From: a virus
Virus record (IMG/VR): IMGVR_UViG_3300030109_006257
Coordinates: 1-45,985 of that record
Length of the DNA stretch: 45,985 bases
Strand: one strand, 5' to 3'
Shown here: positions 1 through 45,985 of the stretch, in pieces
Layout of the letters: every line of letters starts with the position of its first letter
Numbering within the stretch: position 1 is the stretch's first letter
Notes under the pieces: generated by a model
Seen by the model: only the letters and a program-made list of their open reading frames with translations
Told to the model about the DNA's origin: nothing
Databases searched by the model: none
Made by a program: the position numbers and the translations under genes

Positions 1-855
1 TTCAACCAGACGGCGAGCTAAGAGCATTCTAGCTCCAGCGGTATTCCTACCATACTTGTCTCTAGTAGCAGCATCTTCTTTATTTATATCAAAAGCATCT
101 CTGGCTTTTTCACTACTAATTAAGCTATAAGCCCGATCATAAAAAGAATCTACAGCGTCAAGAGAGTCTGATTTTTCTTTACTTGCAAAATAATCATTTA
201 CGGCACCAAGCATTTTGCGTCGAGTACCAAACCTGCCATCATTGACTCCATTAGGAAGCTTTAGGTCTCTGACTTGGAATCCGGCGCTAGCAGGATCAGA
301 ACCTAAGCTAAATCCTGAAAACGAACTACTTAGATATCCAGTACCGGCAAACTCATTAGGCTGATTGGGGATACAGACGTAAGGTGGTAGGTTATGGCGT
401 GGTCCAAACTCATGCGCAACCACTGAACCAATGGATGGATATTGGAGTGCTGGACTAGGTCTATACCCAGTAAACATATTATGTGTGCCTCGTTCATGAG
501 CTGCCTCTCCATGTGTCATACTACGAATAATTGAAACTTTATCCATCACCTTTGCGGTGTTTTTCATCATCTCGTTAAGTCTAATGCCGGGAACATTAGT
601 TTCGATACTAGACATCGGGCCTCGATACTCTAGAGGAGATAGAGGTTTTGGATCGAATGTCTCTTGATGAGCAGACCCTCCCGGTAGATAGATATATATA
701 ACAGACTTCGCCGGACCTTCAACACTTTCGTAGAATTTTTGATCTGCTTGAGCTTGCTTTATTCTGAAAAAATCTGACAATCCTAATCCTACACCACCTA
801 ACATGCCCACATGCATAAATGCACGACGACCTATTTTACTTCCTTTGCACTTCAT
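1..855 (-). CDS. DUF1501 family secreted protein, partial (C-terminus beyond window)
   Basis: The first 285 codons of a DUF1501 protein, starting at 855 and running off the left edge in frame. The N-terminus has a twin-arginine-type signal (GRRAFMHVGMLGGVGLGLSD), so export through Tat is likely. The body shows family landmarks: a hydrophobic strand ending in LPGG near residue 58, then MTHGEAAHERGTHNMFTGY near residues 113-131, then YPSIGSVV. DUF1501 proteins belong to the alkaline-phosphatase/sulfatase-like superfamily; their substrate is unknown. A second, full-length DUF1501 gene lies at 2279-3535, with two lysine-rich proteins between. The family is abundant in planctomycetes and its presence beside phage nucleotide genes is unexpected. 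The family call is solid; the role in a phage is not known. Confidence 0.85.
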   Translation of the reverse strand, partial: MKCKGSKIGRRAFMHVGMLGGVGLGLSDFFRIKQAQADQKFYESVEGPAKSVIYIYLPGGSAHQETFDPKPLSPLEYRGPMSSIETNVPGIRLNEMMKNTAKVMDKVSIIRSMTHGEAAHERGTHNMFTGYRPSPALQYPSIGSVVAHEFGPRHNLPPYVCIPNQPNEFAGTGYLSSSFSGFSLGSDPASAGFQVRDLKLPNGVNDGRFGTRRKMLGAVNDYFASKEKSDSLDAVDSFYDRAYSLISSEKARDAFDINKEDAATRDKYGRNTAGARMLLARRLVE

Positions 856-865
856 AATTTTACCT

Positions 866-1162
866 TTAATCAAATACTGGCACTAAAATTCTGCCATTCT
901 TCTTATGAGCTCCTCTTCTATTGAAGATATAAATCTCCCCTGTCTTTGGATCTCTATATTTATATTCTTTTTTGTAGTCAGAAGAACTTGGCCCTTGATC
1001 TTCGTCTGGCTCTGGCCCTTCTAAAACTTGATACTTGCCGGGATTGTCCTTCTTCCAGCTAGGAGGCTTATAAACAGTGTGTTTCTTAAGCTTCTTTTGC
1101 TCTTTACGAACATCCTTTGTTAAGTAATCATCTACGGCTTTTAAATATTCTTCTCTCTTCAT
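866..1162 (-). CDS. Small charged hypothetical protein (98 aa)
   Basis: I do not recognise a family. The 98-residue protein is lysine-rich and starts MKREEYLKAVDDYL, which resembles the start of its neighbour (MRSNEYFEAVKSHL, 1170-2279). The two may share an N-terminal interaction or targeting segment. A later stretch, YRDPKTGEIYIFNRRGAHKK, looks like a small beta-rich module. It lies 10 bases upstream of the partial DUF1501 gene and 7 bases after the 1170-2279 gene, so it is part of the same cassette. No signal peptide or membrane segment is visible. Confidence 0.7.
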   Translation of the reverse strand: MKREEYLKAVDDYLTKDVRKEQKKLKKHTVYKPPSWKKDNPGKYQVLEGPEPDEDQGPSSSDYKKEYKYRDPKTGEIYIFNRRGAHKKNGRILVPVFD

Positions 1163-1169
1163 AATTATA

Positions 1170-2279
1170 CTACCAAGCTTTACAAGACCAATATCTTGCC
1201 TTCCATTTTGGACCGGGATTGCTACAGTTGTGTCTAGCTCTAAAGCTTTTTCTTCTTGCCGGGTTATCTCTTTTTATTTCCATATTTGGATCTCCAAAGT
1301 TAACCTTAACTACATTGCCTTTTTCATTTTTCACATAGACAGACATTTTCTTTGGCCCATCAGGAGTTCTAAAGGGTTTATTTAGACTGACTTTTCTACC
1401 CTGATATTCTGAGGCATCGGACTTCTTATCCTTACGAAGAAGCTCAAAATCTTCTTTGGTGACTTTACCATCTTTATTTTTGTCAAGTGCTTCTTTTTGC
1501 TTCTGGGACATTTTTGCTTTATTTTTTTTAAGCTCTCTTTCTACAACCTCTTTAGGAAGACCGTATGCTTCTGCCTTACTTTTCCGAGGATGGCCGCTTG
1601 GTAATAGATCATTATCTTGCTTGTAATTTGGATTAGACGGCTTGCCGTTCCTGAGCAAATATAAGAATGCTTTTACTCTAGCTATAGACCAACCATGACG
1701 ACTCATCTTAGGAGCATGGCTTGTTGAGTAAGCTCCAGAACCTCTTCTATAGACTGCCTTTAGGGCTCCCAGAGTAGCTTTAGAACCCTTGTCTTTCGAG
1801 TTGTGCTCTTTAACCATGCTGCTTAGCTGAGATGTAACTTCTTTACTAAACTTAATACTTTTATTTGGCTTCTTAGCGCTATCAGGTTTGTTCTTTTTAG
1901 ATCCTCTCTTTTGGTCTTTCTTAGGCGCAGGAGTTTTACGAGGATCATTCTTAGGAGGCTTTCCATATTGTAGAGCTTCAGTACTATCATCCGAACACTT
2001 ACAAGGACCTTGGGCTCTTTTCAGCTGGTCTGGGGTAGGTCTGTTTGGATCTCCCGGTTTCGCAGGCTTATAGCTATCTCCTTCTCTTTGCTTCTTTCTT
2101 CGGATATTTTCCCAAAGTCCGGGGCGATCTGCTGCAATATCCCATTCTTCAGTTTCTTCCCCAAAATCAACATACTCAGATTCTTGAGGAACAACGAAGT
2201 TTGCTTCAGTAATTTCCTCAGCGTATCCTTCCTTTTCTAAATGGCTTTTTACAGCCTCAAAATATTCGTTACTTCTCAT
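1170..2279 (-). CDS. Multi-domain lysine-rich phage protein with EF-hand-like loop
   Basis: A 369-residue basic protein of three parts. Residues 90-145 are low-complexity Lys/Pro/Asp. Residues 176-236 hold a block (RRGSGAYSTSHAPKMSRHGW, then ARVKAFLYLLRNGKP and LLPSGHP) of a kind I recognise from marine phage proteins. Residues 266-277 form an EF-hand-like loop (DKNKDGKVTKED) with D, N, D at positions 1, 3 and 5. The last 57 residues (MSVYVKNEKGNVVKVNFGD, ending RYWSCKAW) form a conserved C-terminal module also typical of large phage genomes, often in head-assembly or virion proteins. The start overlaps the DUF1501 stop as TAATG, so the two are translationally coupled. The precise role is unknown; a virion or assembly role is inferred. 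Confidence 0.7.
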   Translation of the reverse strand: MRSNEYFEAVKSHLEKEGYAEEITEANFVVPQESEYVDFGEETEEWDIAADRPGLWENIRRKKQREGDSYKPAKPGDPNRPTPDQLKRAQGPCKCSDDSTEALQYGKPPKNDPRKTPAPKKDQKRGSKKNKPDSAKKPNKSIKFSKEVTSQLSSMVKEHNSKDKGSKATLGALKAVYRRGSGAYSTSHAPKMSRHGWSIARVKAFLYLLRNGKPSNPNYKQDNDLLPSGHPRKSKAEAYGLPKEVVERELKKNKAKMSQKQKEALDKNKDGKVTKEDFELLRKDKKSDASEYQGRKVSLNKPFRTPDGPKKMSVYVKNEKGNVVKVNFGDPNMEIKRDNPARRKSFRARHNCSNPGPKWKARYWSCKAW

Positions 2280-3535
2280 TATATTATTACCTTAGCTTCA
2301 CCTTCTAATAAGTATCTTGGACGACCACCATTATCGACACGTTGTATTCCTGCGTCAATACCAAAGTGATCAAATAAAGTTGCCTGCAAGTCAAGAGGAC
2401 CTACGGGATTTTCAATTGGATTATAAGACCTGTCCGCAGCACCAATAGTTCTACCTGATTGGTACTCCCCGCCAGCCATAAGCATAGGAGTGATAGCAGG
2501 CCAGTGGTCTCTTCCGGCATTTGCGTTGAATTTAGTTCTTCCAAATTCTCCCGTGACAACCAAGAGAACCTTTTCACTCATTCCCCTATCTTCTAAATCT
2601 TGCAAGAAACCTGCAAGAGCCTTGTCAAGAGGGGGAACTTTACCTTGCATTGCCTTCGAAATGTTGCTGTGCATATCCCAGCCACCATAATGAAGTGTTA
2701 TGAATCTTGTGCCATTCTCAGCTAGCCTTCTCGCAAGTATTAGTTGCTCCCCAATGTCCTTAGCCTTAGTAGAGCCATATAGAGCTTTAGTTGCTTCGCT
2801 TTCTTTTTCTATTGCGAATGCTTCTTTAGCAGAACCTAATATAACATCATAGGCTTGACCTTTGTAGAACTGTACCGACTCGGCTCCCTTGCTGGAAACT
2901 CTTGCCGCATCTAATCCTCTGAGCAAGTCTTTTCTTGTTGAGAATCTGTCAAGCTCAACTCTTGGTGTGAGATTGTCTTTATTGGACGGATCAAATGGTT
3001 TAAATGCTCCACCCAACCAAGCACCCTCATCACCTTCAATTTTACCTTGCTTAACATATGTAGGTACTCCATTGTTTGAATTATTAGCTCCATATATAGC
3101 AGAGACTATAGAGCCAAAAGAGGGGTATTTAGCCATTGATGTGGTACTTCTCTCTGGGTTGTAGTGGCCAGTCATCATAAAATGAGTGCCTTGCCTATGA
3201 GAAGAGTCCTTATGACTAAAGGAATTAACCACATTCAACTTAGAGGTATGCTTTGCAAGCTCTACCCAGTCGGCCCCTAGTGTGATATTTGTTTTTGGAT
3301 CATGTATGGCCCCATTCACTGGCTGCCATTCTGAAGGCACAGTATCGTTTGGAGCATGAAAAGTTTCAAATTGAGTAGGCCCTCCTCCTAACCAAACCCA
3401 AACTACAGTTTTATCTTTGTAGCTTGTGAAATCTTGTGAGCCTATGGCATAATCTGACAATCCTATAGCTGACATTCCGGCCCCGATAGAGCCGATTCTT
3501 AAAAAATTCCTTCTATCGAAAATGAAGTCTAACAT
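2279..3535 (-). CDS. DUF1501 family twin-arginine secreted protein
   Basis: A full-length 418-residue DUF1501 protein. The N-terminus (DRRNFLRIGSIGAGMSAIGL) is a twin-arginine signal. The body has the strand VVWVWLGGGPTQFETF, the block HRQGTHFMMTGHY, the His/Asp cluster HYGGWDMHSN, then TGEFGRT and GRDHWP. These match the alkaline-phosphatase/sulfatase-like core of the family. Its length matches bacterial members, so it appears intact. It precedes nothing obviously metabolic: upstream is nrdB after 12 bases, downstream is the coupled lysine-rich gene. A cell-envelope role is possible, but the substrate is unknown. The twin-arginine start and family composition suggest acquisition from, or adaptation to, a PVC-group host. 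Confidence 0.88.
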   Translation of the reverse strand: MLDFIFDRRNFLRIGSIGAGMSAIGLSDYAIGSQDFTSYKDKTVVWVWLGGGPTQFETFHAPNDTVPSEWQPVNGAIHDPKTNITLGADWVELAKHTSKLNVVNSFSHKDSSHRQGTHFMMTGHYNPERSTTSMAKYPSFGSIVSAIYGANNSNNGVPTYVKQGKIEGDEGAWLGGAFKPFDPSNKDNLTPRVELDRFSTRKDLLRGLDAARVSSKGAESVQFYKGQAYDVILGSAKEAFAIEKESEATKALYGSTKAKDIGEQLILARRLAENGTRFITLHYGGWDMHSNISKAMQGKVPPLDKALAGFLQDLEDRGMSEKVLLVVTGEFGRTKFNANAGRDHWPAITPMLMAGGEYQSGRTIGAADRSYNPIENPVGPLDLQATLFDHFGIDAGIQRVDNGGRPRYLLEGEAKVII

Positions 3536-3547
3536 TATAGTATCTCT

Positions 3548-4555
3548 TTAAAAATCGTCAACCAAGTTTCCTACCGAATACTCAGTGACTCTGGTTTCAA
3601 AAAAGTTTTTGCATTTTTCTAAGTCTATTATTTCACTCATCCAAGGAAATGGATTCTTGCTTTCGGAATATTTACTCGGAAGATTTAAGGCTTCTAGTCT
3701 TCTATTGGCTATGAATTGTACGTAGTCAATAAACATGTCTGAGTTTAGACCCAATATGCCGTTTGGTAAGACATCTCTAGCATATGCTAGTTCAAGCTCC
3801 ATGGCGGCGTCTATATGTTCTAAAGTTTCTTTCTCAAACGCTTTTGTCCAGACTCTAGGCTCATCTTCTCTAATCTTATTAATTAAATTTGTTCCGAACT
3901 TTATATGTAGACTTTCATCTCTAAGAGTATATTGAATCTGCTCTCCGATTCCGGGAAGCTTATTCTGTCTATTAAATGAAAGTAGCATAGCAAACCCAGA
4001 GAAGAAGAAGATTCCTTCACATATCACATAATATGTAATTATATTTCTCAGGAACTCTCTTTTGCCTTCTATAGTCGATATATCGAAGTCAGGTCTATTG
4101 ATGTCTGTACTGATATTCATCAGAAACTCATCTTTAGATTTGATGCTTGGTATAGAATTATATGCTTCATACACTTCATCAATATCTAAATTTAACGAGT
4201 CACAGACATACACAACAGTTAGGTTGTGTAGACTTTCTTCATAAGCCTGTCTAAGAATATATTGTCTACATTCAGGATCTGTTACATATTTAAATACACT
4301 AAGTAGCAGATTATTTGCAACAAGGGACTCAGAACCAGCAAAAAAACCTAAACATCTTTTAATTACCAATCTTTCGTCTTCAGATAGAGAATCAGATTTC
4401 CATTGTTCTATATCCTTAGACATTGATATTTCAGTAGGCATCCAATTGTTCGCAGCTCCATCTATGAATAGATCCCAAGCCCATTTGTTCACATGGGGTA
4501 GAATTTGGTTAACTGCCGCAATTTTATCTGATATTATTTTAGTGCTTTTGCTCAT
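3548..4555 (-). CDS. nrdB: Ribonucleotide reductase class I small subunit, tyrosine-less (class Ic-like)
   Basis: NrdB/R2 carries the metal-radical cofactor that starts reduction of ribonucleotides to deoxyribonucleotides. The 335-residue protein shows the expected carboxylate and histidine ligands: E76 (GSESLVANN), E107 and H110 (YEESLHN), E180, and E214 with H217 (RDESLHIKFG). The radical tyrosine normally lies four residues after the first His; here that position is Val114 (HNLTV), although the following Y116 is kept. Glu rather than Asp as first ligand plus loss of the Tyr is the signature of class Ic enzymes, whose Chlamydia member has Phe and uses a Mn/Fe centre. The C-terminal tail (YSVGNLVDDF) fits binding to the large subunit. 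It lies downstream of nrdA with a 46-codon gene between. Confidence 0.95.
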   Translation of the reverse strand: MSKSTKIISDKIAAVNQILPHVNKWAWDLFIDGAANNWMPTEISMSKDIEQWKSDSLSEDERLVIKRCLGFFAGSESLVANNLLLSVFKYVTDPECRQYILRQAYEESLHNLTVVYVCDSLNLDIDEVYEAYNSIPSIKSKDEFLMNISTDINRPDFDISTIEGKREFLRNIITYYVICEGIFFFSGFAMLLSFNRQNKLPGIGEQIQYTLRDESLHIKFGTNLINKIREDEPRVWTKAFEKETLEHIDAAMELELAYARDVLPNGILGLNSDMFIDYVQFIANRRLEALNLPSKYSESKNPFPWMSEIIDLEKCKNFFETRVTEYSVGNLVDDF

Positions 4556-4679
4556 CTTTACTTAATCTTTCAATTATTTCTTGTAACAAATCCTTAACTT
4601 TTTCTGTTTCTTTAGGGCTCAGTTCTAGCCTATACTTTAACGGTGACGTTTCAGACTGTTTAAATTCTACAAATCTCAC
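4539..4679 (-). CDS. Small protein between nrdA and nrdB (46 aa, GTG start)
   Basis: An open frame that starts at GTG 4679, overlaps the nrdA stop as GTGA, and ends inside the first codons of nrdB at 4539. Both overlaps are typical of translational coupling in this genome. The product begins MRFVEFKQSETSPLKYRLEL and ends in a charged helix (KVKDLLQEIIERLSKDEQKH). It fills the only gap between the two reductase genes. I do not recognise a family; a reductase accessory role is suggested only by position. The GTG start and short length keep confidence moderate. Confidence 0.55.
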   Translation of the reverse strand: MRFVEFKQSETSPLKYRLELSPKETEKVKDLLQEIIERLSKDEQKH

Positions 4680-7102
4680 TGGCAACTCTCACACTCTGGG
4701 TCTAATACTGAACAAGCTTTAGGTGTTTTTTCTACTTCTTTTTGGGGGTCTATAGTTGACTTTTCCAGTCTAGTAGCAGCTTTACCTCTCAAGTAGTATG
4801 TTGTCTTTAGGCCCTTTTTCCAAGCATAGGTATATATATCATTCATATGTTTAAGGCTATCATATTTATTGTATAGGTTCAATGACTGCCCCATATCTAT
4901 CCATTTCTGTCTTCCAGCAGCAGCATCTATTAACGTTTTATAATCTATATCAAATGCGGTTTTGAATTCATTAATTATAGACTCATCTAATGAAAGTCTA
5001 GAAACATCTCCATCTACTCTTTTCAATGCCTCTACAAGCTCGTCGCACCAAATGTTATTCTTTTTAGCAATATTTACGAAATGTTCATTGACCATAGTAA
5101 ATTCACCACTGAGGGTGGAATATACATAGAGGCTGGAGTAGTCTGGCTCAATAGACTGTGAGCATCCTTGAATATAAGATATGGTAGCTGTTGGGGCAAT
5201 CGCCATTACGTTTGAGTTTCTCATACCGTATTGCTTGACCATTTCTCTTAGGTCTTTCCACTCTCCAATTGTTTCAAAGTCTTTTGCCTTATACTTGGCT
5301 TTACCTATTCTAGAGTTCATTAGATCACAGTAGGTATCTATTGGAAACTTGTTCTTATCCCAGTCAGACCCTCCGAATGAAGGGTATGCTCCTTTTTCCC
5401 TTGCTAGCTCGCAAGAAGTTTTTATTGCATGGTAAGATATGAATTCTTGGATTTTATCACATAGCTCCACAGCCTCCTGAGAGTCATAGTTAATGCCTAG
5501 CTTATGAAGAACATCGTGAGTTCCCATGACTCCTAATCCTACAGGTCTGTTTTTTATATTAGAAACTCTTGCCTCTTTAGTTGGGTAAAAGTTAAGGTCG
5601 ATGACATTGTCTAGCCCTCTAACAGCTACTTTGACTGTGTTTGCTAGTTCCTTCCAATCTAAAGTTCTTACTTTTAGATGATTAGATAAATTTATACTTG
5701 CTAGATTGCAGACTGCCGTTTCTCCTCTTTCGACAACTTCACCCTCATTGTATCTTGTAGGCTTAGTGTGCAACAATATCTCTGTGCAAAGATTAGAAGA
5801 CCTAACAACTCCCGCGTGCTTATTAGTATATCTAATATTAGAAGGGTCTTTGAAAGTAATCCAAGGATGTCCAGTCTCATAAAGAGCAGTCAATATTTTT
5901 TTCCATAATGTTTTGGCAGGTATTACTTTGTAAGAAGAAACATTTCCTAAGCGTGCCTCTTCTTTATATCTTTTATATGTCTTAGAGAATTCTTTGCCGT
6001 AGGTTGTATGTAAATCTGGACACTCTGATGGGTCAAATAGATACCAATCTTCTTCAGCTGCCACAGCAGACATGAAATCATCACATATCCAAGCTGCAGT
6101 ATTCATATCATGGCATCTTCTTCTGTCGTCACCAGTGTTTTTTCTTAAGTCCAGAAAATCCTCTATATCTAGATGCCAAACCTCTAAGTAAGCGCATCCA
6201 GCTCCTTTCCTTTTGCCTCCTTGATTTACTCCAACAAGAGTGTCATTAAATATTTTGAGCCAAGGAACAAGTCCGGTAGAGTTCCCATTGGTTCCTTTAA
6301 TGTAAGCTCCAGAGGCTCTGACGGAAGACCAATCAACACCTAGGCCTCCAGCGTATTTGGATAGTCTCGCCTGACCATGAATGGTCCCAAAAATTCCATC
6401 TATTGAGTCGTCCACTGTGCTCAAATAGCAAGAAGATAGTTGAGACCTGTTTGTCCCACTATTAAATAATGTGGGGGTAGATGGGCAATACTTGAATGTT
6501 GACATCTTATTATAGATTTCTAAGGCTGCTTCTTCTTTATTCTCCTCATCAAGACATAGACCCATAGCGGCCCTCATCCAAAACGACTGAGGTGTTTCTA
6601 CCCTTCTTCCTTCTATATGAACAAAGTACCTATCGTATAAGGTCTGTATTCCTAGATATTTAAATAGCCCATCTCTTTCAGGATGAAGCGCGTCTGCTAA
6701 AAACTCTAAGTCATAATCAAGTAGCTTAGGACTTAATCTGTCTCTCTTAACCATCAACTTTATATTTTTTATGAAGCTTGCCTTGTACTGCAGTCTAAGA
6801 GTTTGAGAGCATATACTCTCTTTAAAAACTTCCTTATAAAGATTATTAAGTAACATCCTAGCTGCTACGTAATTGTAGTTAGGTTCCTTTTCTATCTTTG
6901 ATCTAGCCGACATTATTAGAGCTTTATCTATCTCGGCGGTACTTATTTTGTTATAGAGCTGTATACTTGCATCTAAAACTATTTCGCTAACAGAAACATT
7001 ATCAAGTCCCTCGCAAGCCCTTTCTACACATTCATTAATCTTATCTAGGTTTATTTGCTCTAGGCGACCATTCCTCTTCTTAACTTTAATTTCTTTAATC
7101 AT
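4676..7102 (-). CDS. nrdA: Ribonucleotide reductase class I large subunit
   Basis: The catalytic subunit of ribonucleoside-diphosphate reductase, 808 residues. The N-terminal 90 residues form an ATP-cone for allosteric control (VKKRNGRLEQINLDKINE). The core has the active-site set: SSCYLS, NLCTEIL and AVCNLASINLSNH. The paired radical-transfer tyrosines follow near the C-terminus (TTYYLRG). The tail ends in a Cys pair (ECESCQ), the arm that re-reduces the active site through thioredoxin or glutaredoxin. It sits first in an nrdA-small gene-nrdB unit. A structured RNA candidate and TATAAT-like boxes lie upstream (7148-7322). It would supply dNTPs for phage replication. Confidence 0.96.
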   Translation of the reverse strand: MIKEIKVKKRNGRLEQINLDKINECVERACEGLDNVSVSEIVLDASIQLYNKISTAEIDKALIMSARSKIEKEPNYNYVAARMLLNNLYKEVFKESICSQTLRLQYKASFIKNIKLMVKRDRLSPKLLDYDLEFLADALHPERDGLFKYLGIQTLYDRYFVHIEGRRVETPQSFWMRAAMGLCLDEENKEEAALEIYNKMSTFKYCPSTPTLFNSGTNRSQLSSCYLSTVDDSIDGIFGTIHGQARLSKYAGGLGVDWSSVRASGAYIKGTNGNSTGLVPWLKIFNDTLVGVNQGGKRKGAGCAYLEVWHLDIEDFLDLRKNTGDDRRRCHDMNTAAWICDDFMSAVAAEEDWYLFDPSECPDLHTTYGKEFSKTYKRYKEEARLGNVSSYKVIPAKTLWKKILTALYETGHPWITFKDPSNIRYTNKHAGVVRSSNLCTEILLHTKPTRYNEGEVVERGETAVCNLASINLSNHLKVRTLDWKELANTVKVAVRGLDNVIDLNFYPTKEARVSNIKNRPVGLGVMGTHDVLHKLGINYDSQEAVELCDKIQEFISYHAIKTSCELAREKGAYPSFGGSDWDKNKFPIDTYCDLMNSRIGKAKYKAKDFETIGEWKDLREMVKQYGMRNSNVMAIAPTATISYIQGCSQSIEPDYSSLYVYSTLSGEFTMVNEHFVNIAKKNNIWCDELVEALKRVDGDVSRLSLDESIINEFKTAFDIDYKTLIDAAAGRQKWIDMGQSLNLYNKYDSLKHMNDIYTYAWKKGLKTTYYLRGKAATRLEKSTIDPQKEVEKTPKACSVLDPECESCQ

Positions 7103-7147
7103 TAATATAGCTCAATAGATGTATCATTATCCTAAGTAGAAATAAAA

Positions 7148-7260
7148 AAAGCGACACCTATAGCTTACATAACAGCCTTCTGTGTACCATTATAATATCC
7201 ACATACTTTCTTTACTATGAAGACGTAGGTAAGCACTCAAGACTAAAGCAGTGTCGCTTT
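7148..7260 (-). ncRNA. Structured RNA candidate upstream of nrdA
   Basis: Read on the minus strand, this 113-base stretch is closed by a perfect 10-bp stem: AAAGCGACAC (7260-7251) pairs with GTGTCGCTTT (7157-7148). A nested 6-bp stem follows, GCTTAC (7234-7229) with GTAAGC (7168-7163), and a small hairpin ACAG-AAGG-CTGT lies at 7172-7183. The 3' side runs into seven T residues (7150-7144), as in an intrinsic terminator. It could be a small RNA ending in its own terminator, or an nrd leader or attenuator. It has no tRNA T-arm and no long open frame. Folding is by eye only. Confidence 0.4.
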
Positions 7261-7316
7261 AACAAAAGATATCGCTGATAGCGATTATTCGTTCTTTATA
7301 ATCTTTAGTCTATCAT

Positions 7317-7327
7317 ATTATACACCT
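7317..7327 (-). promoter_or_regulatory. Putative -10-type promoter element (GAGGTG-TATAAT)
   Basis: TATAAT at 7322-7317 preceded by GAGGTG on the minus strand, with no convincing -35 box. It lies between the secreted-protein gene (stop 7365) and the structured RNA/nrd unit, so it could drive either. A second TATAAT-like box (7194-7189) lies inside the RNA candidate. The GG-before-TATAAT arrangement recurs at 8152, 11410, 14612 and 35046. Confidence 0.4.
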
Positions 7328-7364
7328 CGAAATGAGTTTTAGAAAATCAAATTATACTTTTTGA

Positions 7365-7844
7365 TTAAAATCTAAAGTGAAAAAAGAACCCGTGGAATGG
7401 CCCCGGATAAATTGGCATTGGTTGAGGTTGAATAACCACAGGGGGCTGAATAATTACAGGAGGGTAGTAAGAAGGAACTCTATAGTATCTGAAGTGTGGA
7501 TTCACTGGCCTATAGTAGTTATAAAAACTAAAGCTATGCTTGGGCTGTACTCTTGGTTGCTGAGGTTGAGGCTTTTGCCACTCTTGCTTTCCAAATCCTT
7601 GAGGTCTCTGGATAGGTACTCCGAAGCCTTTTGGCAGTGGCTTCGCTTCTGGTACAGGTCTTGCAACATTCGGCGCCTGCGGTCTTTGTGGCTTTTGAGG
7701 TGTAGGTCTAGTGAATTGCCTTGGCTGACTACGAACAACTTGAGGCTTCTGAGGTGCTTGGATTACTTTTCTTTGCGGTGGATCTGCAGACGCTGCAGGA
7801 ATGCTAAAGGCAAAGACTGATAAGAACATTATTAACTTTTTCAT
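7365..7844 (-). CDS. Secreted Pro/Gln-rich protein
   Basis: A 159-residue protein with a clear Sec signal peptide (MKKLIMFLSVFAFSIPAASA, cleavage after ASA). The mature part is rich in Pro, Gln, Arg and aromatic residues, with repeated QKPQ/RPQ patterns in the first half and a Tyr/Phe/Pro-rich second half (FYNYYRPVNPHFRYYRVPSY). It has no enzymatic motif and no membrane anchor beyond the signal. Such composition suggests an extracellular or periplasmic extended protein. It follows the holin-like gene 7945-8118 after a terminator, so it may have its own promoter. The ribosome site AAGAGGAG precedes the start. The function is unknown. Confidence 0.7.
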   Translation of the reverse strand: MKKLIMFLSVFAFSIPAASADPPQRKVIQAPQKPQVVRSQPRQFTRPTPQKPQRPQAPNVARPVPEAKPLPKGFGVPIQRPQGFGKQEWQKPQPQQPRVQPKHSFSFYNYYRPVNPHFRYYRVPSYYPPVIIQPPVVIQPQPMPIYPGPFHGFFFHFRF

Positions 7845-7897
7845 TTTTTTCTCCTCTTAGGGGTTTAGATGCATCTAATGTATTAAACGCAATCCAT

Positions 7898-7927
7898 AAA
7901 AAAAAGGGACGCAAAAACGCCCCTTTT
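7898..7927 (-). terminator. Rho-independent terminator after the 57-aa gene
   Basis: On the minus strand a 10-bp stem (7927-7918 with 7911-7902, one G-T pair) and 6-base loop are followed by an uninterrupted T tract. It lies 18 bases after the stop of the holin-like gene, so it ends that transcript before the secreted-protein gene. Confidence 0.85.
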
Positions 7928-7944
7928 CTCAAATAAAATCCGTC

Positions 7945-8118
7945 TTATTCTGTAGGCCGTAAAGAATCGCCTACGATCCAAGCAACGGCGACCGCAACAA
8001 TACTAACTGCCGTCTCCTCTGGAATCCCAATAACATCTTGGAGTACTACTGTAGCAATCGTACCTACAGCGGTCCAAAATCGTCTAGACTTAACTAGACC
8101 TTTCAACTTATCTACCAT
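7945..8118 (-). CDS. Small holin-like membrane protein (57 aa)
   Basis: A 57-codon frame with a good ribosome site (AAGGAG, 8 bases before the ATG at 8118) and a strong terminator after it. The product starts with a basic patch (MVDKLKGLVKSRRFW). Two hydrophobic stretches follow, TAVGTIATVVLQDVIGI and AVSIVAVAVAWIVG, separated by PEET. This layout is common in short phage holin-like membrane proteins, and a lysis role is supported only by size, topology and the neighbouring membrane/coiled-coil protein at 8153-8467. No endolysin is recognised nearby. A TATAAT box at 8157-8152 lies upstream. Confidence 0.65.
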   Translation of the reverse strand: MVDKLKGLVKSRRFWTAVGTIATVVLQDVIGIPEETAVSIVAVAVAWIVGDSLRPTE

Positions 8119-8151
8119 TAAATTACTCCTTATGGAAAAGTTAGTCTTTTA

Positions 8152-8160
8152 ATTATACCT
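8152..8160 (-). promoter_or_regulatory. Putative -10 element AGG-TATAAT
   Basis: AGGTATAAT on the minus strand, about 35 bases upstream of the holin-like start and overlapping the stop of the 8153-8467 gene. No -35 box at the usual spacing is visible. It matches the recurrent GG-TATAAT element. Confidence 0.35.
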
Positions 8161-8467
8161 CTGGATCTGACAAAACCTCAGTCATTTTTTCTAAACTTTC
8201 TATAATTTTATCATGCCGCTTATCTTGCCTTGTCTGCACATCCTCTAAGATAGTCTCATAATGATCTCTTTGTGAGTTGAACTGTTCAGTGAAATTCTCT
8301 TGCATTTCAGATACTTGTTTCTGGTGATTTGGGAAAACTACCTTTGTAGTGTACCATAGATACCAGCCAAGAAGTCCCGTGGCAGAGACAGTTCCCCATT
8401 CCCATTGACCCAGATTGTCTGAGAAGGCAAGTAGAGAAGGAAGTACTGCGACTATTAGACTTTTCAT
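8153..8467 (-). CDS. Membrane protein with coiled-coil tail (possible lysis/spanin-like)
   Basis: A 104-residue protein. Residues 1-20 and about 25-45 are hydrophobic (LIVAVLPSLLAFS, then TGLLGWYLWYTTKVVFP). The remainder is a charged, Gln/Glu/Lys-rich helix (QKQVSEMQENFTEQFNSQ and ESLEKMTEVL) likely to form a coiled coil. An N-terminal membrane anchor plus coiled coil fits an inner-membrane spanin-like subunit or another structural membrane protein, but no lipobox or Rz motif proves it. It lies directly before the holin-like gene, which supports a lysis or envelope role. The start follows the 8486-8505 hairpin. Confidence 0.6.
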   Translation of the reverse strand: MKSLIVAVLPSLLAFSDNLGQWEWGTVSATGLLGWYLWYTTKVVFPNHQKQVSEMQENFTEQFNSQRDHYETILEDVQTRQDKRHDKIIESLEKMTEVLSDPEV

Positions 8468-8485
8468 AGTTTGTCTTTCTAAGTA

Positions 8486-8505
8486 AGCGCCCCTTTCGAG
8501 GCGCT
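8486..8505 (-). terminator. Hairpin between virion-like and membrane-protein genes
   Basis: A 6-bp perfect stem (AGCGCC with GGCGCT) and 8-base loop lie just after the stop of the 8515-9123 gene. No long T run follows on the minus strand, so termination may be weak or the hairpin may only stabilise the mRNA 3' end. Confidence 0.35.
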
Positions 8506-8514
8506 ATGTTAAAA

Positions 8515-9123
8515 TTACCAGTTAGTCTTAGCCGAATAGTTATCATTTTCTGGAATAACATTGCCTGCAAGATAAGTAAGCTTGCCGGGAACTGAAGAGC
8601 TGGGATTAGCAGCGACATCTGTTCCTGAAGCCTTAAGGGTAGCGGCGTTATCAACACCGTTTGCAATGTTCCAAGCACCAGAGGTTGCAACAACAGGGAA
8701 TCCTGCATCCCAAGCTCCGCTATACTCATTCCATCTATTAGATGTAATAGCTCGCTTGTAAGCAACAATTCTCATGACAGCCAATTGCTTAATGGAATCT
8801 CCATTTGCTGAATCGCTACTGCCAAATACTGCAACGTCATTACTTAGTCCAGCTATCGTATTCGTTGACTTAACGATAACTTGAGAAGGTTGATTATTCC
8901 AAGTACCTGCAGCATTAATAGCTACATTATTAACTCCAGATGCAATCGTATCAATAGGATTGCCTTCACCAAGAGAACTTGAGCTAAATTTGGCGGATTC
9001 TGCTATTGTACCACCGGCTCTAAGATTACCTTGATCATTATCTACATTTTTAGGATATCCGTCTACATAGACTCCAGTAGATCTCGTTCCAACACTGTTG
9101 GTAATGTCTGTAAGAAAACTCAT
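8515..9123 (-). CDS. Probable virion structural protein
   Basis: A 202-residue protein of small, polar and beta-prone residues (Ser, Gly, Ala, Asn, Thr) with few charges. Examples are GTIAESAKFSSSSLGEGNP and SGAWNIANGVDNAATLKASG. There is no signal peptide or enzyme motif. This composition is typical of phage surface or tail/fibre-associated proteins, which is the basis for the call. It stands alone between a putative promoter (9194-9203) and a hairpin, so it may be highly expressed as its own unit. A similar composition is seen in the 34441-35010 product. Confidence 0.5.
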   Translation of the reverse strand: MSFLTDITNSVGTRSTGVYVDGYPKNVDNDQGNLRAGGTIAESAKFSSSSLGEGNPIDTIASGVNNVAINAAGTWNNQPSQVIVKSTNTIAGLSNDVAVFGSSDSANGDSIKQLAVMRIVAYKRAITSNRWNEYSGAWDAGFPVVATSGAWNIANGVDNAATLKASGTDVAANPSSSVPGKLTYLAGNVIPENDNYSAKTNW

Positions 9124-9193
9124 TTCTAAAAACCTTTTTTATTAAAAAAAATATTTCTCCTACGATCCTAAAACAAATCCTGTCCTATGCAAT

Positions 9194-9203
9194 TTTATAC
9201 ACC
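9194..9203 (-). promoter_or_regulatory. Putative -10 element AGGTG-TATAAA
   Basis: On the minus strand AGGTGTATAAAA lies about 70 bases before the virion-like gene start at 9123. It resembles the 7317 element (GAGGTGTATAAT), and its TATAAA core also recalls phage late promoters. No -35 box is seen. Confidence 0.35.
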
Positions 9204-9841
9204 TAAAATAGACTTTTTATAGAATAAACTCTAAAACCGTAGGTATCAGCTCCTATTACTGCTTTATGATGTTTCTCTAGCCATGCTGAACCGCTACATA
9301 TTGTTGACAGGTTAGTTTTTTCTTCTATTGATCTGCAAAACATAATACTGTCAGAAATATCCACGTTTCTTAAACCTGAACATGATATTATGCAAGATAT
9401 GCCTGCGTCTTCTAATGCTCTGCAGCACAATATGGACTTTTTCAAATCAAAGAAATCAAAGTTAATTATAGGTCTAGGAATTGCTGCGTAGTCCTCGCAG
9501 ATTCTTATCATGCTAGAGAATTCTTTTTGTATCTCTGAATACCTCTCATTCTCTATAAGATAAGGGTTGACAGTAATATCTATTCTATTGGCATTGGACT
9601 TCATAGCTCTTATAGATTCATGAGCTCTAACCTTCTCGTCAGACATACCTAAAGGGTAATCAATTGGAACGGCTATAGTGTAGTCATCAACCGAACAAAT
9701 GTCTTGATAGATTCTTCTAAGAATAAAAAGAGGAATAGCAATCCCCGAAAAGTCCATATCTATAGAGGAGTATATTTCATTTAATGTACTCTCCAGTTTC
9801 TCAGGGACTAGAGTGTTGTATTTACAGAGTTCCAAATACAT
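9203..9841 (-). CDS. DeoC-like TIM-barrel protein lacking the Schiff-base lysine
   Basis: The 212-residue protein has the order of blocks seen in deoxyribose-phosphate aldolase: IAVPIDYPLGMSDEKVRAHE (residues 56-75), NRIDITVNPYLI (85-96) with the conserved Asp88, and CIISCSGL (150-157). In true DeoC the last block reads VKTSTG, and its Lys forms the Schiff base with substrate. Here Ile152 occupies that place, and the second active-site Lys region is also altered. It may therefore be a non-aldolase relative or a binding protein. It lies 1 base after the ClpP-like gene, so the two are co-expressed. The call rests on motif reading only. Confidence 0.5.
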   Translation of the reverse strand: MYLELCKYNTLVPEKLESTLNEIYSSIDMDFSGIAIPLFILRRIYQDICSVDDYTIAVPIDYPLGMSDEKVRAHESIRAMKSNANRIDITVNPYLIENERYSEIQKEFSSMIRICEDYAAIPRPIINFDFFDLKKSILCCRALEDAGISCIISCSGLRNVDISDSIMFCRSIEEKTNLSTICSGSAWLEKHHKAVIGADTYGFRVYSIKSLF

Positions 9842-9842
9842 T

Positions 9843-10523
9843 TTATCTAAGACTCTTAACTATAGACTCGATGGTTTCAAAACCTTCTTCACCCAGTATT
9901 CCATCGCAAAATCCAAAGAACTTTGCTTCGTCTGGACTTATCCACCAGTCTTCTTTATCTTTCAACTGTTTCTTTATGAAGCGTAATATCTTACCTTCTT
10001 CTTGAAGATTGAACCTTTCGCTTCGTGATTTCATAGATTTTACTATAATATTATAGAACTTATCCAGCGCTATTTGTTCTTCTTTATATGCTGAAGATAT
10101 CTGTTTATACGTGCCCGATATGCACGTTGTGCCTTCGTGTACGAGCCATTCGCAGTTTGGGAGAGAGATGCACACCCCTTTATTTAGAGCTGCCTGAGCT
10201 GTGATTACGCCCATAGAAGCGCAAATCCCATTACATACAAATACAAAATCACATTTACTAGAAAGGATGGCATCATATATGCCCATGCCAGCATACCAGT
10301 CTCCACCAATTGTAAATTGATGCACCACTATTGGGTCGGAGTTTATTGACTCAAGAAGTCTTAGATTGGCTATAAAACGTTCGTAAGTAGTGTGGTTTAT
10401 TGAAGAGTCTTCGGAAGAAGAGGAAGATTTTAAAAATATCTCTCTTGTTTCTGTAATGATTCCATAGTCATGAACTATACTAGAATCAATAGAATCTCCA
10501 TTAGCCTTCTTGATCTTGCTCAT
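9843..10523 (-). CDS. ClpP-like serine protease
   Basis: A 226-residue ClpP/crotonase-fold protein. The oxyanion loop is GGDW (73-76), the nucleophile is Ser103 in CNGICASMGV, the His is H129 in EWLVHEGT, and the acid is Asp192 in EDWWISPDEAKFFGFCDG. The three residues appear in the right order and spacing for a ClpP triad. Phage ClpP-like proteins commonly process head or scaffold proteins or act on host factors; the target here is unknown. The N-terminus overlaps the 10501-10980 gene by 23 bases. Confidence 0.85.
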   Translation of the reverse strand: MSKIKKANGDSIDSSIVHDYGIITETREIFLKSSSSSEDSSINHTTYERFIANLRLLESINSDPIVVHQFTIGGDWYAGMGIYDAILSSKCDFVFVCNGICASMGVITAQAALNKGVCISLPNCEWLVHEGTTCISGTYKQISSAYKEEQIALDKFYNIIVKSMKSRSERFNLQEEGKILRFIKKQLKDKEDWWISPDEAKFFGFCDGILGEEGFETIESIVKSLR

Positions 10524-10980
10524 TTGAAAGCCTCGCGTAAGAAAGCATAACTTTTCTTATATTAGACATAACATTACGATCTCTAAAGAGTCTTCCTACT
10601 GATATCTTAAACCTATAAGGGCTAAATACATCTAAACTTTCAACACCCTCTACTGATGATATAAGATTCCTAAAATGTCTAGTAATTTTAAAGTTAGTAT
10701 GGCCTACCCAGAATTTAAAAGACTTACTTGCTAACGTCTCATTAGATAGAGGTATAAGTCCAAAGGGCGTAAATATAGTAGGTATGGTCTTAAAATCATC
10801 CAGACCTTCTTCTTGCTCAGAAAAAGAGTCATAACTTTCAAAACCAAATTGGTCTTGATCTTGGATGCTATCGTTTTTTTCTTCTATCTCTAGTTTCAAT
10901 GATTCCATCTGTTCTTCGTAAGGATCTACCCACTTTTCCCAATAAACTTCATATCCTGTCGGAAAATTAAAGTCTTGCAT
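10501..10980 (-). CDS. Hypothetical protein (159 aa)
   Basis: I do not recognise a family. I start it at the ATG at 10980 because AGGTAG lies just upstream; a start at 11010 would run 26 bases into the preceding gene. The N-terminal half is acidic (EEKNDSIQDQDQFGFESYD). The C-terminal half, from IPTIFTPFGLIPL through KFWVGHTNFKITRHF to RFKISVGRLF, looks like a compact alpha/beta domain of a kind seen in T4-like phages. It lies between the 139-residue hypothetical and the ClpP-like protease. Confidence 0.7.
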   Translation of the reverse strand: MQDFNFPTGYEVYWEKWVDPYEEQMESLKLEIEEKNDSIQDQDQFGFESYDSFSEQEEGLDDFKTIPTIFTPFGLIPLSNETLASKSFKFWVGHTNFKITRHFRNLISSVEGVESLDVFSPYRFKISVGRLFRDRNVMSNIRKVMLSYARLSNEQDQEG

Positions 10981-10984
10981 TTTT

Positions 10985-11404
10985 CTACCTTTGCGTATTA
11001 AACACGTCATATGGCTGTATTAGCGGCTCTTCTGATTTCATATCTCCATCTAAGAGCTTGAGAGCGTGCCACTTGGCAATTACAGAATTAAAGAACTCAT
11101 CGTTCTCTATACATGCACCTTTTAACGCAGCAACTATATACTCTTCCAAATCACCGCTTTGGAGATAATGCAAAAGAAAAGAAACAATGTCGCTACATTC
11201 TTTTGTTTTGTTCTCTTCGGGTATATGAGCTATAACATTAAAATCGCCCGAATTGCTGTCCCATAGAAGAGTGATTTTTCCATCTATGTTATCTAAATTA
11301 GAGAAATCTTCTTCTCTAAACTCTTCTTCTCGGACTTCCGATTCTTGGTGTTGGGGCTCGTCTTTTTGTATAAGTTCTCTTAAGTATCTAATAATCTCTC
11401 TCAT
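10985..11404 (-). CDS. Hypothetical acidic protein (139 aa)
   Basis: A 139-residue acidic protein with a Glu-rich N-terminal region (residues 14-36) followed by a folded-looking part (ITLLWDSNSGDFNVIAHI, then a helical region DIVSFLLHYLQSGDLEEYI). No known motif is visible. A TATAAT box ends only a few bases before its ATG, so that box can serve it only as a nearly leaderless promoter, or else serves nothing. The next gene starts at 10980, 5 bases after its stop. Confidence 0.65.
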   Translation of the reverse strand: MREIIRYLRELIQKDEPQHQESEVREEEFREEDFSNLDNIDGKITLLWDSNSGDFNVIAHIPEENKTKECSDIVSFLLHYLQSGDLEEYIVAALKGACIENDEFFNSVIAKWHALKLLDGDMKSEEPLIQPYDVFNTQR

Positions 11405-11409
11405 AATAT

Positions 11410-11418
11410 ATTATACCC
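11410..11418 (-). promoter_or_regulatory. Putative -10 element GGGG-TATAAT
   Basis: GGGGTATAAT at 11415-11410 on the minus strand, 5 bases before the ATG at 11404. A transcript from here would start at or after the start codon, so it may be a leaderless start or a chance match. No -35 box is visible. Confidence 0.3.
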
Positions 11419-11444
11419 CACGAGATAAGAAGAAAAAAGTGGAC

Positions 11445-11606
11445 TTATGATTTTTGTTTCTGTATTTCGTACCATAGAAGCCCTACATTAGCAAGGGCAT
11501 AAGCAAACCACATTAAAGAGTGTGGGTAGTCTTTGTCTTTTATGCAGGCTATTGAAGCTATAGCGTAGCATATAGAGCTTATTGATATGGCATATATAGC
11601 ATACAT
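11445..11606 (-). CDS. Small two-span membrane protein (53 aa)
   Basis: A 53-codon frame whose ATG (11606) overlaps the stop of the preceding gene as TAATG. The product is almost all hydrophobic: YAIYAISISSICYAIASIAC, a short polar turn (IKDKDYPHS), then LMWFAYALANVGLLWYEI. Two membrane spans with both ends short are predicted. It fills the gap before the 10985-11404 gene. The function is unknown. Confidence 0.6.
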   Translation of the reverse strand: MYAIYAISISSICYAIASIACIKDKDYPHSLMWFAYALANVGLLWYEIQKQKS

Positions 11607-12145
11607 TATGTCATCCTATTCTGGTCAAAAAAGAACCACCTTTTATAATGATTATGATCTCTTCCTGCATGTACATTTGCAAGATATTCTAGCAGCTCAT
11701 CAAGTGAACCGAATATATGCTGATGTGGTAGCATAAAGAATAGCCAGTTTGGTGCATTCTCCTTGCCTTGCTGACACCATATCAAAACCGGCTTTTTCTG
11801 ACTATTCGCAACAGATATTTCTTCATATGTACCGCAAGCATGGATGTCAGTGTCTATAGATGCTATTATAAAGTCCGATATATCAACACATCTTAAGTCT
11901 AAGGTTCTTATGACGCCGTATGTTTTTCTTATTCTATCGTACTGTCTTGAGGATTTTAGCTTCTCAATTTCGCCCCTTGTTTCGCTATCTTCTATACCGA
12001 CTTCTACAGGCTTATCGCACGGATTAAGAACAGTTACGCCCATTGCCTTCAATAAGGGAGAGATTCTATTTCTCCATCCTACTCCTCCGTCTGCGACCCT
12101 ATCCATAGCTCCTGCCAAGTAAGTTCTCATACCAGCTAATCTCAT
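11606..12145 (-). CDS. Nucleoside 2-deoxyribosyltransferase-like protein
   Basis: A 179-residue protein with the core of the deoxyribosyltransferase family: the strand TYLAGAMD (residues 8-15) and the block DISDFIIASIDTDIHACGTY followed by EEISVA, which carries the conserved Asp and Glu residues. Family members exchange bases on deoxynucleosides or act as nucleotide hydrolases. Next to dUTPase and with RNR in the window, a nucleotide-pool role fits. The start at 12145 overlaps the dUTPase stop as ATGA, which supports it over the internal Met at residue 6. Confidence 0.75.
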   Translation of the reverse strand: MRLAGMRTYLAGAMDRVADGGVGWRNRISPLLKAMGVTVLNPCDKPVEVGIEDSETRGEIEKLKSSRQYDRIRKTYGVIRTLDLRCVDISDFIIASIDTDIHACGTYEEISVANSQKKPVLIWCQQGKENAPNWLFFMLPHQHIFGSLDELLEYLANVHAGRDHNHYKRWFFFDQNRMT

Positions 12146-12570
12146 TTCCCAGTGCTCCCAAAGCCACCCTCTTTTCTTTCAGAATCAGAAAGATCACTAA
12201 TCTCTTCAATTTTAAAGAAAGGCATCTCTTGAAATAAAATTTGAGCTATTCTATCGCTTTTCTTAATCTCAACACCCTCTTCGCTAGAGTTATACAAGCA
12301 AACTCTAATCACCCCTCTATATCCTGAGTCAATAACTCCAGCAAAAACATCTAGCCCTTCGTTAACAGCCAAGCCAGACCGAGGCCAAATTAGTCCAACA
12401 TAACCATCTGGTATCTCTAGCCTTATGCCAGTATCAACAAGTCTTCTTGTGTTTGGAGCTATGTAGCACTCCTCATTAGAATACAGGTCCCAACCAGCAT
12501 CAGAAACGTGACCCTTCGTTGGAATAGTAGTGTCTTCAGTTTCTCTTTTAAGTTTTATTGTATTAGTCAT
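12142..12570 (-). CDS. dut: dUTP diphosphatase
   Basis: A trimeric-type dUTPase of 142 residues. All five family motifs are visible: DAGWDLYS, PRSGLA, GVIDSGYRG, the block ending KKSDRIAQILF, and the glycine-rich C-terminal RKEGGFGSTG. It hydrolyses dUTP to dUMP, keeping uracil out of phage DNA and feeding dTMP synthesis. It overlaps both the upstream glycosyltransferase (8 bases) and the downstream deoxyribosyltransferase-like gene, so it belongs to one translation-coupled run. Confidence 0.95.
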   Translation of the reverse strand: MTNTIKLKRETEDTTIPTKGHVSDAGWDLYSNEECYIAPNTRRLVDTGIRLEIPDGYVGLIWPRSGLAVNEGLDVFAGVIDSGYRGVIRVCLYNSSEEGVEIKKSDRIAQILFQEMPFFKIEEISDLSDSERKEGGFGSTGK

Positions 12571-13639
12571 TTAAAACCTCATCTATCATGCGTGCTGTTT
12601 TTTCCCAAGAAAATTCTTTTGCAGTGTTTATTCCTTCTGCATTAATCTTGAAGTTACCACTAACAAACTTATCATATATAGAGCGCATCCCATCAACAAT
12701 AGATTGTTCAGTACCCTCTAGAGATGCCCACTTACCTTCTCCGTGGAACCATATATTGTCTATAGCAGCTTCTTTCTTTTTGATATCTATAAGTATAGAG
12801 TTCTTGTTATTACAATACTCTTTATGAGCAGAGTAATTAGTAGCTATTATATGTTTTCCCATAGACATTAGTTCCGGAATTTCTAAGTTCCATCCTTCAG
12901 CACGGCTTGGAAATATTCCACAGTGAACCTTGCTCATTATCTCAGCGAGCTCCTGCTGAGTTCTTACTCTTGGAATTAGTCTCACTCTAGGATCGCTTGA
13001 ATAAGATCTGTGCCACGATTTAGAATGCTCTGGAGACAGAAACGGATTTTCGCACATCATCCAAAGCTCTACATTGCTTTCGTCTGGGAATGCGTGTTGA
13101 AAAAGAGGTAATATAATATCGTGTCCTTTTCTCTTCTCCCACTTTCCACAGTTGAAAAATATTACTCTATCTGAAGGAGGACATCCTGACGGATTGTCTA
13201 TATTCTTAAATAACTTTCTATCAACTCCCAAATGTACAAGGTGGACTGGCTTATCTGAAACTTGTTCTTCTACAATTTGTTTTGCCCATTTAGATGCCAC
13301 TATTATATCATCGCAAGACGAAAGATTATGAATCCGTACATCATCAAACTTATCGAGCTCAAAGAATGGGAACCCTAGAAATCTTCCGCTGCCTATTCTT
13401 TCCCCCATAGAAAACTCATGCCAGACTTTTAAGCACGGTGCATCTTTATCAAAAAACTTAGCATTTTGTATCATCTTTGAGAAGTATTCTGCGTCTTCTT
13501 GAGAAGAAAAATTAGGAGGACCTATTGTGAATAATGAAACTTCATATCCATATTCTTCTAGAGCTCTAGCTATGTTTTTTCCTGCTATGCCATAACCTAA
13601 GTCATTTATTGGCGATAGTAAGTTTATTTTCTTTTTCAT
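12563..13639 (-). CDS. GT-B glycosyltransferase (group 1 type)
   Basis: I start it at ATG 13639, preceded by AAGGA; an upstream TTG at 13654 is less likely. The 358-residue protein has the GT-B layout. An N-terminal Rossmann domain (KINLLSPINDLGYGIAGKNI) is followed by a linker strand (VHLVHLGVDRKLF), the phosphate-binding region (FFNCGKWEKRKGHDI) and the C-terminal donor motif (FPSRAEGWNLEIPELMSMG), where Glu residues contact the nucleotide sugar. It lies outside the main sugar locus, among nucleotide genes, just after a strong terminator. The acceptor is unknown. Confidence 0.85.
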   Translation of the reverse strand: MKKKINLLSPINDLGYGIAGKNIARALEEYGYEVSLFTIGPPNFSSQEDAEYFSKMIQNAKFFDKDAPCLKVWHEFSMGERIGSGRFLGFPFFELDKFDDVRIHNLSSCDDIIVASKWAKQIVEEQVSDKPVHLVHLGVDRKLFKNIDNPSGCPPSDRVIFFNCGKWEKRKGHDIILPLFQHAFPDESNVELWMMCENPFLSPEHSKSWHRSYSSDPRVRLIPRVRTQQELAEIMSKVHCGIFPSRAEGWNLEIPELMSMGKHIIATNYSAHKEYCNNKNSILIDIKKKEAAIDNIWFHGEGKWASLEGTEQSIVDGMRSIYDKFVSGNFKINAEGINTAKEFSWEKTARMIDEVLND

Positions 13640-13652
13640 TTGATGTCCTTGC

Positions 13653-13683
13653 AAAAAAAAAGAGGGGCAGATAACTGCCCCTC
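13653..13683 (-). terminator. Strong Rho-independent terminator after ssb
   Basis: A perfect 9-bp GC-rich stem (GAGGGGCAG with CTGCCCCTC) with a 4-base loop, followed by nine T residues on the minus strand. It ends ssb transcription. The ribosome site of the next gene follows within 15 bases, so that gene is either read through or started from elsewhere. Confidence 0.93.
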
Positions 13684-13698
13684 CAAGAACTAAGTCTT

Positions 13699-14112
13699 TT
13701 AGAATGGCATGTCTTCGCCAGAACTGGATGAAGAGGATGCCCCAACTGCCTGCAAGTCTCCTTGCCTTTGGCCAGCCGGATTTGGATTTGAAGGTGTGAG
13801 ATTAATATTCTCAGCAACTACAGTCAGTTTGCTTCGCTTAACCCCTTCCTCGGTTTCCCAGCTGTTAAGCTTTAGGCGACCCTCGACCATAATATGACGA
13901 CCCTTTGTGAGCATAGAAGACAGAGTCTCTGCTTGCTTGCCCCAGACAGTAACGTCTACAAAAGTAGCGTCTTCCTGTCGTTCACCATTTTTAGTCCAGA
14001 TTCGATTAGACACAACACTTACGTCTGTAACTGCAGTACCATTTGGGGTCTTTCTGAGCTCACTATTTCTTGTGACTCGACCAGTAAAAATAACTTTGTT
14101 GATATCGCTCAT
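13699..14112 (-). CDS. ssb: Single-stranded DNA-binding protein
   Basis: A bacterial-type SSB of 137 residues. The OB fold runs over residues 1-108: NKVIFTGRVTRNSELRKTPN, TFVDVTVWGKQAE and GRHIMVEGRLKLNSW. The linker is Gln/Gly/Ser rich and the tail ends in the acidic tip GEDMPF, which in cellular SSBs recruits partner proteins. It coats ssDNA during phage replication and recombination, probably together with RuvB. A strong terminator directly follows it. Confidence 0.95.
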   Translation of the reverse strand: MSDINKVIFTGRVTRNSELRKTPNGTAVTDVSVVSNRIWTKNGERQEDATFVDVTVWGKQAETLSSMLTKGRHIMVEGRLKLNSWETEEGVKRSKLTVVAENINLTPSNPNPAGQRQGDLQAVGASSSSSSGEDMPF

Positions 14113-14128
14113 TAATGTTTTCCTTAAA

Positions 14129-14356
14129 TTAAGCTAAAATACCTCGATAACGCAATGCTTTTCTAGTAAGGCGCCGTGCGTAAAGTGCGCCATGTGTTCT
14201 TACCAGTTTCCTGAAGGTTCCAGAATACTTTGAGTTTGCAAATGCCTTAGTTGCATCGCTAACAGAAATTTGTCCAGTCCCAAATTTGTACATAACTCGC
14301 TGAGACTTTTGCGTAGCAAGCATAAGGCCCCAATCTGTAGTTTCAGCAGTTCTCAT
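14129..14356 (-). CDS. Hypothetical basic protein (75 aa)
   Basis: A 75-residue basic protein with a good ribosome site (AGAAGGAGC) inside the end of the preceding gene. It has a helical, Arg/Lys-rich C-terminus (TFRKLVRTHGALYARRLTRK). No family is recognised. Next to ssb, a nucleic-acid role is possible but unproven. Confidence 0.6.
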   Translation of the reverse strand: MRTAETTDWGLMLATQKSQRVMYKFGTGQISVSDATKAFANSKYSGTFRKLVRTHGALYARRLTRKALRYRGILA

Positions 14357-14582
14357 AGAATGCTCCTTCTAAAAAAATAAAATCTTCCTCTATTGCGAAT
14401 TCCTCATCGCAACAACTAAAAAATAGTGTATTAACCGGGTCCTTGTCTATCATTTCTTTTGGAACCACAAAGGGACTTCCCTTATACTTTAGTATAAAAT
14501 GATCCTTGTGCTCCGAAAGGATAGTGCATGACGACCCTTTTTTGAATGGGCCATAAGAAGAGTTGAGCATTGAAAATCTCAT
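14343..14582 (-). CDS. Hypothetical protein (79 aa)
   Basis: A 79-residue protein of beta-rich look (SSCTILSEHKDHFILKYKG, then SPFVVPKEMID) with an acidic C-terminal part containing several Cys and Phe residues. The ATG is preceded by AAAGGAG, and a -10 element lies at 14612-14619. No family is recognised. It overlaps the next gene by 14 bases. Confidence 0.6.
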   Translation of the reverse strand: MRFSMLNSSYGPFKKGSSCTILSEHKDHFILKYKGSPFVVPKEMIDKDPVNTLFFSCCDEEFAIEEDFIFLEGAFYENC

Positions 14583-14611
14583 AATAGTCTCCTTTGAGTC
14601 CCTTACAAAGT

Positions 14612-14619
14612 ATTATACC
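14612..14619 (-). promoter_or_regulatory. Putative -10 element AAGG-TATAAT
   Basis: AAGGTATAAT on the minus strand, about 30 bases upstream of the 14582 start. No -35 box fits at 16-18 bases. It would drive the 79-residue gene, the 75-residue gene and ssb as one unit ending at the strong 13653 terminator. Confidence 0.45.
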
Positions 14620-14664
14620 TTGCAAAACGGCGAGACTCATGAAAAAAGTGTAGAATTAAAAGAA

Positions 14665-15573
14665 TTATTTATTCTTTAGGGAAAGTACCACATTAGCTAT
14701 GCTTACGTTATCGTAGCCTAGACAGTGTAGTTCATTTACTACTTCACTAATTTCTTGTTGACTAAATGACTCTTGAATGAGAGAGGCTTTTTCTCTGAAT
14801 TTTTCGGGGCCTTCTATAACGATACCTTGTTTTATCGCTTTCTTCTTACCTTCGGGGCCAGTATAACATTTACCTTGGTCTCCCCACTTCCATCCGTTGT
14901 TGTTGTTGTCTGAGCATTTTTTAAGCGGCATAATGACTTCCTTTACAATTGGATTTTTTATTAAATCTTTCCAGACAAAATCTGCAAGTTTTGCACCAGC
15001 AGTATTGTCGCTTTTGTAGTGAGCCCCCTGAAGCATCCTAGCATGACCTACCTGATAAGCTAGATCACTAAAAGATTGTTTGTGTTCTGGGTAAAAGTAT
15101 GATAAGACATTATATACAAAATAACCGTAAGCAGTGTGTCCAGATGGATATGCCGGAGTTCTTGCTGTGGAAGTGTTTATAACACTTACTGGGATATCTA
15201 ATGCTCCCGATAGCTGAAAAGGTCTTGCTCTTTTATATTTCCACTTTAGAGCGTAAACTATAGGCTCTAAGGAGTCTGTGTATAGACCTTCTATTATTTT
15301 CTCTGGGAATGTTAGATCATTCTTATTTAGATATTCAATAAAGATGTCTTCTGGAGCTCCGTCAACAGAAAAAACAAGATCTCGATCCTTGTCAGAAAGA
15401 GATCTCGTTAATTTAGATAGCTCTCTTAGCTCTCTTCTTGTTTGAGAACTAGAATTTTTGGGAGGATCACTTAATATATTCTCCCATCCAGCACTAATAT
15501 ATTTTGGGCCTTTAGATATTTTTTCTACATTCTCTTCTTTTGGACTGCCAAAATAGTCTATTTCGTCTATCAT
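14665..15573 (-). CDS. PAP2-type acid phosphatase with phage C-terminal module
   Basis: The 302-residue protein has the vanadium-haloperoxidase/PAP2 signature in order: KYKRARPF (K-x-x-x-RP, near 112-119), PAYPSGHTAYG, and the SR-like block GHARMLQGAHYKSD with the catalytic His. PAP2 enzymes remove phosphate from lipids or small phosphoesters. Residues about 220-250 (CSDNNNNGWKWGDQGKCYTG then PEGKKKAIKQG) form a module I recognise from phage virion or protease proteins, which is unusual on a phosphatase. No membrane spans are seen, so it is a soluble type. The start overlaps the stop of a 27-codon gene as ATGA. Confidence 0.8.
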   Translation of the reverse strand: MIDEIDYFGSPKEENVEKISKGPKYISAGWENILSDPPKNSSSQTRRELRELSKLTRSLSDKDRDLVFSVDGAPEDIFIEYLNKNDLTFPEKIIEGLYTDSLEPIVYALKWKYKRARPFQLSGALDIPVSVINTSTARTPAYPSGHTAYGYFVYNVLSYFYPEHKQSFSDLAYQVGHARMLQGAHYKSDNTAGAKLADFVWKDLIKNPIVKEVIMPLKKCSDNNNNGWKWGDQGKCYTGPEGKKKAIKQGIVIEGPEKFREKASLIQESFSQQEISEVVNELHCLGYDNVSIANVVLSLKNK

Positions 15574-15653
15574 TTATCTTCTTTTTTAGCTTTAGCTGGT
15601 TTTTTTGGAGCTGGTTTAGGTGCTGCACTTGCAGCTTTAGGGTCATGTGGCAT
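15570..15653 (-). CDS. Tiny Ala/Lys/Pro-rich peptide (27 aa)
   Basis: A 27-codon frame with a strong ribosome site (AAAGGAG), starting MPHDPKAASAAPKPAPKKPA. Its stop overlaps the ATG of the phosphatase gene, which argues that it is translated. The sequence resembles histone H1-like basic tails, but it is too short for a family call. It could be a leader peptide for the phosphatase. Confidence 0.5.
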   Translation of the reverse strand: MPHDPKAASAAPKPAPKKPAKAKKEDK

Positions 15654-15706
15654 AGTATAATCTCCTTTTAAAAAGTTCCACATAATTGAATACACCGAAA
15701 ATTAAG

Positions 15707-16047
15707 TGGAGGTGGGCGGAATTGAACCGCCGTCCTGTATTATCTCCATAGCTATATCTACATTGTTAGATTGTTGTGATCGCACAACAAACAAAGCTAT
15801 CCGATTATCGGAGTCAGATGGTATACCATCATTTCACTAATAATTCAAGCAGTGAAAGCTCTATCTAGGAACGACCTAGCCCGTTACCGACTTTGGTTTG
15901 CAGGGCGCGGAAAACCCCTGCCGCTAAGCGGCTAGTGAGAAGTTCTTTTCTGCACTTAAAAAGTTTAGTCAATTTTTATAGTAGCCCTTCGACCAACTAC
16001 TCAATGCAATAGTTATTTCAACAACCAGTCGAACCCAATTCACCCCC
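15707..16047 (-). ncRNA. ssrA: tmRNA (transfer-messenger RNA), tag AEKNFSLAA
   Basis: The 5' end (GGGGGTGAATTGGGTTCGAC, from 16047) and the 3' end pair as a tRNA-Ala-like acceptor, GGGGGTG with CACCTCC, preceded by the T-arm GGCGGTTCAATTCCGCC. The discriminator is A at 15707, and CCA is not encoded. At 15953-15924 an open frame reads GCA GAA AAG AAC TTC TCA CTA GCC GCT TAG, which encodes the tag AEKNFSLAA. The resume codon is GCA, preceded by TAAGT as in other tmRNAs. Length is 341 bases. tmRNA rescues stalled ribosomes and marks unfinished proteins for proteolysis. Phage copies occur but are uncommon. No smpB gene is seen here, so host SmpB would be needed. Its 5' end lies one base from the stop of the 16049-16222 gene. 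Confidence 0.95.
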
Positions 16048-16048
16048 T

Positions 16049-16222
16049 TTATACATTACACTTATCGCTCCCGCATCCTTTATTTGAAGGATTTTGTAGC
16101 TCTTGCTCACATTCCTCTAAGTGTCTTATCATTCCCTGAAGCATTTCGTTTTGCTGCTCAATCTGCTGTCTAAGATTAGCTATATATTGCTCAGCCATTT
16201 GTTTTACTGTTATATTTGCCAT
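16049..16222 (-). CDS. Small coiled-coil protein (57 aa)
   Basis: A 57-codon frame between the tmRNA and the nucleotidyltransferase gene. It begins MANITVKQMAEQYIANLRQQ, continues in a Gln/Glu-rich helix (IEQQNEMLQGMIRHLEECEQ) and ends with a Cys-containing tail (KGCGSDKCNV). A short coiled coil with a possible metal or disulfide tail is likely. Its stop ends one base before the tmRNA, so the two probably share a transcript. The function is unknown. Confidence 0.6.
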   Translation of the reverse strand: MANITVKQMAEQYIANLRQQIEQQNEMLQGMIRHLEECEQELQNPSNKGCGSDKCNV

Positions 16223-16225
16223 ATT

Positions 16226-16693
16226 TTATAAACCTCTTATTTTGGTTTTAGTAAATTTAGAAGAATCCTTAATTAAATTACTTGAAGACTGAGTTTTTCC
16301 TCCTCCTACGTTGTATTGCAACTCTATACCTAGCCTTCCACATACTTCTTCTTCTGAGCTGACGCTACCCTTTTTCCTATCTCCACCATTACCAAATATC
16401 ATACCATCAAAATCATCTGAATCTTTATATAGGTAATACATGCTGATTAAAGAATTACATACGGTAGAGTCTTCATCATAAGATAAGTAGGCGTAATCCA
16501 CATCTTTTATTTTTGATACTATTCTAGCACGCTCTTTTTCATTCATAAAAGGAACAGAGCCCTTAAGCTCAACTTGGCTGTCATTATTAACAATCACTAT
16601 TAGATAGTCTCCAAGCTCTTTCGCAGACTCAATGTAATCAAGATGCCCACTGTGAATAGGATTGAAGTACCCAGATATAACCACATATTTCAT
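16226..16693 (-). CDS. Cytidylyltransferase-like nucleotidyltransferase
   Basis: A 155-residue protein of the HxGH nucleotidyltransferase superfamily. The core motif is GYFNPIHSGHLDYIESAKEL near the N-terminus. A second sugar- or nucleotide-binding block is MIFGNGGDRKKGS. It resembles the second domain of HldE (heptose-1-phosphate nucleotidyltransferase) and glycerol-3-phosphate cytidylyltransferases. With the adjacent HAD phosphatase and heptose-kinase-like gene, activation of a heptose or similar phosphate is the best guess. The start overlaps the HAD gene by 4 bases (ATGA). Confidence 0.75.
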   Translation of the reverse strand: MKYVVISGYFNPIHSGHLDYIESAKELGDYLIVIVNNDSQVELKGSVPFMNEKERARIVSKIKDVDYAYLSYDEDSTVCNSLISMYYLYKDSDDFDGMIFGNGGDRKKGSVSSEEEVCGRLGIELQYNVGGGKTQSSSNLIKDSSKFTKTKIRGL

Positions 16694-17034
16694 AGACTTA
16701 CTTCTCCTAACCCCTCGTCTCTTTTTATATTGATTGCAAACGCGGTCTCTTCTCCGCTAGGTCTCTTGTCATTTATTATAATTCTTTGCCCTTTGGAAAT
16801 GCCCATGATCAAAGTATCATAAGGTATTCCAAGTCTAGAGAGATCTTCTTTAGTCTTTTCTCTTAAGCTTTCTCTTCTAGCTGTCGTCAAAATTATTTTA
16901 TACTCTTTAGAGCACCATTCGTTCATCTTTTCTCTTACATTTGGTAATAAATTAGCGGGCTTTTGAGCTATGTCGCTGAATGTGCCCTGATGTTTGAAGA
17001 GAGTTCCGTCAATATCTACAAAAAGTGTTTTCAT
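16690..17034 (-). CDS. Small HAD-family phosphatase
   Basis: A 114-residue cap-less HAD protein. The nucleophile motif is DIDGTLFKH (Asp7, Asp9), motif II is ILTTARR, and the acid cluster is IIINDKRP. Such short HADs hydrolyse sugar phosphates. Between a GHMP kinase (17039-18007) and a nucleotidyltransferase it fits the phosphatase step of a heptose-7-phosphate to heptose-1-phosphate route (GmhB role), but this is inference from order. A polynucleotide phosphatase-type function cannot be excluded. Confidence 0.75.
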   Translation of the reverse strand: MKTLFVDIDGTLFKHQGTFSDIAQKPANLLPNVREKMNEWCSKEYKIILTTARRESLREKTKEDLSRLGIPYDTLIMGISKGQRIIINDKRPSGEETAFAINIKRDEGLGEVSL

Positions 17035-17038
17035 TTTA

Positions 17039-18007
17039 TTACCTATTTATTATCTGAGATCCTTGTTCATCTATACTAAAATCAATGTAATTATTCTTAT
17101 ATTTATCTTTTATAAGCTGTTTGCAATTTTGATCTTTCATTATTCCGAATATAAAGCCTGCTCTTCCTGCTCCTAGAAGCTTGCCTCCGATCATCCCATT
17201 ATTTTTTAAATCGGCATACAAGCTCTCAACATCACTTGAAGATATTGATTCTGATAATTTTTTCTTAGTGTTCCAACTTTTTTCAAGAAGTAGCCCAATA
17301 GAATTAATGTCCGAATCTAAAAAGCAATTATAGGCCTCTCGGGCAGTTTGTAAGATAGACTTTTTTTTATGTACATTAGATTCCCTACCTATGCTCTTTG
17401 CAACTTCGAAGGATCTTCTTGTCTTACCGGTATAGACAAGGACACTTCTAGAAATAAATTCCTCTTTGAATTCCTGAGTTACTGGCATAGGCTTTACCTC
17501 GAATTCTCCTTTTTGATTTATATCTATAGAATTCATTCCACCATAAGATGCCCATATTTGGTCCTGTATGCCTCCCGGCTCGTCGAGGTGAACCCTCTCT
17601 ATCTCTATGGCTATTTCTGCCAGCTCTTTTCTAGAACATTGCTTATCATTGAGAGCACAGATAGAATTTAAAAGACCTACTATAAAAGAAGAAGAAGACC
17701 CTGTACCAGTCTGTGAAGGCAGATCGCTAAAATGATTAAGCTCTAAACCAAAATCAATATCACAATAGTCAACAACCCCTTTTATGGCACTGTGCTCTAT
17801 ATCTTTATTAGAATTAAGTATCTCAGTTTTTGAATAGGTTAGCCTTGTTTTATATGGGAGTATTAAAGGCGTCTTCCTCGTAGATATGTATGTGTATTTG
17901 TTTAGGCAAAATCCAATTAAGAACGAACCATGCTTGGAGTAGAATGATTTATAATCGGTAGAACCTCCAAACAGAGAGACTCTAAAGGGAGTTTTTGATA
18001 TTATCAT
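17039..18007 (-). CDS. hddA: GHMP kinase, D-glycero-D-manno-heptose-7-phosphate kinase-like
   Basis: A 322-residue GHMP kinase. The N-terminal motif ISKTPFRVSLFGGSTDY is close to HddA, the ATP loop is QTGTGSSSSF (residues 99-108), and the C-terminal motif is GGKLLGAGRAGFIFG. HddA phosphorylates heptose 7-phosphate at C1 on the way to GDP-heptose in surface polysaccharides. A HAD phosphatase and a nucleotidyltransferase follow immediately. The start overlaps the preceding SDR stop as TAATG. No isomerase (GmhA) is seen, so the substrate may come from the host. Confidence 0.8.
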   Translation of the reverse strand: MIISKTPFRVSLFGGSTDYKSFYSKHGSFLIGFCLNKYTYISTRKTPLILPYKTRLTYSKTEILNSNKDIEHSAIKGVVDYCDIDFGLELNHFSDLPSQTGTGSSSSFIVGLLNSICALNDKQCSRKELAEIAIEIERVHLDEPGGIQDQIWASYGGMNSIDINQKGEFEVKPMPVTQEFKEEFISRSVLVYTGKTRRSFEVAKSIGRESNVHKKKSILQTAREAYNCFLDSDINSIGLLLEKSWNTKKKLSESISSSDVESLYADLKNNGMIGGKLLGAGRAGFIFGIMKDQNCKQLIKDKYKNNYIDFSIDEQGSQIINR

Positions 18008-18951
18008 TAGTAATTTTTACATCTCTCAATATCTGCTTGATCCATCAAGTCATAAAACCTATCCATTTCTTTTATACCATACTCAAGATCATACTTGCAA
18101 TTAAAGCCTAGGTTATATAGTTTCTGACTACTTACAATATAATCTCTTTTGTCTGGATCTGTTCTTGAATCATCTACTGAATAGTCAGAGCCAATGATTT
18201 CACATATCTCTTCTACCAAAGAAAGCTTGGTCATATTAATAGAGTCATTACCTAAATTGAAAACATTCCCAACCATTGATGGAAATCTTTTCATTGCAAA
18301 AATGAATGCTCTGCAAATATCTTTTACATGAATATAATTTCTTCTAAAATGCCCATCAAATACTGTTAAGTGCTTCTCTTCTCTAGCTACCTTTGTTAGA
18401 TTGTTTACTAACAAGTCAGTCCTAGGTCTTGGTGAAACACCGAATACAGTAGCTAGTCTAAAGACAACGGTGTTGTAATGACTTCTTAATAAATGATCTT
18501 CTGCCCCTTGCTTAGTATTAGCATACAATGATATTGGGTTTGAAGGAGTTTCTTCTGTACAGATATCTTCTCCTGTTGATCCATACCCTGAGTTTGTATT
18601 AGGATAAATGATCACCTGACTTTCTTGTGTAAGTTCGGTCAATTTCTTGAACCAATTTAAATTTGTCTCAGTAGTAATCTCTGGATATCTATCACAAAGA
18701 GGAGCCCCCACCAAGGCTGCTAATGGAATTATGTAATCAGCTTGCTTGATTGCTTCTACCAAATTTTCAGACCATTCATTCACATCTTCACGAAAAAAAT
18801 CCACGTTGTCTTTTAGTAAAGTCTCAGCGACCAAAGTACCTTGGTTATAGAATAGGTTATCAAATGCCGATACTTTATCTGCGAACTTACTTACTTCTCT
18901 AACTAAGCTTGAGCCTAAATAGCCAGCGGCTCCGGTAATTAAAACATTCAT
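18007..18951 (-). CDS. SDR nucleotide-sugar epimerase/dehydratase
   Basis: A 314-residue extended SDR. It has the NAD(P) site GAAGYLG (7-13), the acidic end of strand 2 (AFDN), a Ser/Thr stretch (NTNSGYGSTGE) and the catalytic YANTKQ (Y-x-x-x-K). The middle block NYIHVKDICRAFIFAM is typical of sugar epimerases. It lies between the DegT-type and GHMP-kinase genes with TAATG overlaps on both sides. The sugar is unknown; epimerisation or dehydration of an NDP-hexose is inferred. Confidence 0.88.
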   Translation of the reverse strand: MNVLITGAAGYLGSSLVREVSKFADKVSAFDNLFYNQGTLVAETLLKDNVDFFREDVNEWSENLVEAIKQADYIIPLAALVGAPLCDRYPEITTETNLNWFKKLTELTQESQVIIYPNTNSGYGSTGEDICTEETPSNPISLYANTKQGAEDHLLRSHYNTVVFRLATVFGVSPRPRTDLLVNNLTKVAREEKHLTVFDGHFRRNYIHVKDICRAFIFAMKRFPSMVGNVFNLGNDSINMTKLSLVEEICEIIGSDYSVDDSRTDPDKRDYIVSSQKLYNLGFNCKYDLEYGIKEMDRFYDLMDQADIERCKNY

Positions 18952-20081
18952 TATCTACAGGCCTCCAAGGCTTCTTTGATAGTTAATTCAATTCTTTGGA
19001 TATCTTCCTCTGATAGATGCTGATGACACCCAATGTGGATACCATTGTCTCCAACCCATTCAGCTTCAGGAAAATCTCCTAATGAGTATCCCATATCTGC
19101 AAAAGCCCTATGTTGAGTTGGTATGCATCCAAAGTTTCTCTTGTGATGGATATTATATTTGTCAAAGACTTGTTCTACTAGTTTTATTTTTCCTTCTTCT
19201 TTGCAGGTTATGCTAAATCCATGAGGACAGTTTTTGTTATTGACATCTTCTTCTGAGAAATATGCGACATCTTCATATCCTTCGGCGGCAGCTCGCATAC
19301 GCTTCATTGTTGCATGTCTTGTGTTAAATGTCTCCCAAAATACTCCGACCGCCTCTAGTCCAATACTTGCTTCAAGATCATTCATCTTTGAATTATATCC
19401 AACTCTTTGATGGTCAAAATAAATTGAATTGAAGGGTCTTCCGTGAGATCGACACGACGCTAATACGTCTGCCAAATGATCATCATTTGCAGATACCATT
19501 CCTCCTTCACCACAACAGACTAGATGAGCAATGTAATAACTATACACAGACATGTCGCCCCAATGGCCAATATATTTACCTTTGTATGTTGCTCCGTGTG
19601 CTTCGCAGGCATCTTCAATGACAATTAAGTTATATTCTTCTGCAAGTTCACAGATAGCATCCATTTCTGCCGGACGACCCATTGTATGAACAGGCATGAT
19701 TGCGACAGTCTTAGGGGTAATAGCTTCTTCTATTTTTGTTTCATCAATATTAAGAGTCTCTTTTTTAACATCAACAAATACTGGTGTAAGTCCAGCGGCT
19801 CGAACAGCATTAGATGTAGCAATAAAAGATAACGCTGGTACAATGACTTCATCCCCGCGCTTTGCGTCTGCAATATCGTACAAAGCAAGGCAAGATGCTA
19901 TCACTGCATCAGTGCCAGAGCTCATAGCGACACTTCTTTTATAGTTAAAGATTTTAGACCATTCTTTTTCAAGCTGCTTAACTTTTGGCCCACCAGATGC
20001 CCAGTTAGTATCACATACATGCATCAGATTTTTTCTGGCAACTTCTCCAATAACAAGCTCTCCAAACTCTATTCTTTTCAT
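18951..20081 (-). CDS. DegT-family PLP protein with His in place of the lysine (3-dehydratase-like)
   Basis: A 376-residue DegT/DnrJ/EryC1/StrS protein. The PLP ring contact is Asp157 (IEDACEAHGA). In ordinary aminotransferases the PLP lysine lies in a block like SFxxxK-GEGG; here the block is SYYIAHLVCCGEGG and residue 186 is His. The same swap is known in ColD and in E1/RfbH 3-dehydratases, which use PLP or PMP to remove the 3-hydroxyl of NDP-4-keto sugars. I therefore call it dehydratase-like, not an aminotransferase. It overlaps the SDR (18007-18951) and the thiamine enzyme (20078-20608), pointing to a 3-deoxy or branched sugar route. Confidence 0.8.
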   Translation of the reverse strand: MKRIEFGELVIGEVARKNLMHVCDTNWASGGPKVKQLEKEWSKIFNYKRSVAMSSGTDAVIASCLALYDIADAKRGDEVIVPALSFIATSNAVRAAGLTPVFVDVKKETLNIDETKIEEAITPKTVAIMPVHTMGRPAEMDAICELAEEYNLIVIEDACEAHGATYKGKYIGHWGDMSVYSYYIAHLVCCGEGGMVSANDDHLADVLASCRSHGRPFNSIYFDHQRVGYNSKMNDLEASIGLEAVGVFWETFNTRHATMKRMRAAAEGYEDVAYFSEEDVNNKNCPHGFSITCKEEGKIKLVEQVFDKYNIHHKRNFGCIPTQHRAFADMGYSLGDFPEAEWVGDNGIHIGCHQHLSEEDIQRIELTIKEALEACR

Positions 20082-20608
20082 CTATATAAATCTCCATGTT
20101 CTACAATCAATGTGGAAACGCCGTCTTCTCTGTCCAATGCTTTCTTGTACTCTCCAAATATCTTTTGAGGATATAGCAACTCAACAACATTTATATTATC
20201 GCAAGATGATTTGAAAGCGCTTGTGAAGTTCTGTTTATGTTGATGTCCGGGGTCTAATGGGTACTGTGATCCGACAACTGCTTTCATGATTACTTTTGGC
20301 TTACTCTGGCCGCAGGACATCGCATCCCACTTATCTAGATGATTGACTATCTGATTCATTGCAAGAATTATAAAGTTCATTCTGGGATACAGAGAGACTG
20401 GTATATACCCTTCAAGAGCTAGACCTAGGGCAAATCCGGCCTGAAACTCTTCGGCTACTGGAAGTTCCAGCTTCTTACTGTCATCAAAGGCTTTTACTTG
20501 ATGAGTCAGTGCAGTCCCCTTATACTCTACAGCCTGTCCTATAAAGATAGTCTTGTCATGTGCATTCAGGTATTCCATACCCTTATTTACTTCATCTATA
20601 TACTTCAT
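20078..20608 (-). CDS. Thiamine-diphosphate enzyme, beta-type (Pyr) subunit, minimal
   Basis: A 176-residue protein with the fold of the pyrimidine-binding part of E1-beta/transketolase. The ThDP-activating Glu is in LPVAEEFQAGFALGLALEG (Glu53 by spacing). Later landmarks are VSLYPRMNFIILAMNQI and PKVIMKAVVGS. Ordinary E1-beta subunits are about 325 residues and carry an extra C-terminal domain; that is missing here. It pairs with the alpha-type gene at 20611-21228, 2 bases upstream, and overlaps the DegT gene as ATGA. The substrate is unknown; a role in sugar building is inferred from the neighbourhood. Confidence 0.75.
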   Translation of the reverse strand: MKYIDEVNKGMEYLNAHDKTIFIGQAVEYKGTALTHQVKAFDDSKKLELPVAEEFQAGFALGLALEGYIPVSLYPRMNFIILAMNQIVNHLDKWDAMSCGQSKPKVIMKAVVGSQYPLDPGHQHKQNFTSAFKSSCDNINVVELLYPQKIFGEYKKALDREDGVSTLIVEHGDLYR

Positions 20609-20610
20609 AT

Positions 20611-21228
20611 TTAAAACTCCACAAAAACGCCGGTTCCAGAATGGGGGTAAGACATTTTATAATTATAATATATAATCTTTACATTCTGTGCATTATATTT
20701 ACATATTAAATCTAACAGAGAATTAACTAAATCTTCTGTCTTGATCCCACAAGTTGGTTCTGTCTCAGTGCCTACAGATTTTCCATTGTCTTCTATTACC
20801 CAAGTTATCGGCAAGTCATGCCCTATAGAATATCTTATTGACTCATTGGCAATACCTGTCTGAAAACTCATGTCTCCTAGAAAGCAATATACTCTTCTGT
20901 CTTTATCTTCTTTTTTTAGTGACCAAGCAGTACCTGTCGCTATAGGAGCGATACCTCCAACTATTGCGGAACTATAAAAATTATACTCCGGATAATGAAG
21001 AGTTATAGATCTTCCTTCTAAGATATCTTGCTTGACTATTTCTGAAGGAACACCTTTCAACAAGGAATGTAGATGGCTAGCCCAAGTAGAAAACACATAG
21101 TCATCAGTGTTTACTTGTTCAAATATTTTTGTCAGCACCTCTTCATTTCCATCTCTCAAATGGACTGGAGCTTTTATTATGCCACTTTCGTACAGTTCCG
21201 CTATTTCATTTTCAAATTCTTTAAGCAT
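20611..21228 (-). CDS. Thiamine-diphosphate enzyme, alpha-type (PP) subunit, minimal
   Basis: A 205-residue protein matching the diphosphate-binding half of E1-alpha/transketolase. The ThDP motif is visible as GDMSFQTG (G118-D119) followed 30 residues later by EDNGKSVGT (N148). Preceding landmarks are ALxxGGIAPIATGTA-like (IVGGIAPIATGTAW). E1-alpha proteins are usually about 330 residues, so this is a reduced version. With 20078-20608 it would make a two-subunit ThDP enzyme that could move a two- or three-carbon ketol or acyl unit. Such pairs also occur in O-antigen gene clusters. Confidence 0.75.
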   Translation of the reverse strand: MLKEFENEIAELYESGIIKAPVHLRDGNEEVLTKIFEQVNTDDYVFSTWASHLHSLLKGVPSEIVKQDILEGRSITLHYPEYNFYSSAIVGGIAPIATGTAWSLKKEDKDRRVYCFLGDMSFQTGIANESIRYSIGHDLPITWVIEDNGKSVGTETEPTCGIKTEDLVNSLLDLICKYNAQNVKIIYYNYKMSYPHSGTGVFVEF

Positions 21229-22468
21229 TTACTAATTCCTCTTCAAAAGAACTTGTCCCATTATCTAAAATATTTGTAAACTGATTGAAGAATGAATGCT
21301 CCTTAATCCAACTTACTTGTTTAGATAGAACTTTATTAATTGTATCTTCGTCTTTAGTAACTTTGTCATAAACTGTTCTTATGGTTTCTATATCATCGTA
21401 TTCATAAATTGGGAATACGTCTTTGTAAAATATTTTATTCCAATAGAAATCATCATATATTAAAATAGACCCCATCAGAGGGGCTAAAAAGTCTTTTACA
21501 CCCTTCATACATCTTTGTAGATGTGTCTTTAGTTTATGTTCTTGATAGAAGGATGGCATGACAATTTTTGTCTCACGGCATTTGGGTCTTGTACAATTAG
21601 GATTACCACACCTGTGCCAATAGCCCGATTTACGCATGTCATCATCTCCGGCCCAAGCGGAGGAGGTGTTGCCCAAATGTGTCTTAATAGAAAGGTAATC
21701 AGATAAAGTTTCTATGACATTTTTATTTGCTAGGTGTTGCGTGTCTGACGCTCCTAATAGGGTATTGTCAAACGTTCTGTTCAGATATCTTTTTAATCTC
21801 GATCTATATGTATTACCACTTCTAAATGTCATGAAGGCACCTATTTCTGTAGACCTCTCAATATACTGATTAGAAGTCTTCGAATTTTGGCTAATTCTTT
21901 CCTCGCAGATCTCCAACATTTTTTTACATGGGGTAGATATGTAAAATTGTGCATTGACACCCAGAGATTCTCTTAACATTTTCACTTTTCTAGGCTCATT
22001 CGTCATATATAAATCCGCTAACTCTATATTTTCTATACAGAACTCATGAGGAAACATATTGCTTAGATAATAGAAATCGTCCCATGCAAGACAAGCAATT
22101 CTACACTCCGGATCTAGTAGCTTTAAGTCTAATAGTGTAACATAGCCTGCATATAAAACCCAAGGCTCAATGATATAGAGTACTCTCCCGAGCTTACTTA
22201 TACGAGAATCAAATTCTTCATAAAGATTAAATCCTGCATGTAGTCTTACAGAGCTATATTGTATGTCATATTTTTTACAAACTTCTGGCATGTCTAGATA
22301 AAAGCTCATCTCAGAGTTTAGTGTGTATCTGCCCTGCTGCTGAGCGTTTACGCCATGAAAGCTATTGTCTTGCAAAATAGATAAGTTATCCCTAACTGGA
22401 TCTACGTTATCGGATATAACTCTAAAACAGACTATTGTATCAATGTCTTCTAGTAAATGTTCTTTCAT
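21221..22468 (-). CDS. Probable GT-B-type glycosyltransferase-like protein with Cys cluster
   Basis: A 415-residue protein with a late-domain block resembling GT-B donor sites (KGVKDFLAPLMGSILIYDDF, then VFPIYEYDDIETI), preceded by an unusual Cys-rich segment (CGNPNCTRPKC, about residues 288-298) that could bind zinc. The N-terminal part (IDTIVCFRVISD) is less clear. No strong nucleotide-sugar motif is visible, so function is inferred from the sugar locus. It overlaps the RmlC-like gene (4 bases) and the ThDP alpha gene (8 bases). Confidence 0.5.
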   Translation of the reverse strand: MKEHLLEDIDTIVCFRVISDNVDPVRDNLSILQDNSFHGVNAQQQGRYTLNSEMSFYLDMPEVCKKYDIQYSSVRLHAGFNLYEEFDSRISKLGRVLYIIEPWVLYAGYVTLLDLKLLDPECRIACLAWDDFYYLSNMFPHEFCIENIELADLYMTNEPRKVKMLRESLGVNAQFYISTPCKKMLEICEERISQNSKTSNQYIERSTEIGAFMTFRSGNTYRSRLKRYLNRTFDNTLLGASDTQHLANKNVIETLSDYLSIKTHLGNTSSAWAGDDDMRKSGYWHRCGNPNCTRPKCRETKIVMPSFYQEHKLKTHLQRCMKGVKDFLAPLMGSILIYDDFYWNKIFYKDVFPIYEYDDIETIRTVYDKVTKDEDTINKVLSKQVSWIKEHSFFNQFTNILDNGTSSFEEELVNA

Positions 22469-22947
22469 ATATCTAATTCTTTTAGGCTCTTTGCTTCTTT
22501 GTCTCTAACTGATAGAATTGGGCACTTAGTTTCCCAACTGGCATTTATTGTCTCGTCTTTATAGCTCACAGTCCATTGTTCTTCTGGACCAGAATACGGC
22601 TCACTCCACTTATAGTACAAAACACACTCCTCGCTTAAGCATTCATGAGCGTTTAGATAATAAGGAGGTGCTAGTACCTGCAATTTGTTATCATCACTTA
22701 ATAACAATTCTTTTTTCATAGACTTTTTCATGTCCCAAAAGACTAACTTTAGAGATCCATATATACAAGTGAAGAGCTTCCAAGTCTTACTGTCTCCGTG
22801 AAATCCTCTGATAGTTCCTTTAGTAGACCTAGAAAATCTATCTTCAACAAATTTTATATCATATTCGCCATTCTTGTAGCATGGATATACCTCTCCTCGG
22901 CAATCTTTATAGGTGATTAGATTCTTTGCATATAAGGTCATTGGCAA
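22465..22947 (-). CDS. RmlC-like sugar epimerase (cupin)
   Basis: A 160-residue cupin related to dTDP-4-dehydrorhamnose 3,5-epimerase. The block DRFSRSTKGTIRGFHGD contains the conserved RG-x-H (His catalytic base), followed by KLFTCIYGSLKLVFWD. The C-terminal part is diverged from canonical RmlC. It probably epimerises an NDP-4-keto sugar made by a dehydratase such as the RmlB-like protein at 29096. It overlaps its neighbours by 4 and 10 bases. Confidence 0.75.
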   Translation of the reverse strand: MPMTLYAKNLITYKDCRGEVYPCYKNGEYDIKFVEDRFSRSTKGTIRGFHGDSKTWKLFTCIYGSLKLVFWDMKKSMKKELLLSDDNKLQVLAPPYYLNAHECLSEECVLYYKWSEPYSGPEEQWTVSYKDETINASWETKCPILSVRDKEAKSLKELDI

Positions 22948-23909
22948 GCGCTGCCCAAGTAATTATTTTCATACCAATCGCATGTCTTTTTAAGACCAGA
23001 CTCTAAAGATGTCTTAGGAGCCCAGCCTAGCTTGTCTTTAGCTTTAGTACAGTCAAGTATTACCGTTGTTGGAATGTCTGGTTTGGTTGTATCAAACTTC
23101 ACATTCAAATCTTTGTCTTGTAAATTCATAATTGTTTCGGCTAGCATAAGTATAGAGAATGCCTGACCAGCACCGCAATTGAACAGCTCATACTTAGACT
23201 CTTGATTGTTAATACAACTATCAATAAACTCAATAAGATCATCAATATAGATGACATCTCTAGATGCTTTGCCCGTTCCCCATATTTCAAACTCATCTTC
23301 AGCGTTTGTAACTTTGTTCACAAAGGCCGGAACTACATGGCATTTGTCTAAATCAAATTTATCATATGGGCCATAAACATTTGAATGTCTAAAAGCTGTG
23401 AATTTTGTATTGCCTATTCTAGAGTAGAAGTCACACATCTTTTCACTGAAGACTTTCATATTTCCTACGCCAAAATAGTTATGATATATTTCTTCATCGG
23501 CGCTCCAGCTGTCTTCAGACTGTGGTTCGTCTTTTGGCTGATACATAACTGTACAGCTAGGAAATAGCAGATGTCCTACATCATTGAGAGTAGCCTCTCT
23601 AAAAATCCAAGAGTTCATGACTGCATTGTCTGTTACATGTATATATGGTCTTTCTACTACATCTTTAGAGCCAGTTGTTGTAGCTGCAGCCTGCAACACT
23701 ACATCATAGTGCCGACTTTCGAAAAGGTTCTTTACCTCTCTTTCAATCCTTAAATCTGCGACTACATATTCTACGCCTTCTATCTTTCCATAATCAGGCT
23801 CAGAAGAACTGAATAAAACTGCGGTAATATCATAAGAGTCTTTGAAATATTCTAAAGCATTTCTTCCTATGAAGCCATTGGCTCCGCATACTAGCATTGT
23901 CTTTTTCAT
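22938..23909 (-). CDS. SDR epimerase/reductase (GDP-fucose synthase-like), atypical YxxxK
   Basis: A 323-residue extended SDR with GANGFIGRNAL as NAD(P) site and VADLR as the acidic turn. The later block RDVIYIDDLIEFIDSC and GWAPKTSLESGLKKT at the C-terminus match sugar epimerases or GDP-fucose synthase. The catalytic Tyr-Lys is not at the normal spacing: the region reads NYFGVGNMKVFSEKM, where Val stands four residues before the Lys and the nearest Tyr is seven before. A shifted motif or altered chemistry is possible. The next SDR (24609-25607) shows a similar departure. Confidence 0.75.
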   Translation of the reverse strand: MKKTMLVCGANGFIGRNALEYFKDSYDITAVLFSSSEPDYGKIEGVEYVVADLRIEREVKNLFESRHYDVVLQAAATTTGSKDVVERPYIHVTDNAVMNSWIFREATLNDVGHLLFPSCTVMYQPKDEPQSEDSWSADEEIYHNYFGVGNMKVFSEKMCDFYSRIGNTKFTAFRHSNVYGPYDKFDLDKCHVVPAFVNKVTNAEDEFEIWGTGKASRDVIYIDDLIEFIDSCINNQESKYELFNCGAGQAFSILMLAETIMNLQDKDLNVKFDTTKPDIPTTVILDCTKAKDKLGWAPKTSLESGLKKTCDWYENNYLGSACQ

Positions 23910-23911
23910 TT

Positions 23912-24607
23912 TTAAACCTTTATAAAGTAAGCTATACCGACCTCATCTGAGTACGATATATATTCCCAGCTATAATCCTGTTCTTTTTCTTTTATTACTT
24001 GAGGAGTTCCGTACTGATCTCCTTGGAAGTTTGCATCATGCAGTGCTACTATTCCCCCTTTACGAACGAGGGGAGAATAATTTTCCAAATCTTTTTTCAC
24101 ATACTCATAGGTGTGATTTCCGTCTATAAATACACAGTCAAACGGACCAAATTTGGAGGCTTCCTCTATTACCTCTTTGGATGCTGAATCCCCACATATC
24201 AAAGTCTCTTTTTTTGAATTGATTTCATCTGCATATCTTTGTATGTGTAAGTCATCATACTCAATCGTGCAGATACTATCCATTAATAAACTAAGAACAA
24301 AATGAGTAGATGCGAAGTGCCCCAATCCTATCTGCAATATATTTTTACATTCGTTATCAACAAGAAGATTTAGGAAATGATATATTTCATCATGAACCTG
24401 CTGTATGACTTGTGGGTTGCTATTTACTATATCTACATTTGGGTCTATATACAGTTCAGAATATCCTGATTCTTGAGATAGTATTTGCCTCGCTCTAGAC
24501 TCCATAAGCATCATAGACACGTCTACTTTTGAACTTTTTGTAGGGAACGCTCCGCTATCCAACAAATTATCAAAAAAGTCATTGATATAATTTTTCTCTA
24601 TCTTCAT
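23912..24607 (-). CDS. SAM-dependent methyltransferase
   Basis: A 231-residue class I methyltransferase. The SAM loop is ILQIGLGHFAS (motif I), the acidic strand-2 end is CTIEYDD, and later blocks are FDCVFIDGNHTYEYVKKDL and GGIVALHDANF, typical of the Methyltransf_24 type. It probably methylates a sugar or its carrier in this locus. It lies between two SDR genes with spacings of 1-2 bases. Confidence 0.85.
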   Translation of the reverse strand: MKIEKNYINDFFDNLLDSGAFPTKSSKVDVSMMLMESRARQILSQESGYSELYIDPNVDIVNSNPQVIQQVHDEIYHFLNLLVDNECKNILQIGLGHFASTHFVLSLLMDSICTIEYDDLHIQRYADEINSKKETLICGDSASKEVIEEASKFGPFDCVFIDGNHTYEYVKKDLENYSPLVRKGGIVALHDANFQGDQYGTPQVIKEKEQDYSWEYISYSDEVGIAYFIKV

Positions 24608-24608
24608 T

Positions 24609-25607
24609 TTATACGCCTATTAAATTGGTATAGTCTGCTTTTAAGAATGGGTCATGCCTGCCCTCATAAGGATTGTTTGCAATGAACCAATCAAATGTTT
24701 CTTTTAATCCCTCTTCTAAAGAAACTGTTGACTCAAATCCATATCCTCTCAGTCTCGATACATCTGCAACTCTAAGGGAGTCTCCCTTTGGTTTCGACAT
24801 ATCATTTGTTATTTCTAAATCCTTACCAGAAACTTTAACTAAAGTCTCTATTAGTTCTTTTACGGTAACGCACTTCCCGTTTCCGACATTTACTGGCTCA
24901 GTAATTTTGTTTTCTACAAGGAACATTGCAGCTCTCGCTATGTCTCTTGCATGGATTATATCTCTTCCGGCAGAACCATCTCCCCAGATTTCAACGCTAT
25001 CTCTAGCTTCGACAACTTTTCTAATTAAAGAAGGAACAAGAGTAGACGTTGCAAGGTTGAAGTTATCATACTTACCATAGATATTCACTGGCTTCATTAT
25101 AGAGATATTCTGCTCTCCATACTGCTGTTGATATGCATCTATCTGAACTTCTCCCATTCGCTTTGCCCATCCAGCAAACCAGTCGTTTGGAGAAGGGTTT
25201 TTATCCCATAATTCACTTTCCCTAAAAATCTCAGACTGTCCGTAAGTTCCAACTGTGCTAGTGTAGATGCCTCCTCCCATATCAGAGGTATACATAGCTG
25301 CTATCATGCTTGTATTTAATTGTAGTATGCTTGTAAAGAAAGTGTATTGCTTGGTCTTCGTGATTACAGGAGAGCCCTTGATTCCAGCAATGTGGAAGAC
25401 AAAGTCTTTTCCTTCACATGCTTCCATGGCATTTTTGAGAACACGCAAGTCTGTGTTTACATACTCTACATCCCACTCTTTATCAAAATTGTTGTTGTCT
25501 AATGATGCCGAAGTTACATTTGCCCCCTCTTTGACAAGAAGCTCTACCAGTTCTCGACCCACTAGGCCTGTTCCGCCGGTCACTAAAATATTTTTTCCGT
25601 TATACAT
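24609..25607 (-). CDS. SDR epimerase/dehydratase, atypical catalytic motif
   Basis: A 332-residue extended SDR. The NAD(P) site is GGTGLVGRELV and the strand-5 block is TSTVGTYGQSE. The catalytic region reads PNDWFAGWAKRMGE, where the expected Tyr four residues before Lys is Ala. The mid-region RDIIHARDIARAAMFLVENK and GYGFESTVSLEEGLKET match nucleotide-sugar epimerases. It pairs with the similar SDR at 22938. The reaction is uncertain; a reductase or epimerase role is inferred. Confidence 0.75.
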   Translation of the reverse strand: MYNGKNILVTGGTGLVGRELVELLVKEGANVTSASLDNNNFDKEWDVEYVNTDLRVLKNAMEACEGKDFVFHIAGIKGSPVITKTKQYTFFTSILQLNTSMIAAMYTSDMGGGIYTSTVGTYGQSEIFRESELWDKNPSPNDWFAGWAKRMGEVQIDAYQQQYGEQNISIMKPVNIYGKYDNFNLATSTLVPSLIRKVVEARDSVEIWGDGSAGRDIIHARDIARAAMFLVENKITEPVNVGNGKCVTVKELIETLVKVSGKDLEITNDMSKPKGDSLRVADVSRLRGYGFESTVSLEEGLKETFDWFIANNPYEGRHDPFLKADYTNLIGV

Positions 25608-26559
25608 GCTTGTTACTCCAAGTTATTAGAGAGTCGTCTTGACTTTCAATATATTTAAAAATTTTCTCTACCGTGTAGTTTTTGCTTTTCTCATAAGCTC
25701 TTTTAATTATACCCTCGTATTTTTGAAAGTTATCCCTTATATCTTTAATTATATCCTGCAACTCATCAAAAGATTCAAAATATATAAATTCTTTTTCAGG
25801 GACGTAGAAATCCTCAACTAAGTTCCAAGGATCTTTCTTAACTATCATTAAAGACTTGGAAGAAGTAATCTCATGTGTTCTAACTTTGAATTGAGGCATT
25901 ATACCATTTGCAAATTCATCAAAAACATCAAACTCCTCGCCGTTGTAGACAGATGAAGGGCTCATATAGATCATATTAAAGCTTAGTGAAGATCTACATT
26001 TACTAAGTTCTACTAGCTTTTCTTCAGAAGGCAGATTTATGTGAGTGCATTTATCAAACTCGTATGGATGTCTCATCCATGTGTTCAGTTGTGACGTTAA
26101 GAATTTATAATCAAACTTGGATATGACTTCTATCGCAGATATATGGTCTTGTCCATGGATAGATCCCATCCAAGAGCAGTCTGCATCATAATTTCCGAAT
26201 TGTTTCACGGAATAATTTGTAAACGGATAAGGAATGTATTTGAATTTCTCATATCCAAAATGTTCATTCATAAATTTACAAGTGAATGGACACACGCAGT
26301 AGACCTCTGTAAAGAAATCATAGTGATCAAAATGAAAGTAGTCTTTTCTGCTAGTGAATTCACATGGACTCCAAAGAGCAAGCAGGCACTTCCTATCGAA
26401 ACTTTGATAAGGAACTTTTATATCATTGTGATATATCCATGCACAACCATTCATCAGGACAGAATCAAATGAGTCGTCTCCTAGCTTGTCCAGCGTTTCA
26501 TGTATATATGTAACTACTCCCCATGTGGCATCGTCCCTCCAATTACCAACAACTCTCAT
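25600..26559 (-). CDS. Glycosyltransferase, CgeB-like GT-B
   Basis: A 319-residue protein. The C-terminal half has the GT-B look: VRTHEITSSKSLMIVKKDPW, then FIYFESFDELQDIIKDI and a run of helices (KYEGIIKRAYEKSKNYTVEK). This is the pattern of CgeB-like family 1 glycosyltransferases. Earlier landmarks are KYIPYPF and SWMGSIHG. The donor and acceptor are unknown. It overlaps the next gene by 4 bases (ATGA). Confidence 0.65.
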   Translation of the reverse strand: MRVVGNWRDDATWGVVTYIHETLDKLGDDSFDSVLMNGCAWIYHNDIKVPYQSFDRKCLLALWSPCEFTSRKDYFHFDHYDFFTEVYCVCPFTCKFMNEHFGYEKFKYIPYPFTNYSVKQFGNYDADCSWMGSIHGQDHISAIEVISKFDYKFLTSQLNTWMRHPYEFDKCTHINLPSEEKLVELSKCRSSLSFNMIYMSPSSVYNGEEFDVFDEFANGIMPQFKVRTHEITSSKSLMIVKKDPWNLVEDFYVPEKEFIYFESFDELQDIIKDIRDNFQKYEGIIKRAYEKSKNYTVEKIFKYIESQDDSLITWSNKHV

Positions 26560-27308
26560 GCGTTAGTTCCTCTAATGTTCATATCTATACTATATTCTTC
26601 AAATAAGTCCATTAGTTCTGAAAAGTACTCTAGGATATTCCACTTGCCCTTTACAACGGCTGTGGCTATATGCGGAAAGACGCTTGAGTCATAATGGAAT
26701 ATTCCTCGCTTCTTCTCTGAGTCATGGTATTGCCATCCTTTTGTAATTCCTATCCTTCGGCATATCTCTGAACCTCCCGGCTCCTGTTGCATTCTACCAT
26801 TAGTAGATGGAGACTCTTTAAATATTTTTTTGAAGTCCTTAGTCCTCCACACACTAGCTTGCTGTGCAAAAAAATTACCACTGGCTGGGTCAATTACAAA
26901 TAACTTTTCGTAACTCTGGTCTCTTGAGACATCTTCTGGGCCTTTGGTAAGTTTAACAAAGCTGTAGTCCGAATTGTCCAGAGCATTTATTATATAGTTT
27001 AGTTTTTCTTTATTCACGAAATCAAAAAGAACATAGTCTTCACTTGTGTATAGAATGTACTCTTCTTGTATTTTTTCCAAGCAAGATAATAATTGATTTC
27101 TATATGTGTCATTGTCATCATAAAGAAGTTTTATAAAAGAGTCTGGAATTATCCCGACAGTATGGTTTTGCTCTTCAAACTCATCATCAACACATACATA
27201 CTTTGTTAAATCATTAGAGGGAAAAAATGTGTCTAGCCTTCCGAAATATGGTGCCCAGACATCAGAGTATCTCGAATTAGTATCTACCAGCAAAGCTAAT
27301 GAGCTCAT
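26556..27308 (-). CDS. Possible GT-A-like glycosyltransferase or sugar-related protein
   Basis: A 250-residue protein whose central block EEYILYTSEDYVLFDFV resembles the acidic donor site of some GT-A enzymes, and whose C-terminal block GRMQQEPGGSEICRRIG recurs in glycosyltransferases of phage sugar loci. No DxD motif is certain. The function rests mainly on position between a DegT-like gene and a GT-B gene. Confidence 0.45.
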   Translation of the reverse strand: MSSLALLVDTNSRYSDVWAPYFGRLDTFFPSNDLTKYVCVDDEFEEQNHTVGIIPDSFIKLLYDDNDTYRNQLLSCLEKIQEEYILYTSEDYVLFDFVNKEKLNYIINALDNSDYSFVKLTKGPEDVSRDQSYEKLFVIDPASGNFFAQQASVWRTKDFKKIFKESPSTNGRMQQEPGGSEICRRIGITKGWQYHDSEKKRGIFHYDSSVFPHIATAVVKGKWNILEYFSELMDLFEEYSIDMNIRGTNA

Positions 27309-27910
27309 TGAAATATCCTAAACTCAGTAAGGTCTCTGTACGGTGGATTCTCTATTTGATCTTCTGCATTCTGAGGATAATCACTTAGAAGAATTAGACC
27401 TCGTGCGGCCTGTTCTGGGGTCATATACATATTCCATCCTTGCTCGGCTATAACATCTTCATGATAGCAAATATTCTCTGCTCTACCTTCGTACCTCATT
27501 CTTTTTATATGCTCAACAGCTTCTTTGCTGTCAGTAAGTATCATTCCTCCTTTGCCTATTTTCAAAGGTTTTTTATGATGAAAAGACAGACACATTAAAG
27601 AACCGGGAATATACATATTAGAAGTCAATCTTTTTGCTGAGTCATATATTGGAAAGGGTTTAATCTGATAGATGCCTTTCCAGTCAACATCTGCAAACTT
27701 CAACTTACCTCCAGCCTGCATAATAGACTGCGGCACAGATAGATATGTTCTCTTTGGGATTGTTACGGACTGTCCTTTTACGTTAAAGTGCTTACAGGCC
27801 AAAAAGATTGCATTGGTACAGCTATTCGTTGCAACCGCGTATGGTGCTCCCGTATAGTGCGCTATCTCTTCCTCAAACCATTTCACAATTTCAAAGGGGT
27901 TCCTAAGCAT
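27305..27910 (-). CDS. DegT-family aminotransferase, short form (lysine kept)
   Basis: I start it at ATG 27910 (MLRNPFEIVKWFEEEIAHYT), which matches the usual DegT N-terminus; a start at 27958 would overlap the previous gene by 56 bases. The 201-residue protein has the SCTNAIFLACKHF block, and the PLP Lys region CLSFHHKKPLKIGKGGM with Lys kept. It ends at about half the normal length (usual about 370), so much of the small domain is missing. It may be a reduced enzyme or a degraded copy. It overlaps the GNAT gene, suggesting amino-sugar formation then acylation. Confidence 0.65.
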   Translation of the reverse strand: MLRNPFEIVKWFEEEIAHYTGAPYAVATNSCTNAIFLACKHFNVKGQSVTIPKRTYLSVPQSIMQAGGKLKFADVDWKGIYQIKPFPIYDSAKRLTSNMYIPGSLMCLSFHHKKPLKIGKGGMILTDSKEAVEHIKRMRYEGRAENICYHEDVIAEQGWNMYMTPEQAARGLILLSDYPQNAEDQIENPPYRDLTEFRIFQ

Positions 27911-28292
27911 CTTCTCTTTCCAATAGATAGTATTTCTTCTTAAATCCGCAAGACTCAAAAAGCCTTATGCTTGCCTCATTATCTAATTTTACTTTAGCAA
28001 ATGAGTTTGGTCTAAATCCCATAAGCTCATTTATCATAAATTTAGCTATGCCTTTTTTCTGATGGTCTGAATGTGTTGCCACTCTTATATCTTTATTTAT
28101 TTCACCAACCCATCCTACAGGCTCTCCATCTTCTAGTGCTATGTAGTAGTCTTGGCAGTGGCTCTCCATATATTTGTAGTGGTCTTTTACCTGTATAGTC
28201 TCTTGTTCTATGAAACCTTCTCGCAAAGAATTTCTAAGCTCAAGAACAAAGTCCCAATACTTTTTTTCGCATCTTACTAGCTCTAACCCCAT
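27903..28292 (-). CDS. GNAT-family acetyltransferase
   Basis: A 129-residue GNAT protein, starting at ATG 28292 after AGGAAG. The acetyl-CoA site block is THSDHQKKGIAKFMINELMG, with the later FAKVKLDNEASIRLFESCGF. It resembles sugar N-acetyltransferases of the RimJ/PseH type. Next to the DegT-type aminotransferase it would acetylate an amino sugar. It overlaps its neighbours by 8 and 10 bases. Confidence 0.8.
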   Translation of the reverse strand: MGLELVRCEKKYWDFVLELRNSLREGFIEQETIQVKDHYKYMESHCQDYYIALEDGEPVGWVGEINKDIRVATHSDHQKKGIAKFMINELMGFRPNSFAKVKLDNEASIRLFESCGFKKKYYLLEREDA

Positions 28293-29092
28293 GAGTCTTC
28301 CTGTCTTATAATAGGATTGTTTTCTCCATCCCAATAACATCTTAAATAAACTCTAGTGCCTCGCCATCCTTGCAAACCAAGAAACGGAGAAAGAGAGGAG
28401 CCTATGTCTATATACTGGTTGTTATCAAATTCTTTGTATAACTCATAAATTAAAAAGTTACTAAGTGTAGCCGCAGAGAATAAGAAAATATGATCTGTAA
28501 TATTATTACTAGACACATAGTCTTTCATTTCTTCTATAAGGCTATAGTCATTGACCATGCAATTAGAACCAATCCTGAAGTCTTTTTTTACTTCAAACGG
28601 CAAACCTTCAAGTGTTGCGTTTTCATTGCATACTAATATTATACTCTTGTTTTTAAACTCTGGAACCATTGCATTTATAAAAAGTTCATAATTGCCATTT
28701 ATCATCACATTAGAGAAACTAAGATGTTCATGATCTTCGTCTCCATATAAATTTATACAGAAATCAAAAGCCCCTCTTCCCCATTCATTTGTTCCGGGAA
28801 TACCTTTAAAGTAATTATTCTTTTGAAATTTAAAAGCTTCTACTAGTTTCTCATGATAAAGGCTGTGCTTATTAGGATCGAATTCCTTCCTTTCCTCTTC
28901 CATATATGGAATTGGAGCCTTGACAGGAGTAGCGCCATAAACATCTTCTTGGATAAAATAATTTTCTGCTAGGACTAGGTGCTTATTTTTTAATACAGAT
29001 ACCTCGCCGTCTGAGAATCTAGCAAAAGCAAAAGGTTCTTCTGACTGAACCATCATAAGTAACTCAAAAAATTCTTCTTTAAAATTTTTCAT
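28283..29092 (-). CDS. GT-D-like glycosyltransferase (RFSDGE motif)
   Basis: A 269-residue protein with FAFARFSDGEVSVLKN near the N-terminus, the acidic motif of GT-D-fold (DUF1792-type) glycosyltransferases. A later block, HIFLFSAATLSNFLIYEL, fits the core strand-helix. It likely transfers a sugar within this cluster; the donor is unknown. It overlaps the GNAT gene by 10 bases. Confidence 0.6.
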   Translation of the reverse strand: MKNFKEEFFELLMMVQSEEPFAFARFSDGEVSVLKNKHLVLAENYFIQEDVYGATPVKAPIPYMEEERKEFDPNKHSLYHEKLVEAFKFQKNNYFKGIPGTNEWGRGAFDFCINLYGDEDHEHLSFSNVMINGNYELFINAMVPEFKNKSIILVCNENATLEGLPFEVKKDFRIGSNCMVNDYSLIEEMKDYVSSNNITDHIFLFSAATLSNFLIYELYKEFDNNQYIDIGSSLSPFLGLQGWRGTRVYLRCYWDGENNPIIRQEDSWG

Positions 29093-29095
29093 AGA

Positions 29096-29986
29096 CTAAA
29101 ACCACCTATATAGACCACTTTCATGTTTTGGAGTCCAGCCAAGACCTCTTAACTTCTTAGATGAGACTGCATACCTTACATCCTGACCCCATCTGTTTGC
29201 GACAAACTGGATAGAACTTTCATCTTTACCCAGCCAAGATATAATTGTTTTGACAACATCCAAATTTACCATGTAATTTTCTGAAGCAATGTTAAATGTT
29301 TCGTTTTTTATTCCGCTTTCAATTATAGCCATTATTCCAGAGACATTGTCTTTTACATATGTCCAGTCTCTGACATATGATCCATCTCCGTGAACAGGTA
29401 TCTTCTTATCTTGCATAAGAGAGCTGATACATTTAGGTATGAGTTTTTCTTCATACTGTCTTGGGCCGTAGTTGTTACTACTTCTAGTTATAATATAATC
29501 AATACCATACGTTCTTGAATACGCCTTGACTAGCATTTCAGCACCGGCTTTAGTAGCTGAATATGGATTGCTTGGCGAAAGAGCATCTTCCTCTAAGAAT
29601 AACCCCTCTTCTCTATCTCCATAGACTTCATCTGTACTAATATGAAAGAAAAGAGGTCTTTCATATGCGGGCTTTCCCCTAACAAGCTCTAGCAAGTTCC
29701 AGACCCCAACTAGACTACTATCTACGAAAGGTTTAGAGTCCCTTATAGAGTTATCCACATGGCTTTCTGCAGCAAAGTTGACGATCATATCGCAAGTTGG
29801 GATATGAATCAATGTACTTATGTCTGCTATTTGTAGCTTATAATTTGGATCTTTATCAGCAGGAAGAAGTTCGTAAGAAGCATAGCCCATCTTATCAATA
29901 TCATAGACACTATGTCCTAATGAGAGAGCTTCGTCTACGAAGTGACTACCTATAAAACCTCTACCGCCGGTTACTACAAACTTCAT
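29096..29986 (-). CDS. rmlB: dTDP-glucose 4,6-dehydratase-like SDR
   Basis: A 296-residue SDR with GGRGFIGSHFVDEA as NAD site, the RmlB-specific blocks HISTDEVYGDREEG and PYSATKAGAEMLVKAY (catalytic Tyr-Lys), and ITRSSNNYGPRQYEEKLIPK. RmlB dehydrates dTDP-glucose to the 4-keto-6-deoxy form, the entry to many deoxy sugars. At 296 residues it is shorter than the usual 350. No RmlA or RmlD is recognised. A 4-keto product could feed the RmlC-like and DegT-type enzymes. Confidence 0.88.
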   Translation of the reverse strand: MKFVVTGGRGFIGSHFVDEALSLGHSVYDIDKMGYASYELLPADKDPNYKLQIADISTLIHIPTCDMIVNFAAESHVDNSIRDSKPFVDSSLVGVWNLLELVRGKPAYERPLFFHISTDEVYGDREEGLFLEEDALSPSNPYSATKAGAEMLVKAYSRTYGIDYIITRSSNNYGPRQYEEKLIPKCISSLMQDKKIPVHGDGSYVRDWTYVKDNVSGIMAIIESGIKNETFNIASENYMVNLDVVKTIISWLGKDESSIQFVANRWGQDVRYAVSSKKLRGLGWTPKHESGLYRWF

Positions 29987-30977
29987 CTTTTAGAATCTCC
30001 AATATCTGCTGGGAGGCAGTTCCATTTCCATATGGACACTCCTCATCAATAATAAATTGATTACTATTAATTATACCATCAAATATAGGCTTTAGCATGT
30101 TAGGGTATCCACACATATAGGCGAAAGTTCCTACCCCTTCTGCTCTCTCGCTTACTTTTCTACAGACTATCACCTTCTTTTTAAGAAAGGCTGCTTCTTC
30201 TTGGATTCCTCCGCTATCTGTTATAATAGTTTTGCAAGTTCTTATATGTTCTAGACAATCTTTATATGACAAAGGGTCTACAACCTTGACATCTTTAAGT
30301 TGAAATCTGTATCTGAAAACATTTGGATTTGGATGCAAAGGTAAGATGAATTCAAGATTTGTATTTTCTACAGCCAGATCATTTATAGCTCTAAACCATT
30401 GCTGAATATTGTGGTGGTTCTCTCTTCTGTGCATCGTTACTAGAACCTTATTCTCTACTGCTGGAGATAGTCCTACCAAGTTGTCCAATACAGTATTTCC
30501 TGTAACAAATATTTTACTATCAGAGCCGATCATTGCCTCAATGTTTTCTTTCGCAGTTTTAGTTGGGCATAAATGTATGGACGCCAATGATGATAGCGCT
30601 GTCCTGTTGAACTCTTCTGGATATGGATTTTGCCTATCAAATGTTCTAAGTCCAGCTTCCAAGTGTATCACAGGTATATTCCTATGGAATGCTGCTAATC
30701 CAACCGCAAATGCCGAGGTAGTATCTCCATGAACCATAACATGAGATATACCTTCAAACAAATTATTTTTGTTCAATAACGAACAGACTATTGAGTCAAG
30801 CCTGTTATCTCCATTTGAGATATTGTTAACTACAAAAGTATCTTCTAGATACTCTTCAACTAAAGACGAGTGTTGTCCTGTGAAAAGTATCCTGTAAGGG
30901 ACATTGCCCTCTATAGCATCTAAAACGGGCTTTATCTTAATCCATTCAGGTCTAGTGCCAAAGGATATTAGTAACAT
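29961..30977 (-). CDS. wecB: UDP-GlcNAc 2-epimerase (WecB-like)
   Basis: A 338-residue protein of the non-hydrolysing UDP-GlcNAc 2-epimerase family. Landmarks are FGTRPEWIKIKPVLDA at the N-terminus, HGDTTSAFAVGLAAF, VIHLEAGLRTF, NPYPEEFNR and the C-terminal ITDSGGIQEEAAFL. It interconverts UDP-GlcNAc and UDP-ManNAc, a start for N-acetylated sugars. The start overlaps the sulfotransferase gene by 10 bases and its stop overlaps RmlB by 26 bases. Confidence 0.9.
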   Translation of the reverse strand: MLLISFGTRPEWIKIKPVLDAIEGNVPYRILFTGQHSSLVEEYLEDTFVVNNISNGDNRLDSIVCSLLNKNNLFEGISHVMVHGDTTSAFAVGLAAFHRNIPVIHLEAGLRTFDRQNPYPEEFNRTALSSLASIHLCPTKTAKENIEAMIGSDSKIFVTGNTVLDNLVGLSPAVENKVLVTMHRRENHHNIQQWFRAINDLAVENTNLEFILPLHPNPNVFRYRFQLKDVKVVDPLSYKDCLEHIRTCKTIITDSGGIQEEAAFLKKKVIVCRKVSERAEGVGTFAYMCGYPNMLKPIFDGIINSNQFIIDEECPYGNGTASQQILEILKDEVCSNRR

Positions 30978-31864
30978 GCTGGCTCCAATTTATAAGATAA
31001 CTTTTTTATTAATGTTTTATTTAAAAGACCGGAGATAGCTTCTATCTCATGGCGATTAAGGTCATTTAAAAATTCTTTATTTAGATAATAATTTTTTCTT
31101 GACTTAGGAAAGCCATCACTACTTTCCGCTCTAAGAGAATAATTGTTTACATATTCTACGATAGGCGTGTACTTCTCGTATGCTTGAAGATCAAAGAAAT
31201 CAACTATCTTATTGAACCACAGTTCAGACTTTCTAGTAAAATCTTCATATCTTACTATAAAAACATTTTTATTTTTGTAACCAGTGTACTTGCCGTAGAA
31301 GTCATTCCAGAGCGATATAGCTTCGGTTATTTTTGGGCTTATCTTGTTTGTTCTAATCGTACTCTTAGTATTACAAAAGTCCCTGAAACTAGTGAACCAA
31401 GAATATGGATTCCGAACAACTAAAATAATATTGGCATCTTCTTCTAAGTATAGATTATGTTTAGTACTCTGAAGGATTGTGTCCCTCATTGTATTATACT
31501 CTAGGCTTTTAAAAATAAATCCAGTTCCTGATCTTTCCAGCCCCTTAATTATTATTTGCTTTGGAGCCCTTGCCATAAATGGCTTAAGCATATTGAAGAC
31601 ATCTGATAATAAAAATCTTACAGCAGGTGAGCCGAATGCAGACTTTTTCTTTCTTGCATCAATGAGAAAATCTGAGAGTTCTTTTGCTCTATCTCGATTG
31701 CTCTGACTAGCTCTGAAGAATTCTTTTCGATAATCCTCATTTTTTTTACAGTAGCCCCACAGCTCTTCGCTCATATCTCTAAGGAAGATGTTGCAAAATC
31801 CCGCATGTTCGCATTGACAATTATTAAAGTCATCTTCTAACAAACTTCCATCCCCTATCAACAT
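30968..31864 (-). CDS. Sulfotransferase-family protein
   Basis: I start it at ATG 31864 to limit overlap with the preceding glycosyltransferase (35 bases rather than 125); no strong ribosome site marks it. The 298-residue protein has the 5'-phosphosulfate loop (IIIKGLERSGTGFI), then ILVVRNPYSWFTSFRDF and VRYEDFTRKSELWFNKIVDF. It would transfer sulfate from PAPS to a sugar or lipid. The N-terminus has a Cys-rich segment (NCQCEHAGFCNIFLRDM), which is unusual for the family and may bind metal. Sulfated phage glycans are not common. Confidence 0.75.
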   Translation of the reverse strand: MLIGDGSLLEDDFNNCQCEHAGFCNIFLRDMSEELWGYCKKNEDYRKEFFRASQSNRDRAKELSDFLIDARKKKSAFGSPAVRFLLSDVFNMLKPFMARAPKQIIIKGLERSGTGFIFKSLEYNTMRDTILQSTKHNLYLEEDANIILVVRNPYSWFTSFRDFCNTKSTIRTNKISPKITEAISLWNDFYGKYTGYKNKNVFIVRYEDFTRKSELWFNKIVDFFDLQAYEKYTPIVEYVNNYSLRAESSDGFPKSRKNYYLNKEFLNDLNRHEIEAISGLLNKTLIKKLSYKLEPACY

Positions 31865-32552
31865 AATGCTGTATACACTTATCTCTAAGTGAAAAGAAGT
31901 TCTGTTGGCTAGTAACGGATTCTGTTTTGTCGTCAACTCCAAGCTCGTAGCCATATAGAGAGCTTGATTTTTCTCTATCTAATGGAGGGTGAGGAGGAAC
32001 AACAGTTGGAACTGCGCCATATAATTGAGCCATAGCTGATAAGTGAATATCTTCTCCTGTCTCCCAAGTATATGGCTCTTCTTCCCAGATATATTTTAAA
32101 TGTGTCTTATTTATAAACCAAGCGTGTCCTACTAAATCTACTTCAGTTGTCTCCTCATTATGCGATGGCCAGCCAAATCTTTCATGATCCATATAATACT
32201 CTTTGCTATTAAGCTGCAGTCCGACCCCTCCTATGATTGCTTTTTTCTGACTATAAGTTTCAAGGCAATTCTCAAACCATTTATTTCCGGGAATTGTGTC
32301 ATCGTCAAAAAGCGCTACAAATTCCGTCTGTGCAAGCATAGCTAAAGAGAATCGCCCAAAATATTTCCAGTTGTAGTCATTCTTTACTATCCTATCAACG
32401 TCGTAAGAGAAAGATTCCTTATAAAAGTCTTCATGATGATTGACCCATAGCCATATTTGTTCTGGTTTAATTGTTTGATTTTTTATAGCCTCTATTTGCA
32501 AAGGCAGATTTTTTGGTCTTCTGTAGCCATTAAGTATGACAGTTATAGACAT
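31830..32552 (-). CDS. GT-A family 2-like glycosyltransferase
   Basis: A 240-residue GT-A protein, starting at ATG 32552 after GGGAGAG; a TTG 15 bases earlier is less likely. Its N-terminus is SITVILNGYRRPKNLPLQIE, the acceptor strand is EQIWLWVNH, and the metal/donor motif is EFVALFDDDTIPG. It has the layout of family 2 transferases. The donor is unknown. The start overlaps the preceding stop as TAATG. Confidence 0.8.
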   Translation of the reverse strand: MSITVILNGYRRPKNLPLQIEAIKNQTIKPEQIWLWVNHHEDFYKESFSYDVDRIVKNDYNWKYFGRFSLAMLAQTEFVALFDDDTIPGNKWFENCLETYSQKKAIIGGVGLQLNSKEYYMDHERFGWPSHNEETTEVDLVGHAWFINKTHLKYIWEEEPYTWETGEDIHLSAMAQLYGAVPTVVPPHPPLDREKSSSLYGYELGVDDKTESVTSQQNFFSLRDKCIQHYVDRGWKFVRR

Positions 32553-33388
32553 TAAACACTCTCCCAAAATAACTCAGGTGCCATAGCACATTCCGAAACC
32601 ATCTGATCTCTTCCTACTTCATTCATGTGATGCAAACATCCTATTATATCGTTCCCTATAACTTCCATGCCACAGCATATAGCTTCCGCTACCGATCTAC
32701 AATAAGGCTCATAAAAGGCAGGTTTATAAAATAGAGTATTATAAGAATTATATAGTTTTGGCATCTCTTCAAATTCGACTGCTCCTATAAACTCTATATT
32801 TGGTATCATACTGCAATTCTGTATAAAATGCTGTTGATCTGACCATCCAGCGACTATAAATTCTTTTTCTGGGTTCTCTATAGCATACGAGAAAAGTTCA
32901 TTAGTACCTTTTAGCTGGTGCATATATCCAACATAAAGTATTTTGTCTTCTCTTTTTTCTTTTCTGTCGTAGAAATGATTGCAGTCTATTGGGTCTGGAA
33001 TTATCTTTGTATTTACAAAGTAATTACCATAAGATTCTTCGAATTGCTTGAGATGGAATGAAGATAGAAAGAAAGCTTTTTTGCAACTTGTGAACAGTCT
33101 TTTCCTAGACTCTTGATTCAAATATCTATTGGAGTCATGTTCAATCCTAACATGATTTCTGTGAGAACTTATCCACTCTATTATGTTGGGCTTTCTATTT
33201 ATAGCATCTAGATTAGAAGAGACAAGTAAATCGTAATTAGGATGGAGCAGCGATTCATTGCTATCGAAGAAAAACTCTACTATGTCGTGTCCTATCTCTC
33301 TTCCTTTTTCTATAATTAGATTATTACTTCTTTGTGCTCCGCCTTTATTGTGGTGCAGCCCAAAATCAGAGATCCAGAGTACTTTCAT
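32552..33388 (-). CDS. GT-B glycosyltransferase (group 1 type)
   Basis: A 278-residue GT-B protein. It begins MKVLWISDFGLHHNKGGAQR, the linker is KIIPDPIDCNHF, the donor-binding helix is ILYVGYMHQLKGTNELF, and the C-terminal motif is FYEPYCRSVAEAICCGMEVI, where the Glu contacts the donor. It is shorter than average (usual about 360), with a compact N-domain. It overlaps both neighbours by single bases (TAATG). Confidence 0.85.
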   Translation of the reverse strand: MKVLWISDFGLHHNKGGAQRSNNLIIEKGREIGHDIVEFFFDSNESLLHPNYDLLVSSNLDAINRKPNIIEWISSHRNHVRIEHDSNRYLNQESRKRLFTSCKKAFFLSSFHLKQFEESYGNYFVNTKIIPDPIDCNHFYDRKEKREDKILYVGYMHQLKGTNELFSYAIENPEKEFIVAGWSDQQHFIQNCSMIPNIEFIGAVEFEEMPKLYNSYNTLFYKPAFYEPYCRSVAEAICCGMEVIGNDIIGCLHHMNEVGRDQMVSECAMAPELFWESV

Positions 33389-33762
33389 TAGTCGCCCTTC
33401 ATAACTCTTATTGAATCCGTATCAAAATGTTGTGTTGAGAATTCAAACATGATGACATCGGTTAGCCCTAACATTTGATGTCTCATTCCTACAGGGACAT
33501 GGAAAGAGTCCCCTTCTTCTAAAATTATCTTCTGAGTAAAATGAGATGTTCTTCTGTCATCCCAGCCATAAAGAACTTCCAATCTTCCTGATTGTATATA
33601 AAAAGTCTCATCTTTTAATTTATGATAATGCCAGCTACATCTTTTATTTTTTTTAAAGAATAGGATCTTACCGCAGTATTCTTCCTTGTTTACGATCCAA
33701 TGTTCATACCCCCATCCTTTTGGGACAAATTTATTGGTTTCTGTCACTTTGATCTCCACCAT
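33388..33762 (-). CDS. Cupin protein (mannose-6-phosphate isomerase type)
   Basis: A 124-residue single-domain cupin. The metal block is CSWHYHKLKDETFYI (His, His, Glu) and the second is GMRHQMLG. It resembles the cupin of type II phosphomannose isomerases and other sugar cupins. It overlaps the next gene (33744-34427) by 19 bases. The exact reaction is unknown; sugar isomerisation or binding is inferred. Confidence 0.7.
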   Translation of the reverse strand: MVEIKVTETNKFVPKGWGYEHWIVNKEEYCGKILFFKKNKRCSWHYHKLKDETFYIQSGRLEVLYGWDDRRTSHFTQKIILEEGDSFHVPVGMRHQMLGLTDVIMFEFSTQHFDTDSIRVMKGD

Positions 33763-34427
33763 CTCTTCTTAGTATTGTCTTCACTTGCTTGTTTTTTTTT
33801 TGACTGTTCTTTTGCCGACAAAGAAGCTTTTTGAATAGCTAGCTTTTGTTTTTCTTCTTTAGCTTTGATCTTGGCTCTTTCTTGCTCTTCTTTAGCTTTG
33901 GCCTTAGCTCTTTGTTGTTCTTCTTTAGCTTTATCTTTCAGCTCTTTTTCAAAGTTCTTTTGCGCTAGTATATCTTCTTTGGCAGATCTTTTTAACTTAA
34001 AGCATGTTTTCATTATTGATGCGTAGAATTTTCCTAAAAAGGCATCTCTGAAGTAGCCATCTTCTTTTTTTATAAACTTTAATTTTTTTTCTGATAACAA
34101 AAACCTAACGTCATCTTGACCTACCCCATTATCCATATCAATATACATGGCATTGAAGTTAAGTGCTGTAGAAAACCTGTTTATTGGCTTGGCGAAATAG
34201 AACTTTGCAAAACTAGCATGACACAAGATCTTGTCTGTAACTGAGAAAGCAGTTCCTTCGTAGTCAATTATTCTTGGTATTGCCGCATGGCCAGTCAAGC
34301 CCCTACATCCATAGGGCTCTTTTATTATTTTTATCTTAGCATCCTTATTATGCTTAAGAATACTATTTTTTGTTTCTAAGGCTGCCGCCTGAGATTCTTC
34401 AGTTTGTAAAATGAAAACCTTTACCAT
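33744..34427 (-). CDS. Hypothetical protein with three 11-residue coiled-coil repeats
   Basis: A 227-residue protein. The N-terminal half (VKVFILQTEESQAAALETKN) has the look of a small sugar-related or transferase domain. Residues 167-199 are three tandem 11-residue repeats (AKEEQQRAKAK, AKEEQERAKIK, AKEEKQKLAIQ), giving a charged coiled coil of hendecad period. The C-terminal tail is Lys-rich and ends KKRWWRSK, a possible membrane or nucleic-acid contact. No family is recognised. It precedes the cupin gene in the locus. Confidence 0.55.
   Translation of the reverse strand: MVKVFILQTEESQAAALETKNSILKHNKDAKIKIIKEPYGCRGLTGHAAIPRIIDYEGTAFSVTDKILCHASFAKFYFAKPINRFSTALNFNAMYIDMDNGVGQDDVRFLLSEKKLKFIKKEDGYFRDAFLGKFYASIMKTCFKLKRSAKEDILAQKNFEKELKDKAKEEQQRAKAKAKEEQERAKIKAKEEKQKLAIQKASLSAKEQSKKKQASEDNTKKRWWRSK
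33831..33929 (-). repeat. Three in-gene 33-base repeats coding AKEE-type hendecads
   Basis: The three repeat units are imperfect copies of 33 bases within the gene at 33744-34427. The repeat is visible in both DNA (CTAAAGAAGA recurs) and protein, and would allow length variation by slippage. Confidence 0.6.
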
Positions 34428-34440
34428 CTATCTACTCTCC

Positions 34441-35010
34441 TTAAGATCCGGTGTTTCCGACTACTATTATCGAAATAGCAATACCTGTATTGTAATTTTG
34501 TGCTCCACTACCACTACCAACATTTGTTATTGTCAAAGTTCTGTTATTCGCAGTAACTGGAGTTCCATAGTAAGTATCTGTGAATTGATAAACAGATCCG
34601 GGCGCTATCTTTATGCCCTCCGGACCTCCTGTTCCTCCATGCAATAAGTTTGTAAAGCCATTTGACCCTGTTGGAGCTAAAGTAACCATTTCATTAGTTC
34701 CAGTATTTTCATTCCTTATAACCAGTGATTTTATGCCAGTTAGAGAGACATTATATGATGTCCCGAAACTATATTGCTGTAATGCTTTAAGATTATATTC
34801 GTAGCTATTACCACTGCCAATTTTTCTACCAGCATCTTCGTAAACCCCATCTATCTGTCTCGTACCAGTTCCAGATGAGAGACCAATAACATAGCCAAGA
34901 GATCCATTAAAAGAAGCTACTGTATCAGTGTATTGATATGTAGTATCTTGATTGAAGTCAATATCAGACCTTACTGTTGCTGTCGTATTAACATATGTTC
35001 CAGAAGGCAT
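34441..35010 (-). CDS. Probable virion surface or fibre-associated protein
   Basis: A 189-residue protein of beta-prone polar composition (Thr, Gly, Ser, Asn, Tyr) starting MPSGTYVNTTATVRSDID. The sequence YGTPVTANNRTLTITNVGSG and similar stretches suggest a beta sandwich or fibre. There is no signal peptide. It has a -10 element upstream (35046-35054) and a ribosome site AGAAAGGG. Composition matches the 8515-9123 product. The virion role is inferred. Confidence 0.5.
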   Translation of the reverse strand: MPSGTYVNTTATVRSDIDFNQDTTYQYTDTVASFNGSLGYVIGLSSGTGTRQIDGVYEDAGRKIGSGNSYEYNLKALQQYSFGTSYNVSLTGIKSLVIRNENTGTNEMVTLAPTGSNGFTNLLHGGTGGPEGIKIAPGSVYQFTDTYYGTPVTANNRTLTITNVGSGSGAQNYNTGIAISIIVVGNTGS

Positions 35011-35045
35011 TTCAAACCCTTTCTAAATTTATAAATGTATAATAT

Positions 35046-35054
35046 ATTATACCC
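35046..35054 (-). promoter_or_regulatory. Putative -10 element GGGG-TATAAT
   Basis: GGGGTATAAT on the minus strand about 35 bases before the 35010 start, with no -35 box. Same arrangement as 8152 and 14612. It could drive the virion-like gene and, by read-through, the sugar locus. Confidence 0.45.
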
Positions 35055-35492
35055 CTATTTTCTTTTTCTTGTCTTTATCTTAACTATACGGTGAGGGGCT
35101 TGTATAATTCCCGTAGCTAATGACTTTTTTCTTTCACCCATATAAACAAAGTCAATTCCTGTATTGTTTTTACCTATCCCATAGCAGAGAAGGCCGTTTC
35201 CAACTATTTCCCTGACAATATACTTGCCTTTGCACCCCATATAGATTTTTTCTCCTGTTTCATGATCGTCTGACTCAGAAGAACATGTATAGTATGGGCC
35301 GGTACCTTGAATTATCTTTATATGCTGTCCCTGTTCTAGTTCTTTCCAGTCTTTCACCTCATTCTTAATTGGTGTATTTTTACTGATAAAAAACTTCCCG
35401 CAAGTGTTACACTTGGTGCTTCTGGCGGCATTTACAGCTCCGCAGTGCTTACAAAGTTTTTGTCCTCTTCTTAGTTTAACTTTTTTTACCAT
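35055..35492 (-). CDS. Zinc-ribbon protein (145 aa)
   Basis: A 145-residue protein with an N-terminal zinc ribbon (LCKHCGAVNAARSTKCNTCG: two CxxC pairs) and a C-terminal beta-rich domain (KYIVREIVGNGLLCYGIG) with extra Cys residues. The type is common in large marine phages and may bind nucleic acid or protein. A consensus-like promoter lies upstream (35536). The function is unknown. Confidence 0.7.
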   Translation of the reverse strand: MVKKVKLRRGQKLCKHCGAVNAARSTKCNTCGKFFISKNTPIKNEVKDWKELEQGQHIKIIQGTGPYYTCSSESDDHETGEKIYMGCKGKYIVREIVGNGLLCYGIGKNNTGIDFVYMGERKKSLATGIIQAPHRIVKIKTRKRK

Positions 35493-35535
35493 AAAAACTC
35501 CAGTGCCTTATTAAAATTCTAAACCCACATAAAAC

Positions 35536-35564
35536 ATTATACCATAGGTATCCGAAAATTGCAA
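35536..35564 (-). promoter_or_regulatory. Sigma-70-type promoter TTGCAA-17-TATAAT
   Basis: On the minus strand TTGCAA (35564-35559) and TATAAT (35541-35536) are spaced by 17 bases, near consensus. It lies between the cytidylyltransferase gene (stop 35574) and the 35492 start, so it likely starts the zinc-ribbon gene and the genes downstream of it. Confidence 0.7.
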
Positions 35565-35573
35565 GTAAAAACT

Positions 35574-36029
35574 TTAATAATTTTTTATTCTATCTATTAT
35601 TTTTGTTGTAGATATACTATGTGTATAGGGTACAAATAACATTTCAGCCCCTATCCTATCTAAAAAATCTTGACTTATACATAGCTGACTAAAGTAATCC
35701 CTCGACTGCCAATCGGTTCCCATTACAATATAGTCTGGATTATTTTCTTCAATAAAGAAAGGTTGATTCTCATATGCGTCCATAATAAATGCGTAGTCTA
35801 CATACTTACATGAGTTTACCACAGCAAGCCTTTCATACTGATCCATAACTGGAGCCCTTTTGTACGACTCTGAGAAGCTATCACTATTGACAGCTACGAT
35901 GACTTTTGATAAAGCTCCTAGTTCTAGACTTTCCTTACTCATGTGGTACTTAAGATTCTTAAACACATTCACATGTCCATAGTGAAATAAATCGAATGTG
36001 CCACCTATATATATCTTTTTAATTATCAT
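35574..36029 (-). CDS. Glycerol-3-phosphate cytidylyltransferase-like protein
   Basis: A 151-residue HxGH nucleotidyltransferase. The motif is GGTFDLFHYGHVNVF; other landmarks are MDQYERLAVVNSCKYVDY and the C-terminal SISTTKIIDRI, typical of TagD/GCT. It would make CDP-glycerol or a CDP-activated alcohol used in surface polymers. Its start overlaps the 36019-37062 gene by 11 bases. Confidence 0.8.
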   Translation of the reverse strand: MIIKKIYIGGTFDLFHYGHVNVFKNLKYHMSKESLELGALSKVIVAVNSDSFSESYKRAPVMDQYERLAVVNSCKYVDYAFIMDAYENQPFFIEENNPDYIVMGTDWQSRDYFSQLCISQDFLDRIGAEMLFVPYTHSISTTKIIDRIKNY

Positions 36030-37062
36030 ACTCTATAAATATACCTTTGGTGCCGTCATGATTACCCTTTTCTTGTCTATTGTATGCCAGTCGAATACTA
36101 TCAAACGATTGGTCTTGCAGCTCTTGATGATACGGCCTGTATGAAGCCAAGCTAAATGTATTTAACTGTCCTTGACTACACGAGTAAAAATCATTTTCTC
36201 GGCAAAAATGTGCTAACAAATTCTCTGGCATGAAGTATGGCTTCTCAGGACTAACATTTTTCATTGAGGTATTATATGATAGTATTTTTAATAACTGAGA
36301 ACGGAAGTAGTTCTCGAATTTACTGAAGACTCTACCTGAGCAAGCAAATATCTTATCCCCTATCCATGTGGATTTGTATGAATAAACGCAATCCCCAAAA
36401 ACAGTAGTCCAAGCTGTGAATAAATGCTCTCTTTTAAATCTGCTATTGTCTTTACTTCTAGCATAGTCTCTTTTTACAAGAGTGTCCATATCTTTGAATA
36501 CCTGACTTCTATACTCTTTTGTTTTTAACTCCATGAAATTATCAAATCTGAATCTAAAAACTAAGTCATATTTAAAATTATTTTCTTTTGAATACTCAGA
36601 TACGAGAGATGCTGACTTAGATATGGAATATGTTTGTGCTAAGTGAAATGGATAAGACAAAAACGGGTCTATATTACTACTCTGGACAATCTGCTTAAGC
36701 CAATCTGGCGAAGTTTTTCTAGAGGTTTTTCTGCTAAACTTAGCCCTAATGGTCTTTATAGCTTTTTTTATTTCTATATTAGATAGTTGGTCTTCTACTA
36801 ATATTTTTTTAGGCTTATAATAATATTCTAGACAATCAGTAAGTTCTTCTATAGGTACTACAATCGCGTTATCTGAGGATCTGTGCTGAGATTTAGCTCT
36901 AGCAGGATACCAGCTAGATGACCAAGAATGTATAAAAAAATCTACTTCGCATCCATACGCATCAAAGAACTCAAGGGTGTTGTGTACACACTCTGAAAAG
37001 TGGCGTGCCATACCAGAAAGCGAAACCGCAATTCTAAGTTTCTTACTCAAGTTAAAATCCAA
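36019..37062 (-). CDS. Putative glycosyltransferase-like protein
   Basis: A 347-residue protein. The start IAVSLSGMARHFSECVHN and VDFFIHSW match a family of phage and bacterial glycan-locus proteins, and the mid-block YDLVFRFRFDNFMEL fits a GT-A type fold. No catalytic motif is certain. It overlaps the cytidylyltransferase gene and the small gene upstream. Confidence 0.55.
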   Translation of the reverse strand: MDFNLSKKLRIAVSLSGMARHFSECVHNTLEFFDAYGCEVDFFIHSWSSSWYPARAKSQHRSSDNAIVVPIEELTDCLEYYYKPKKILVEDQLSNIEIKKAIKTIRAKFSRKTSRKTSPDWLKQIVQSSNIDPFLSYPFHLAQTYSISKSASLVSEYSKENNFKYDLVFRFRFDNFMELKTKEYRSQVFKDMDTLVKRDYARSKDNSRFKREHLFTAWTTVFGDCVYSYKSTWIGDKIFACSGRVFSKFENYFRSQLLKILSYNTSMKNVSPEKPYFMPENLLAHFCRENDFYSCSQGQLNTFSLASYRPYHQELQDQSFDSIRLAYNRQEKGNHDGTKGIFIEYDN

Positions 37063-37213
37063 AGATACTTTCTAAGTTACTAAAAAAGAAATCAAATTCT
37101 ATCTCAAATTCAATTTCGCCATTACTGTCTATGAATACCTCGACAAGATCGGGCTTTTCTATAGATAGTTTTTGGAGGTTCAAGAACAACTCTCCATCGT
37201 ATTTATCATCCAT
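37052..37213 (-). CDS. Small acidic protein (53 aa)
   Basis: A 53-codon frame whose ATG at 37213 overlaps the SNase-like gene's stop, and whose stop overlaps the next gene by 11 bases. The product is acidic and starts MDDKYDGELFLNLQKLS. It is a small beta-strand/helix protein without a known family. Confidence 0.55.
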   Translation of the reverse strand: MDDKYDGELFLNLQKLSIEKPDLVEVFIDSNGEIEFEIEFDFFFSNLESIFGF

Positions 37214-37511
37214 AAGGCCATCTCTTAGCTAGAACTGTATTCACTCCATCTATTACAACAAGCCATCTACCATATTTTCCTGTCTTTCCTGTTGTTATAT
37301 TAAAATATCCCTCTCCATCTGATTGTTGTTTTATTAAATCCTCAAGCATCTCAGTTGCTTCTTTGAAGTTCGCTTGTCCTCTTTCGGGAGTATCAACTCC
37401 TGTTAGTCTGCATCTTATTCTAGCAGTTAAATAAAAGCCTAAGTCAACATCAAGATCAGCAGTATCTCCATCGACACATCTTATTAGTTTTGCTCTGTAG
37501 GAGTACTGCAT
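37206..37511 (-). CDS. SNase-like (thermonuclease) protein
   Basis: A 101-residue protein with the staphylococcal-nuclease pattern: LIRCVDGDTADLDVDLG (the Asp-rich calcium site) and RIRCRLTGVDTPERGQ (the catalytic R and E region). It is shorter than complete nucleases (about 140 or more residues) and may be a minimal version. It could degrade host or stray DNA or RNA. It overlaps the 37484 gene by 28 bases. Confidence 0.75.
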   Translation of the reverse strand: MQYSYRAKLIRCVDGDTADLDVDLGFYLTARIRCRLTGVDTPERGQANFKEATEMLEDLIKQQSDGEGYFNITTGKTGKYGRWLVVIDGVNTVLAKRWPYG

Positions 37512-37759
37512 TTTTCTATCTCTGATTTTAGCTCTTTAAGCATTGGTCTAACGACCGCCTCAACCTCATCTTCAAACTCATTAGACATAGCTTGAAGAAA
37601 CATCTCAATTCTCATAGCATTATCGCTACTTAACATAGCGTTGTATTCCATGAAACGCTCTAATCCTTTGACTGTCTTATTTAATTTGTAATTACTATAT
37701 CCTAAGCATCCTATTCCTACCGCTAGTGTAACCAAGCAGAGTATGTTTAGCTTATTCAT
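37484..37759 (-). CDS. Single-span membrane protein (91 aa)
   Basis: I start it at ATG 37759 (MNKLNILCLVTLAVGIGCLG); a TTG 9 bases upstream is an alternative. One N-terminal membrane span is followed by a helical acidic tail (KGLERFMEYNAMLSSDNAMR). The ATG overlaps the dipeptidase stop. The function is unknown. Confidence 0.55.
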   Translation of the reverse strand: MNKLNILCLVTLAVGIGCLGYSNYKLNKTVKGLERFMEYNAMLSSDNAMRIEMFLQAMSNEFEDEVEAVVRPMLKELKSEIEKCSTPTEQN

Positions 37760-38982
37760 TTTTTCCAACCATTTCGGATTAGTCTTAAAGAATTGTCTCC
37801 AAGAAATTTTCGTATAGTATGATCATCCCATCCAACCGCCTTGAGGTGAGATGTGATTCTGGGCAACTGACCCATGTGTACAATTTCATCTGGAGGATCA
37901 GTGAAGCCATCAAAGTCTGTCCCTATAGCTGGCACATCTGATCCCGCTACATTTATAATATGGTCTATTGTCTGTTCTATATATTTTAATCCAAGCTGAG
38001 TGTCTACAGGAGAGATCCAATAGTTCATAAAGATTATTCCAGCAACTCCTCCATGATTGCCAAGCCACTTTAGTTCCCAGTCTTGTAAGTTATAAGTTAG
38101 CCTATTTACTTCAAAGGCTCCAACATGACTCGCAAAGATACACTCTTCAGCATGGTGATGTTCGGCAATTTCGTAAATTCTCTTTCTGGCTTTCAGGGTA
38201 CAGTGAGATATATCTAACAGCATCCCTAGCTCAAACATCTTTTCGACAACTGCTTCTCCAATATCCGTTAGACTTTTGTCTTCATCCCATTTACTGAGTA
38301 GACTTTCCCAACTTCCGTGACTGAGGGCGTATTCAGGCCACGGGAATACTGGCGGAGCGCAATCGTTCTCATAGAAGTGAGCTAGGGTTAGATATGCAAC
38401 GCCCTTATTATAAAAATGTTCTAGGTTAGACAGTGCTGTATTTAATTTTTCTTCATGAGTAACATCGACATCATGTGGTTTTGGTTGTGCTGAGTCTGCT
38501 TGTAGGGAGTGCGCCCCTTCGACTGAGTGAATCAATGCCAAGCTCCCATCGTCAAGCGCATTATCTAAATCGAAAACAGACTTACAAACAGCAATCTTTC
38601 TATTGTTTTGATTCTTATTCCATTCAGTTACCTGAGATTCCATTTCATCTAGGACATTCATAGTAGCATCAAAATAAGATGCCTCATATATTTCTTTACG
38701 AACATTAGGAGCAAGTTTAATTAACCACTTAGCGAGAGACATATCCTCATACCATCCTCCTTCAGGAATGAAGGCCGTTGATAACATAACATCAAGGCCA
38801 CCCTCCATCAGTCTAGGGAAGGTTGTTCTGTTTGCTAAAGGCCAGAATTTCCTTTTGAAAAGACCCATCAAGAACTTTTCTTTAGACGAACCCATATTGC
38901 GATGAAAGATTGATGCCTTTATTGCAGAGTGGCAGTGTAAGTCCACAACAGTTGAGTCAAAGTGAAGTTCCTTAGATGCCAT
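37756..38982 (-). CDS. Peptidase M19 (membrane dipeptidase) homologue
   Basis: A 408-residue protein of the renal-dipeptidase family, starting at 38982 after AGAGGA. Zinc and catalytic blocks are VVDLHCHSAI, ALIHSVEGAHSL, YLTLAHFYEN, MLLDISHCTLKAR and IFASHVGAF. GTDFDGFTDPP and the C-terminal FLGDNSLRLI follow. Family enzymes cleave dipeptides, including D-amino-acid and cell-wall-derived ones. I know of few phage examples. It may salvage amino acids or alter wall peptides. No signal peptide is visible, so it is likely cytoplasmic. Confidence 0.92.
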   Translation of the reverse strand: MASKELHFDSTVVDLHCHSAIKASIFHRNMGSSKEKFLMGLFKRKFWPLANRTTFPRLMEGGLDVMLSTAFIPEGGWYEDMSLAKWLIKLAPNVRKEIYEASYFDATMNVLDEMESQVTEWNKNQNNRKIAVCKSVFDLDNALDDGSLALIHSVEGAHSLQADSAQPKPHDVDVTHEEKLNTALSNLEHFYNKGVAYLTLAHFYENDCAPPVFPWPEYALSHGSWESLLSKWDEDKSLTDIGEAVVEKMFELGMLLDISHCTLKARKRIYEIAEHHHAEECIFASHVGAFEVNRLTYNLQDWELKWLGNHGGVAGIIFMNYWISPVDTQLGLKYIEQTIDHIINVAGSDVPAIGTDFDGFTDPPDEIVHMGQLPRITSHLKAVGWDDHTIRKFLGDNSLRLIRNGWKK

Positions 38983-38992
38983 GTTTATTCCT

Positions 38993-39103
38993 CTAATATA
39001 CAAGTTTGGAAATTGCCAGCGTTAGCCATAAAGCAATCGCTATTGGAGCCATAAATATTATAGCCGTTACAATACATTTATTAAATTTGTCTGAGTTATC
39101 CAT
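38993..39103 (-). CDS. Small single-span membrane peptide (36 aa)
   Basis: A 36-codon frame whose ATG lies within the end of the RuvB gene (8-base overlap). The product MDNSDKFNKCIVTAIIFMAP continues hydrophobic (IAIALWLTLAISKLVY). One membrane span is predicted. The function is unknown. Confidence 0.5.
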   Translation of the reverse strand: MDNSDKFNKCIVTAIIFMAPIAIALWLTLAISKLVY

Positions 39104-40022
39104 TTTTAGTCAGTATTCTACCTTTGGATGTTTTAGCTATGTATCCTTGACGTATTAAAAACGGTTCGATTTTTTGCTCTATTGTTTGCTTGTCAATGTT
39201 AAGCGCACTACATAGTGTACTTACACCGATAGCGGTTCCTTTAGGCAACTTATCAAACACCTTTAGGTAGTCTCTGTCCACTGGATTAAGTCCGTCCTCA
39301 TCAATACCCTGCATTTTTAGAGCTTGGGTGACATCTGAATTTTGCAAACCCCCTATATTGTGGGCTATCTTGTAATCTCTTACCCATTCAAGAAAGTTGT
39401 TGGCTATTCTAGGCGTTCCTCTACTAGCTTTAGCTATAGTCCTTACAGCATCTGATGAAATTTCAACATCTAGCTTGTCAGCGTTAATAGACACTAATTG
39501 GGATAGGTCTGAGACTTCGTATGGCCTCATAAAATGCTTGAGTTTGAACCTATCTAAGAAAGGCTGTACTAGATCGCCCATCTCTGTAGTGGCTCCTACC
39601 AGAGTAAATCTAGGTATGTCTATATTGATCGTTTCGCCCTTACCGTTCTTAGTAGCTGGTATAACAATGTCCAATCTAAAGTCCTCAATAACTGTCAACA
39701 TATACTCCTGAACCTTTCGATTCATCCGATGTATCTCATCTATAAATAGAATGGAACCTGTCTTCATCTTCATTAAATAAGGTAGAATGTCCTTATTGTT
39801 AGATATTGATGAGCCGTTGGCTATTTCTATACTGACATCAAGTTCATTAGCTAAAGCTCTCGCGAGAGTTGTCTTGCCTAGACCTGCACCTCCATAAAAA
39901 AGGCAATGCTGTAGAACTCCAGATCTAGCCCTTACAGAAGCTATGGAAATCTTTAGATTGTTGATTATATCCTTTTGACCTATTAGGTCATCTATTTTAC
40001 TCGGTCTTAGATTGTTCGACAT
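39096..40022 (-). CDS. ruvB: RuvB-type Holliday-junction helicase
   Basis: A 308-residue RuvB. Walker A is FYGGAGLGKTT (44-51), Walker B is ILFIDEIHRM (D95-E96), and the sensor/arginine-finger region is GATTEMGDLVQPFLDRF. The C-terminal winged helix is visible (NPVDRDYLKVFDKLPKGTAIG). RuvB drives branch migration with RuvA in bacteria. No RuvA or RuvC is seen; instead the overlapping gene 39997-40350 has a RuvA-domain-III-like tail. It may process replication or recombination intermediates with ssb. Confidence 0.93.
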   Translation of the reverse strand: MSNNLRPSKIDDLIGQKDIINNLKISIASVRARSGVLQHCLFYGGAGLGKTTLARALANELDVSIEIANGSSISNNKDILPYLMKMKTGSILFIDEIHRMNRKVQEYMLTVIEDFRLDIVIPATKNGKGETINIDIPRFTLVGATTEMGDLVQPFLDRFKLKHFMRPYEVSDLSQLVSINADKLDVEISSDAVRTIAKASRGTPRIANNFLEWVRDYKIAHNIGGLQNSDVTQALKMQGIDEDGLNPVDRDYLKVFDKLPKGTAIGVSTLCSALNIDKQTIEQKIEPFLIRQGYIAKTSKGRILTKNG

Positions 40023-40350
40023 TTTTTAGGCATCCTTCTATTAGATCGGCAACTAGCATATCGTCTTGATAAGTCTTTTCGATAAGTGCCGTGACTTCAG
40101 AATTTGAGAAACCCAAACCACGCATAGCAGCACGGGCTTTCTCAACTGTGTTGTTTATTGGTTTCTTCGTACTTTTCTTTTTAGTAAAATTAAAGAGAGG
40201 AGGAATAGTTATATTATCACTACATTCAGGGCATACAAGATTCATGGGTTTGGATTGCGGAATCTTCTTGTTGCTCAACCGAAAGTGCAGGTAGCAATTA
40301 GGACATCTGTAATCGACATCAATATTGACTCTAGCAATTTTAGCTTTCAT
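39997..40350 (-). CDS. Zinc-ribbon protein with RuvA domain III-like C-terminus (candidate RuvB partner)
   Basis: A 117-residue protein, start at ATG 40350 after GAGG. Residues 14-43 form a zinc ribbon (RCPNC and VCPEC). Residues 69-112 (VEKARAAMRGLGFSNSEVTA then LIEKTYQDDMLVADLIEGCL) resemble the three-helix RuvA domain III that binds RuvB, with the LGF-x-x-x-EV core. It overlaps ruvB by 26 bases, so the two are coupled. RuvA's OB-fold and helix-hairpin-helix parts are absent; the zinc ribbon may replace the DNA-binding part. The resemblance is by eye and needs a profile search. Confidence 0.55.
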   Translation of the reverse strand: MKAKIARVNIDVDYRCPNCYLHFRLSNKKIPQSKPMNLVCPECSDNITIPPLFNFTKKKSTKKPINNTVEKARAAMRGLGFSNSEVTALIEKTYQDDMLVADLIEGCLKNVEQSKTE

Positions 40351-40454
40351 AACCATCCTCTATCTCTCTTTCTGATTGACATACGTTGAGTATGACAAAC
40401 GCTTCTTACCATGTATCCATTTCTAGTCAGAGAAGCAACTGCTAGATAAGGCAT
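40347..40454 (-). CDS. Possible small basic peptide (35 aa)
   Basis: A 35-codon frame right after tRNA-Arg. It starts MPYLAVASLTRNGYMVRSVC and its stop overlaps the next ATG as ATGA. The basic C-terminus (SIRKRDRGWL) is of no known family. The weak ribosome site keeps confidence low. Confidence 0.3.
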   Translation of the reverse strand: MPYLAVASLTRNGYMVRSVCHTQRMSIRKRDRGWL

Positions 40455-40467
40455 GGATAAAGCCTAG

Positions 40468-40539
40468 TAGGGTGTGCAGGAATCGAACCCGCATCAGAGG
40501 CTTAGAAGGCCACTGTTCTATCCGTTGAACTAACACCCC
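40468..40539 (-). tRNA. tRNA-Arg (anticodon UCU)
   Basis: A 72-base cloverleaf: acceptor GGGGTGT with ACACCCT, D-arm GTTC/GAAC, anticodon loop CTTCTAA (anticodon TCT at 40506-40504), and T-arm GCGGG-TTCGATT-CCTGC. The discriminator is A and CCA is not encoded. One U-U mismatch is seen in the anticodon stem. It reads AGA/AGG, which would suit AT-rich phage genes. A near-consensus promoter lies directly upstream (40551). Confidence 0.93.
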
Positions 40540-40550
40540 GTTGTGTTCTA

Positions 40551-40579
40551 ATTATAATATACTATCGTCAGAAAGTCAA
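40551..40579 (-). promoter_or_regulatory. Sigma-70-type promoter TTGACT-17-TATAAT
   Basis: TTGACT (40579-40574) and TATAAT (40556-40551) on the minus strand spaced by 17 bases, just upstream of tRNA-Arg (5' end 40539). This is near-consensus and likely starts the tRNA, the RuvA-like gene and ruvB. Confidence 0.8.
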
Positions 40580-40851
40580 GAAGAATTTAATCTTTTATTC
40601 CATTTTCTTCTTGCTTCTACCCAATCATCAGCAGAGCCACTTGCTCCACCACAATCATCACACTCATACCAATACAAACCTATACTCTCCATAGCCTCTG
40701 CTTGTGGATGACCTCCACAGAATGGACATGGTAACATTGTATCGTTTGTAAACTCAACAACGTCTATATCATGCTTACCGCACTTAATGCACCATATAGG
40801 CTTATTGTCTGTATCGACTATACGATTGCAACATTTGATTAAATATTTCAA
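40576..40851 (-). CDS. Lar-like zinc-ribbon protein (restriction alleviation family)
   Basis: A 91-residue protein starting at TTG 40851. The second half is a Lar-type zinc ribbon: LPCPFCGGHPQAEAM, then YWYECDDCGGASG and WVEARRKWNKR. The N-terminal half has a second Cys pair (IWCIKCG). Lar proteins alter type I restriction activity in Enterobacteria; in most phages the function is unproven. The call is a family resemblance, not a tested activity. Confidence 0.65.
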   Translation of the reverse strand: MKYLIKCCNRIVDTDNKPIWCIKCGKHDIDVVEFTNDTMLPCPFCGGHPQAEAMESIGLYWYECDDCGGASGSADDWVEARRKWNKRLNSS

Positions 40852-40855
40852 CTAT

Positions 40856-41023
40856 TTAACTTTCTTGCTCTTCAGATAATAGCTTGTGACAGTATTCTTC
40901 AAATGCTACTTCTGCCTCTTCTTTACTGTTGTAATAGCCTAGAGGCATCGCTACCTCATCCCAAACAACGTAACACTCTTTCCCGACTAACCACTGTATA
41001 TGAACATTATTCTTCATCTTCAT
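40856..41023 (-). CDS. Small hypothetical protein (55 aa)
   Basis: A 55-codon frame starting at 41023 after AAGGAT. It reads MKMKNNVHIQWLVGKECYVV then WDEVAMPLGYYNSKEEA, a compact beta-strand/helix protein. It overlaps the zinc-ribbon gene at 41007. No family is recognised. Confidence 0.55.
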   Translation of the reverse strand: MKMKNNVHIQWLVGKECYVVWDEVAMPLGYYNSKEEAEVAFEEYCHKLLSEEQES

Positions 41024-41180
41024 CTATCCTTCTTCCATCTTTATCCATTGTAATCCATCCGCAACCTTCACAAAGGCCGTAATATCTTTCCTTGTTCCTA
41101 ACTATACCTGCGAAATCATTTCTTTCAGCGTTATCTTCTCCGAATAGATCAGATGTGCATTGGTAGCAAAAATTAGCCAT
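41007..41180 (-). CDS. Small zinc-ribbon protein (57 aa)
   Basis: A 57-codon frame with two CxxC pairs (FCYQC and LCEGCGW) and an acidic tail (GRRIDEDEE). A small zinc ribbon of unknown partner. It overlaps the genes on both sides, in keeping with the rest of this cluster. Confidence 0.6.
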   Translation of the reverse strand: MANFCYQCTSDLFGEDNAERNDFAGIVRNKERYYGLCEGCGWITMDKDGRRIDEDEE

Positions 41181-41364
41181 TTTTTCTTAAGTCCTTTACA
41201 AGAGAGTAATAGTCTAACTGCTGTCCATCTGGAGTGATCCTAGATACTTCCCATTCTGGGTACTTAGCTTCTACTTTTGACTGAGCCGATTTAATGTCTG
41301 TGGCTTCTATAGACTTTACCTTGTTCATGCCTCTTTTATTAACTAAATTAACTATATATTTCAT
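41173..41364 (-). CDS. Hypothetical protein (63 aa)
   Basis: A 63-residue protein starting MKYIVNLVNKRGMNKVKSIE, with a beta-helix layout (ATDIKSAQSKVEAKYPEWEV). No family is recognised. It overlaps the zinc-ribbon gene by 8 bases and touches the 41364 stop. Confidence 0.55.
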   Translation of the reverse strand: MKYIVNLVNKRGMNKVKSIEATDIKSAQSKVEAKYPEWEVSRITPDGQQLDYYSLVKDLRKNG

Positions 41365-41555
41365 TATTTAAAGTTCCTCTTAATCATCCACCATAAAGTT
41401 TTGAAAATGCTCCTGTGCTTCACATGCTCTTCTGTTTCTGATAATCCAAAATGATCCAGAGAACACTTATCACAAAAATAATCTTTACATATCCTACATC
41501 TAAAGCAGTCCTTGTATGTTATTTCTTTTTTACAGTTAAAGCAATTAGTATCCAT
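41364..41555 (-). CDS. Small zinc-finger protein (63 aa)
   Basis: I start it at ATG 41555 (MDTNCFNCKKEITYKDCFRC) because a longer frame from 41636 would overlap the membrane gene at 41557-41688. Cys and His spacing (CFNC, CRICKDYFCDKCSLDHFG) suggests a B-box- or AN1-like zinc finger. The function is unknown. Confidence 0.6.
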   Translation of the reverse strand: MDTNCFNCKKEITYKDCFRCRICKDYFCDKCSLDHFGLSETEEHVKHRSIFKTLWWMIKRNFK

Positions 41556-41556
41556 G

Positions 41557-41688
41557 TTATTTAATATCTCTACAAAAATACTGATATATAAAAAACGTGA
41601 GAAGAGCGCCAAGTATATAGGAACCGGCAAACTCATGTATTATATGCTTATGTTCAAAGAGCAATGCCATTCTTTCTGTACTACTCAT
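41557..41688 (-). CDS. Small single-span membrane protein (37-43 aa)
   Basis: A 43-codon frame from ATG 41688; ATG 41670 is an alternative and fits the upstream promoter better, since a transcript starting at the 41692 promoter would begin near 41685. One hydrophobic span (GSYILGALLTFFIYQYF) is followed by CRDIK. The function is unknown. Confidence 0.45.
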   Translation of the reverse strand: MSSTERMALLFEHKHIIHEFAGSYILGALLTFFIYQYFCRDIK

Positions 41689-41691
41689 CTT

Positions 41692-41719
41692 ATTATACCA
41701 TATGATTAGAATTTGTCAA
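41692..41719 (-). promoter_or_regulatory. Sigma-70-type promoter TTGACA-16-TATAAT
   Basis: TTGACA (41719-41714) and TATAAT (41697-41692) on the minus strand spaced by 16 bases, overlapping the 3' end of the phosphomannomutase gene. It should start the run of small genes at 41688-40856. Confidence 0.8.
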
Positions 41720-42424
41720 GTGGAAATTAAAATACTTATTGAGTATATTGTATGTGTCTTCTGGACTTTCCACGCAGTAGGACTTATTAGACATTCTAGA
41801 TATTTCATAGTCTCCTCCACCCTTACCGCACCTATCTCCAAAGAATATACTTTTTTCTTTCATATCATGTAAGACCTGAGACTTGTCTTTACCTTTTGGG
41901 TATATGTCGATACTAATGTCTCCACCTATTGAGAACTCTAAGTCACGATACATATAAGAAAGTTTACTAACTATTGACTCTCTTTCTTTATTCTCTTTGT
42001 CCCATTCATAGTATTGTTTTCTAAGCTCTGTACTTGCTCTTCTACCAACTGTTGATATATTAACCATACCAACTCTCTCTTCTATATTGTTTGAGCTTTT
42101 GCCATACCAGACACTATCTCTGATTAGATCAATTATATCTAAGTGTAGGTTCGCATCCATCATCCAATTTGATTGCTTAATTAAATTGCCAGATACATAT
42201 AGTTGATTTCCGCAACTTTGATAGCTACCATCTATTTTAAGCCAGAGATTTTCTCCTACTTGTTGTATAGTTTTATCTTTATCAGACCCAGTAACAAAGA
42301 AAACTTTATTACCTACGCTCTGCTGAAATAAAACCCACTTATAAAAGAACCACAGGAAACCTTCGTCCATTGGTCTTCTTGATGGAGTTAATGTTCCATC
42401 GACATCAAACAAAAAGTTAATCAT
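41693..42424 (-). CDS. Phosphomannomutase of the eukaryotic PMM2 (HAD) type
   Basis: A 243-residue HAD protein starting at 42424 after AGGAG. The nucleophile motif is FDVDGTLTPSR (Asp7, Asp9). Then EERVGMVNISTVGRRAS, WDKENKERESIVSKL, FSIGGDISIDIYPKGKDKSQ and IFFGDRCGKGGGDYEI follow in the exact order of eukaryotic PMM2. It would convert mannose-6-phosphate to mannose-1-phosphate for GDP-mannose. The bacterial counterpart is usually the unrelated ManB family, so this type in a phage is notable. The sequence ends at a length close to PMM2. Confidence 0.85.
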   Translation of the reverse strand: MINFLFDVDGTLTPSRRPMDEGFLWFFYKWVLFQQSVGNKVFFVTGSDKDKTIQQVGENLWLKIDGSYQSCGNQLYVSGNLIKQSNWMMDANLHLDIIDLIRDSVWYGKSSNNIEERVGMVNISTVGRRASTELRKQYYEWDKENKERESIVSKLSYMYRDLEFSIGGDISIDIYPKGKDKSQVLHDMKEKSIFFGDRCGKGGGDYEISRMSNKSYCVESPEDTYNILNKYFNFHLTNSNHMV

Positions 42425-42445
42425 AAAAGTAGCTCCTGCCAATAG

Positions 42446-42518
42446 TACCCCATAGGAGAATTGAACTCCTGTCTTCGGCGTGAAAAGCCGATGTCCTAGT
42501 CCACTAGACGAATGGGGC
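42446..42518 (-). tRNA. tRNA-Glu (anticodon UUC)
   Basis: A 73-base cloverleaf: acceptor GCCCCAT with ATGGGGT, anticodon stem-loop TCGGC-TTTTCAC-GCCGA (anticodon TTC), and T-arm AGGAG-TTCAATT-CTCCT. The discriminator is A; CCA is not encoded. Its first base is the last base of the stop codon of the 42518-42778 gene. Confidence 0.95.
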
Positions 42519-42778
42519 TAACCGAATAGGTCTTCATCGCCTCTTTCTTTGCGATGTTTTTGAATTAAATCTAAAACATAATTACTATCAAATAATAAGT
42601 CTTCTTCATCTTCTTCACAGTCAGAGTGGTCTTCAAAACCTCTCTCTGAAACTATATAGAATCCACCCACCAAGAAAGTAGAAAAGTATTGTAGTATAGC
42701 TTTGATCAATGCTCTCTCAGCATTAATGTCGTCTACTACTACTTTTTCATAACCATCTTGTATGTAGTATTTAGGCAT
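42518..42778 (-). CDS. Hypothetical acidic protein (86 aa)
   Basis: I start it at ATG 42778 (MPKYYIQDGYEKVVVDDINA); the frame extends upstream only to a TTG. The C-terminal half is acidic (DHSDCEEDEEDLLFDS). It lies between the sigma factor gene (overlap of 8 bases) and tRNA-Glu. No family is recognised. Confidence 0.6.
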   Translation of the reverse strand: MPKYYIQDGYEKVVVDDINAERALIKAILQYFSTFLVGGFYIVSERGFEDHSDCEEDEEDLLFDSNYVLDLIQKHRKERGDEDLFG

Positions 42779-43517
42779 CTGAGTCAATCACTACTTTTGT
42801 AAGTTGCCTCTTTGCAAAAGATAGCTTACTCATAGCTTCCTTTCTACTCATGTTCATGTCTTCACTTATCTTCTTAATTCCTTGTTTCTTATGATGAATA
42901 CCACTCCATCTAAAAAATATTTCACAGTGTTCATTGTCTAGATGCTCTTCAGCAAGGTCAACTAAGTCTGCAATACAAGGTTTCTTAACGTATCCATCTT
43001 CTTGTATCAAGTCGTTCTCTACTTCATAAGTGTCGTACCTAGTGTTAGCATCACATGACATAAGATGAGAGATTCTTTTCTTATTAATTTTAGTCTTCTC
43101 GTGTATCTCATCAATGTTCTTTGTGCCGATCCTCTTAATCTTTGATAGCTCTTCTGATGCTCTTCTACTCATTGATAACGGGTTCTTTATCTTGTACTTT
43201 CCGTCATGGATCATATCTATCATAGCATTTCTTATATACCAAGTTGCAATAGTAGTTATTGATGCTATTGAATGATCCCACTTCTGAACAGCGGCCATAA
43301 GCGCGATGTTTCCTTCTTGAACAAAGTCTTCTAGATCAATGTGTTTATTATTGATTCTGAATTTCTTTGCTATATTGACAACCATAGGCATACAACTATA
43401 TATAATCTTATCCCTAGCATCTAAGTCGCCAGAATCTTTCAATAAACAAAGTTGTTTCTGCTCTTCCCTTGACAACGGCTTGTGTAGTTTAGTTACATCT
43501 TTATTATAATCAATCAT
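42771..43517 (-). CDS. RNA polymerase sigma-70-family factor
   Basis: A 248-residue sigma factor. Region 2 spans about 35-105 (DKIIYSCMPMVVNIAKKF, then HIDLEDFVQEGNIALMAAVQ and ITTIATWYIRNAMIDMIHD), including the helix that opens the -10 box. Region 4 is a helix-turn-helix near 195-240 (QGIKKISEDMNMSRKEAMSK). Region 1 is short. It probably redirects host polymerase to phage promoters, perhaps the GG-TATAAT-type elements seen here. It precedes tRNA-Glu and the PMM gene. Confidence 0.88.
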   Translation of the reverse strand: MIDYNKDVTKLHKPLSREEQKQLCLLKDSGDLDARDKIIYSCMPMVVNIAKKFRINNKHIDLEDFVQEGNIALMAAVQKWDHSIASITTIATWYIRNAMIDMIHDGKYKIKNPLSMSRRASEELSKIKRIGTKNIDEIHEKTKINKKRISHLMSCDANTRYDTYEVENDLIQEDGYVKKPCIADLVDLAEEHLDNEHCEIFFRWSGIHHKKQGIKKISEDMNMSRKEAMSKLSFAKRQLTKVVIDSDA

Positions 43518-43527
43518 ATAATTCCTC

Positions 43528-43896
43528 CTATTTATATATTATTTTAACTATCTTATTTACTTTGGAACCAACCCAAATCTTCATTTTATCTTTTTTTATT
43601 CCTATAAACCAACTACCTATACCTTCGTCTTGTATCGTAGCAGAGCCACCGAATAAATATTTAGAAGAGTTCTTATCTTCAACATATATGTTGACTCTTC
43701 CAAGTTGCCATCCATCGAGCATCCAGTCATCCACTTTCCATCCAGCAGGAGTTGTGTATCCTCGATAGATTTTAACTTTTTCTTTAACTATTCTTTTAGG
43801 CTTTGAATAGTGCTTATAAAGGGTGTCTAGTATCTCTCTATCACTTGGGAAGTTTGTTACTTCATCCATTTGTTTTTTATCTTTTATACCGTTCAC
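43528..43896 (-). CDS. Hypothetical protein (122 aa, GTG start)
   Basis: A 122-residue protein starting at GTG 43896 after a strong AAGGAGG. The beta-rich central block (GYTTPAGWKVDDWMLDGWQL) and YLFGGSATIQDEGIGSWFIG point to a small fold. No family is recognised. It lies 10 bases before the sigma factor gene. Confidence 0.65.
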   Translation of the reverse strand: MNGIKDKKQMDEVTNFPSDREILDTLYKHYSKPKRIVKEKVKIYRGYTTPAGWKVDDWMLDGWQLGRVNIYVEDKNSSKYLFGGSATIQDEGIGSWFIGIKKDKMKIWVGSKVNKIVKIIYK

Positions 43897-43947
43897 AATT
43901 CCTCCTTATAAACTCTCGTGATCCTAAAAATTAGTAAACCCAGTTGA

Positions 43948-44106
43948 TTACTTTTTGATTATAGCATAACTATCGTCGATTTCAAGATTATTCTTGAAAT
44001 TATTTTCAGGTTTGTCTAAAATAATGTACGACAATAGACAGATACAGGTTCCAAGAAGGAACCCAAGCACAAAATCTTTCATTTCTAAGTTAGTAATTTT
44101 CTTCAT
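43948..44106 (-). CDS. Small single-span membrane protein (52 aa)
   Basis: A 52-codon frame whose ATG overlaps the previous stop as TAATG. One membrane span (FVLGFLLGTCICLLSYIIL) follows a short basic N-terminus; the C-terminal tail is polar. The function is unknown. Confidence 0.6.
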   Translation of the reverse strand: MKKITNLEMKDFVLGFLLGTCICLLSYIILDKPENNFKNNLEIDDSYAIIKK

Positions 44107-44435
44107 TAAAAAATTCCTTTAATCTTGTCTAACCATTCTCCTCCAAAGCTAAAGCCACCTTTGAAAATGATTAAATATGCCGCTATTGCGGCGATTAATA
44201 AAATAGCCAACCATTTCCTTTTGGCGGCAACAGCATAAAACTTCTCCTTCACAGCGGCAATCTTCTCAAGCCTATAATTTTTTCTGTCCTGAGATTTTGC
44301 TTTGCGATCTTCTGCCCTTTCTCTTCGAGCATCTGCTCTTTCTTCACGTTTAGTCTTTTCTTCTGGCGTTTCATTTTCAGGTACAGGTTCAGGTTTATCC
44401 TCTCCCTTTATGAAGCTCAGTATCCAGTCTATCAT
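44106..44435 (-). CDS. Membrane protein with charged helical linker (109 aa)
   Basis: I start it at ATG 44435 (MIDWILSFIKGEDKP), just after the preceding stop; longer starts at 44453 and 44465 would overlap the cupin gene. Residues 35-70 are rich in Arg, Lys, Glu and Asp (EERADARRERAEDRKAKSQD), then a membrane span (WLAILLIAAIAAYLIIF). The function is unknown. Confidence 0.55.
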   Translation of the reverse strand: MIDWILSFIKGEDKPEPVPENETPEEKTKREERADARRERAEDRKAKSQDRKNYRLEKIAAVKEKFYAVAAKRKWLAILLIAAIAAYLIIFKGGFSFGGEWLDKIKGIF

Positions 44436-44436
44436 T

Positions 44437-44937
44437 CTATTTAGTTCTCCCATAATCATCTTCAATTCTAATTATATCAGACTCAGAGCAAACACCACTC
44501 TGAACCTCAACAAAGACTAGAGGCTGTTCAGAATTGTTGCTGACCCTATGAACCTCAAGCCTTGCTATATTAACTGTATCTCCCTTGCTAATATCAAACT
44601 CATCACATCCTATCTGCATTACTCCAGAGCCTTCTAGTATCTTCCACCACTCACTTCTATATTTATGTAGCTGAAGGCTGAGCCTGCTGTTGGGATTGAC
44701 TGTGATCTTTTTTATTTTTACATTCGGCTCATCAAGAACAATCTTGAAACTTCCCCATTTCCGATCCTCTTCAGGGGAATCTCCAGAATGACCTACGCTC
44801 GCAAAGGCAAAAACCATATCTTCTTTATCTACTTCTTCAAGAATTGGAGACAGCCTGCCGCACTGTCTACAGTGTGTGTCTTCAAATTTTTCAGATACTA
44901 TATATCCACAGCACTGATATTTATATTGTTTATTCAT
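44437..44937 (-). CDS. Zinc ribbon fused to type II mannose-6-phosphate isomerase-like cupin
   Basis: A 166-residue protein. Residues 8-27 hold a zinc ribbon (CCGYIVSEKFEDTHCRQCG). The rest is the cupin of type II PMI/GMP enzymes: KWGSFKIVLDE, RLSLQLHKYRSEWWKILEG, ARLEVHRVSNNSEQPLVFVE and the ending RIEDDYGR. It would interconvert fructose-6- and mannose-6-phosphate, or bind a sugar. With the PMM gene it could feed GDP-mannose production. The zinc ribbon fusion is unusual. Confidence 0.75.
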   Translation of the reverse strand: MNKQYKYQCCGYIVSEKFEDTHCRQCGRLSPILEEVDKEDMVFAFASVGHSGDSPEEDRKWGSFKIVLDEPNVKIKKITVNPNSRLSLQLHKYRSEWWKILEGSGVMQIGCDEFDISKGDTVNIARLEVHRVSNNSEQPLVFVEVQSGVCSESDIIRIEDDYGRTK

Positions 44938-44950
44938 AAGTATTACCTAA

Positions 44951-45235
44951 TTAAAAATCATATACATATATTGGTGTGTACTCTCCAACGAAAGCGGAAA
45001 ATGTGTTGTACTCAAGCCATTCCATAGCCTCTTCAGCATCAACAGACAAGTCCTTCATGCAGACTTCGACCATCTTTGCGACAGAGTAAACCACCCTTCC
45101 TGAATCGCTGCCAGCAGAAACGCCAATAATAGCATTGTCATAACCATTGGCAAGCAAAGAATCAGGAAAGTTAGATTCAATGTATTCAATAAGTTCTGCT
45201 TGAGCGTTCTGTTTCCTATCCAGTTCACTTTCCAT
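44951..45235 (-). CDS. Hypothetical protein (94 aa)
   Basis: A 94-residue acidic protein. The middle part AEEAMEWLEYNTFSAFVGEY ends in TPIYVYDF, a C-terminal block common in phage proteins of unknown function. It overlaps the upstream 58-codon gene by 11 bases. No activity can be assigned. Confidence 0.6.
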   Translation of the reverse strand: MESELDRKQNAQAELIEYIESNFPDSLLANGYDNAIIGVSAGSDSGRVVYSVAKMVEVCMKDLSVDAEEAMEWLEYNTFSAFVGEYTPIYVYDF

Positions 45236-45401
45236 GTTTGAAACCCTCCTTCCAAGTTTTCTTTTCTGTGTCCCACCATGTGCGGTACTTCTCTACTATA
45301 AGTTTTGTTTTTTCATTTATAAGTTTAAGATGACTTCTGAACTCTTGCAATTCTTTCTCATCTGTTTCATTCGGTATGTATTTCTTCTTTTTTGGAGACA
45401 C
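45225..45401 (-). CDS. Small basic helical protein (58 aa, GTG start)
   Basis: A 58-codon frame starting at GTG 45401, overlapping the membrane gene upstream. It reads MSPKKKKYIPNETDEKELQE and then a helix (EKTKLIVEKYRTWWDTEKKT) ending GFKHGK. No family is recognised. Confidence 0.5.
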   Translation of the reverse strand: MSPKKKKYIPNETDEKELQEFRSHLKLINEKTKLIVEKYRTWWDTEKKTWKEGFKHGK

Positions 45402-45507
45402 GGCGATTATAAACCTTCTGCTCTTCTCGGTACAATAAATAAAATGCTAATCCAGCTACAGATAATTCTATAGCCCAAGCGGTTAGTCCTGCGTAAAATG
45501 CTTCCAT
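45367..45507 (-). CDS. Small single-span membrane protein (46 aa)
   Basis: A 46-codon frame from ATG 45507. One span (AWAIELSVAGLAFYLLY) is followed by a basic tail (REEQKVYNRRVSKKEE). A near-consensus promoter lies just upstream (45526). The function is unknown. Confidence 0.55.
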   Translation of the reverse strand: MEAFYAGLTAWAIELSVAGLAFYLLYREEQKVYNRRVSKKEEIHTE

Positions 45508-45519
45508 AATGTGTTTCTC

Positions 45520-45726
45520 TTATTCATTATATAATATGTTTCGGAATATGTCAATAAAAAAATCAATTAATACATGATGAAATAATACCAAAAATAAAAT
45601 AGTAACAACAAAAAAGAATCCAGACCAGTCAATAAATTCATCTCTGTGATTTCTGGTTTCACCGAATCTGTCCAACCCTCTTCTGCGAGGGTCAGACTTC
45701 GGCGGCTCATATGGATTACGATTCAT
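45520..45726 (-). CDS. Single-span membrane protein (68 aa)
   Basis: A 68-residue protein with a basic, Pro-rich N-terminus (MNRNPYEPPKSDPRRRGLDR) and one C-terminal span (GFFFVVTILFLVLFHHVLI). It overlaps the 45716 gene by 11 bases. A promoter lies within its 3' end. No family is recognised. Confidence 0.55.
   Translation of the reverse strand: MNRNPYEPPKSDPRRRGLDRFGETRNHRDEFIDWSGFFFVVTILFLVLFHHVLIDFFIDIFRNILYNE
45526..45554 (-). promoter_or_regulatory. Sigma-70-type promoter TTGACA-17-TATAAT
   Basis: TTGACA (45554-45549) and TATAAT (45531-45526) on the minus strand spaced by 17 bases, an excellent consensus. It lies at the end of the 45520-45726 gene and should start the genes from 45507 downwards. 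Confidence 0.85.
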
Positions 45727-45925
45727 CTCTGTTGAGTTTCGCTCTACAAGGATCAGCCAAACCTGAGTCTAGCCTATCTTTGTATGTCACATACTTACCT
45801 CTATCATCTTCGCAAACAACTGTTCCATCTTCTCTATCTTCTACAACCATTTCGGCGTGTGAGCCAAACCAGCTTTTTGTAGTAATAGAATTTCCTGTAA
45901 CATGTCGTGATCCTCTTCTAGCCAT
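45716..45925 (-). CDS. Small hypothetical protein (69 aa)
   Basis: A 69-residue protein with a strong ribosome site (AAGGAG, 9 bases before the ATG). The sequence MARRGSRHVTGNSITTKSWF is followed by an acidic beta-rich part (VEDREDGTVVCEDDRGKYVT). No family is recognised. At its upstream side a further minus-strand frame enters from beyond the window edge (45841-45985); I could not decide its true end. Confidence 0.6.
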   Translation of the reverse strand: MARRGSRHVTGNSITTKSWFGSHAEMVVEDREDGTVVCEDDRGKYVTYKDRLDSGLADPCRAKLNRDES

Positions 45926-45985
45926 TTTATATGCTCCTTCTCAATCTTTCTTATTTCTCTATCATATCTTCTGATGTCTCGTCTA

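Follow-up and report, generated by a model that had tools for sequence, protein, structure and literature searches.

A one-piece tmRNA gene in an uncultured marine phage lineage

The virus record IMGVR_UViG_3300030109_006257, a stretch of 45,985 bases that was analysed as a whole and is called the window in the following, raises the question of whether this phage encodes a complete tmRNA and what use it would make of it. tmRNA releases ribosomes that have become stuck and marks their incomplete protein with a tag for ClpXP-type proteolysis. The original prediction saw a phage-encoded tmRNA at positions 15707-16047 that might bolster ribosome rescue during takeover or be carried as a host-derived gene. 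Phage tmRNAs as such are already published (PMC4131195, PMC9004378, PMC7162821, PMC7474061). With the present locus, the tmRNA-carrying phages gain an uncultured marine lineage that, judged by its terminase, has no close relative in culture. The locus is worth keeping for this lineage, for its likely host, and because the 5' end of the tmRNA is repeatedly fused to the end of coding sequences.

The tmRNA gene and its structure

The complete tmRNA in the window is real. A cmscan search with the tmRNA model RF00023 gave 104.7 bits (E 5.2e-40), well above the gathering score of 47, and the match covers model positions 1-374 of 374 without being cut off. It spans 16047-15704, while the RNA proper extends from G1 at 16047 to the discriminator A at 15707, hence the predicted coordinates were right; the strand, absent from the prediction, is the minus strand. 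Together with the fold and the ends, the match defines a one-piece gene (ssrA) of 341 nt without encoded CCA, in which the 5' acceptor strand comes first and the 3' strand last, i.e. the order is not permuted. The minimum free energy of the RNA is -107.2 kcal/mol (z-score -3.69), and none of 100 shuffled sequences was as low. In a blastn search of the tmRNA region against phages only short matches appeared, the best with an E value of 0.01.

The tRNA-like ends can be read directly from the minus strand. The acceptor 5' strand GGGGGUG (16041-16047) pairs in all seven positions with the 3' strand CACCUCC, which is followed by the discriminator A (together 15707-15714), and the pairs include the AlaRS-type G3.U70 with G3 at 16045. 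The T arm GGCGG-UUCAAUU-CCGCC (15715-15731) is paired in five of five positions. Directly after the discriminator stands CUU, and CCA, as had been noted before, is not encoded, so it would have to be attached afterwards for the RNA to work; the tRNA-Arg and tRNA-Glu genes of the window also lack it and show A followed by CTA.

The mRNA-like part holds the tag frame at 15924-15953, running from the resume codon GCA (15953-15951) to the stop UAG (15926-15924), and its codons GCA GAA AAG AAC UUC UCA CUA GCC GCU UAG give the nine-residue tag AEKNFSLAA with its hydrophobic end. The same tag was called by ARAGORN at default settings in the relatives L092, L094 and L103. Upstream of the resume codon lies the pseudoknot PK1 with 5 + 8 pairs (15965-16001, minus strand), the tag stop is held in the H5 hairpin GCCGC-UUA-GCGGC (15920-15932, minus strand), and PK2 follows at 15884-15917 (minus strand), its stem 1 counted for covariation and its stem 2 recognized by eye in the alignment. 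Resume codon, tag and stop were thus read as predicted, and the frame sits where a tmRNA should have it, after PK1 and ending in H5, with covariation in PK1, H5 and PK2 stem 1.

One gene finder disagreed. ARAGORN made no call of the window tmRNA at default settings, nor at two relaxed thresholds on the locus L001, yet it called 13 of the 17 phage tmRNA loci described below at default. Hence, the identification is based on Infernal and comparative evidence and not on two gene finders. The missing call would fit a degenerate, non-functional copy in this particular phage; this explanation is, however, highly improbable, because the window copy has lost none of the pairs counted in the acceptor, T arm, PK1, H5 and PK2 stem 1 and is matched by RF00023 over the full length of the model.

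Related phage tmRNAs and their covariation

Relatives were gathered by the tag pattern, which gave five viral contigs, and by the large subunit of the window ribonucleotide reductase, which gave 80 loci. Out of the records behind those loci, 50 were searched for RF00023, chosen mainly by length with shorter ones left out. Sixteen of them exceeded the cut-off; G001, G002 and G005 among these came through the tag pattern alone, and setting them aside leaves 13 of 47. A match at E<=0.001 was present in 23 of the 50. The tmRNA gene may be dispensable in the lineage, given that 34 of the 50 records, many of which are fragments, had no match over the cut-off.

The 17 tmRNAs including that of the window fall into two sets. 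Clade A (13 sequences) comprises RNAs of about 340-352 nt, including three bases after the discriminator, without CCA and with nine-residue tags: AEKNFSLAA in six, VEENFALAA in four (L095-L098, i.e. G011, G010, G025 and G015, with the resume codon GUA), AEPSFAIAA in two and AEHSFAIVA in one. The four members of clade B (L088-L091, i.e. G047, G031, G029 and G038, with the tmRNA from 1501) are 413-427 nt long and encode CCA. Their apparent tags of 30-35 residues, for example ANSNIDMAPSVAEADEILARFGFQEAALAA, are mutually similar with in-frame length differences; ARAGORN also reads 30 residues in one of them and places the tag start further downstream in the other three. Of the 17 phage tmRNAs, 16 have tags that end in AA; the tag of G006 ends in VA instead. 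The T loop reads UGC instead of UUC in L101 (G006) and L102 (G005), with all T-arm pairs intact.

All 17 tmRNAs keep seven of seven acceptor pairs, G3.U70, the discriminator A and five of five T-arm pairs, and the acceptor pairs 4, 5, 6 and 7 are changed on both sides in some of them. For the inner helices, covariation was counted in the 11 distinct sequences among the 13 of clade A, two identical copies being dropped, over the 22 pairs of PK1, H5 and PK2 stem 1. Of the 242 cells, 96.7% are paired in the named structure, and 10 pairs show changes of both partners; controls with the partners moved by 1-3 columns gave 20.7-48.9% and 0-2 double-changed pairs, a comparison that favours the named structure since it was drawn from the same sequences. 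The 10 double-changed pairs also stand against a mean of 4.9 after shuffling, which related rows exceed easily, and by the measure of further pair types the result is less distinct, with 52 of 500 shuffles reaching its value. PK1 holds exact swaps from G-C to C-G and from A-U to G-C, and together with the double-changed pairs these are difficult to explain in another way. Since the tag and the helices are kept by compensatory changes, the tmRNA gene is under selection; it is neither decaying nor a stray fragment in this lineage.

Upstream genes and the proposed role

Long open reading frames adjoin the tmRNA on the same minus strand, where a search of 15450-16700 showed no sigma-70-like promoter. 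The nearest frame, a 57-aa ORF (16049-16222, minus strand), ends with UAA at 16051-16049, 1 nt before G1 of the tmRNA. A homologue lies at the same place in G006, where the preceding HAD and cytidylyltransferase genes also follow the same order, and PAP2 or SSB genes stand near the tmRNA in several other relatives. The gap between the upstream stop and G1 is similarly small elsewhere in clade A, with 0 nt in G001, 2 in G008, 5 in G006 and 6 in both G025 and G015. In G009, G010 and G011 the upstream stop is a UGA at tmRNA nucleotides 6-8; this UGA belongs to the tRNA-like 5' end, where a coding frame that enters the gene can therefore terminate. In G003 the stop seen in G001 is absent and the upstream frame enters the tmRNA by 30 nt. 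The same scan found no abutting or overlapping upstream ORF in G002, G004 and G005, and for clade B it gave gaps of 21, 38 and 41 nt in three records and no such ORF in the fourth. The coding sequences that overlap the tmRNA 5' end look genuine by comparison with window genes: one encodes a 303-aa protein resembling an epimerase of the window (31% over 313 aa), and the overlapping PAP2 proteins resemble the window PAP2 (42-43% over 203 aa).

The 5' end of model tmRNAs is matured at G1. If this also holds here, the epimerase or PAP2 mRNA of G009, G010 and G011 would lose its stop codon and become a nonstop mRNA. Packing against upstream stops therewith offers a clear prediction of nonstop mRNA, and it might even be that each tmRNA made creates its own nonstop substrate and tags the upstream protein for decay. 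The tmRNA would then form the tail of a coding transcript, and its excision would take away or crowd the stop of the upstream gene. Such a self-supplying loop, which if true would tie tmRNA supply to the shut-off of the upstream gene, is regarded as rather unlikely. Compact phage genomes pack their genes tightly anyway, hence the arrangement of tmRNA and stop may lack function. A comparable overlap is described for smpB-ssrA of Carsonella, in which the coding sequence upstream extends into ssrA, as in the phage lineage, and a nonstop mRNA is expected (PMC4131195). Carsonella is, however, a reduced endosymbiont whose overlapping gene is smpB, whereas here PAP2, epimerase and other genes of phages are concerned. 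New in comparison with Carsonella is that the overlap recurs with different upstream genes within one phage lineage.

tmRNA needs SmpB, and this part of the earlier expectation is known from the literature. The smpB gene was also sought, and SmpB (PF01668) was found in none of the 51 records, which are possibly all fragments, while the controls matched in 10 of 14 genomes. The phage tmRNA would therefore depend on the SmpB of the host.

We consider that a working one-piece tmRNA is probably expressed by the phage during infection, and bolstered ribosome rescue is the best-supported of the proposed functions. The RNA would be co-transcribed with the upstream genes, its 5' end would be cut in an RNase P-type reaction and its 3' end trimmed, and the host would provide the CCA-adding enzyme and the alanyl-tRNA synthetase that charges the RNA with alanine. 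Bound to host SmpB, it would enter ribosomes stalled on mRNA that is broken or lacks a stop codon and swap the template to its own tag frame, whereupon the ribosome would be released and the protein, tagged with (A)AEKNFSLAA, be delivered to host ClpXP-type proteases. The most likely benefit for the phage would be that ribosomes stay available at a time when the DNA and mRNA of the host are broken down and its own ssrA supply is no longer renewed. In the mycobacteriophage Wildcat, the tmRNA is described as the most highly expressed lytic gene (PMC7474061).

The opposite role has been considered as well, namely that the phage RNA acts as a decoy or inhibitor: by binding to SmpB or to stalled ribosomes it would block or modify trans-translation of the host, for example through a tag treated differently by the host proteases. 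In mycobacteriophage DS6A, the tmRNA consists of little beyond the tRNA-like domain, and a similar molecule inhibits tmRNA (PMC4131195); moreover, tags vary within the present lineage and include AEHSFAIVA. However, a decoy could do without the mRNA-like part, tag frame and stop, which are all kept with compensatory pairs, and the AA ending of nearly all tags speaks against it, too. Hence, a decoy appears unlikely.

Several known systems come close to this tmRNA. The Methylophilales phage Melnitz and pelagimyophages are marine phages with a tmRNA in an operon-like setting, for which a function has been proposed; however, their tmRNAs are two-piece and of the alphaproteobacterial type, whereas the present one is one-piece with a nine-residue tag (PMC9004378). 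According to the same source, tmRNA occurs in 402 of 18,146 phages and marine phages make up only 2.5% of the one-piece cases (PMC9004378). The mycobacteriophages Bxz1, Wildcat and others as well as Bacillus phage G also encode tmRNA, which is the feature they share with the lineage here, but their hosts are different (PMC4131195, PMC7474061). Translation-rescue genes are also reported for huge phages, some of which encode SmpB, unlike the 51 records here, in which none was found (PMC7162821).

Host group and genome content

From 12 phage tmRNAs an RNA model (R1) was built, which among the sampled phyla scored best in Planctomycetota with 132.5 bits (256 of 294 genomes matched), where the top genome had been picked by its tag pattern and the best score without it was 113.7 bits. 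In a sampling that left out Proteobacteria, Bacteroidota, Verrucomicrobiota and Cyanobacteria, the other best scores were 95.9 bits in a single Caldisericaceae genome, 89.2 bits in the phylum of a Clostridium (92 of 101 genomes matched), 85.7 bits in a single Cloacimonadota genome and 80.8 bits in the phylum of an Acidimicrobiia genome (114 of 149). These scores are suggestive of a planctomycete host. The top-scoring tmRNA, of Planctomycetaceae SP176 (132.5 bits), resembles the phage RNA in its nine-residue tag (AEGNFSLAA) and in lacking CCA (A-CTA). Ends of the type A-CTT/A-CTA are shared between the phage and planctomycete tmRNAs, and some planctomycete tags also begin with Val (VNNNFAMAA), as VEENFALAA does in the phages; both features speak for this phylum.

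In the tree, the phage RNAs make up a monophyletic clade (99/96) that is deeply divergent internally and stands outside the sampled planctomycete tmRNAs, none of the phage RNAs being nested among the 30 planctomycete ones. Clade A is grouped, although weakly (86/39), with a tmRNA of Cloacimonadota, and clade B is placed elsewhere. A host gene captured recently and carried as passenger cargo with no benefit to the phage would agree with the best scores of the phage-built model in planctomycetes among the sampled phyla and with the use of host tmRNA genes as prophage integration sites (PMC9004378). It is, however, very unlikely, because deep vertical inheritance with kept structure, as indicated by the monophyletic and internally divergent clade, argues against recent capture and the tmRNA lies in varied neighbourhoods beside phage genes.

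The original prediction had also considered that the tag may point to the host group, which holds only weakly. Among the matches listed, 80 bacterial loci with the loosened tag pattern carried AEDNFALAA (64), AEENFALAA (11), AEDNFAFAA (3), AENNFALAA (1) and AEGNFSLAA (1, a planctomycete), and none of them AEKNFSLAA. Naming the host from the tag alone was rejected, because among these matches the pattern is common to many phyla. The tags AEKNFSLAA, AEGNFSLAA and VEENFALAA were not found in the literature searched, nor did a literature search on planctomycete phages yield anything on such tmRNAs.

Protein-coding genes were considered as well. The window encodes a DUF1501 protein (PF07394, 4e-70; 2279-3535, minus strand) with a homologue in G005 (47.9% over 424 aa). 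DUF1501 is frequent in planctomycetes. G005 further encodes a SASA esterase (L301:5870-6784, minus strand) that carries two dockerin stretches and matches the planctomycete extracellular export signal PF07595 Planc_extracel with 27.9 bits (cut-off 25.5), a signal present in only one of the 51 records. The G005 terminase matched in none of 392 Planctomycetota genomes at E<=1e-10, in a search that had no positive control. Taken together, we lean towards Planctomycetota as the host, which if true would provide a rare view of a phage of this phylum.

That the gene is phage-encoded, as predicted, is borne out by the virus record and by G005, which carries the same tag and has matches to a head protease, terminase, portal and major head protein; its terminase shows about 24-31% identity to cultured phages among the matches listed. 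A Clp-protease-family protein of the window (9843-10523, minus strand) was considered as the tag-degrading enzyme and rejected, because its best PHROG is a head maturation protease (phrog_94, 1.7e-15) and it stays far below curated ClpP cut-offs. Its homologue in G005 (44.8% identity) directly precedes the terminase, portal and major head protein matches. Members of this family occur in 9 of the 17 records with and 11 of the 34 without tmRNA, which shows little. The T4-like gp23 capsid (PF07068) was found in none of the 51 records, the profile being silent in the controls, too.

The window also encodes both subunits of a class I ribonucleotide reductase, a dUTPase and an SSB. A protein with sigma-70 region 2 (PF04542, 4e-12; 42771-43517) represents a possible phage sigma factor, and a RuvB-type Holliday junction helicase (39096-40022) and a Peptidase M19 dipeptidase (37756-39003; G005 homologue 43.9%) are likewise encoded on the minus strand. 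Finally, sugar-nucleotide and glycan genes follow one another in a long series over 16226-36029 on the minus strand, including a GHMP kinase, a DegT aminotransferase, a UDP-GlcNAc 2-epimerase, a split E1/transketolase pair and a sulfotransferase.

Follow-up and report, generated by a model that had tools for sequence, protein, structure and literature searches.

From our sequence and structure comparisons, we conclude that a group of neighbouring genes in a virus probably forms the core of an NDP-sugar pathway leading to a 3-deoxy, two-carbon-branched sugar, which is likely heptose-based. The genes lie in a stretch of 45,985 nucleotides (IMG/VR record IMGVR_UViG_3300030109_006257), here called the window. 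They encode a DegT protein with a His in place of the PLP lysine and two short subunits of a ThDP enzyme. Both ThDP subunits have recognisable folds and conserved active-site residues, and the genes recur together in phages and in bacteria.

Gene arrangement and the DegT protein

The genes considered here are the following.
16226..16693, (-): cytidylyltransferase-like nucleotidyltransferase, similar to the C-domain of HldE (TIGR02199 7.1e-15, under the cut-off)
16690..17034, (-): small HAD-family phosphatase, putative GmhB-like role
17039..18007, (-): HddA-like kinase of the GHMP type; HddA is its best NCBIfam family (5.3e-37), at a score under the cut-off
18007..18951, (-): SDR (TNSGYG..YANTK) that may act as an epimerase or as reductase of the branch ketone
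18951..20081, (-): His-type DegT (His186), candidate NDP-4-keto-sugar 3-dehydratase (PF01041 2.4e-87)
20078..20608, (-): beta subunit of the ThDP enzyme, 176 aa, consisting of a Pyr domain alone (PF02779 7.9e-8; AF2 pLDDT 90.7)
20611..21228, (-): alpha subunit of the ThDP enzyme, 205 aa, with the PP domain (PF00676 1.1e-10; AF2 pLDDT 92.1)
21221..22468, (-): 415 aa protein of no known family, directly upstream of alpha and overlapping it by 8 nt
22465..22947, (-): RmlC-like sugar epimerase
22938..23909, (-): GDP-fucose-synthase-like SDR (NF047922 3.8e-39)
24609..25607, (-): GDP-fucose-synthase-like SDR (NF047922 6.8e-46)
29096..29986, (-): NDP-sugar 4,6-dehydratase with an STDEVYG motif, which may supply the 4-keto substrate (TIGR01181 3.3e-94)

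The start of DegT and the stop of beta overlap by 4 nt (ATGA), which agrees exactly with the coupling by overlap noted in a preliminary description of this DNA. The alpha and beta genes are separated by 2 nt, and DegT shares 1 nt with the next SDR gene. The 415 aa protein had no Pfam or NCBIfam match.

The DegT protein is 376 aa long. Its His186, located in '..SYYIAHLVCCGEGG' and aligned with the ColD stretch 'SSFYSHHIATMEGG', occupies the column that holds the PLP lysine in aminotransferases. The alignment with ColD and Lys-type aminotransferases thus bears out the replacement of this Lys by His proposed earlier. Since His186 is clear and no Lys is present at the PLP site, a Lys-type aminotransferase was ruled out as the identity of the protein. 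In the tree, 27 His-type DegT rows formed one set, split from five Lys-type rows with support of 100/98, and the window DegT formed a branch of its own outside the ColD and RfbH grouping. Three separate His-DegT sub-branches, namely the window type, a ColD-like type and an RfbH-like type, accompany the same ThDP pair, while three Lys-type DegTs within 8 kb of an alpha gene fall outside the His clade. The RfbH/E1 [2Fe-2S] 3-dehydratases carry the cysteine pattern C-X57-C-X-C-X7-C. This pattern was absent from the window DegT, but its absence carries no information, because the RfbH-like relatives examined lacked it too. The window DegT scored below the cut-off of the curated RfbH/E1 family (PRK15407, 211 bits vs 423).

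The separate position of the window clade could indicate that the His-DegT catalyses another PMP-dependent or a PLP-independent reaction instead of 3-dehydration. Lys aminotransferases also rank above ColD among the PDB matches of the window DegT. This differs from the cellular DegTs of the module; for the cellular and majority DegT, the closest protein of solved structure is ColD (1.5e-55). We nevertheless regard such a reaction as distinctly improbable, given the His in place of Lys, the best NCBIfam model (RfbH, 2.2e-62) and the ColD-like enzymes that occupy the position of the window DegT in sister loci.

The compact ThDP enzyme pair

Sequence and model comparisons confirmed the alpha and beta proteins as a predicted compact E1-type ThDP pair that keeps the catalytic residues. 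PDH E1 was the nearest fold for each subunit by Foldseek and VIA, covering essentially the whole chain: alpha matched residues 42-267 of 1ni4_A (VIA Z 20.1, rmsd 2.0, 192 aligned) and beta residues 4-177 of 1ni4_B (VIA Z 21.9). The compact pair therefore corresponds to about residues 42-267 of human E1alpha and 4-177 of E1beta, and both C-terminal parts are missing. Transketolase_C (PF02780) was absent from beta and from the entire window contig, and 14 of 14 control genomes gave a match. The earlier account of two reduced subunits of 176 and 205 residues lacking the extra domains of E1 proteins is accordingly upheld, lengths included. Without the C-terminal domain, and without an E2-like gene among the genes scanned, an ordinary PDH E1 was ruled out.

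The residues marked in alpha are GD118-119, N148, H52 and H196, and those in beta are the catalytic Glu53 and QH123-124, so that both the Glu and the GD-N motif are present. The GD and N of alpha and Glu53 of beta align with the E1 residues, and the invariant QH123-124 falls at the AQHSQ stretch of E1beta in a single-sequence alignment. GD118-119 and N148 are conserved in 31 relatives, and Glu53 is invariant in 27. The last 10-15 residues of alpha, the expected place of the second catalytic His, were modelled at lower confidence by AF2. The large deletions relative to E1 and the missing E2-like gene would fit a degenerate or moonlighting E1 dehydrogenase remnant without ThDP chemistry. This is very hard to reconcile with ThDP and catalytic residues that vary little or not at all among 27-31 diverged relatives (43-74% identity), with the high-confidence predicted folds and with the maintenance of the operon in chromosomes, and we give it very little credence.

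Two-domain ThDP decarboxylases such as ComD/ComE also lack a transketolase C-domain, and the pair might instead decarboxylate a 2-oxo acid or related compound, so that a sugar side-chain receives the aldehyde or acyl product, without acting as a ring ligase. The alpha-imino acid decarboxylase AzcB/AzcC (PDB 9u8q/9u8r/9u8s), likewise a two-subunit ThDP enzyme with subunits of ~167 aa, is a structural match of beta (TM 0.61, E about 1e-5), but it is distant in sequence and fold (12% identity). The pair is far nearer to PDH E1 in both respects (Z about 20-22), and its context, a ketosugar pathway with a 3-dehydratase, is the setting known for ThDP ligases. A decarboxylase of this kind is therefore unlikely, and we favour a ligase.

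Occurrence in viruses and bacterial chromosomes

Our scan found 296 viral contigs encoding a relative of alpha. Neighbourhoods were counted in 28 dereplicated clusters of unfused alpha with full flanks. A His-type DegT lay within 8 kb of alpha in about 26 of these, the same SDR was found in 25 and a sugar kinase in 23. Fifteen viral records were searched over their full length, and in 12 of them no DegT (E <= 1e-15) was found other than the one beside the ThDP pair. The pair also occurs without His-DegT at some loci (L023 and L138; in fused form L024, L025 and L137), which indicates that the ThDP reaction is not strictly dependent on a 3-deoxy substrate. Cyanophages S-SM2 and P-TIM68 encode homologous alpha and beta parts in a phage sugar cluster (SSM2_198 and AIR93527; PHROG 34187), but here these are fused in one ORF of 402 aa. 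The neighbours of this fused form are, unlike those in the window, zinc ADH and HldE-type kinase/nucleotidyltransferase genes, and no His-DegT is nearby in the stretch examined.

The module is not restricted to phages. Among 295 Nitrospirota genomes there were 13 full-strength matches, in an operon with the order B12-radical-SAM, HddA-like kinase, GDP-fucose-synthase-like SDR (1.5e-117), ThDP alpha, beta, His-DegT, HddC-like nucleotidyltransferase (7.4e-50) and SDR. At the one Nitrospirota locus checked (L133), this operon adjoins Wzm/Wzt export genes and a GT2 gene. The gene trio, for which a search of O-antigen clusters had been suggested, recurs in this operon. The module was also found in SAR86 and gammaproteobacterial MAGs, and in SAR86 GmhA-, HddA-, HddC- and GMD-like genes lie beside the pair.

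The preliminary description knew of no described phage pathway of this form. This has to be narrowed, because the module is not phage-specific and the fused relative has already been annotated, as 'transketolase central region'. It stands for the combination itself: the individual parts resemble known sugar-branching chemistry, but His-DegT with a compact ThDP pair in a sugar cluster was not described in the papers searched.

An Acinetobacter 'phage' match proved to be an acetoin-dehydrogenase locus with an ordinary E1. A plasmid search with a cellular alpha found nothing at or above 60% identity, and the compact family was not recognised among the matches; the best rows had ~30-35% identity and were E1 alpha where annotated.

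Proposed pathway and comparison with known systems

We infer the substrate, donor, order of steps, product and chemistry as follows. A heptose phosphate would be activated by the HddA-like kinase, the HAD phosphatase and the nucleotidyltransferase, and the 4,6-dehydratase would yield a 4-keto-6-deoxy sugar. The His186 DegT, with PLP/PMP, would remove the C3 hydroxyl as in ColD, giving an NDP-3-deoxy-4-keto sugar. The compact ThDP pair may then decarboxylate a 2-oxo acid, probably pyruvate, and add the acyl anion to the C4 ketone, a two-carbon addition that would parallel YerE and the alphaKADH2 enzymes. SDRs would reduce or epimerise the branched product, and a glycosyltransferase would place the finished sugar in a surface or virion glycan. 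The sequence of 3-dehydration and addition of a carbon unit suggested earlier stands as the proposed reading best supported by context, with three His-DegT sub-branches sharing the ThDP pair.

The kinase, phosphatase and nucleotidyltransferase genes of the window look most like a heptose-activation set and not a hexose set, and an NDP-heptose is also suggested by the partner genes in relatives, which resemble GmhA, HddA, HddC and HldE. At L029, L138 and L133, genes matched GmhA, HddA or HddC types best, though below cut-offs. The window kinase and nucleotidyltransferase fell well short of the heptose equivalog cut-offs (HddA 128 of 600 bits; rfaE_dom_II 55 of 181.5). A search for SIS (GmhA) in 15 viral records gave two matches, none of them in the window contig, and a full set of heptose genes is therefore not evident in the window. 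A yersiniose-like pathway, with 3-dehydration and C2 branching on a dTDP-, CDP- or GDP-hexose and with the heptose-like genes serving another sugar of the cluster, is a weaker but serious candidate. The window 4,6-dehydratase resembles RmlB (dTDP-glucose) and would suit a hexose, the RmlC-like epimerase recurs in 11 of the 28 alpha clusters, and the yersiniose and alphaKADH2 branched sugars already known are built on hexoses (PMC12247030, PMC4753412). A heptose is favoured by the GmhA/HddA/HddC/GMD-type sets that accompany the pair in SAR86 and at L138, and by an HldE protein near the fused form in L137, whose kinase domain scores above the heptose-kinase cut-off.

More tentatively, the pathway may belong natively to bacteria, Nitrospirota among them, and have been taken up by many phages, leading to a 4-C-branched 3,6-dideoxy-heptose (nine carbons) through a compact split ThDP ligase class reduced to Pyr and PP domains. 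If the proposed pathway is right, Nitrospirota and phage-modified glycans should contain a class of branched sugars, and the module would provide a two-chain ThDP C-C ligase of very small size together with its matching 3-dehydratase. The compact pair would then help to ask which E1 parts ketone ligation needs, with possible use in the biocatalysis of tertiary alcohols. It would also provide a testable function for the ThDP gene pair of hundreds of viral contigs and for fused relatives annotated as 'transketolase central region' or unknown.

YerE, from the yersiniose pathway of Yersinia and Pectobacterium, likewise uses ThDP and has a deoxy-keto sugar as substrate, within an O-antigen pathway. 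In the yersiniose route, a 3-dehydratase precedes and an SDR reductase follows the ThDP ligase step. YerE itself is a flavoprotein made of one chain and belongs to the acetolactate-synthase/decarboxylase type, whereas the window pair consists of two short E1-like chains and is thus not a YerE-like ligase. ColD shares the DegT fold with His for Lys, and it is the PDB protein nearest to the module's cellular DegT. A PLP C3-dehydratase acting on GDP-4-keto-heptose has a precedent in Campylobacter jejuni, where the enzyme for GDP-6-deoxy-4-keto-heptose is 62-67% identical to ColD-type enzymes (PMC10440746); no ThDP partner is described there, and the window DegT has its own branch.

The addition of a C2 branch to keto sugars by a two-subunit ThDP enzyme also has a precedent (PMC12247030). 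The alphaKADH2 members AviB1/AviB2, Pau11/Pau12 and KbDH-alpha/beta, with EvdU5/EvdS3 proposed, transfer a C2 unit from pyruvate onto a ketone or keto-sugar, as proposed or shown (PMC12247030, PMC4753412, PMC10338323). They resemble the window pair in having two PDH E1-related subunits in sugar pathways. By its chain ends the window pair is set apart from them: alpha runs to about residue 267 of E1alpha and beta to about residue 177 of E1beta, and no C-terminal domain follows. It is also found with His-DegT in phages and Gram-negative-type glycan clusters, whereas alphaKADH2 enzymes are found in actinomycete antibiotic clusters.

The compact thiamine diphosphate pair

The window is a 45,985-base IMG/VR virus record. 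It contains three ORFs at the positions given in the preliminary description, and a fourth gene adjoins them:

21221-22468, 415 aa protein, overlapping alpha by 8 nt
20611-21228, minus strand, alpha, ThDP subunit with an E1_dh match
20078-20608, minus strand, beta, ThDP subunit with a Transket_pyr match
18951-20081, minus strand, DegT, PF01041 protein with His186

A 2-nt gap separates alpha from beta, and beta overlaps DegT by 4 nt. The 415 aa protein had zero matches in Pfam and NCBIfam, and a relative was seen in two other loci only (L006 and L034).

Alpha matched E1_dh at 1.1e-10 and beta matched Transket_pyr at 7.9e-8. Their AlphaFold2 models, made without the initial methionine, had mean pLDDT values of 92.1 and 90.7 and were superimposed with VIA-align on human PDH E1, alpha on 1ni4_A residues 42-267 (Z 20.1, 192 residues, rmsd 2.0) and beta on 1ni4_B residues 4-177 (Z 21.9, 168 residues, rmsd 2.1). 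Based on these ranges, each modelled chain is an E1 subunit that stops early. The E1beta C-terminal domain PF02780 was not found in the whole contig, in agreement with the earlier proposal of reduced subunits lacking the extra E1 domains. The ThDP motifs of such an enzyme are also present: GD118-119 and N148 of alpha are conserved across 31 relatives, the Asp being nearly invariant, and Glu53 and QH123-124 of beta across 27. Glu53 aligns with the glutamate of E1beta 'PisE', and the QH with 'AQHSQ'. PH195-196 near the alpha C-terminus is invariant and presumably occupies the site of the E1alpha loop His, judging from the aligned range.

The His-type DegT protein

DegT matched PF01041 at 2.4e-87, and its top NCBIfam model was RfbH (2.2e-62, under the equivalog cut-off). 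The PLP-lysine column holds His186, within 'YSYYIAHLVCCGEGG', as initially described. A 32-row tree split the 27 His-type proteins, without exception, from the five Lys-type rows (support 100/98) and placed the window protein with five other phage proteins inside the His set, adjoining an RfbH-like group and the ColD-like group to which the cellular members belong. Some viral DegT2 proteins are nested amid cellular DegTs, which is consistent with transfer. The closest solved structure to the SAR86 DegT is ColD (1.5e-55); those closest to the window DegT are Lys-type aminotransferases, with ColD lower in the ranking, and its assignment as a putative 3-dehydratase thus rests on His186, clade and context.

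A short DegT-family ORF (217 aa, window 27305-27958), whose two Pfam stretches omit profile positions 97-162, retains a Lys-type 'SFHHKKPLKIGKGG'; related ORFs occur in other phages, such as one of 208 aa in L004.

Distribution in viruses and bacteria

A profile scan detected an alpha relative in 296 viral contigs, 80 of which were kept. Neighbours were counted over 28 dereplicated, unfused alpha clusters with full flanks; the clusters share common ancestry, so they do not amount to independent trials. Beta was called in 27. An SDR of the type at window 18007..18951 recurs in 25 clusters, as does a sugar kinase of the GHMP or PfkB/HldE type in 23, and half of the clusters (14) encode a B12-radical-SAM protein. 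His-type DegT was present in 25/28 by script and in 26/28 after adding that of L039, which the script's pattern overlooked and which is His by alignment. Whole-record searches found the DegT beside the ThDP pair to be the sole one at E <= 1e-15 in 12 of 15 viral records.

Among bacteria, 14 of 295 genomes in a Nitrospirota phylum sample matched, including a weaker match with the fused form (L137), as did 2/369 genomes of the class of the SAR86 genome. The gene order is conserved among the Nitrospirota regions: B12-radical-SAM protein, HddA-like kinase, GDP-fucose-synthase-like SDR, alpha, beta, His-DegT, HddC-like nucleotidyltransferase and SDR; in some regions alpha, beta or DegT was missed in ORF calling where frames overlap. 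In the one region checked, L133, Wzm/Wzt export, GT2 and sulfotransferase genes lie next to the operon. The B12-binding radical SAM protein (L133:5948-7504 and relatives, L027:5358-6974) had HpnJ and BchE as top NCBIfam models, all far under cut-off. Locus L138 has, ~1.6 kb from the compact pair, a further gene (L138:6101-7099) for an ordinary transketolase-type chain that includes both a Pyr and a C-terminal domain.

Proposed pathway and candidate sugar

ColD-type enzymes remove the C3 hydroxyl from GDP-4-keto-6-deoxy sugars using PLP and glutamate, and a C. jejuni enzyme does so with GDP-heptose as the substrate (PMC10440746). In yersiniose formation, YerE attaches a C2 unit to a deoxy-keto sugar; for the two-subunit alphaKADH2 enzymes, C2 addition from pyruvate to ketones is proposed, and for KbDH it has been shown in vitro (PMC12247030, PMC4753412). 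Since His-DegT and the E1-like pair share an operon, their combination would most simply result in 3-dehydration by His-DegT, followed by branching at C4 by the pair. The constituent enzyme kinds are already known; a limited test, the open-access papers searched, yielded no description of the compact two-chain E1-like form, its link to His-DegT or its spread over phages and Nitrospirota.

ThDP loci lacking His-DegT (L023, L138 and the fused forms) exist, so the ThDP enzyme probably also accepts other keto sugars. The loci with a fused alpha-beta protein seem to represent a second pathway type.

Concerning the sugar, the pair lies near GmhA-like, HddA-like and GMD-like genes in L029 (SAR86) and L138, and in L029 also near an HddC-like gene, most of these scores being under equivalog cut-offs. 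The fused-form locus L137 encodes an HldE protein with its kinase domain above cut-off. The kinase, HAD and nucleotidyltransferase of the window have heptose families as top matches, well under cut-offs, and its candidate 4,6-dehydratase is RmlB-like. Weighing these neighbours, the sub-cut-off matches and the RmlB-like dehydratase together, we consider a heptose the likelier sugar and a hexose a less likely alternative.

The fused loci (L137:9101-10372, with L137:8030-9076 and 5957-7339; L024; L025) combine the fused ThDP protein with a zinc ADH and an HldE-type kinase. Elsewhere in the phage contig, a membrane dipeptidase gene (Peptidase_M19, window 37756-39003) lies near a RuvB gene (39096-40022).

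Follow-up and report, generated by a model that had tools for sequence, protein, structure and literature searches.

RuvAB is the textbook branch-migration machine, in which junction recognition by RuvA and the regulation of RuvB are hard to separate. The locus described here raises the question of what a RuvB motor works with when the gene beside it is not that of a complete RuvA. It lies on the minus strand of a viral fragment of 45,985 bases (IMG/VR record IMGVR_UViG_3300030109_006257), referred to below as the window, and consists of a gene for a RuvB-like AAA+ motor and a small gene directly upstream of it. The product of the small gene appears to be a variant RuvB partner, in which RuvA domain III is joined to a zinc ribbon and which is present in a large group of uncultivated phages; we call it the adaptor. 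The first-pass annotation of this DNA stated that such an arrangement had not been seen described, and we likewise found no earlier description of such a partner in the literature searched.

The adaptor and its zinc ribbon

The features of the locus are listed below; adaptor residues are numbered in the 119-aa version of the protein, which adds 2 to the numbers of the first-pass annotation.

39997..40356, minus strand: zinc ribbon-RuvA domain III adaptor gene, an ORF of 119 aa (37 non-redundant homologues; AF2 pLDDT 84.5)
40198..40320, minus strand: zinc ribbon, residues 13-53 (Cys 18, 21, 42 and 45 invariant in 37 homologues; AF2; Foldseek match to ZitP 2nb9)
40153..40197, minus strand: basic linker, residues 54-68 (low pLDDT at 60-64; length in the family 8-67 aa)
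40006..40152, minus strand: RuvA domain III-like three-helix tail, residues 69-117 (profiles, AF2, Foldseek, hhalign)
39997..40022, minus strand: overlap of the adaptor gene and ruvB, 26 nt, +1 frame (ORF coordinates)
40033-40037, minus strand: AAGGA ribosome-binding site for ruvB, within the adaptor gene (sequence inspection)
39096..40022, minus strand: phage RuvB, 308 aa, AAA+ motor with lid and winged-helix domains (Pfam, alignment, AF2, Foldseek)
39618..39677, minus strand: presensor-1 hairpin of RuvB, 2 aa longer than the bacterial one (AF2 strands 116-121 and 130-135; alignment; role in PMC9477746)

The overlap of the two genes is exactly the 26 bases first reported. Two in-frame ATGs open the adaptor ORF, at 40356 (119 aa) and 40350 (117 aa); the second, which has GAGG 6 nt upstream and agrees with the start sites in relatives, is perhaps the true one.

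Used as a single-sequence query, the window adaptor retrieved nothing useful from viral contigs or cultured phages, and alignments were required. Alignment-based scans yielded a first set of six relatives, each with both the ribbon and the tail and each encoded next to a RuvB, and then 37 non-redundant sequences (<90% identity). The window protein carries two CxxC pairs (C18/C21/C42/C45) and matches Zn_ribbon_4 at E=3.8e-4, below the Pfam cut-off. In the AF2 model, built from the 37 sequences, a four-strand ribbon is followed by a loose linker and three helices, and the two CxxC knuckles set in a beta-ribbon that characterize the MJ0042-type Zn_ribbon_4 are present, their four cysteines being invariant across the family. 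The N-terminal zinc ribbon read from the sequence by the first-pass annotation is thereby borne out. Its nearest fold is the zinc finger of ZitP (2nb9; Foldseek probability 0.95, 1.4 Å). The ZitP and AgmX ribbons (Zn_ribbon_4/5) share this fold and the CxxC-CxxC pattern; to our knowledge, they are found on membrane or motility proteins and are not joined to a RuvA domain III. Most of the adaptor ribbons are basic, with a median net charge of +5, while 3 of the 37 are acidic overall, and the linker of the window protein is Lys-rich.

The adaptor resembles bacterial RuvA in its C-terminal domain III, in the linker that precedes it and in the position of its gene directly upstream of ruvB. However, it is shorter (113-171 aa, against ~200 aa) and has a C4 zinc ribbon in place of domains I and II: it contains neither the OB fold of domain I (RuvA_N) with its acidic pin nor the HhH of domain II, and profile comparison found no similarity between the ribbon and RuvA domains I and II. 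For this reason, we do not class it as a RuvA. The earlier proposal, a rebuilt RuvA in which a ribbon replaces the junction-binding domains, is supported in its components (the domain III tail, the ribbon and the lack of RuvA_N); that the ribbon also takes over junction binding in function is a conjecture.

Domain III-like tail and RuvB-type motor

The helices of the tail are modelled at residues 69-80, 85-95 and 102-117, and M78, L81, G82 and F83 align with L167, L170, G171 and Y172 of E. coli RuvA. Since the RuvA_C match of the window protein is weak (E=0.055 for the whole protein and E=0.009 for the tail alone, below the Pfam cut-off), a single sequence would not settle the identity of the tail, whereas the family does. 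RuvA_C is matched by five of the first six homologues (best E=9.7e-5). A profile of these six, compared with the PDB, has RuvA domain III chains as its best natural matches (E=4e-5); designed dTor repeat proteins, the top match overall, were rejected as non-homologous, this match being summed from many sub-threshold repeats. With the 37-sequence profile, the first match is 1ixs_A (E=2.5e-5), a RuvA domain III co-crystallized with RuvB. Aligned by hhalign with ten bacterial RuvA domains III, the phage tails score 43.2, whereas the reversed profile gives 10.1 and none of 30 column shuffles exceeds 10.8. The modelled tail superposes on the RuvA domain III of RuvAB-Holliday junction complexes with a Foldseek probability of 1.00 (7pbm_H, 0.8 Å over 44 columns; 7pbl_G, 1.0 Å over 46 columns), its E-value being only 0.12 because the domain is small (~45 residues), and RuvA domain III ranks first for the adaptor model among the best 50 of 83 matches. 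The L167-equivalent is L, M, I or V in all 37 homologues, and the L170-equivalent is hydrophobic or aromatic in 35 of them.

Homology of the tail to RuvA domain III is, therefore, well supported by sequence profiles and by the model, as the first-pass annotation had suggested for a three-helix segment, and no other helical family matches it better by sequence profile, profile-profile comparison or fold. A generic UBA-like bundle is hardly credible as an alternative: both folds are small and three-helical, and the matches of the window tail to the ubiquitin-binding WIYLD and MCP signalling models are about as weak as its match to RuvA_C, but no UBA family stands above RuvA domain III at the family level, the UBA control EF-Ts does not match the tail, and the domain III score is lost on shuffling or reversal.

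The motor passes the Pfam cut-offs for all three RuvB domains (P-loop, E=1.5e-48; lid, E=2.4e-17; winged helix, E=5.2e-22). Its Walker A (K50/T51), Walker B (D95/E96) and arginine finger (R158 here, R174 in the criteria applied for RuvB) residues are invariant in 80 phage RuvBs. The AF2 model, built from 41 phage sequences (pLDDT 92.9), contains the presensor-1 hairpin (strands 116-121 and 130-135), the tip of which varies among the aligned phage RuvBs, and the C-terminal DNA-contacting hairpin. The top 47 Foldseek matches are all RuvB, including 1ixs_B, solved with RuvA domain III. That the protein could be a divergent clamp loader can practically be dismissed: clamp loaders are its best matches in the PHROG library, but its fold is not nearer to T4 gp44/RFC than to RuvB (Foldseek 3e-14 vs 1e-35, ~21 orders of magnitude apart), and all the RuvB domains are recognized. 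The phages checked argue in the same direction, since a family search with the large ORFs of two whole contigs found that each encodes a phrog_405 DNA polymerase together with a DnaB-type helicase, one of them also having a primase; judged by sequence, this set suits phages with their own replication machinery.

Phage and bacterial RuvBs thus share the P-loop, lid, winged helix, Walker motifs, arginine finger, presensor-1 hairpin and C-terminal DNA hairpin. In the fold search, the phage protein is mostly 34-39% identical to solved RuvBs; it lacks the N-terminal ~20 aa, and its hairpin is 2 aa longer in the window clade and 4 aa shorter in the larger one. We take I148 and I150 of RuvB to be contacts for RuvA. 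The I150-equivalent is I or V in all phage RuvBs; the I148-equivalent is Ile in the window and Glu in most of the larger clade, where the hairpin tip is also shortened, so the contacts with domain III must differ there.

Gene pairing, losses and recombination genes

Among 80 phage RuvB ORFs, the window included, the adaptor is encoded directly upstream of 61 and absent from 18, while one contig is cut just before ruvB, giving 61 of 79. A scan with the ribbon family, in which the pattern lay in the ribbon and not in RuvB, detected 185 viral relatives, all in uncultivated viral contigs; 80 of these were kept, plus one bacterial-MAG contig, and RuvB lies immediately downstream in 80 of the 80 adaptor loci with room for it. 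Many of the loci behind these counts are near copies, the first set holding 37 adaptors below 90% identity. Seen from the adaptor side, the pairing is obligate, and it is conserved across very divergent phages. No zinc ribbon-domain III adaptor was found in the cultured phages searched. At each of 38 distinct junctions, the two genes either overlap or are separated by no more than 7 nt, and 33 of the 38 have a Shine-Dalgarno-like site for ruvB within the adaptor gene or at its end, a geometry that suggests translational coupling.

A tree of 60 RuvBs separates the phage clade from ten bacterial sequences with support 100/100. Loci with the adaptor are found on either side of the deepest split among the phages, and the well-supported branches require its absence to have changed at least five times; assuming a root between bacterial and phage RuvBs, this suggests that the adaptor was repeatedly lost or displaced and that its absence is not the ancestral state. 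The ~18 loci without an adaptor, among them contigs of 154 and 157 kb, imply that the need for it is not strict. They retain the presensor-1 hairpin, and their RuvB can be self-sufficient or borrow the RuvA of the host. The lack of a Pfam RuvA_C match at these loci is a weak test, as this model misses several true members; the A5 profile performs better.

At ~18 loci (L038, L079, L039, L056, L034 and L022 among them), with no adaptor in the contig, RuvB directly follows a conserved gene ending in ..NDFVFW.., whose product looks winged-helix-like by eye and which lies downstream of rIIA/rIIB-like genes. The contig of L019, whose RuvB also has no zinc-ribbon adaptor, encodes a 148-aa protein (L098:1498-1944, minus strand) in which an N-terminal hydrophobic segment is combined with a C-terminal RuvA_C domain that scores above the cut-off (29.5 bits). 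From its sequence, this protein may be a membrane-anchored domain III. It adjoins rIIB-like and DUF1501-like genes.

RuvA_N was detected neither in the window nor in any of 29 related contigs, which measure up to 157 kb, in line with the first-pass annotation, which saw no RuvA; the same search was positive in 10 of 14 control genomes. As none of the contigs searched is rated complete, the absence of RuvA from the full genomes is likely rather than certain. RuvC was not found in 15 contigs, six of which encode T4 endonuclease VII-type resolvases, and UvsX-like recombinases are present in nine of 11 contigs. In a survey of jumbo phages, RuvC was reported without a RuvB-like ATPase (PMC7824862). 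T4-type branch migration by UvsW with endonuclease VII would represent the same pathway step as the system described here, in which a RuvB motor would take the place of UvsW. Searches for UvsW, which gave no match, and for Gp23 had no positive control and are not counted as evidence of absence.

The RuvB matches inspected in the phage collection proved to be ordinary bacterial-type ruvB genes, used as an outgroup only. A full RuvA adjoins in nine of the ten loci inspected, the exception (L111) being at a prophage end. The ordinary bacterial-type ruvA-ruvB pairs of MT835478, OR846600, OR844993 and other entries labelled as phage are probably contaminating bacterial DNA.

Possible roles of the adaptor and neighbouring genes

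In bacteria, domain III contacts RuvB at its presensor-1 hairpin and at helix alpha3, and serves as nucleotide exchange factor, ATPase activator and fulcrum (PMC9477746), and the substitutions L167A and L170A in this domain of E. coli RuvA abolish RuvB activity (PMC2628435). We favour, with a probability of roughly 0.65, a phage-specific RuvB adaptor whose domain III docks on and regulates RuvB while its ribbon targets the motor. Most likely, by analogy with bacterial RuvAB, the tail would dock on phage RuvB subunits at the same two elements, the presensor-1 hairpin and alpha3, and, once docked, would pace the nucleotide cycle of RuvB. The flexible linker and ribbon would stand in for the tetrameric junction-binding core of RuvA, and the ribbon would most likely tether the motor to branched or recombining phage DNA, directly or via a phage recombination protein. 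We infer, in this scheme, the contact between domain III and RuvB, the stimulation of the RuvB ATPase, the ligand of the ribbon and branch migration itself.

The strongest competitor shares the docking of domain III but has the ribbon bind a protein (a recombinase, resolvase, replisome component or polymerase), which would then recruit the motor. Considering that the ribbon of ZitP binds the protein PopZ (PMC5182065), a protein ligand is favoured by precedent, and it would also accommodate the few acidic ribbons and the fact that a RuvA tetramer cannot be built from a 55-aa ribbon. On the other hand, the basic charge of most ribbons and the Lys-rich linker of the window protein favour nucleic acid, and we consider recruitment by a protein a serious prospect at somewhat less than even odds.

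It is improbable, by contrast, that RuvB and adaptor form a DNA translocase whose task is not on Holliday junctions but, for example, in late transcription, fork reversal or packaging. The sigma factor and rIIB genes near the pair in several loci, as well as the lack of a detected RuvC, would fit such a role, but the motor resembles RuvB both in its fold and in its DNA-contacting C-terminal hairpin, and UvsX-like and endonuclease VII genes are present. Very unlikely is a decoy that poisons host RuvAB, since the adaptor, although it carries the portion of RuvA that binds RuvB and could in this way engage the RuvB of the host, never occurs without a neighbouring phage RuvB where there is room for one, and the gene geometry points to translational coupling.

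Under the favoured adaptor reading, evolution seems to have split the roles of RuvA: these phages retained domain III, the regulatory part, and exchanged the core that recognizes junctions, which suggests that they re-targeted a universal DNA recombination motor. The pair makes it testable whether domain III alone is sufficient to pace the RuvB ring, and how an AAA+ motor is re-targeted. More tentatively, and we think this rather unlikely, phage RuvB could be a portable DNA motor that accepts different targeting heads, in which the domain III plug is joined to a ribbon at most loci and to a membrane anchor at one locus or more (L098:1498-1944), with no need for a junction-recognition core.

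Several other genes lie around the pair. Directly behind ruvB, the window encodes an M19 membrane dipeptidase-like protein (37756-39003, minus strand, E=4.8e-52), and a homologue likewise follows ruvB in L002, L003, L009 and L010. Two genes upstream of ruvB is a gene for a Lar-like restriction alleviation protein (PF14354, E=7e-10; 40576-40851, minus strand), separated from the adaptor gene by a tRNA-Arg gene. A eukaryotic-type phosphomannomutase (PF03332, E=1.8e-31; 41693-42442, minus strand) is matched by phrog_29277, a PHROG of function unknown. A long surface-sugar cluster at ~17000-36100 (minus strand) includes a GHMP kinase, a DegT aminotransferase, an epimerase, a glycosyltransferase, a sulfotransferase and a cytidylyltransferase. 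Finally, the window encodes a DUF1501 protein (2279-3535, minus strand, E=4.1e-70), and this gene, together with the DUF1501-like gene beside the anchored domain III in L098, may hint at host range.
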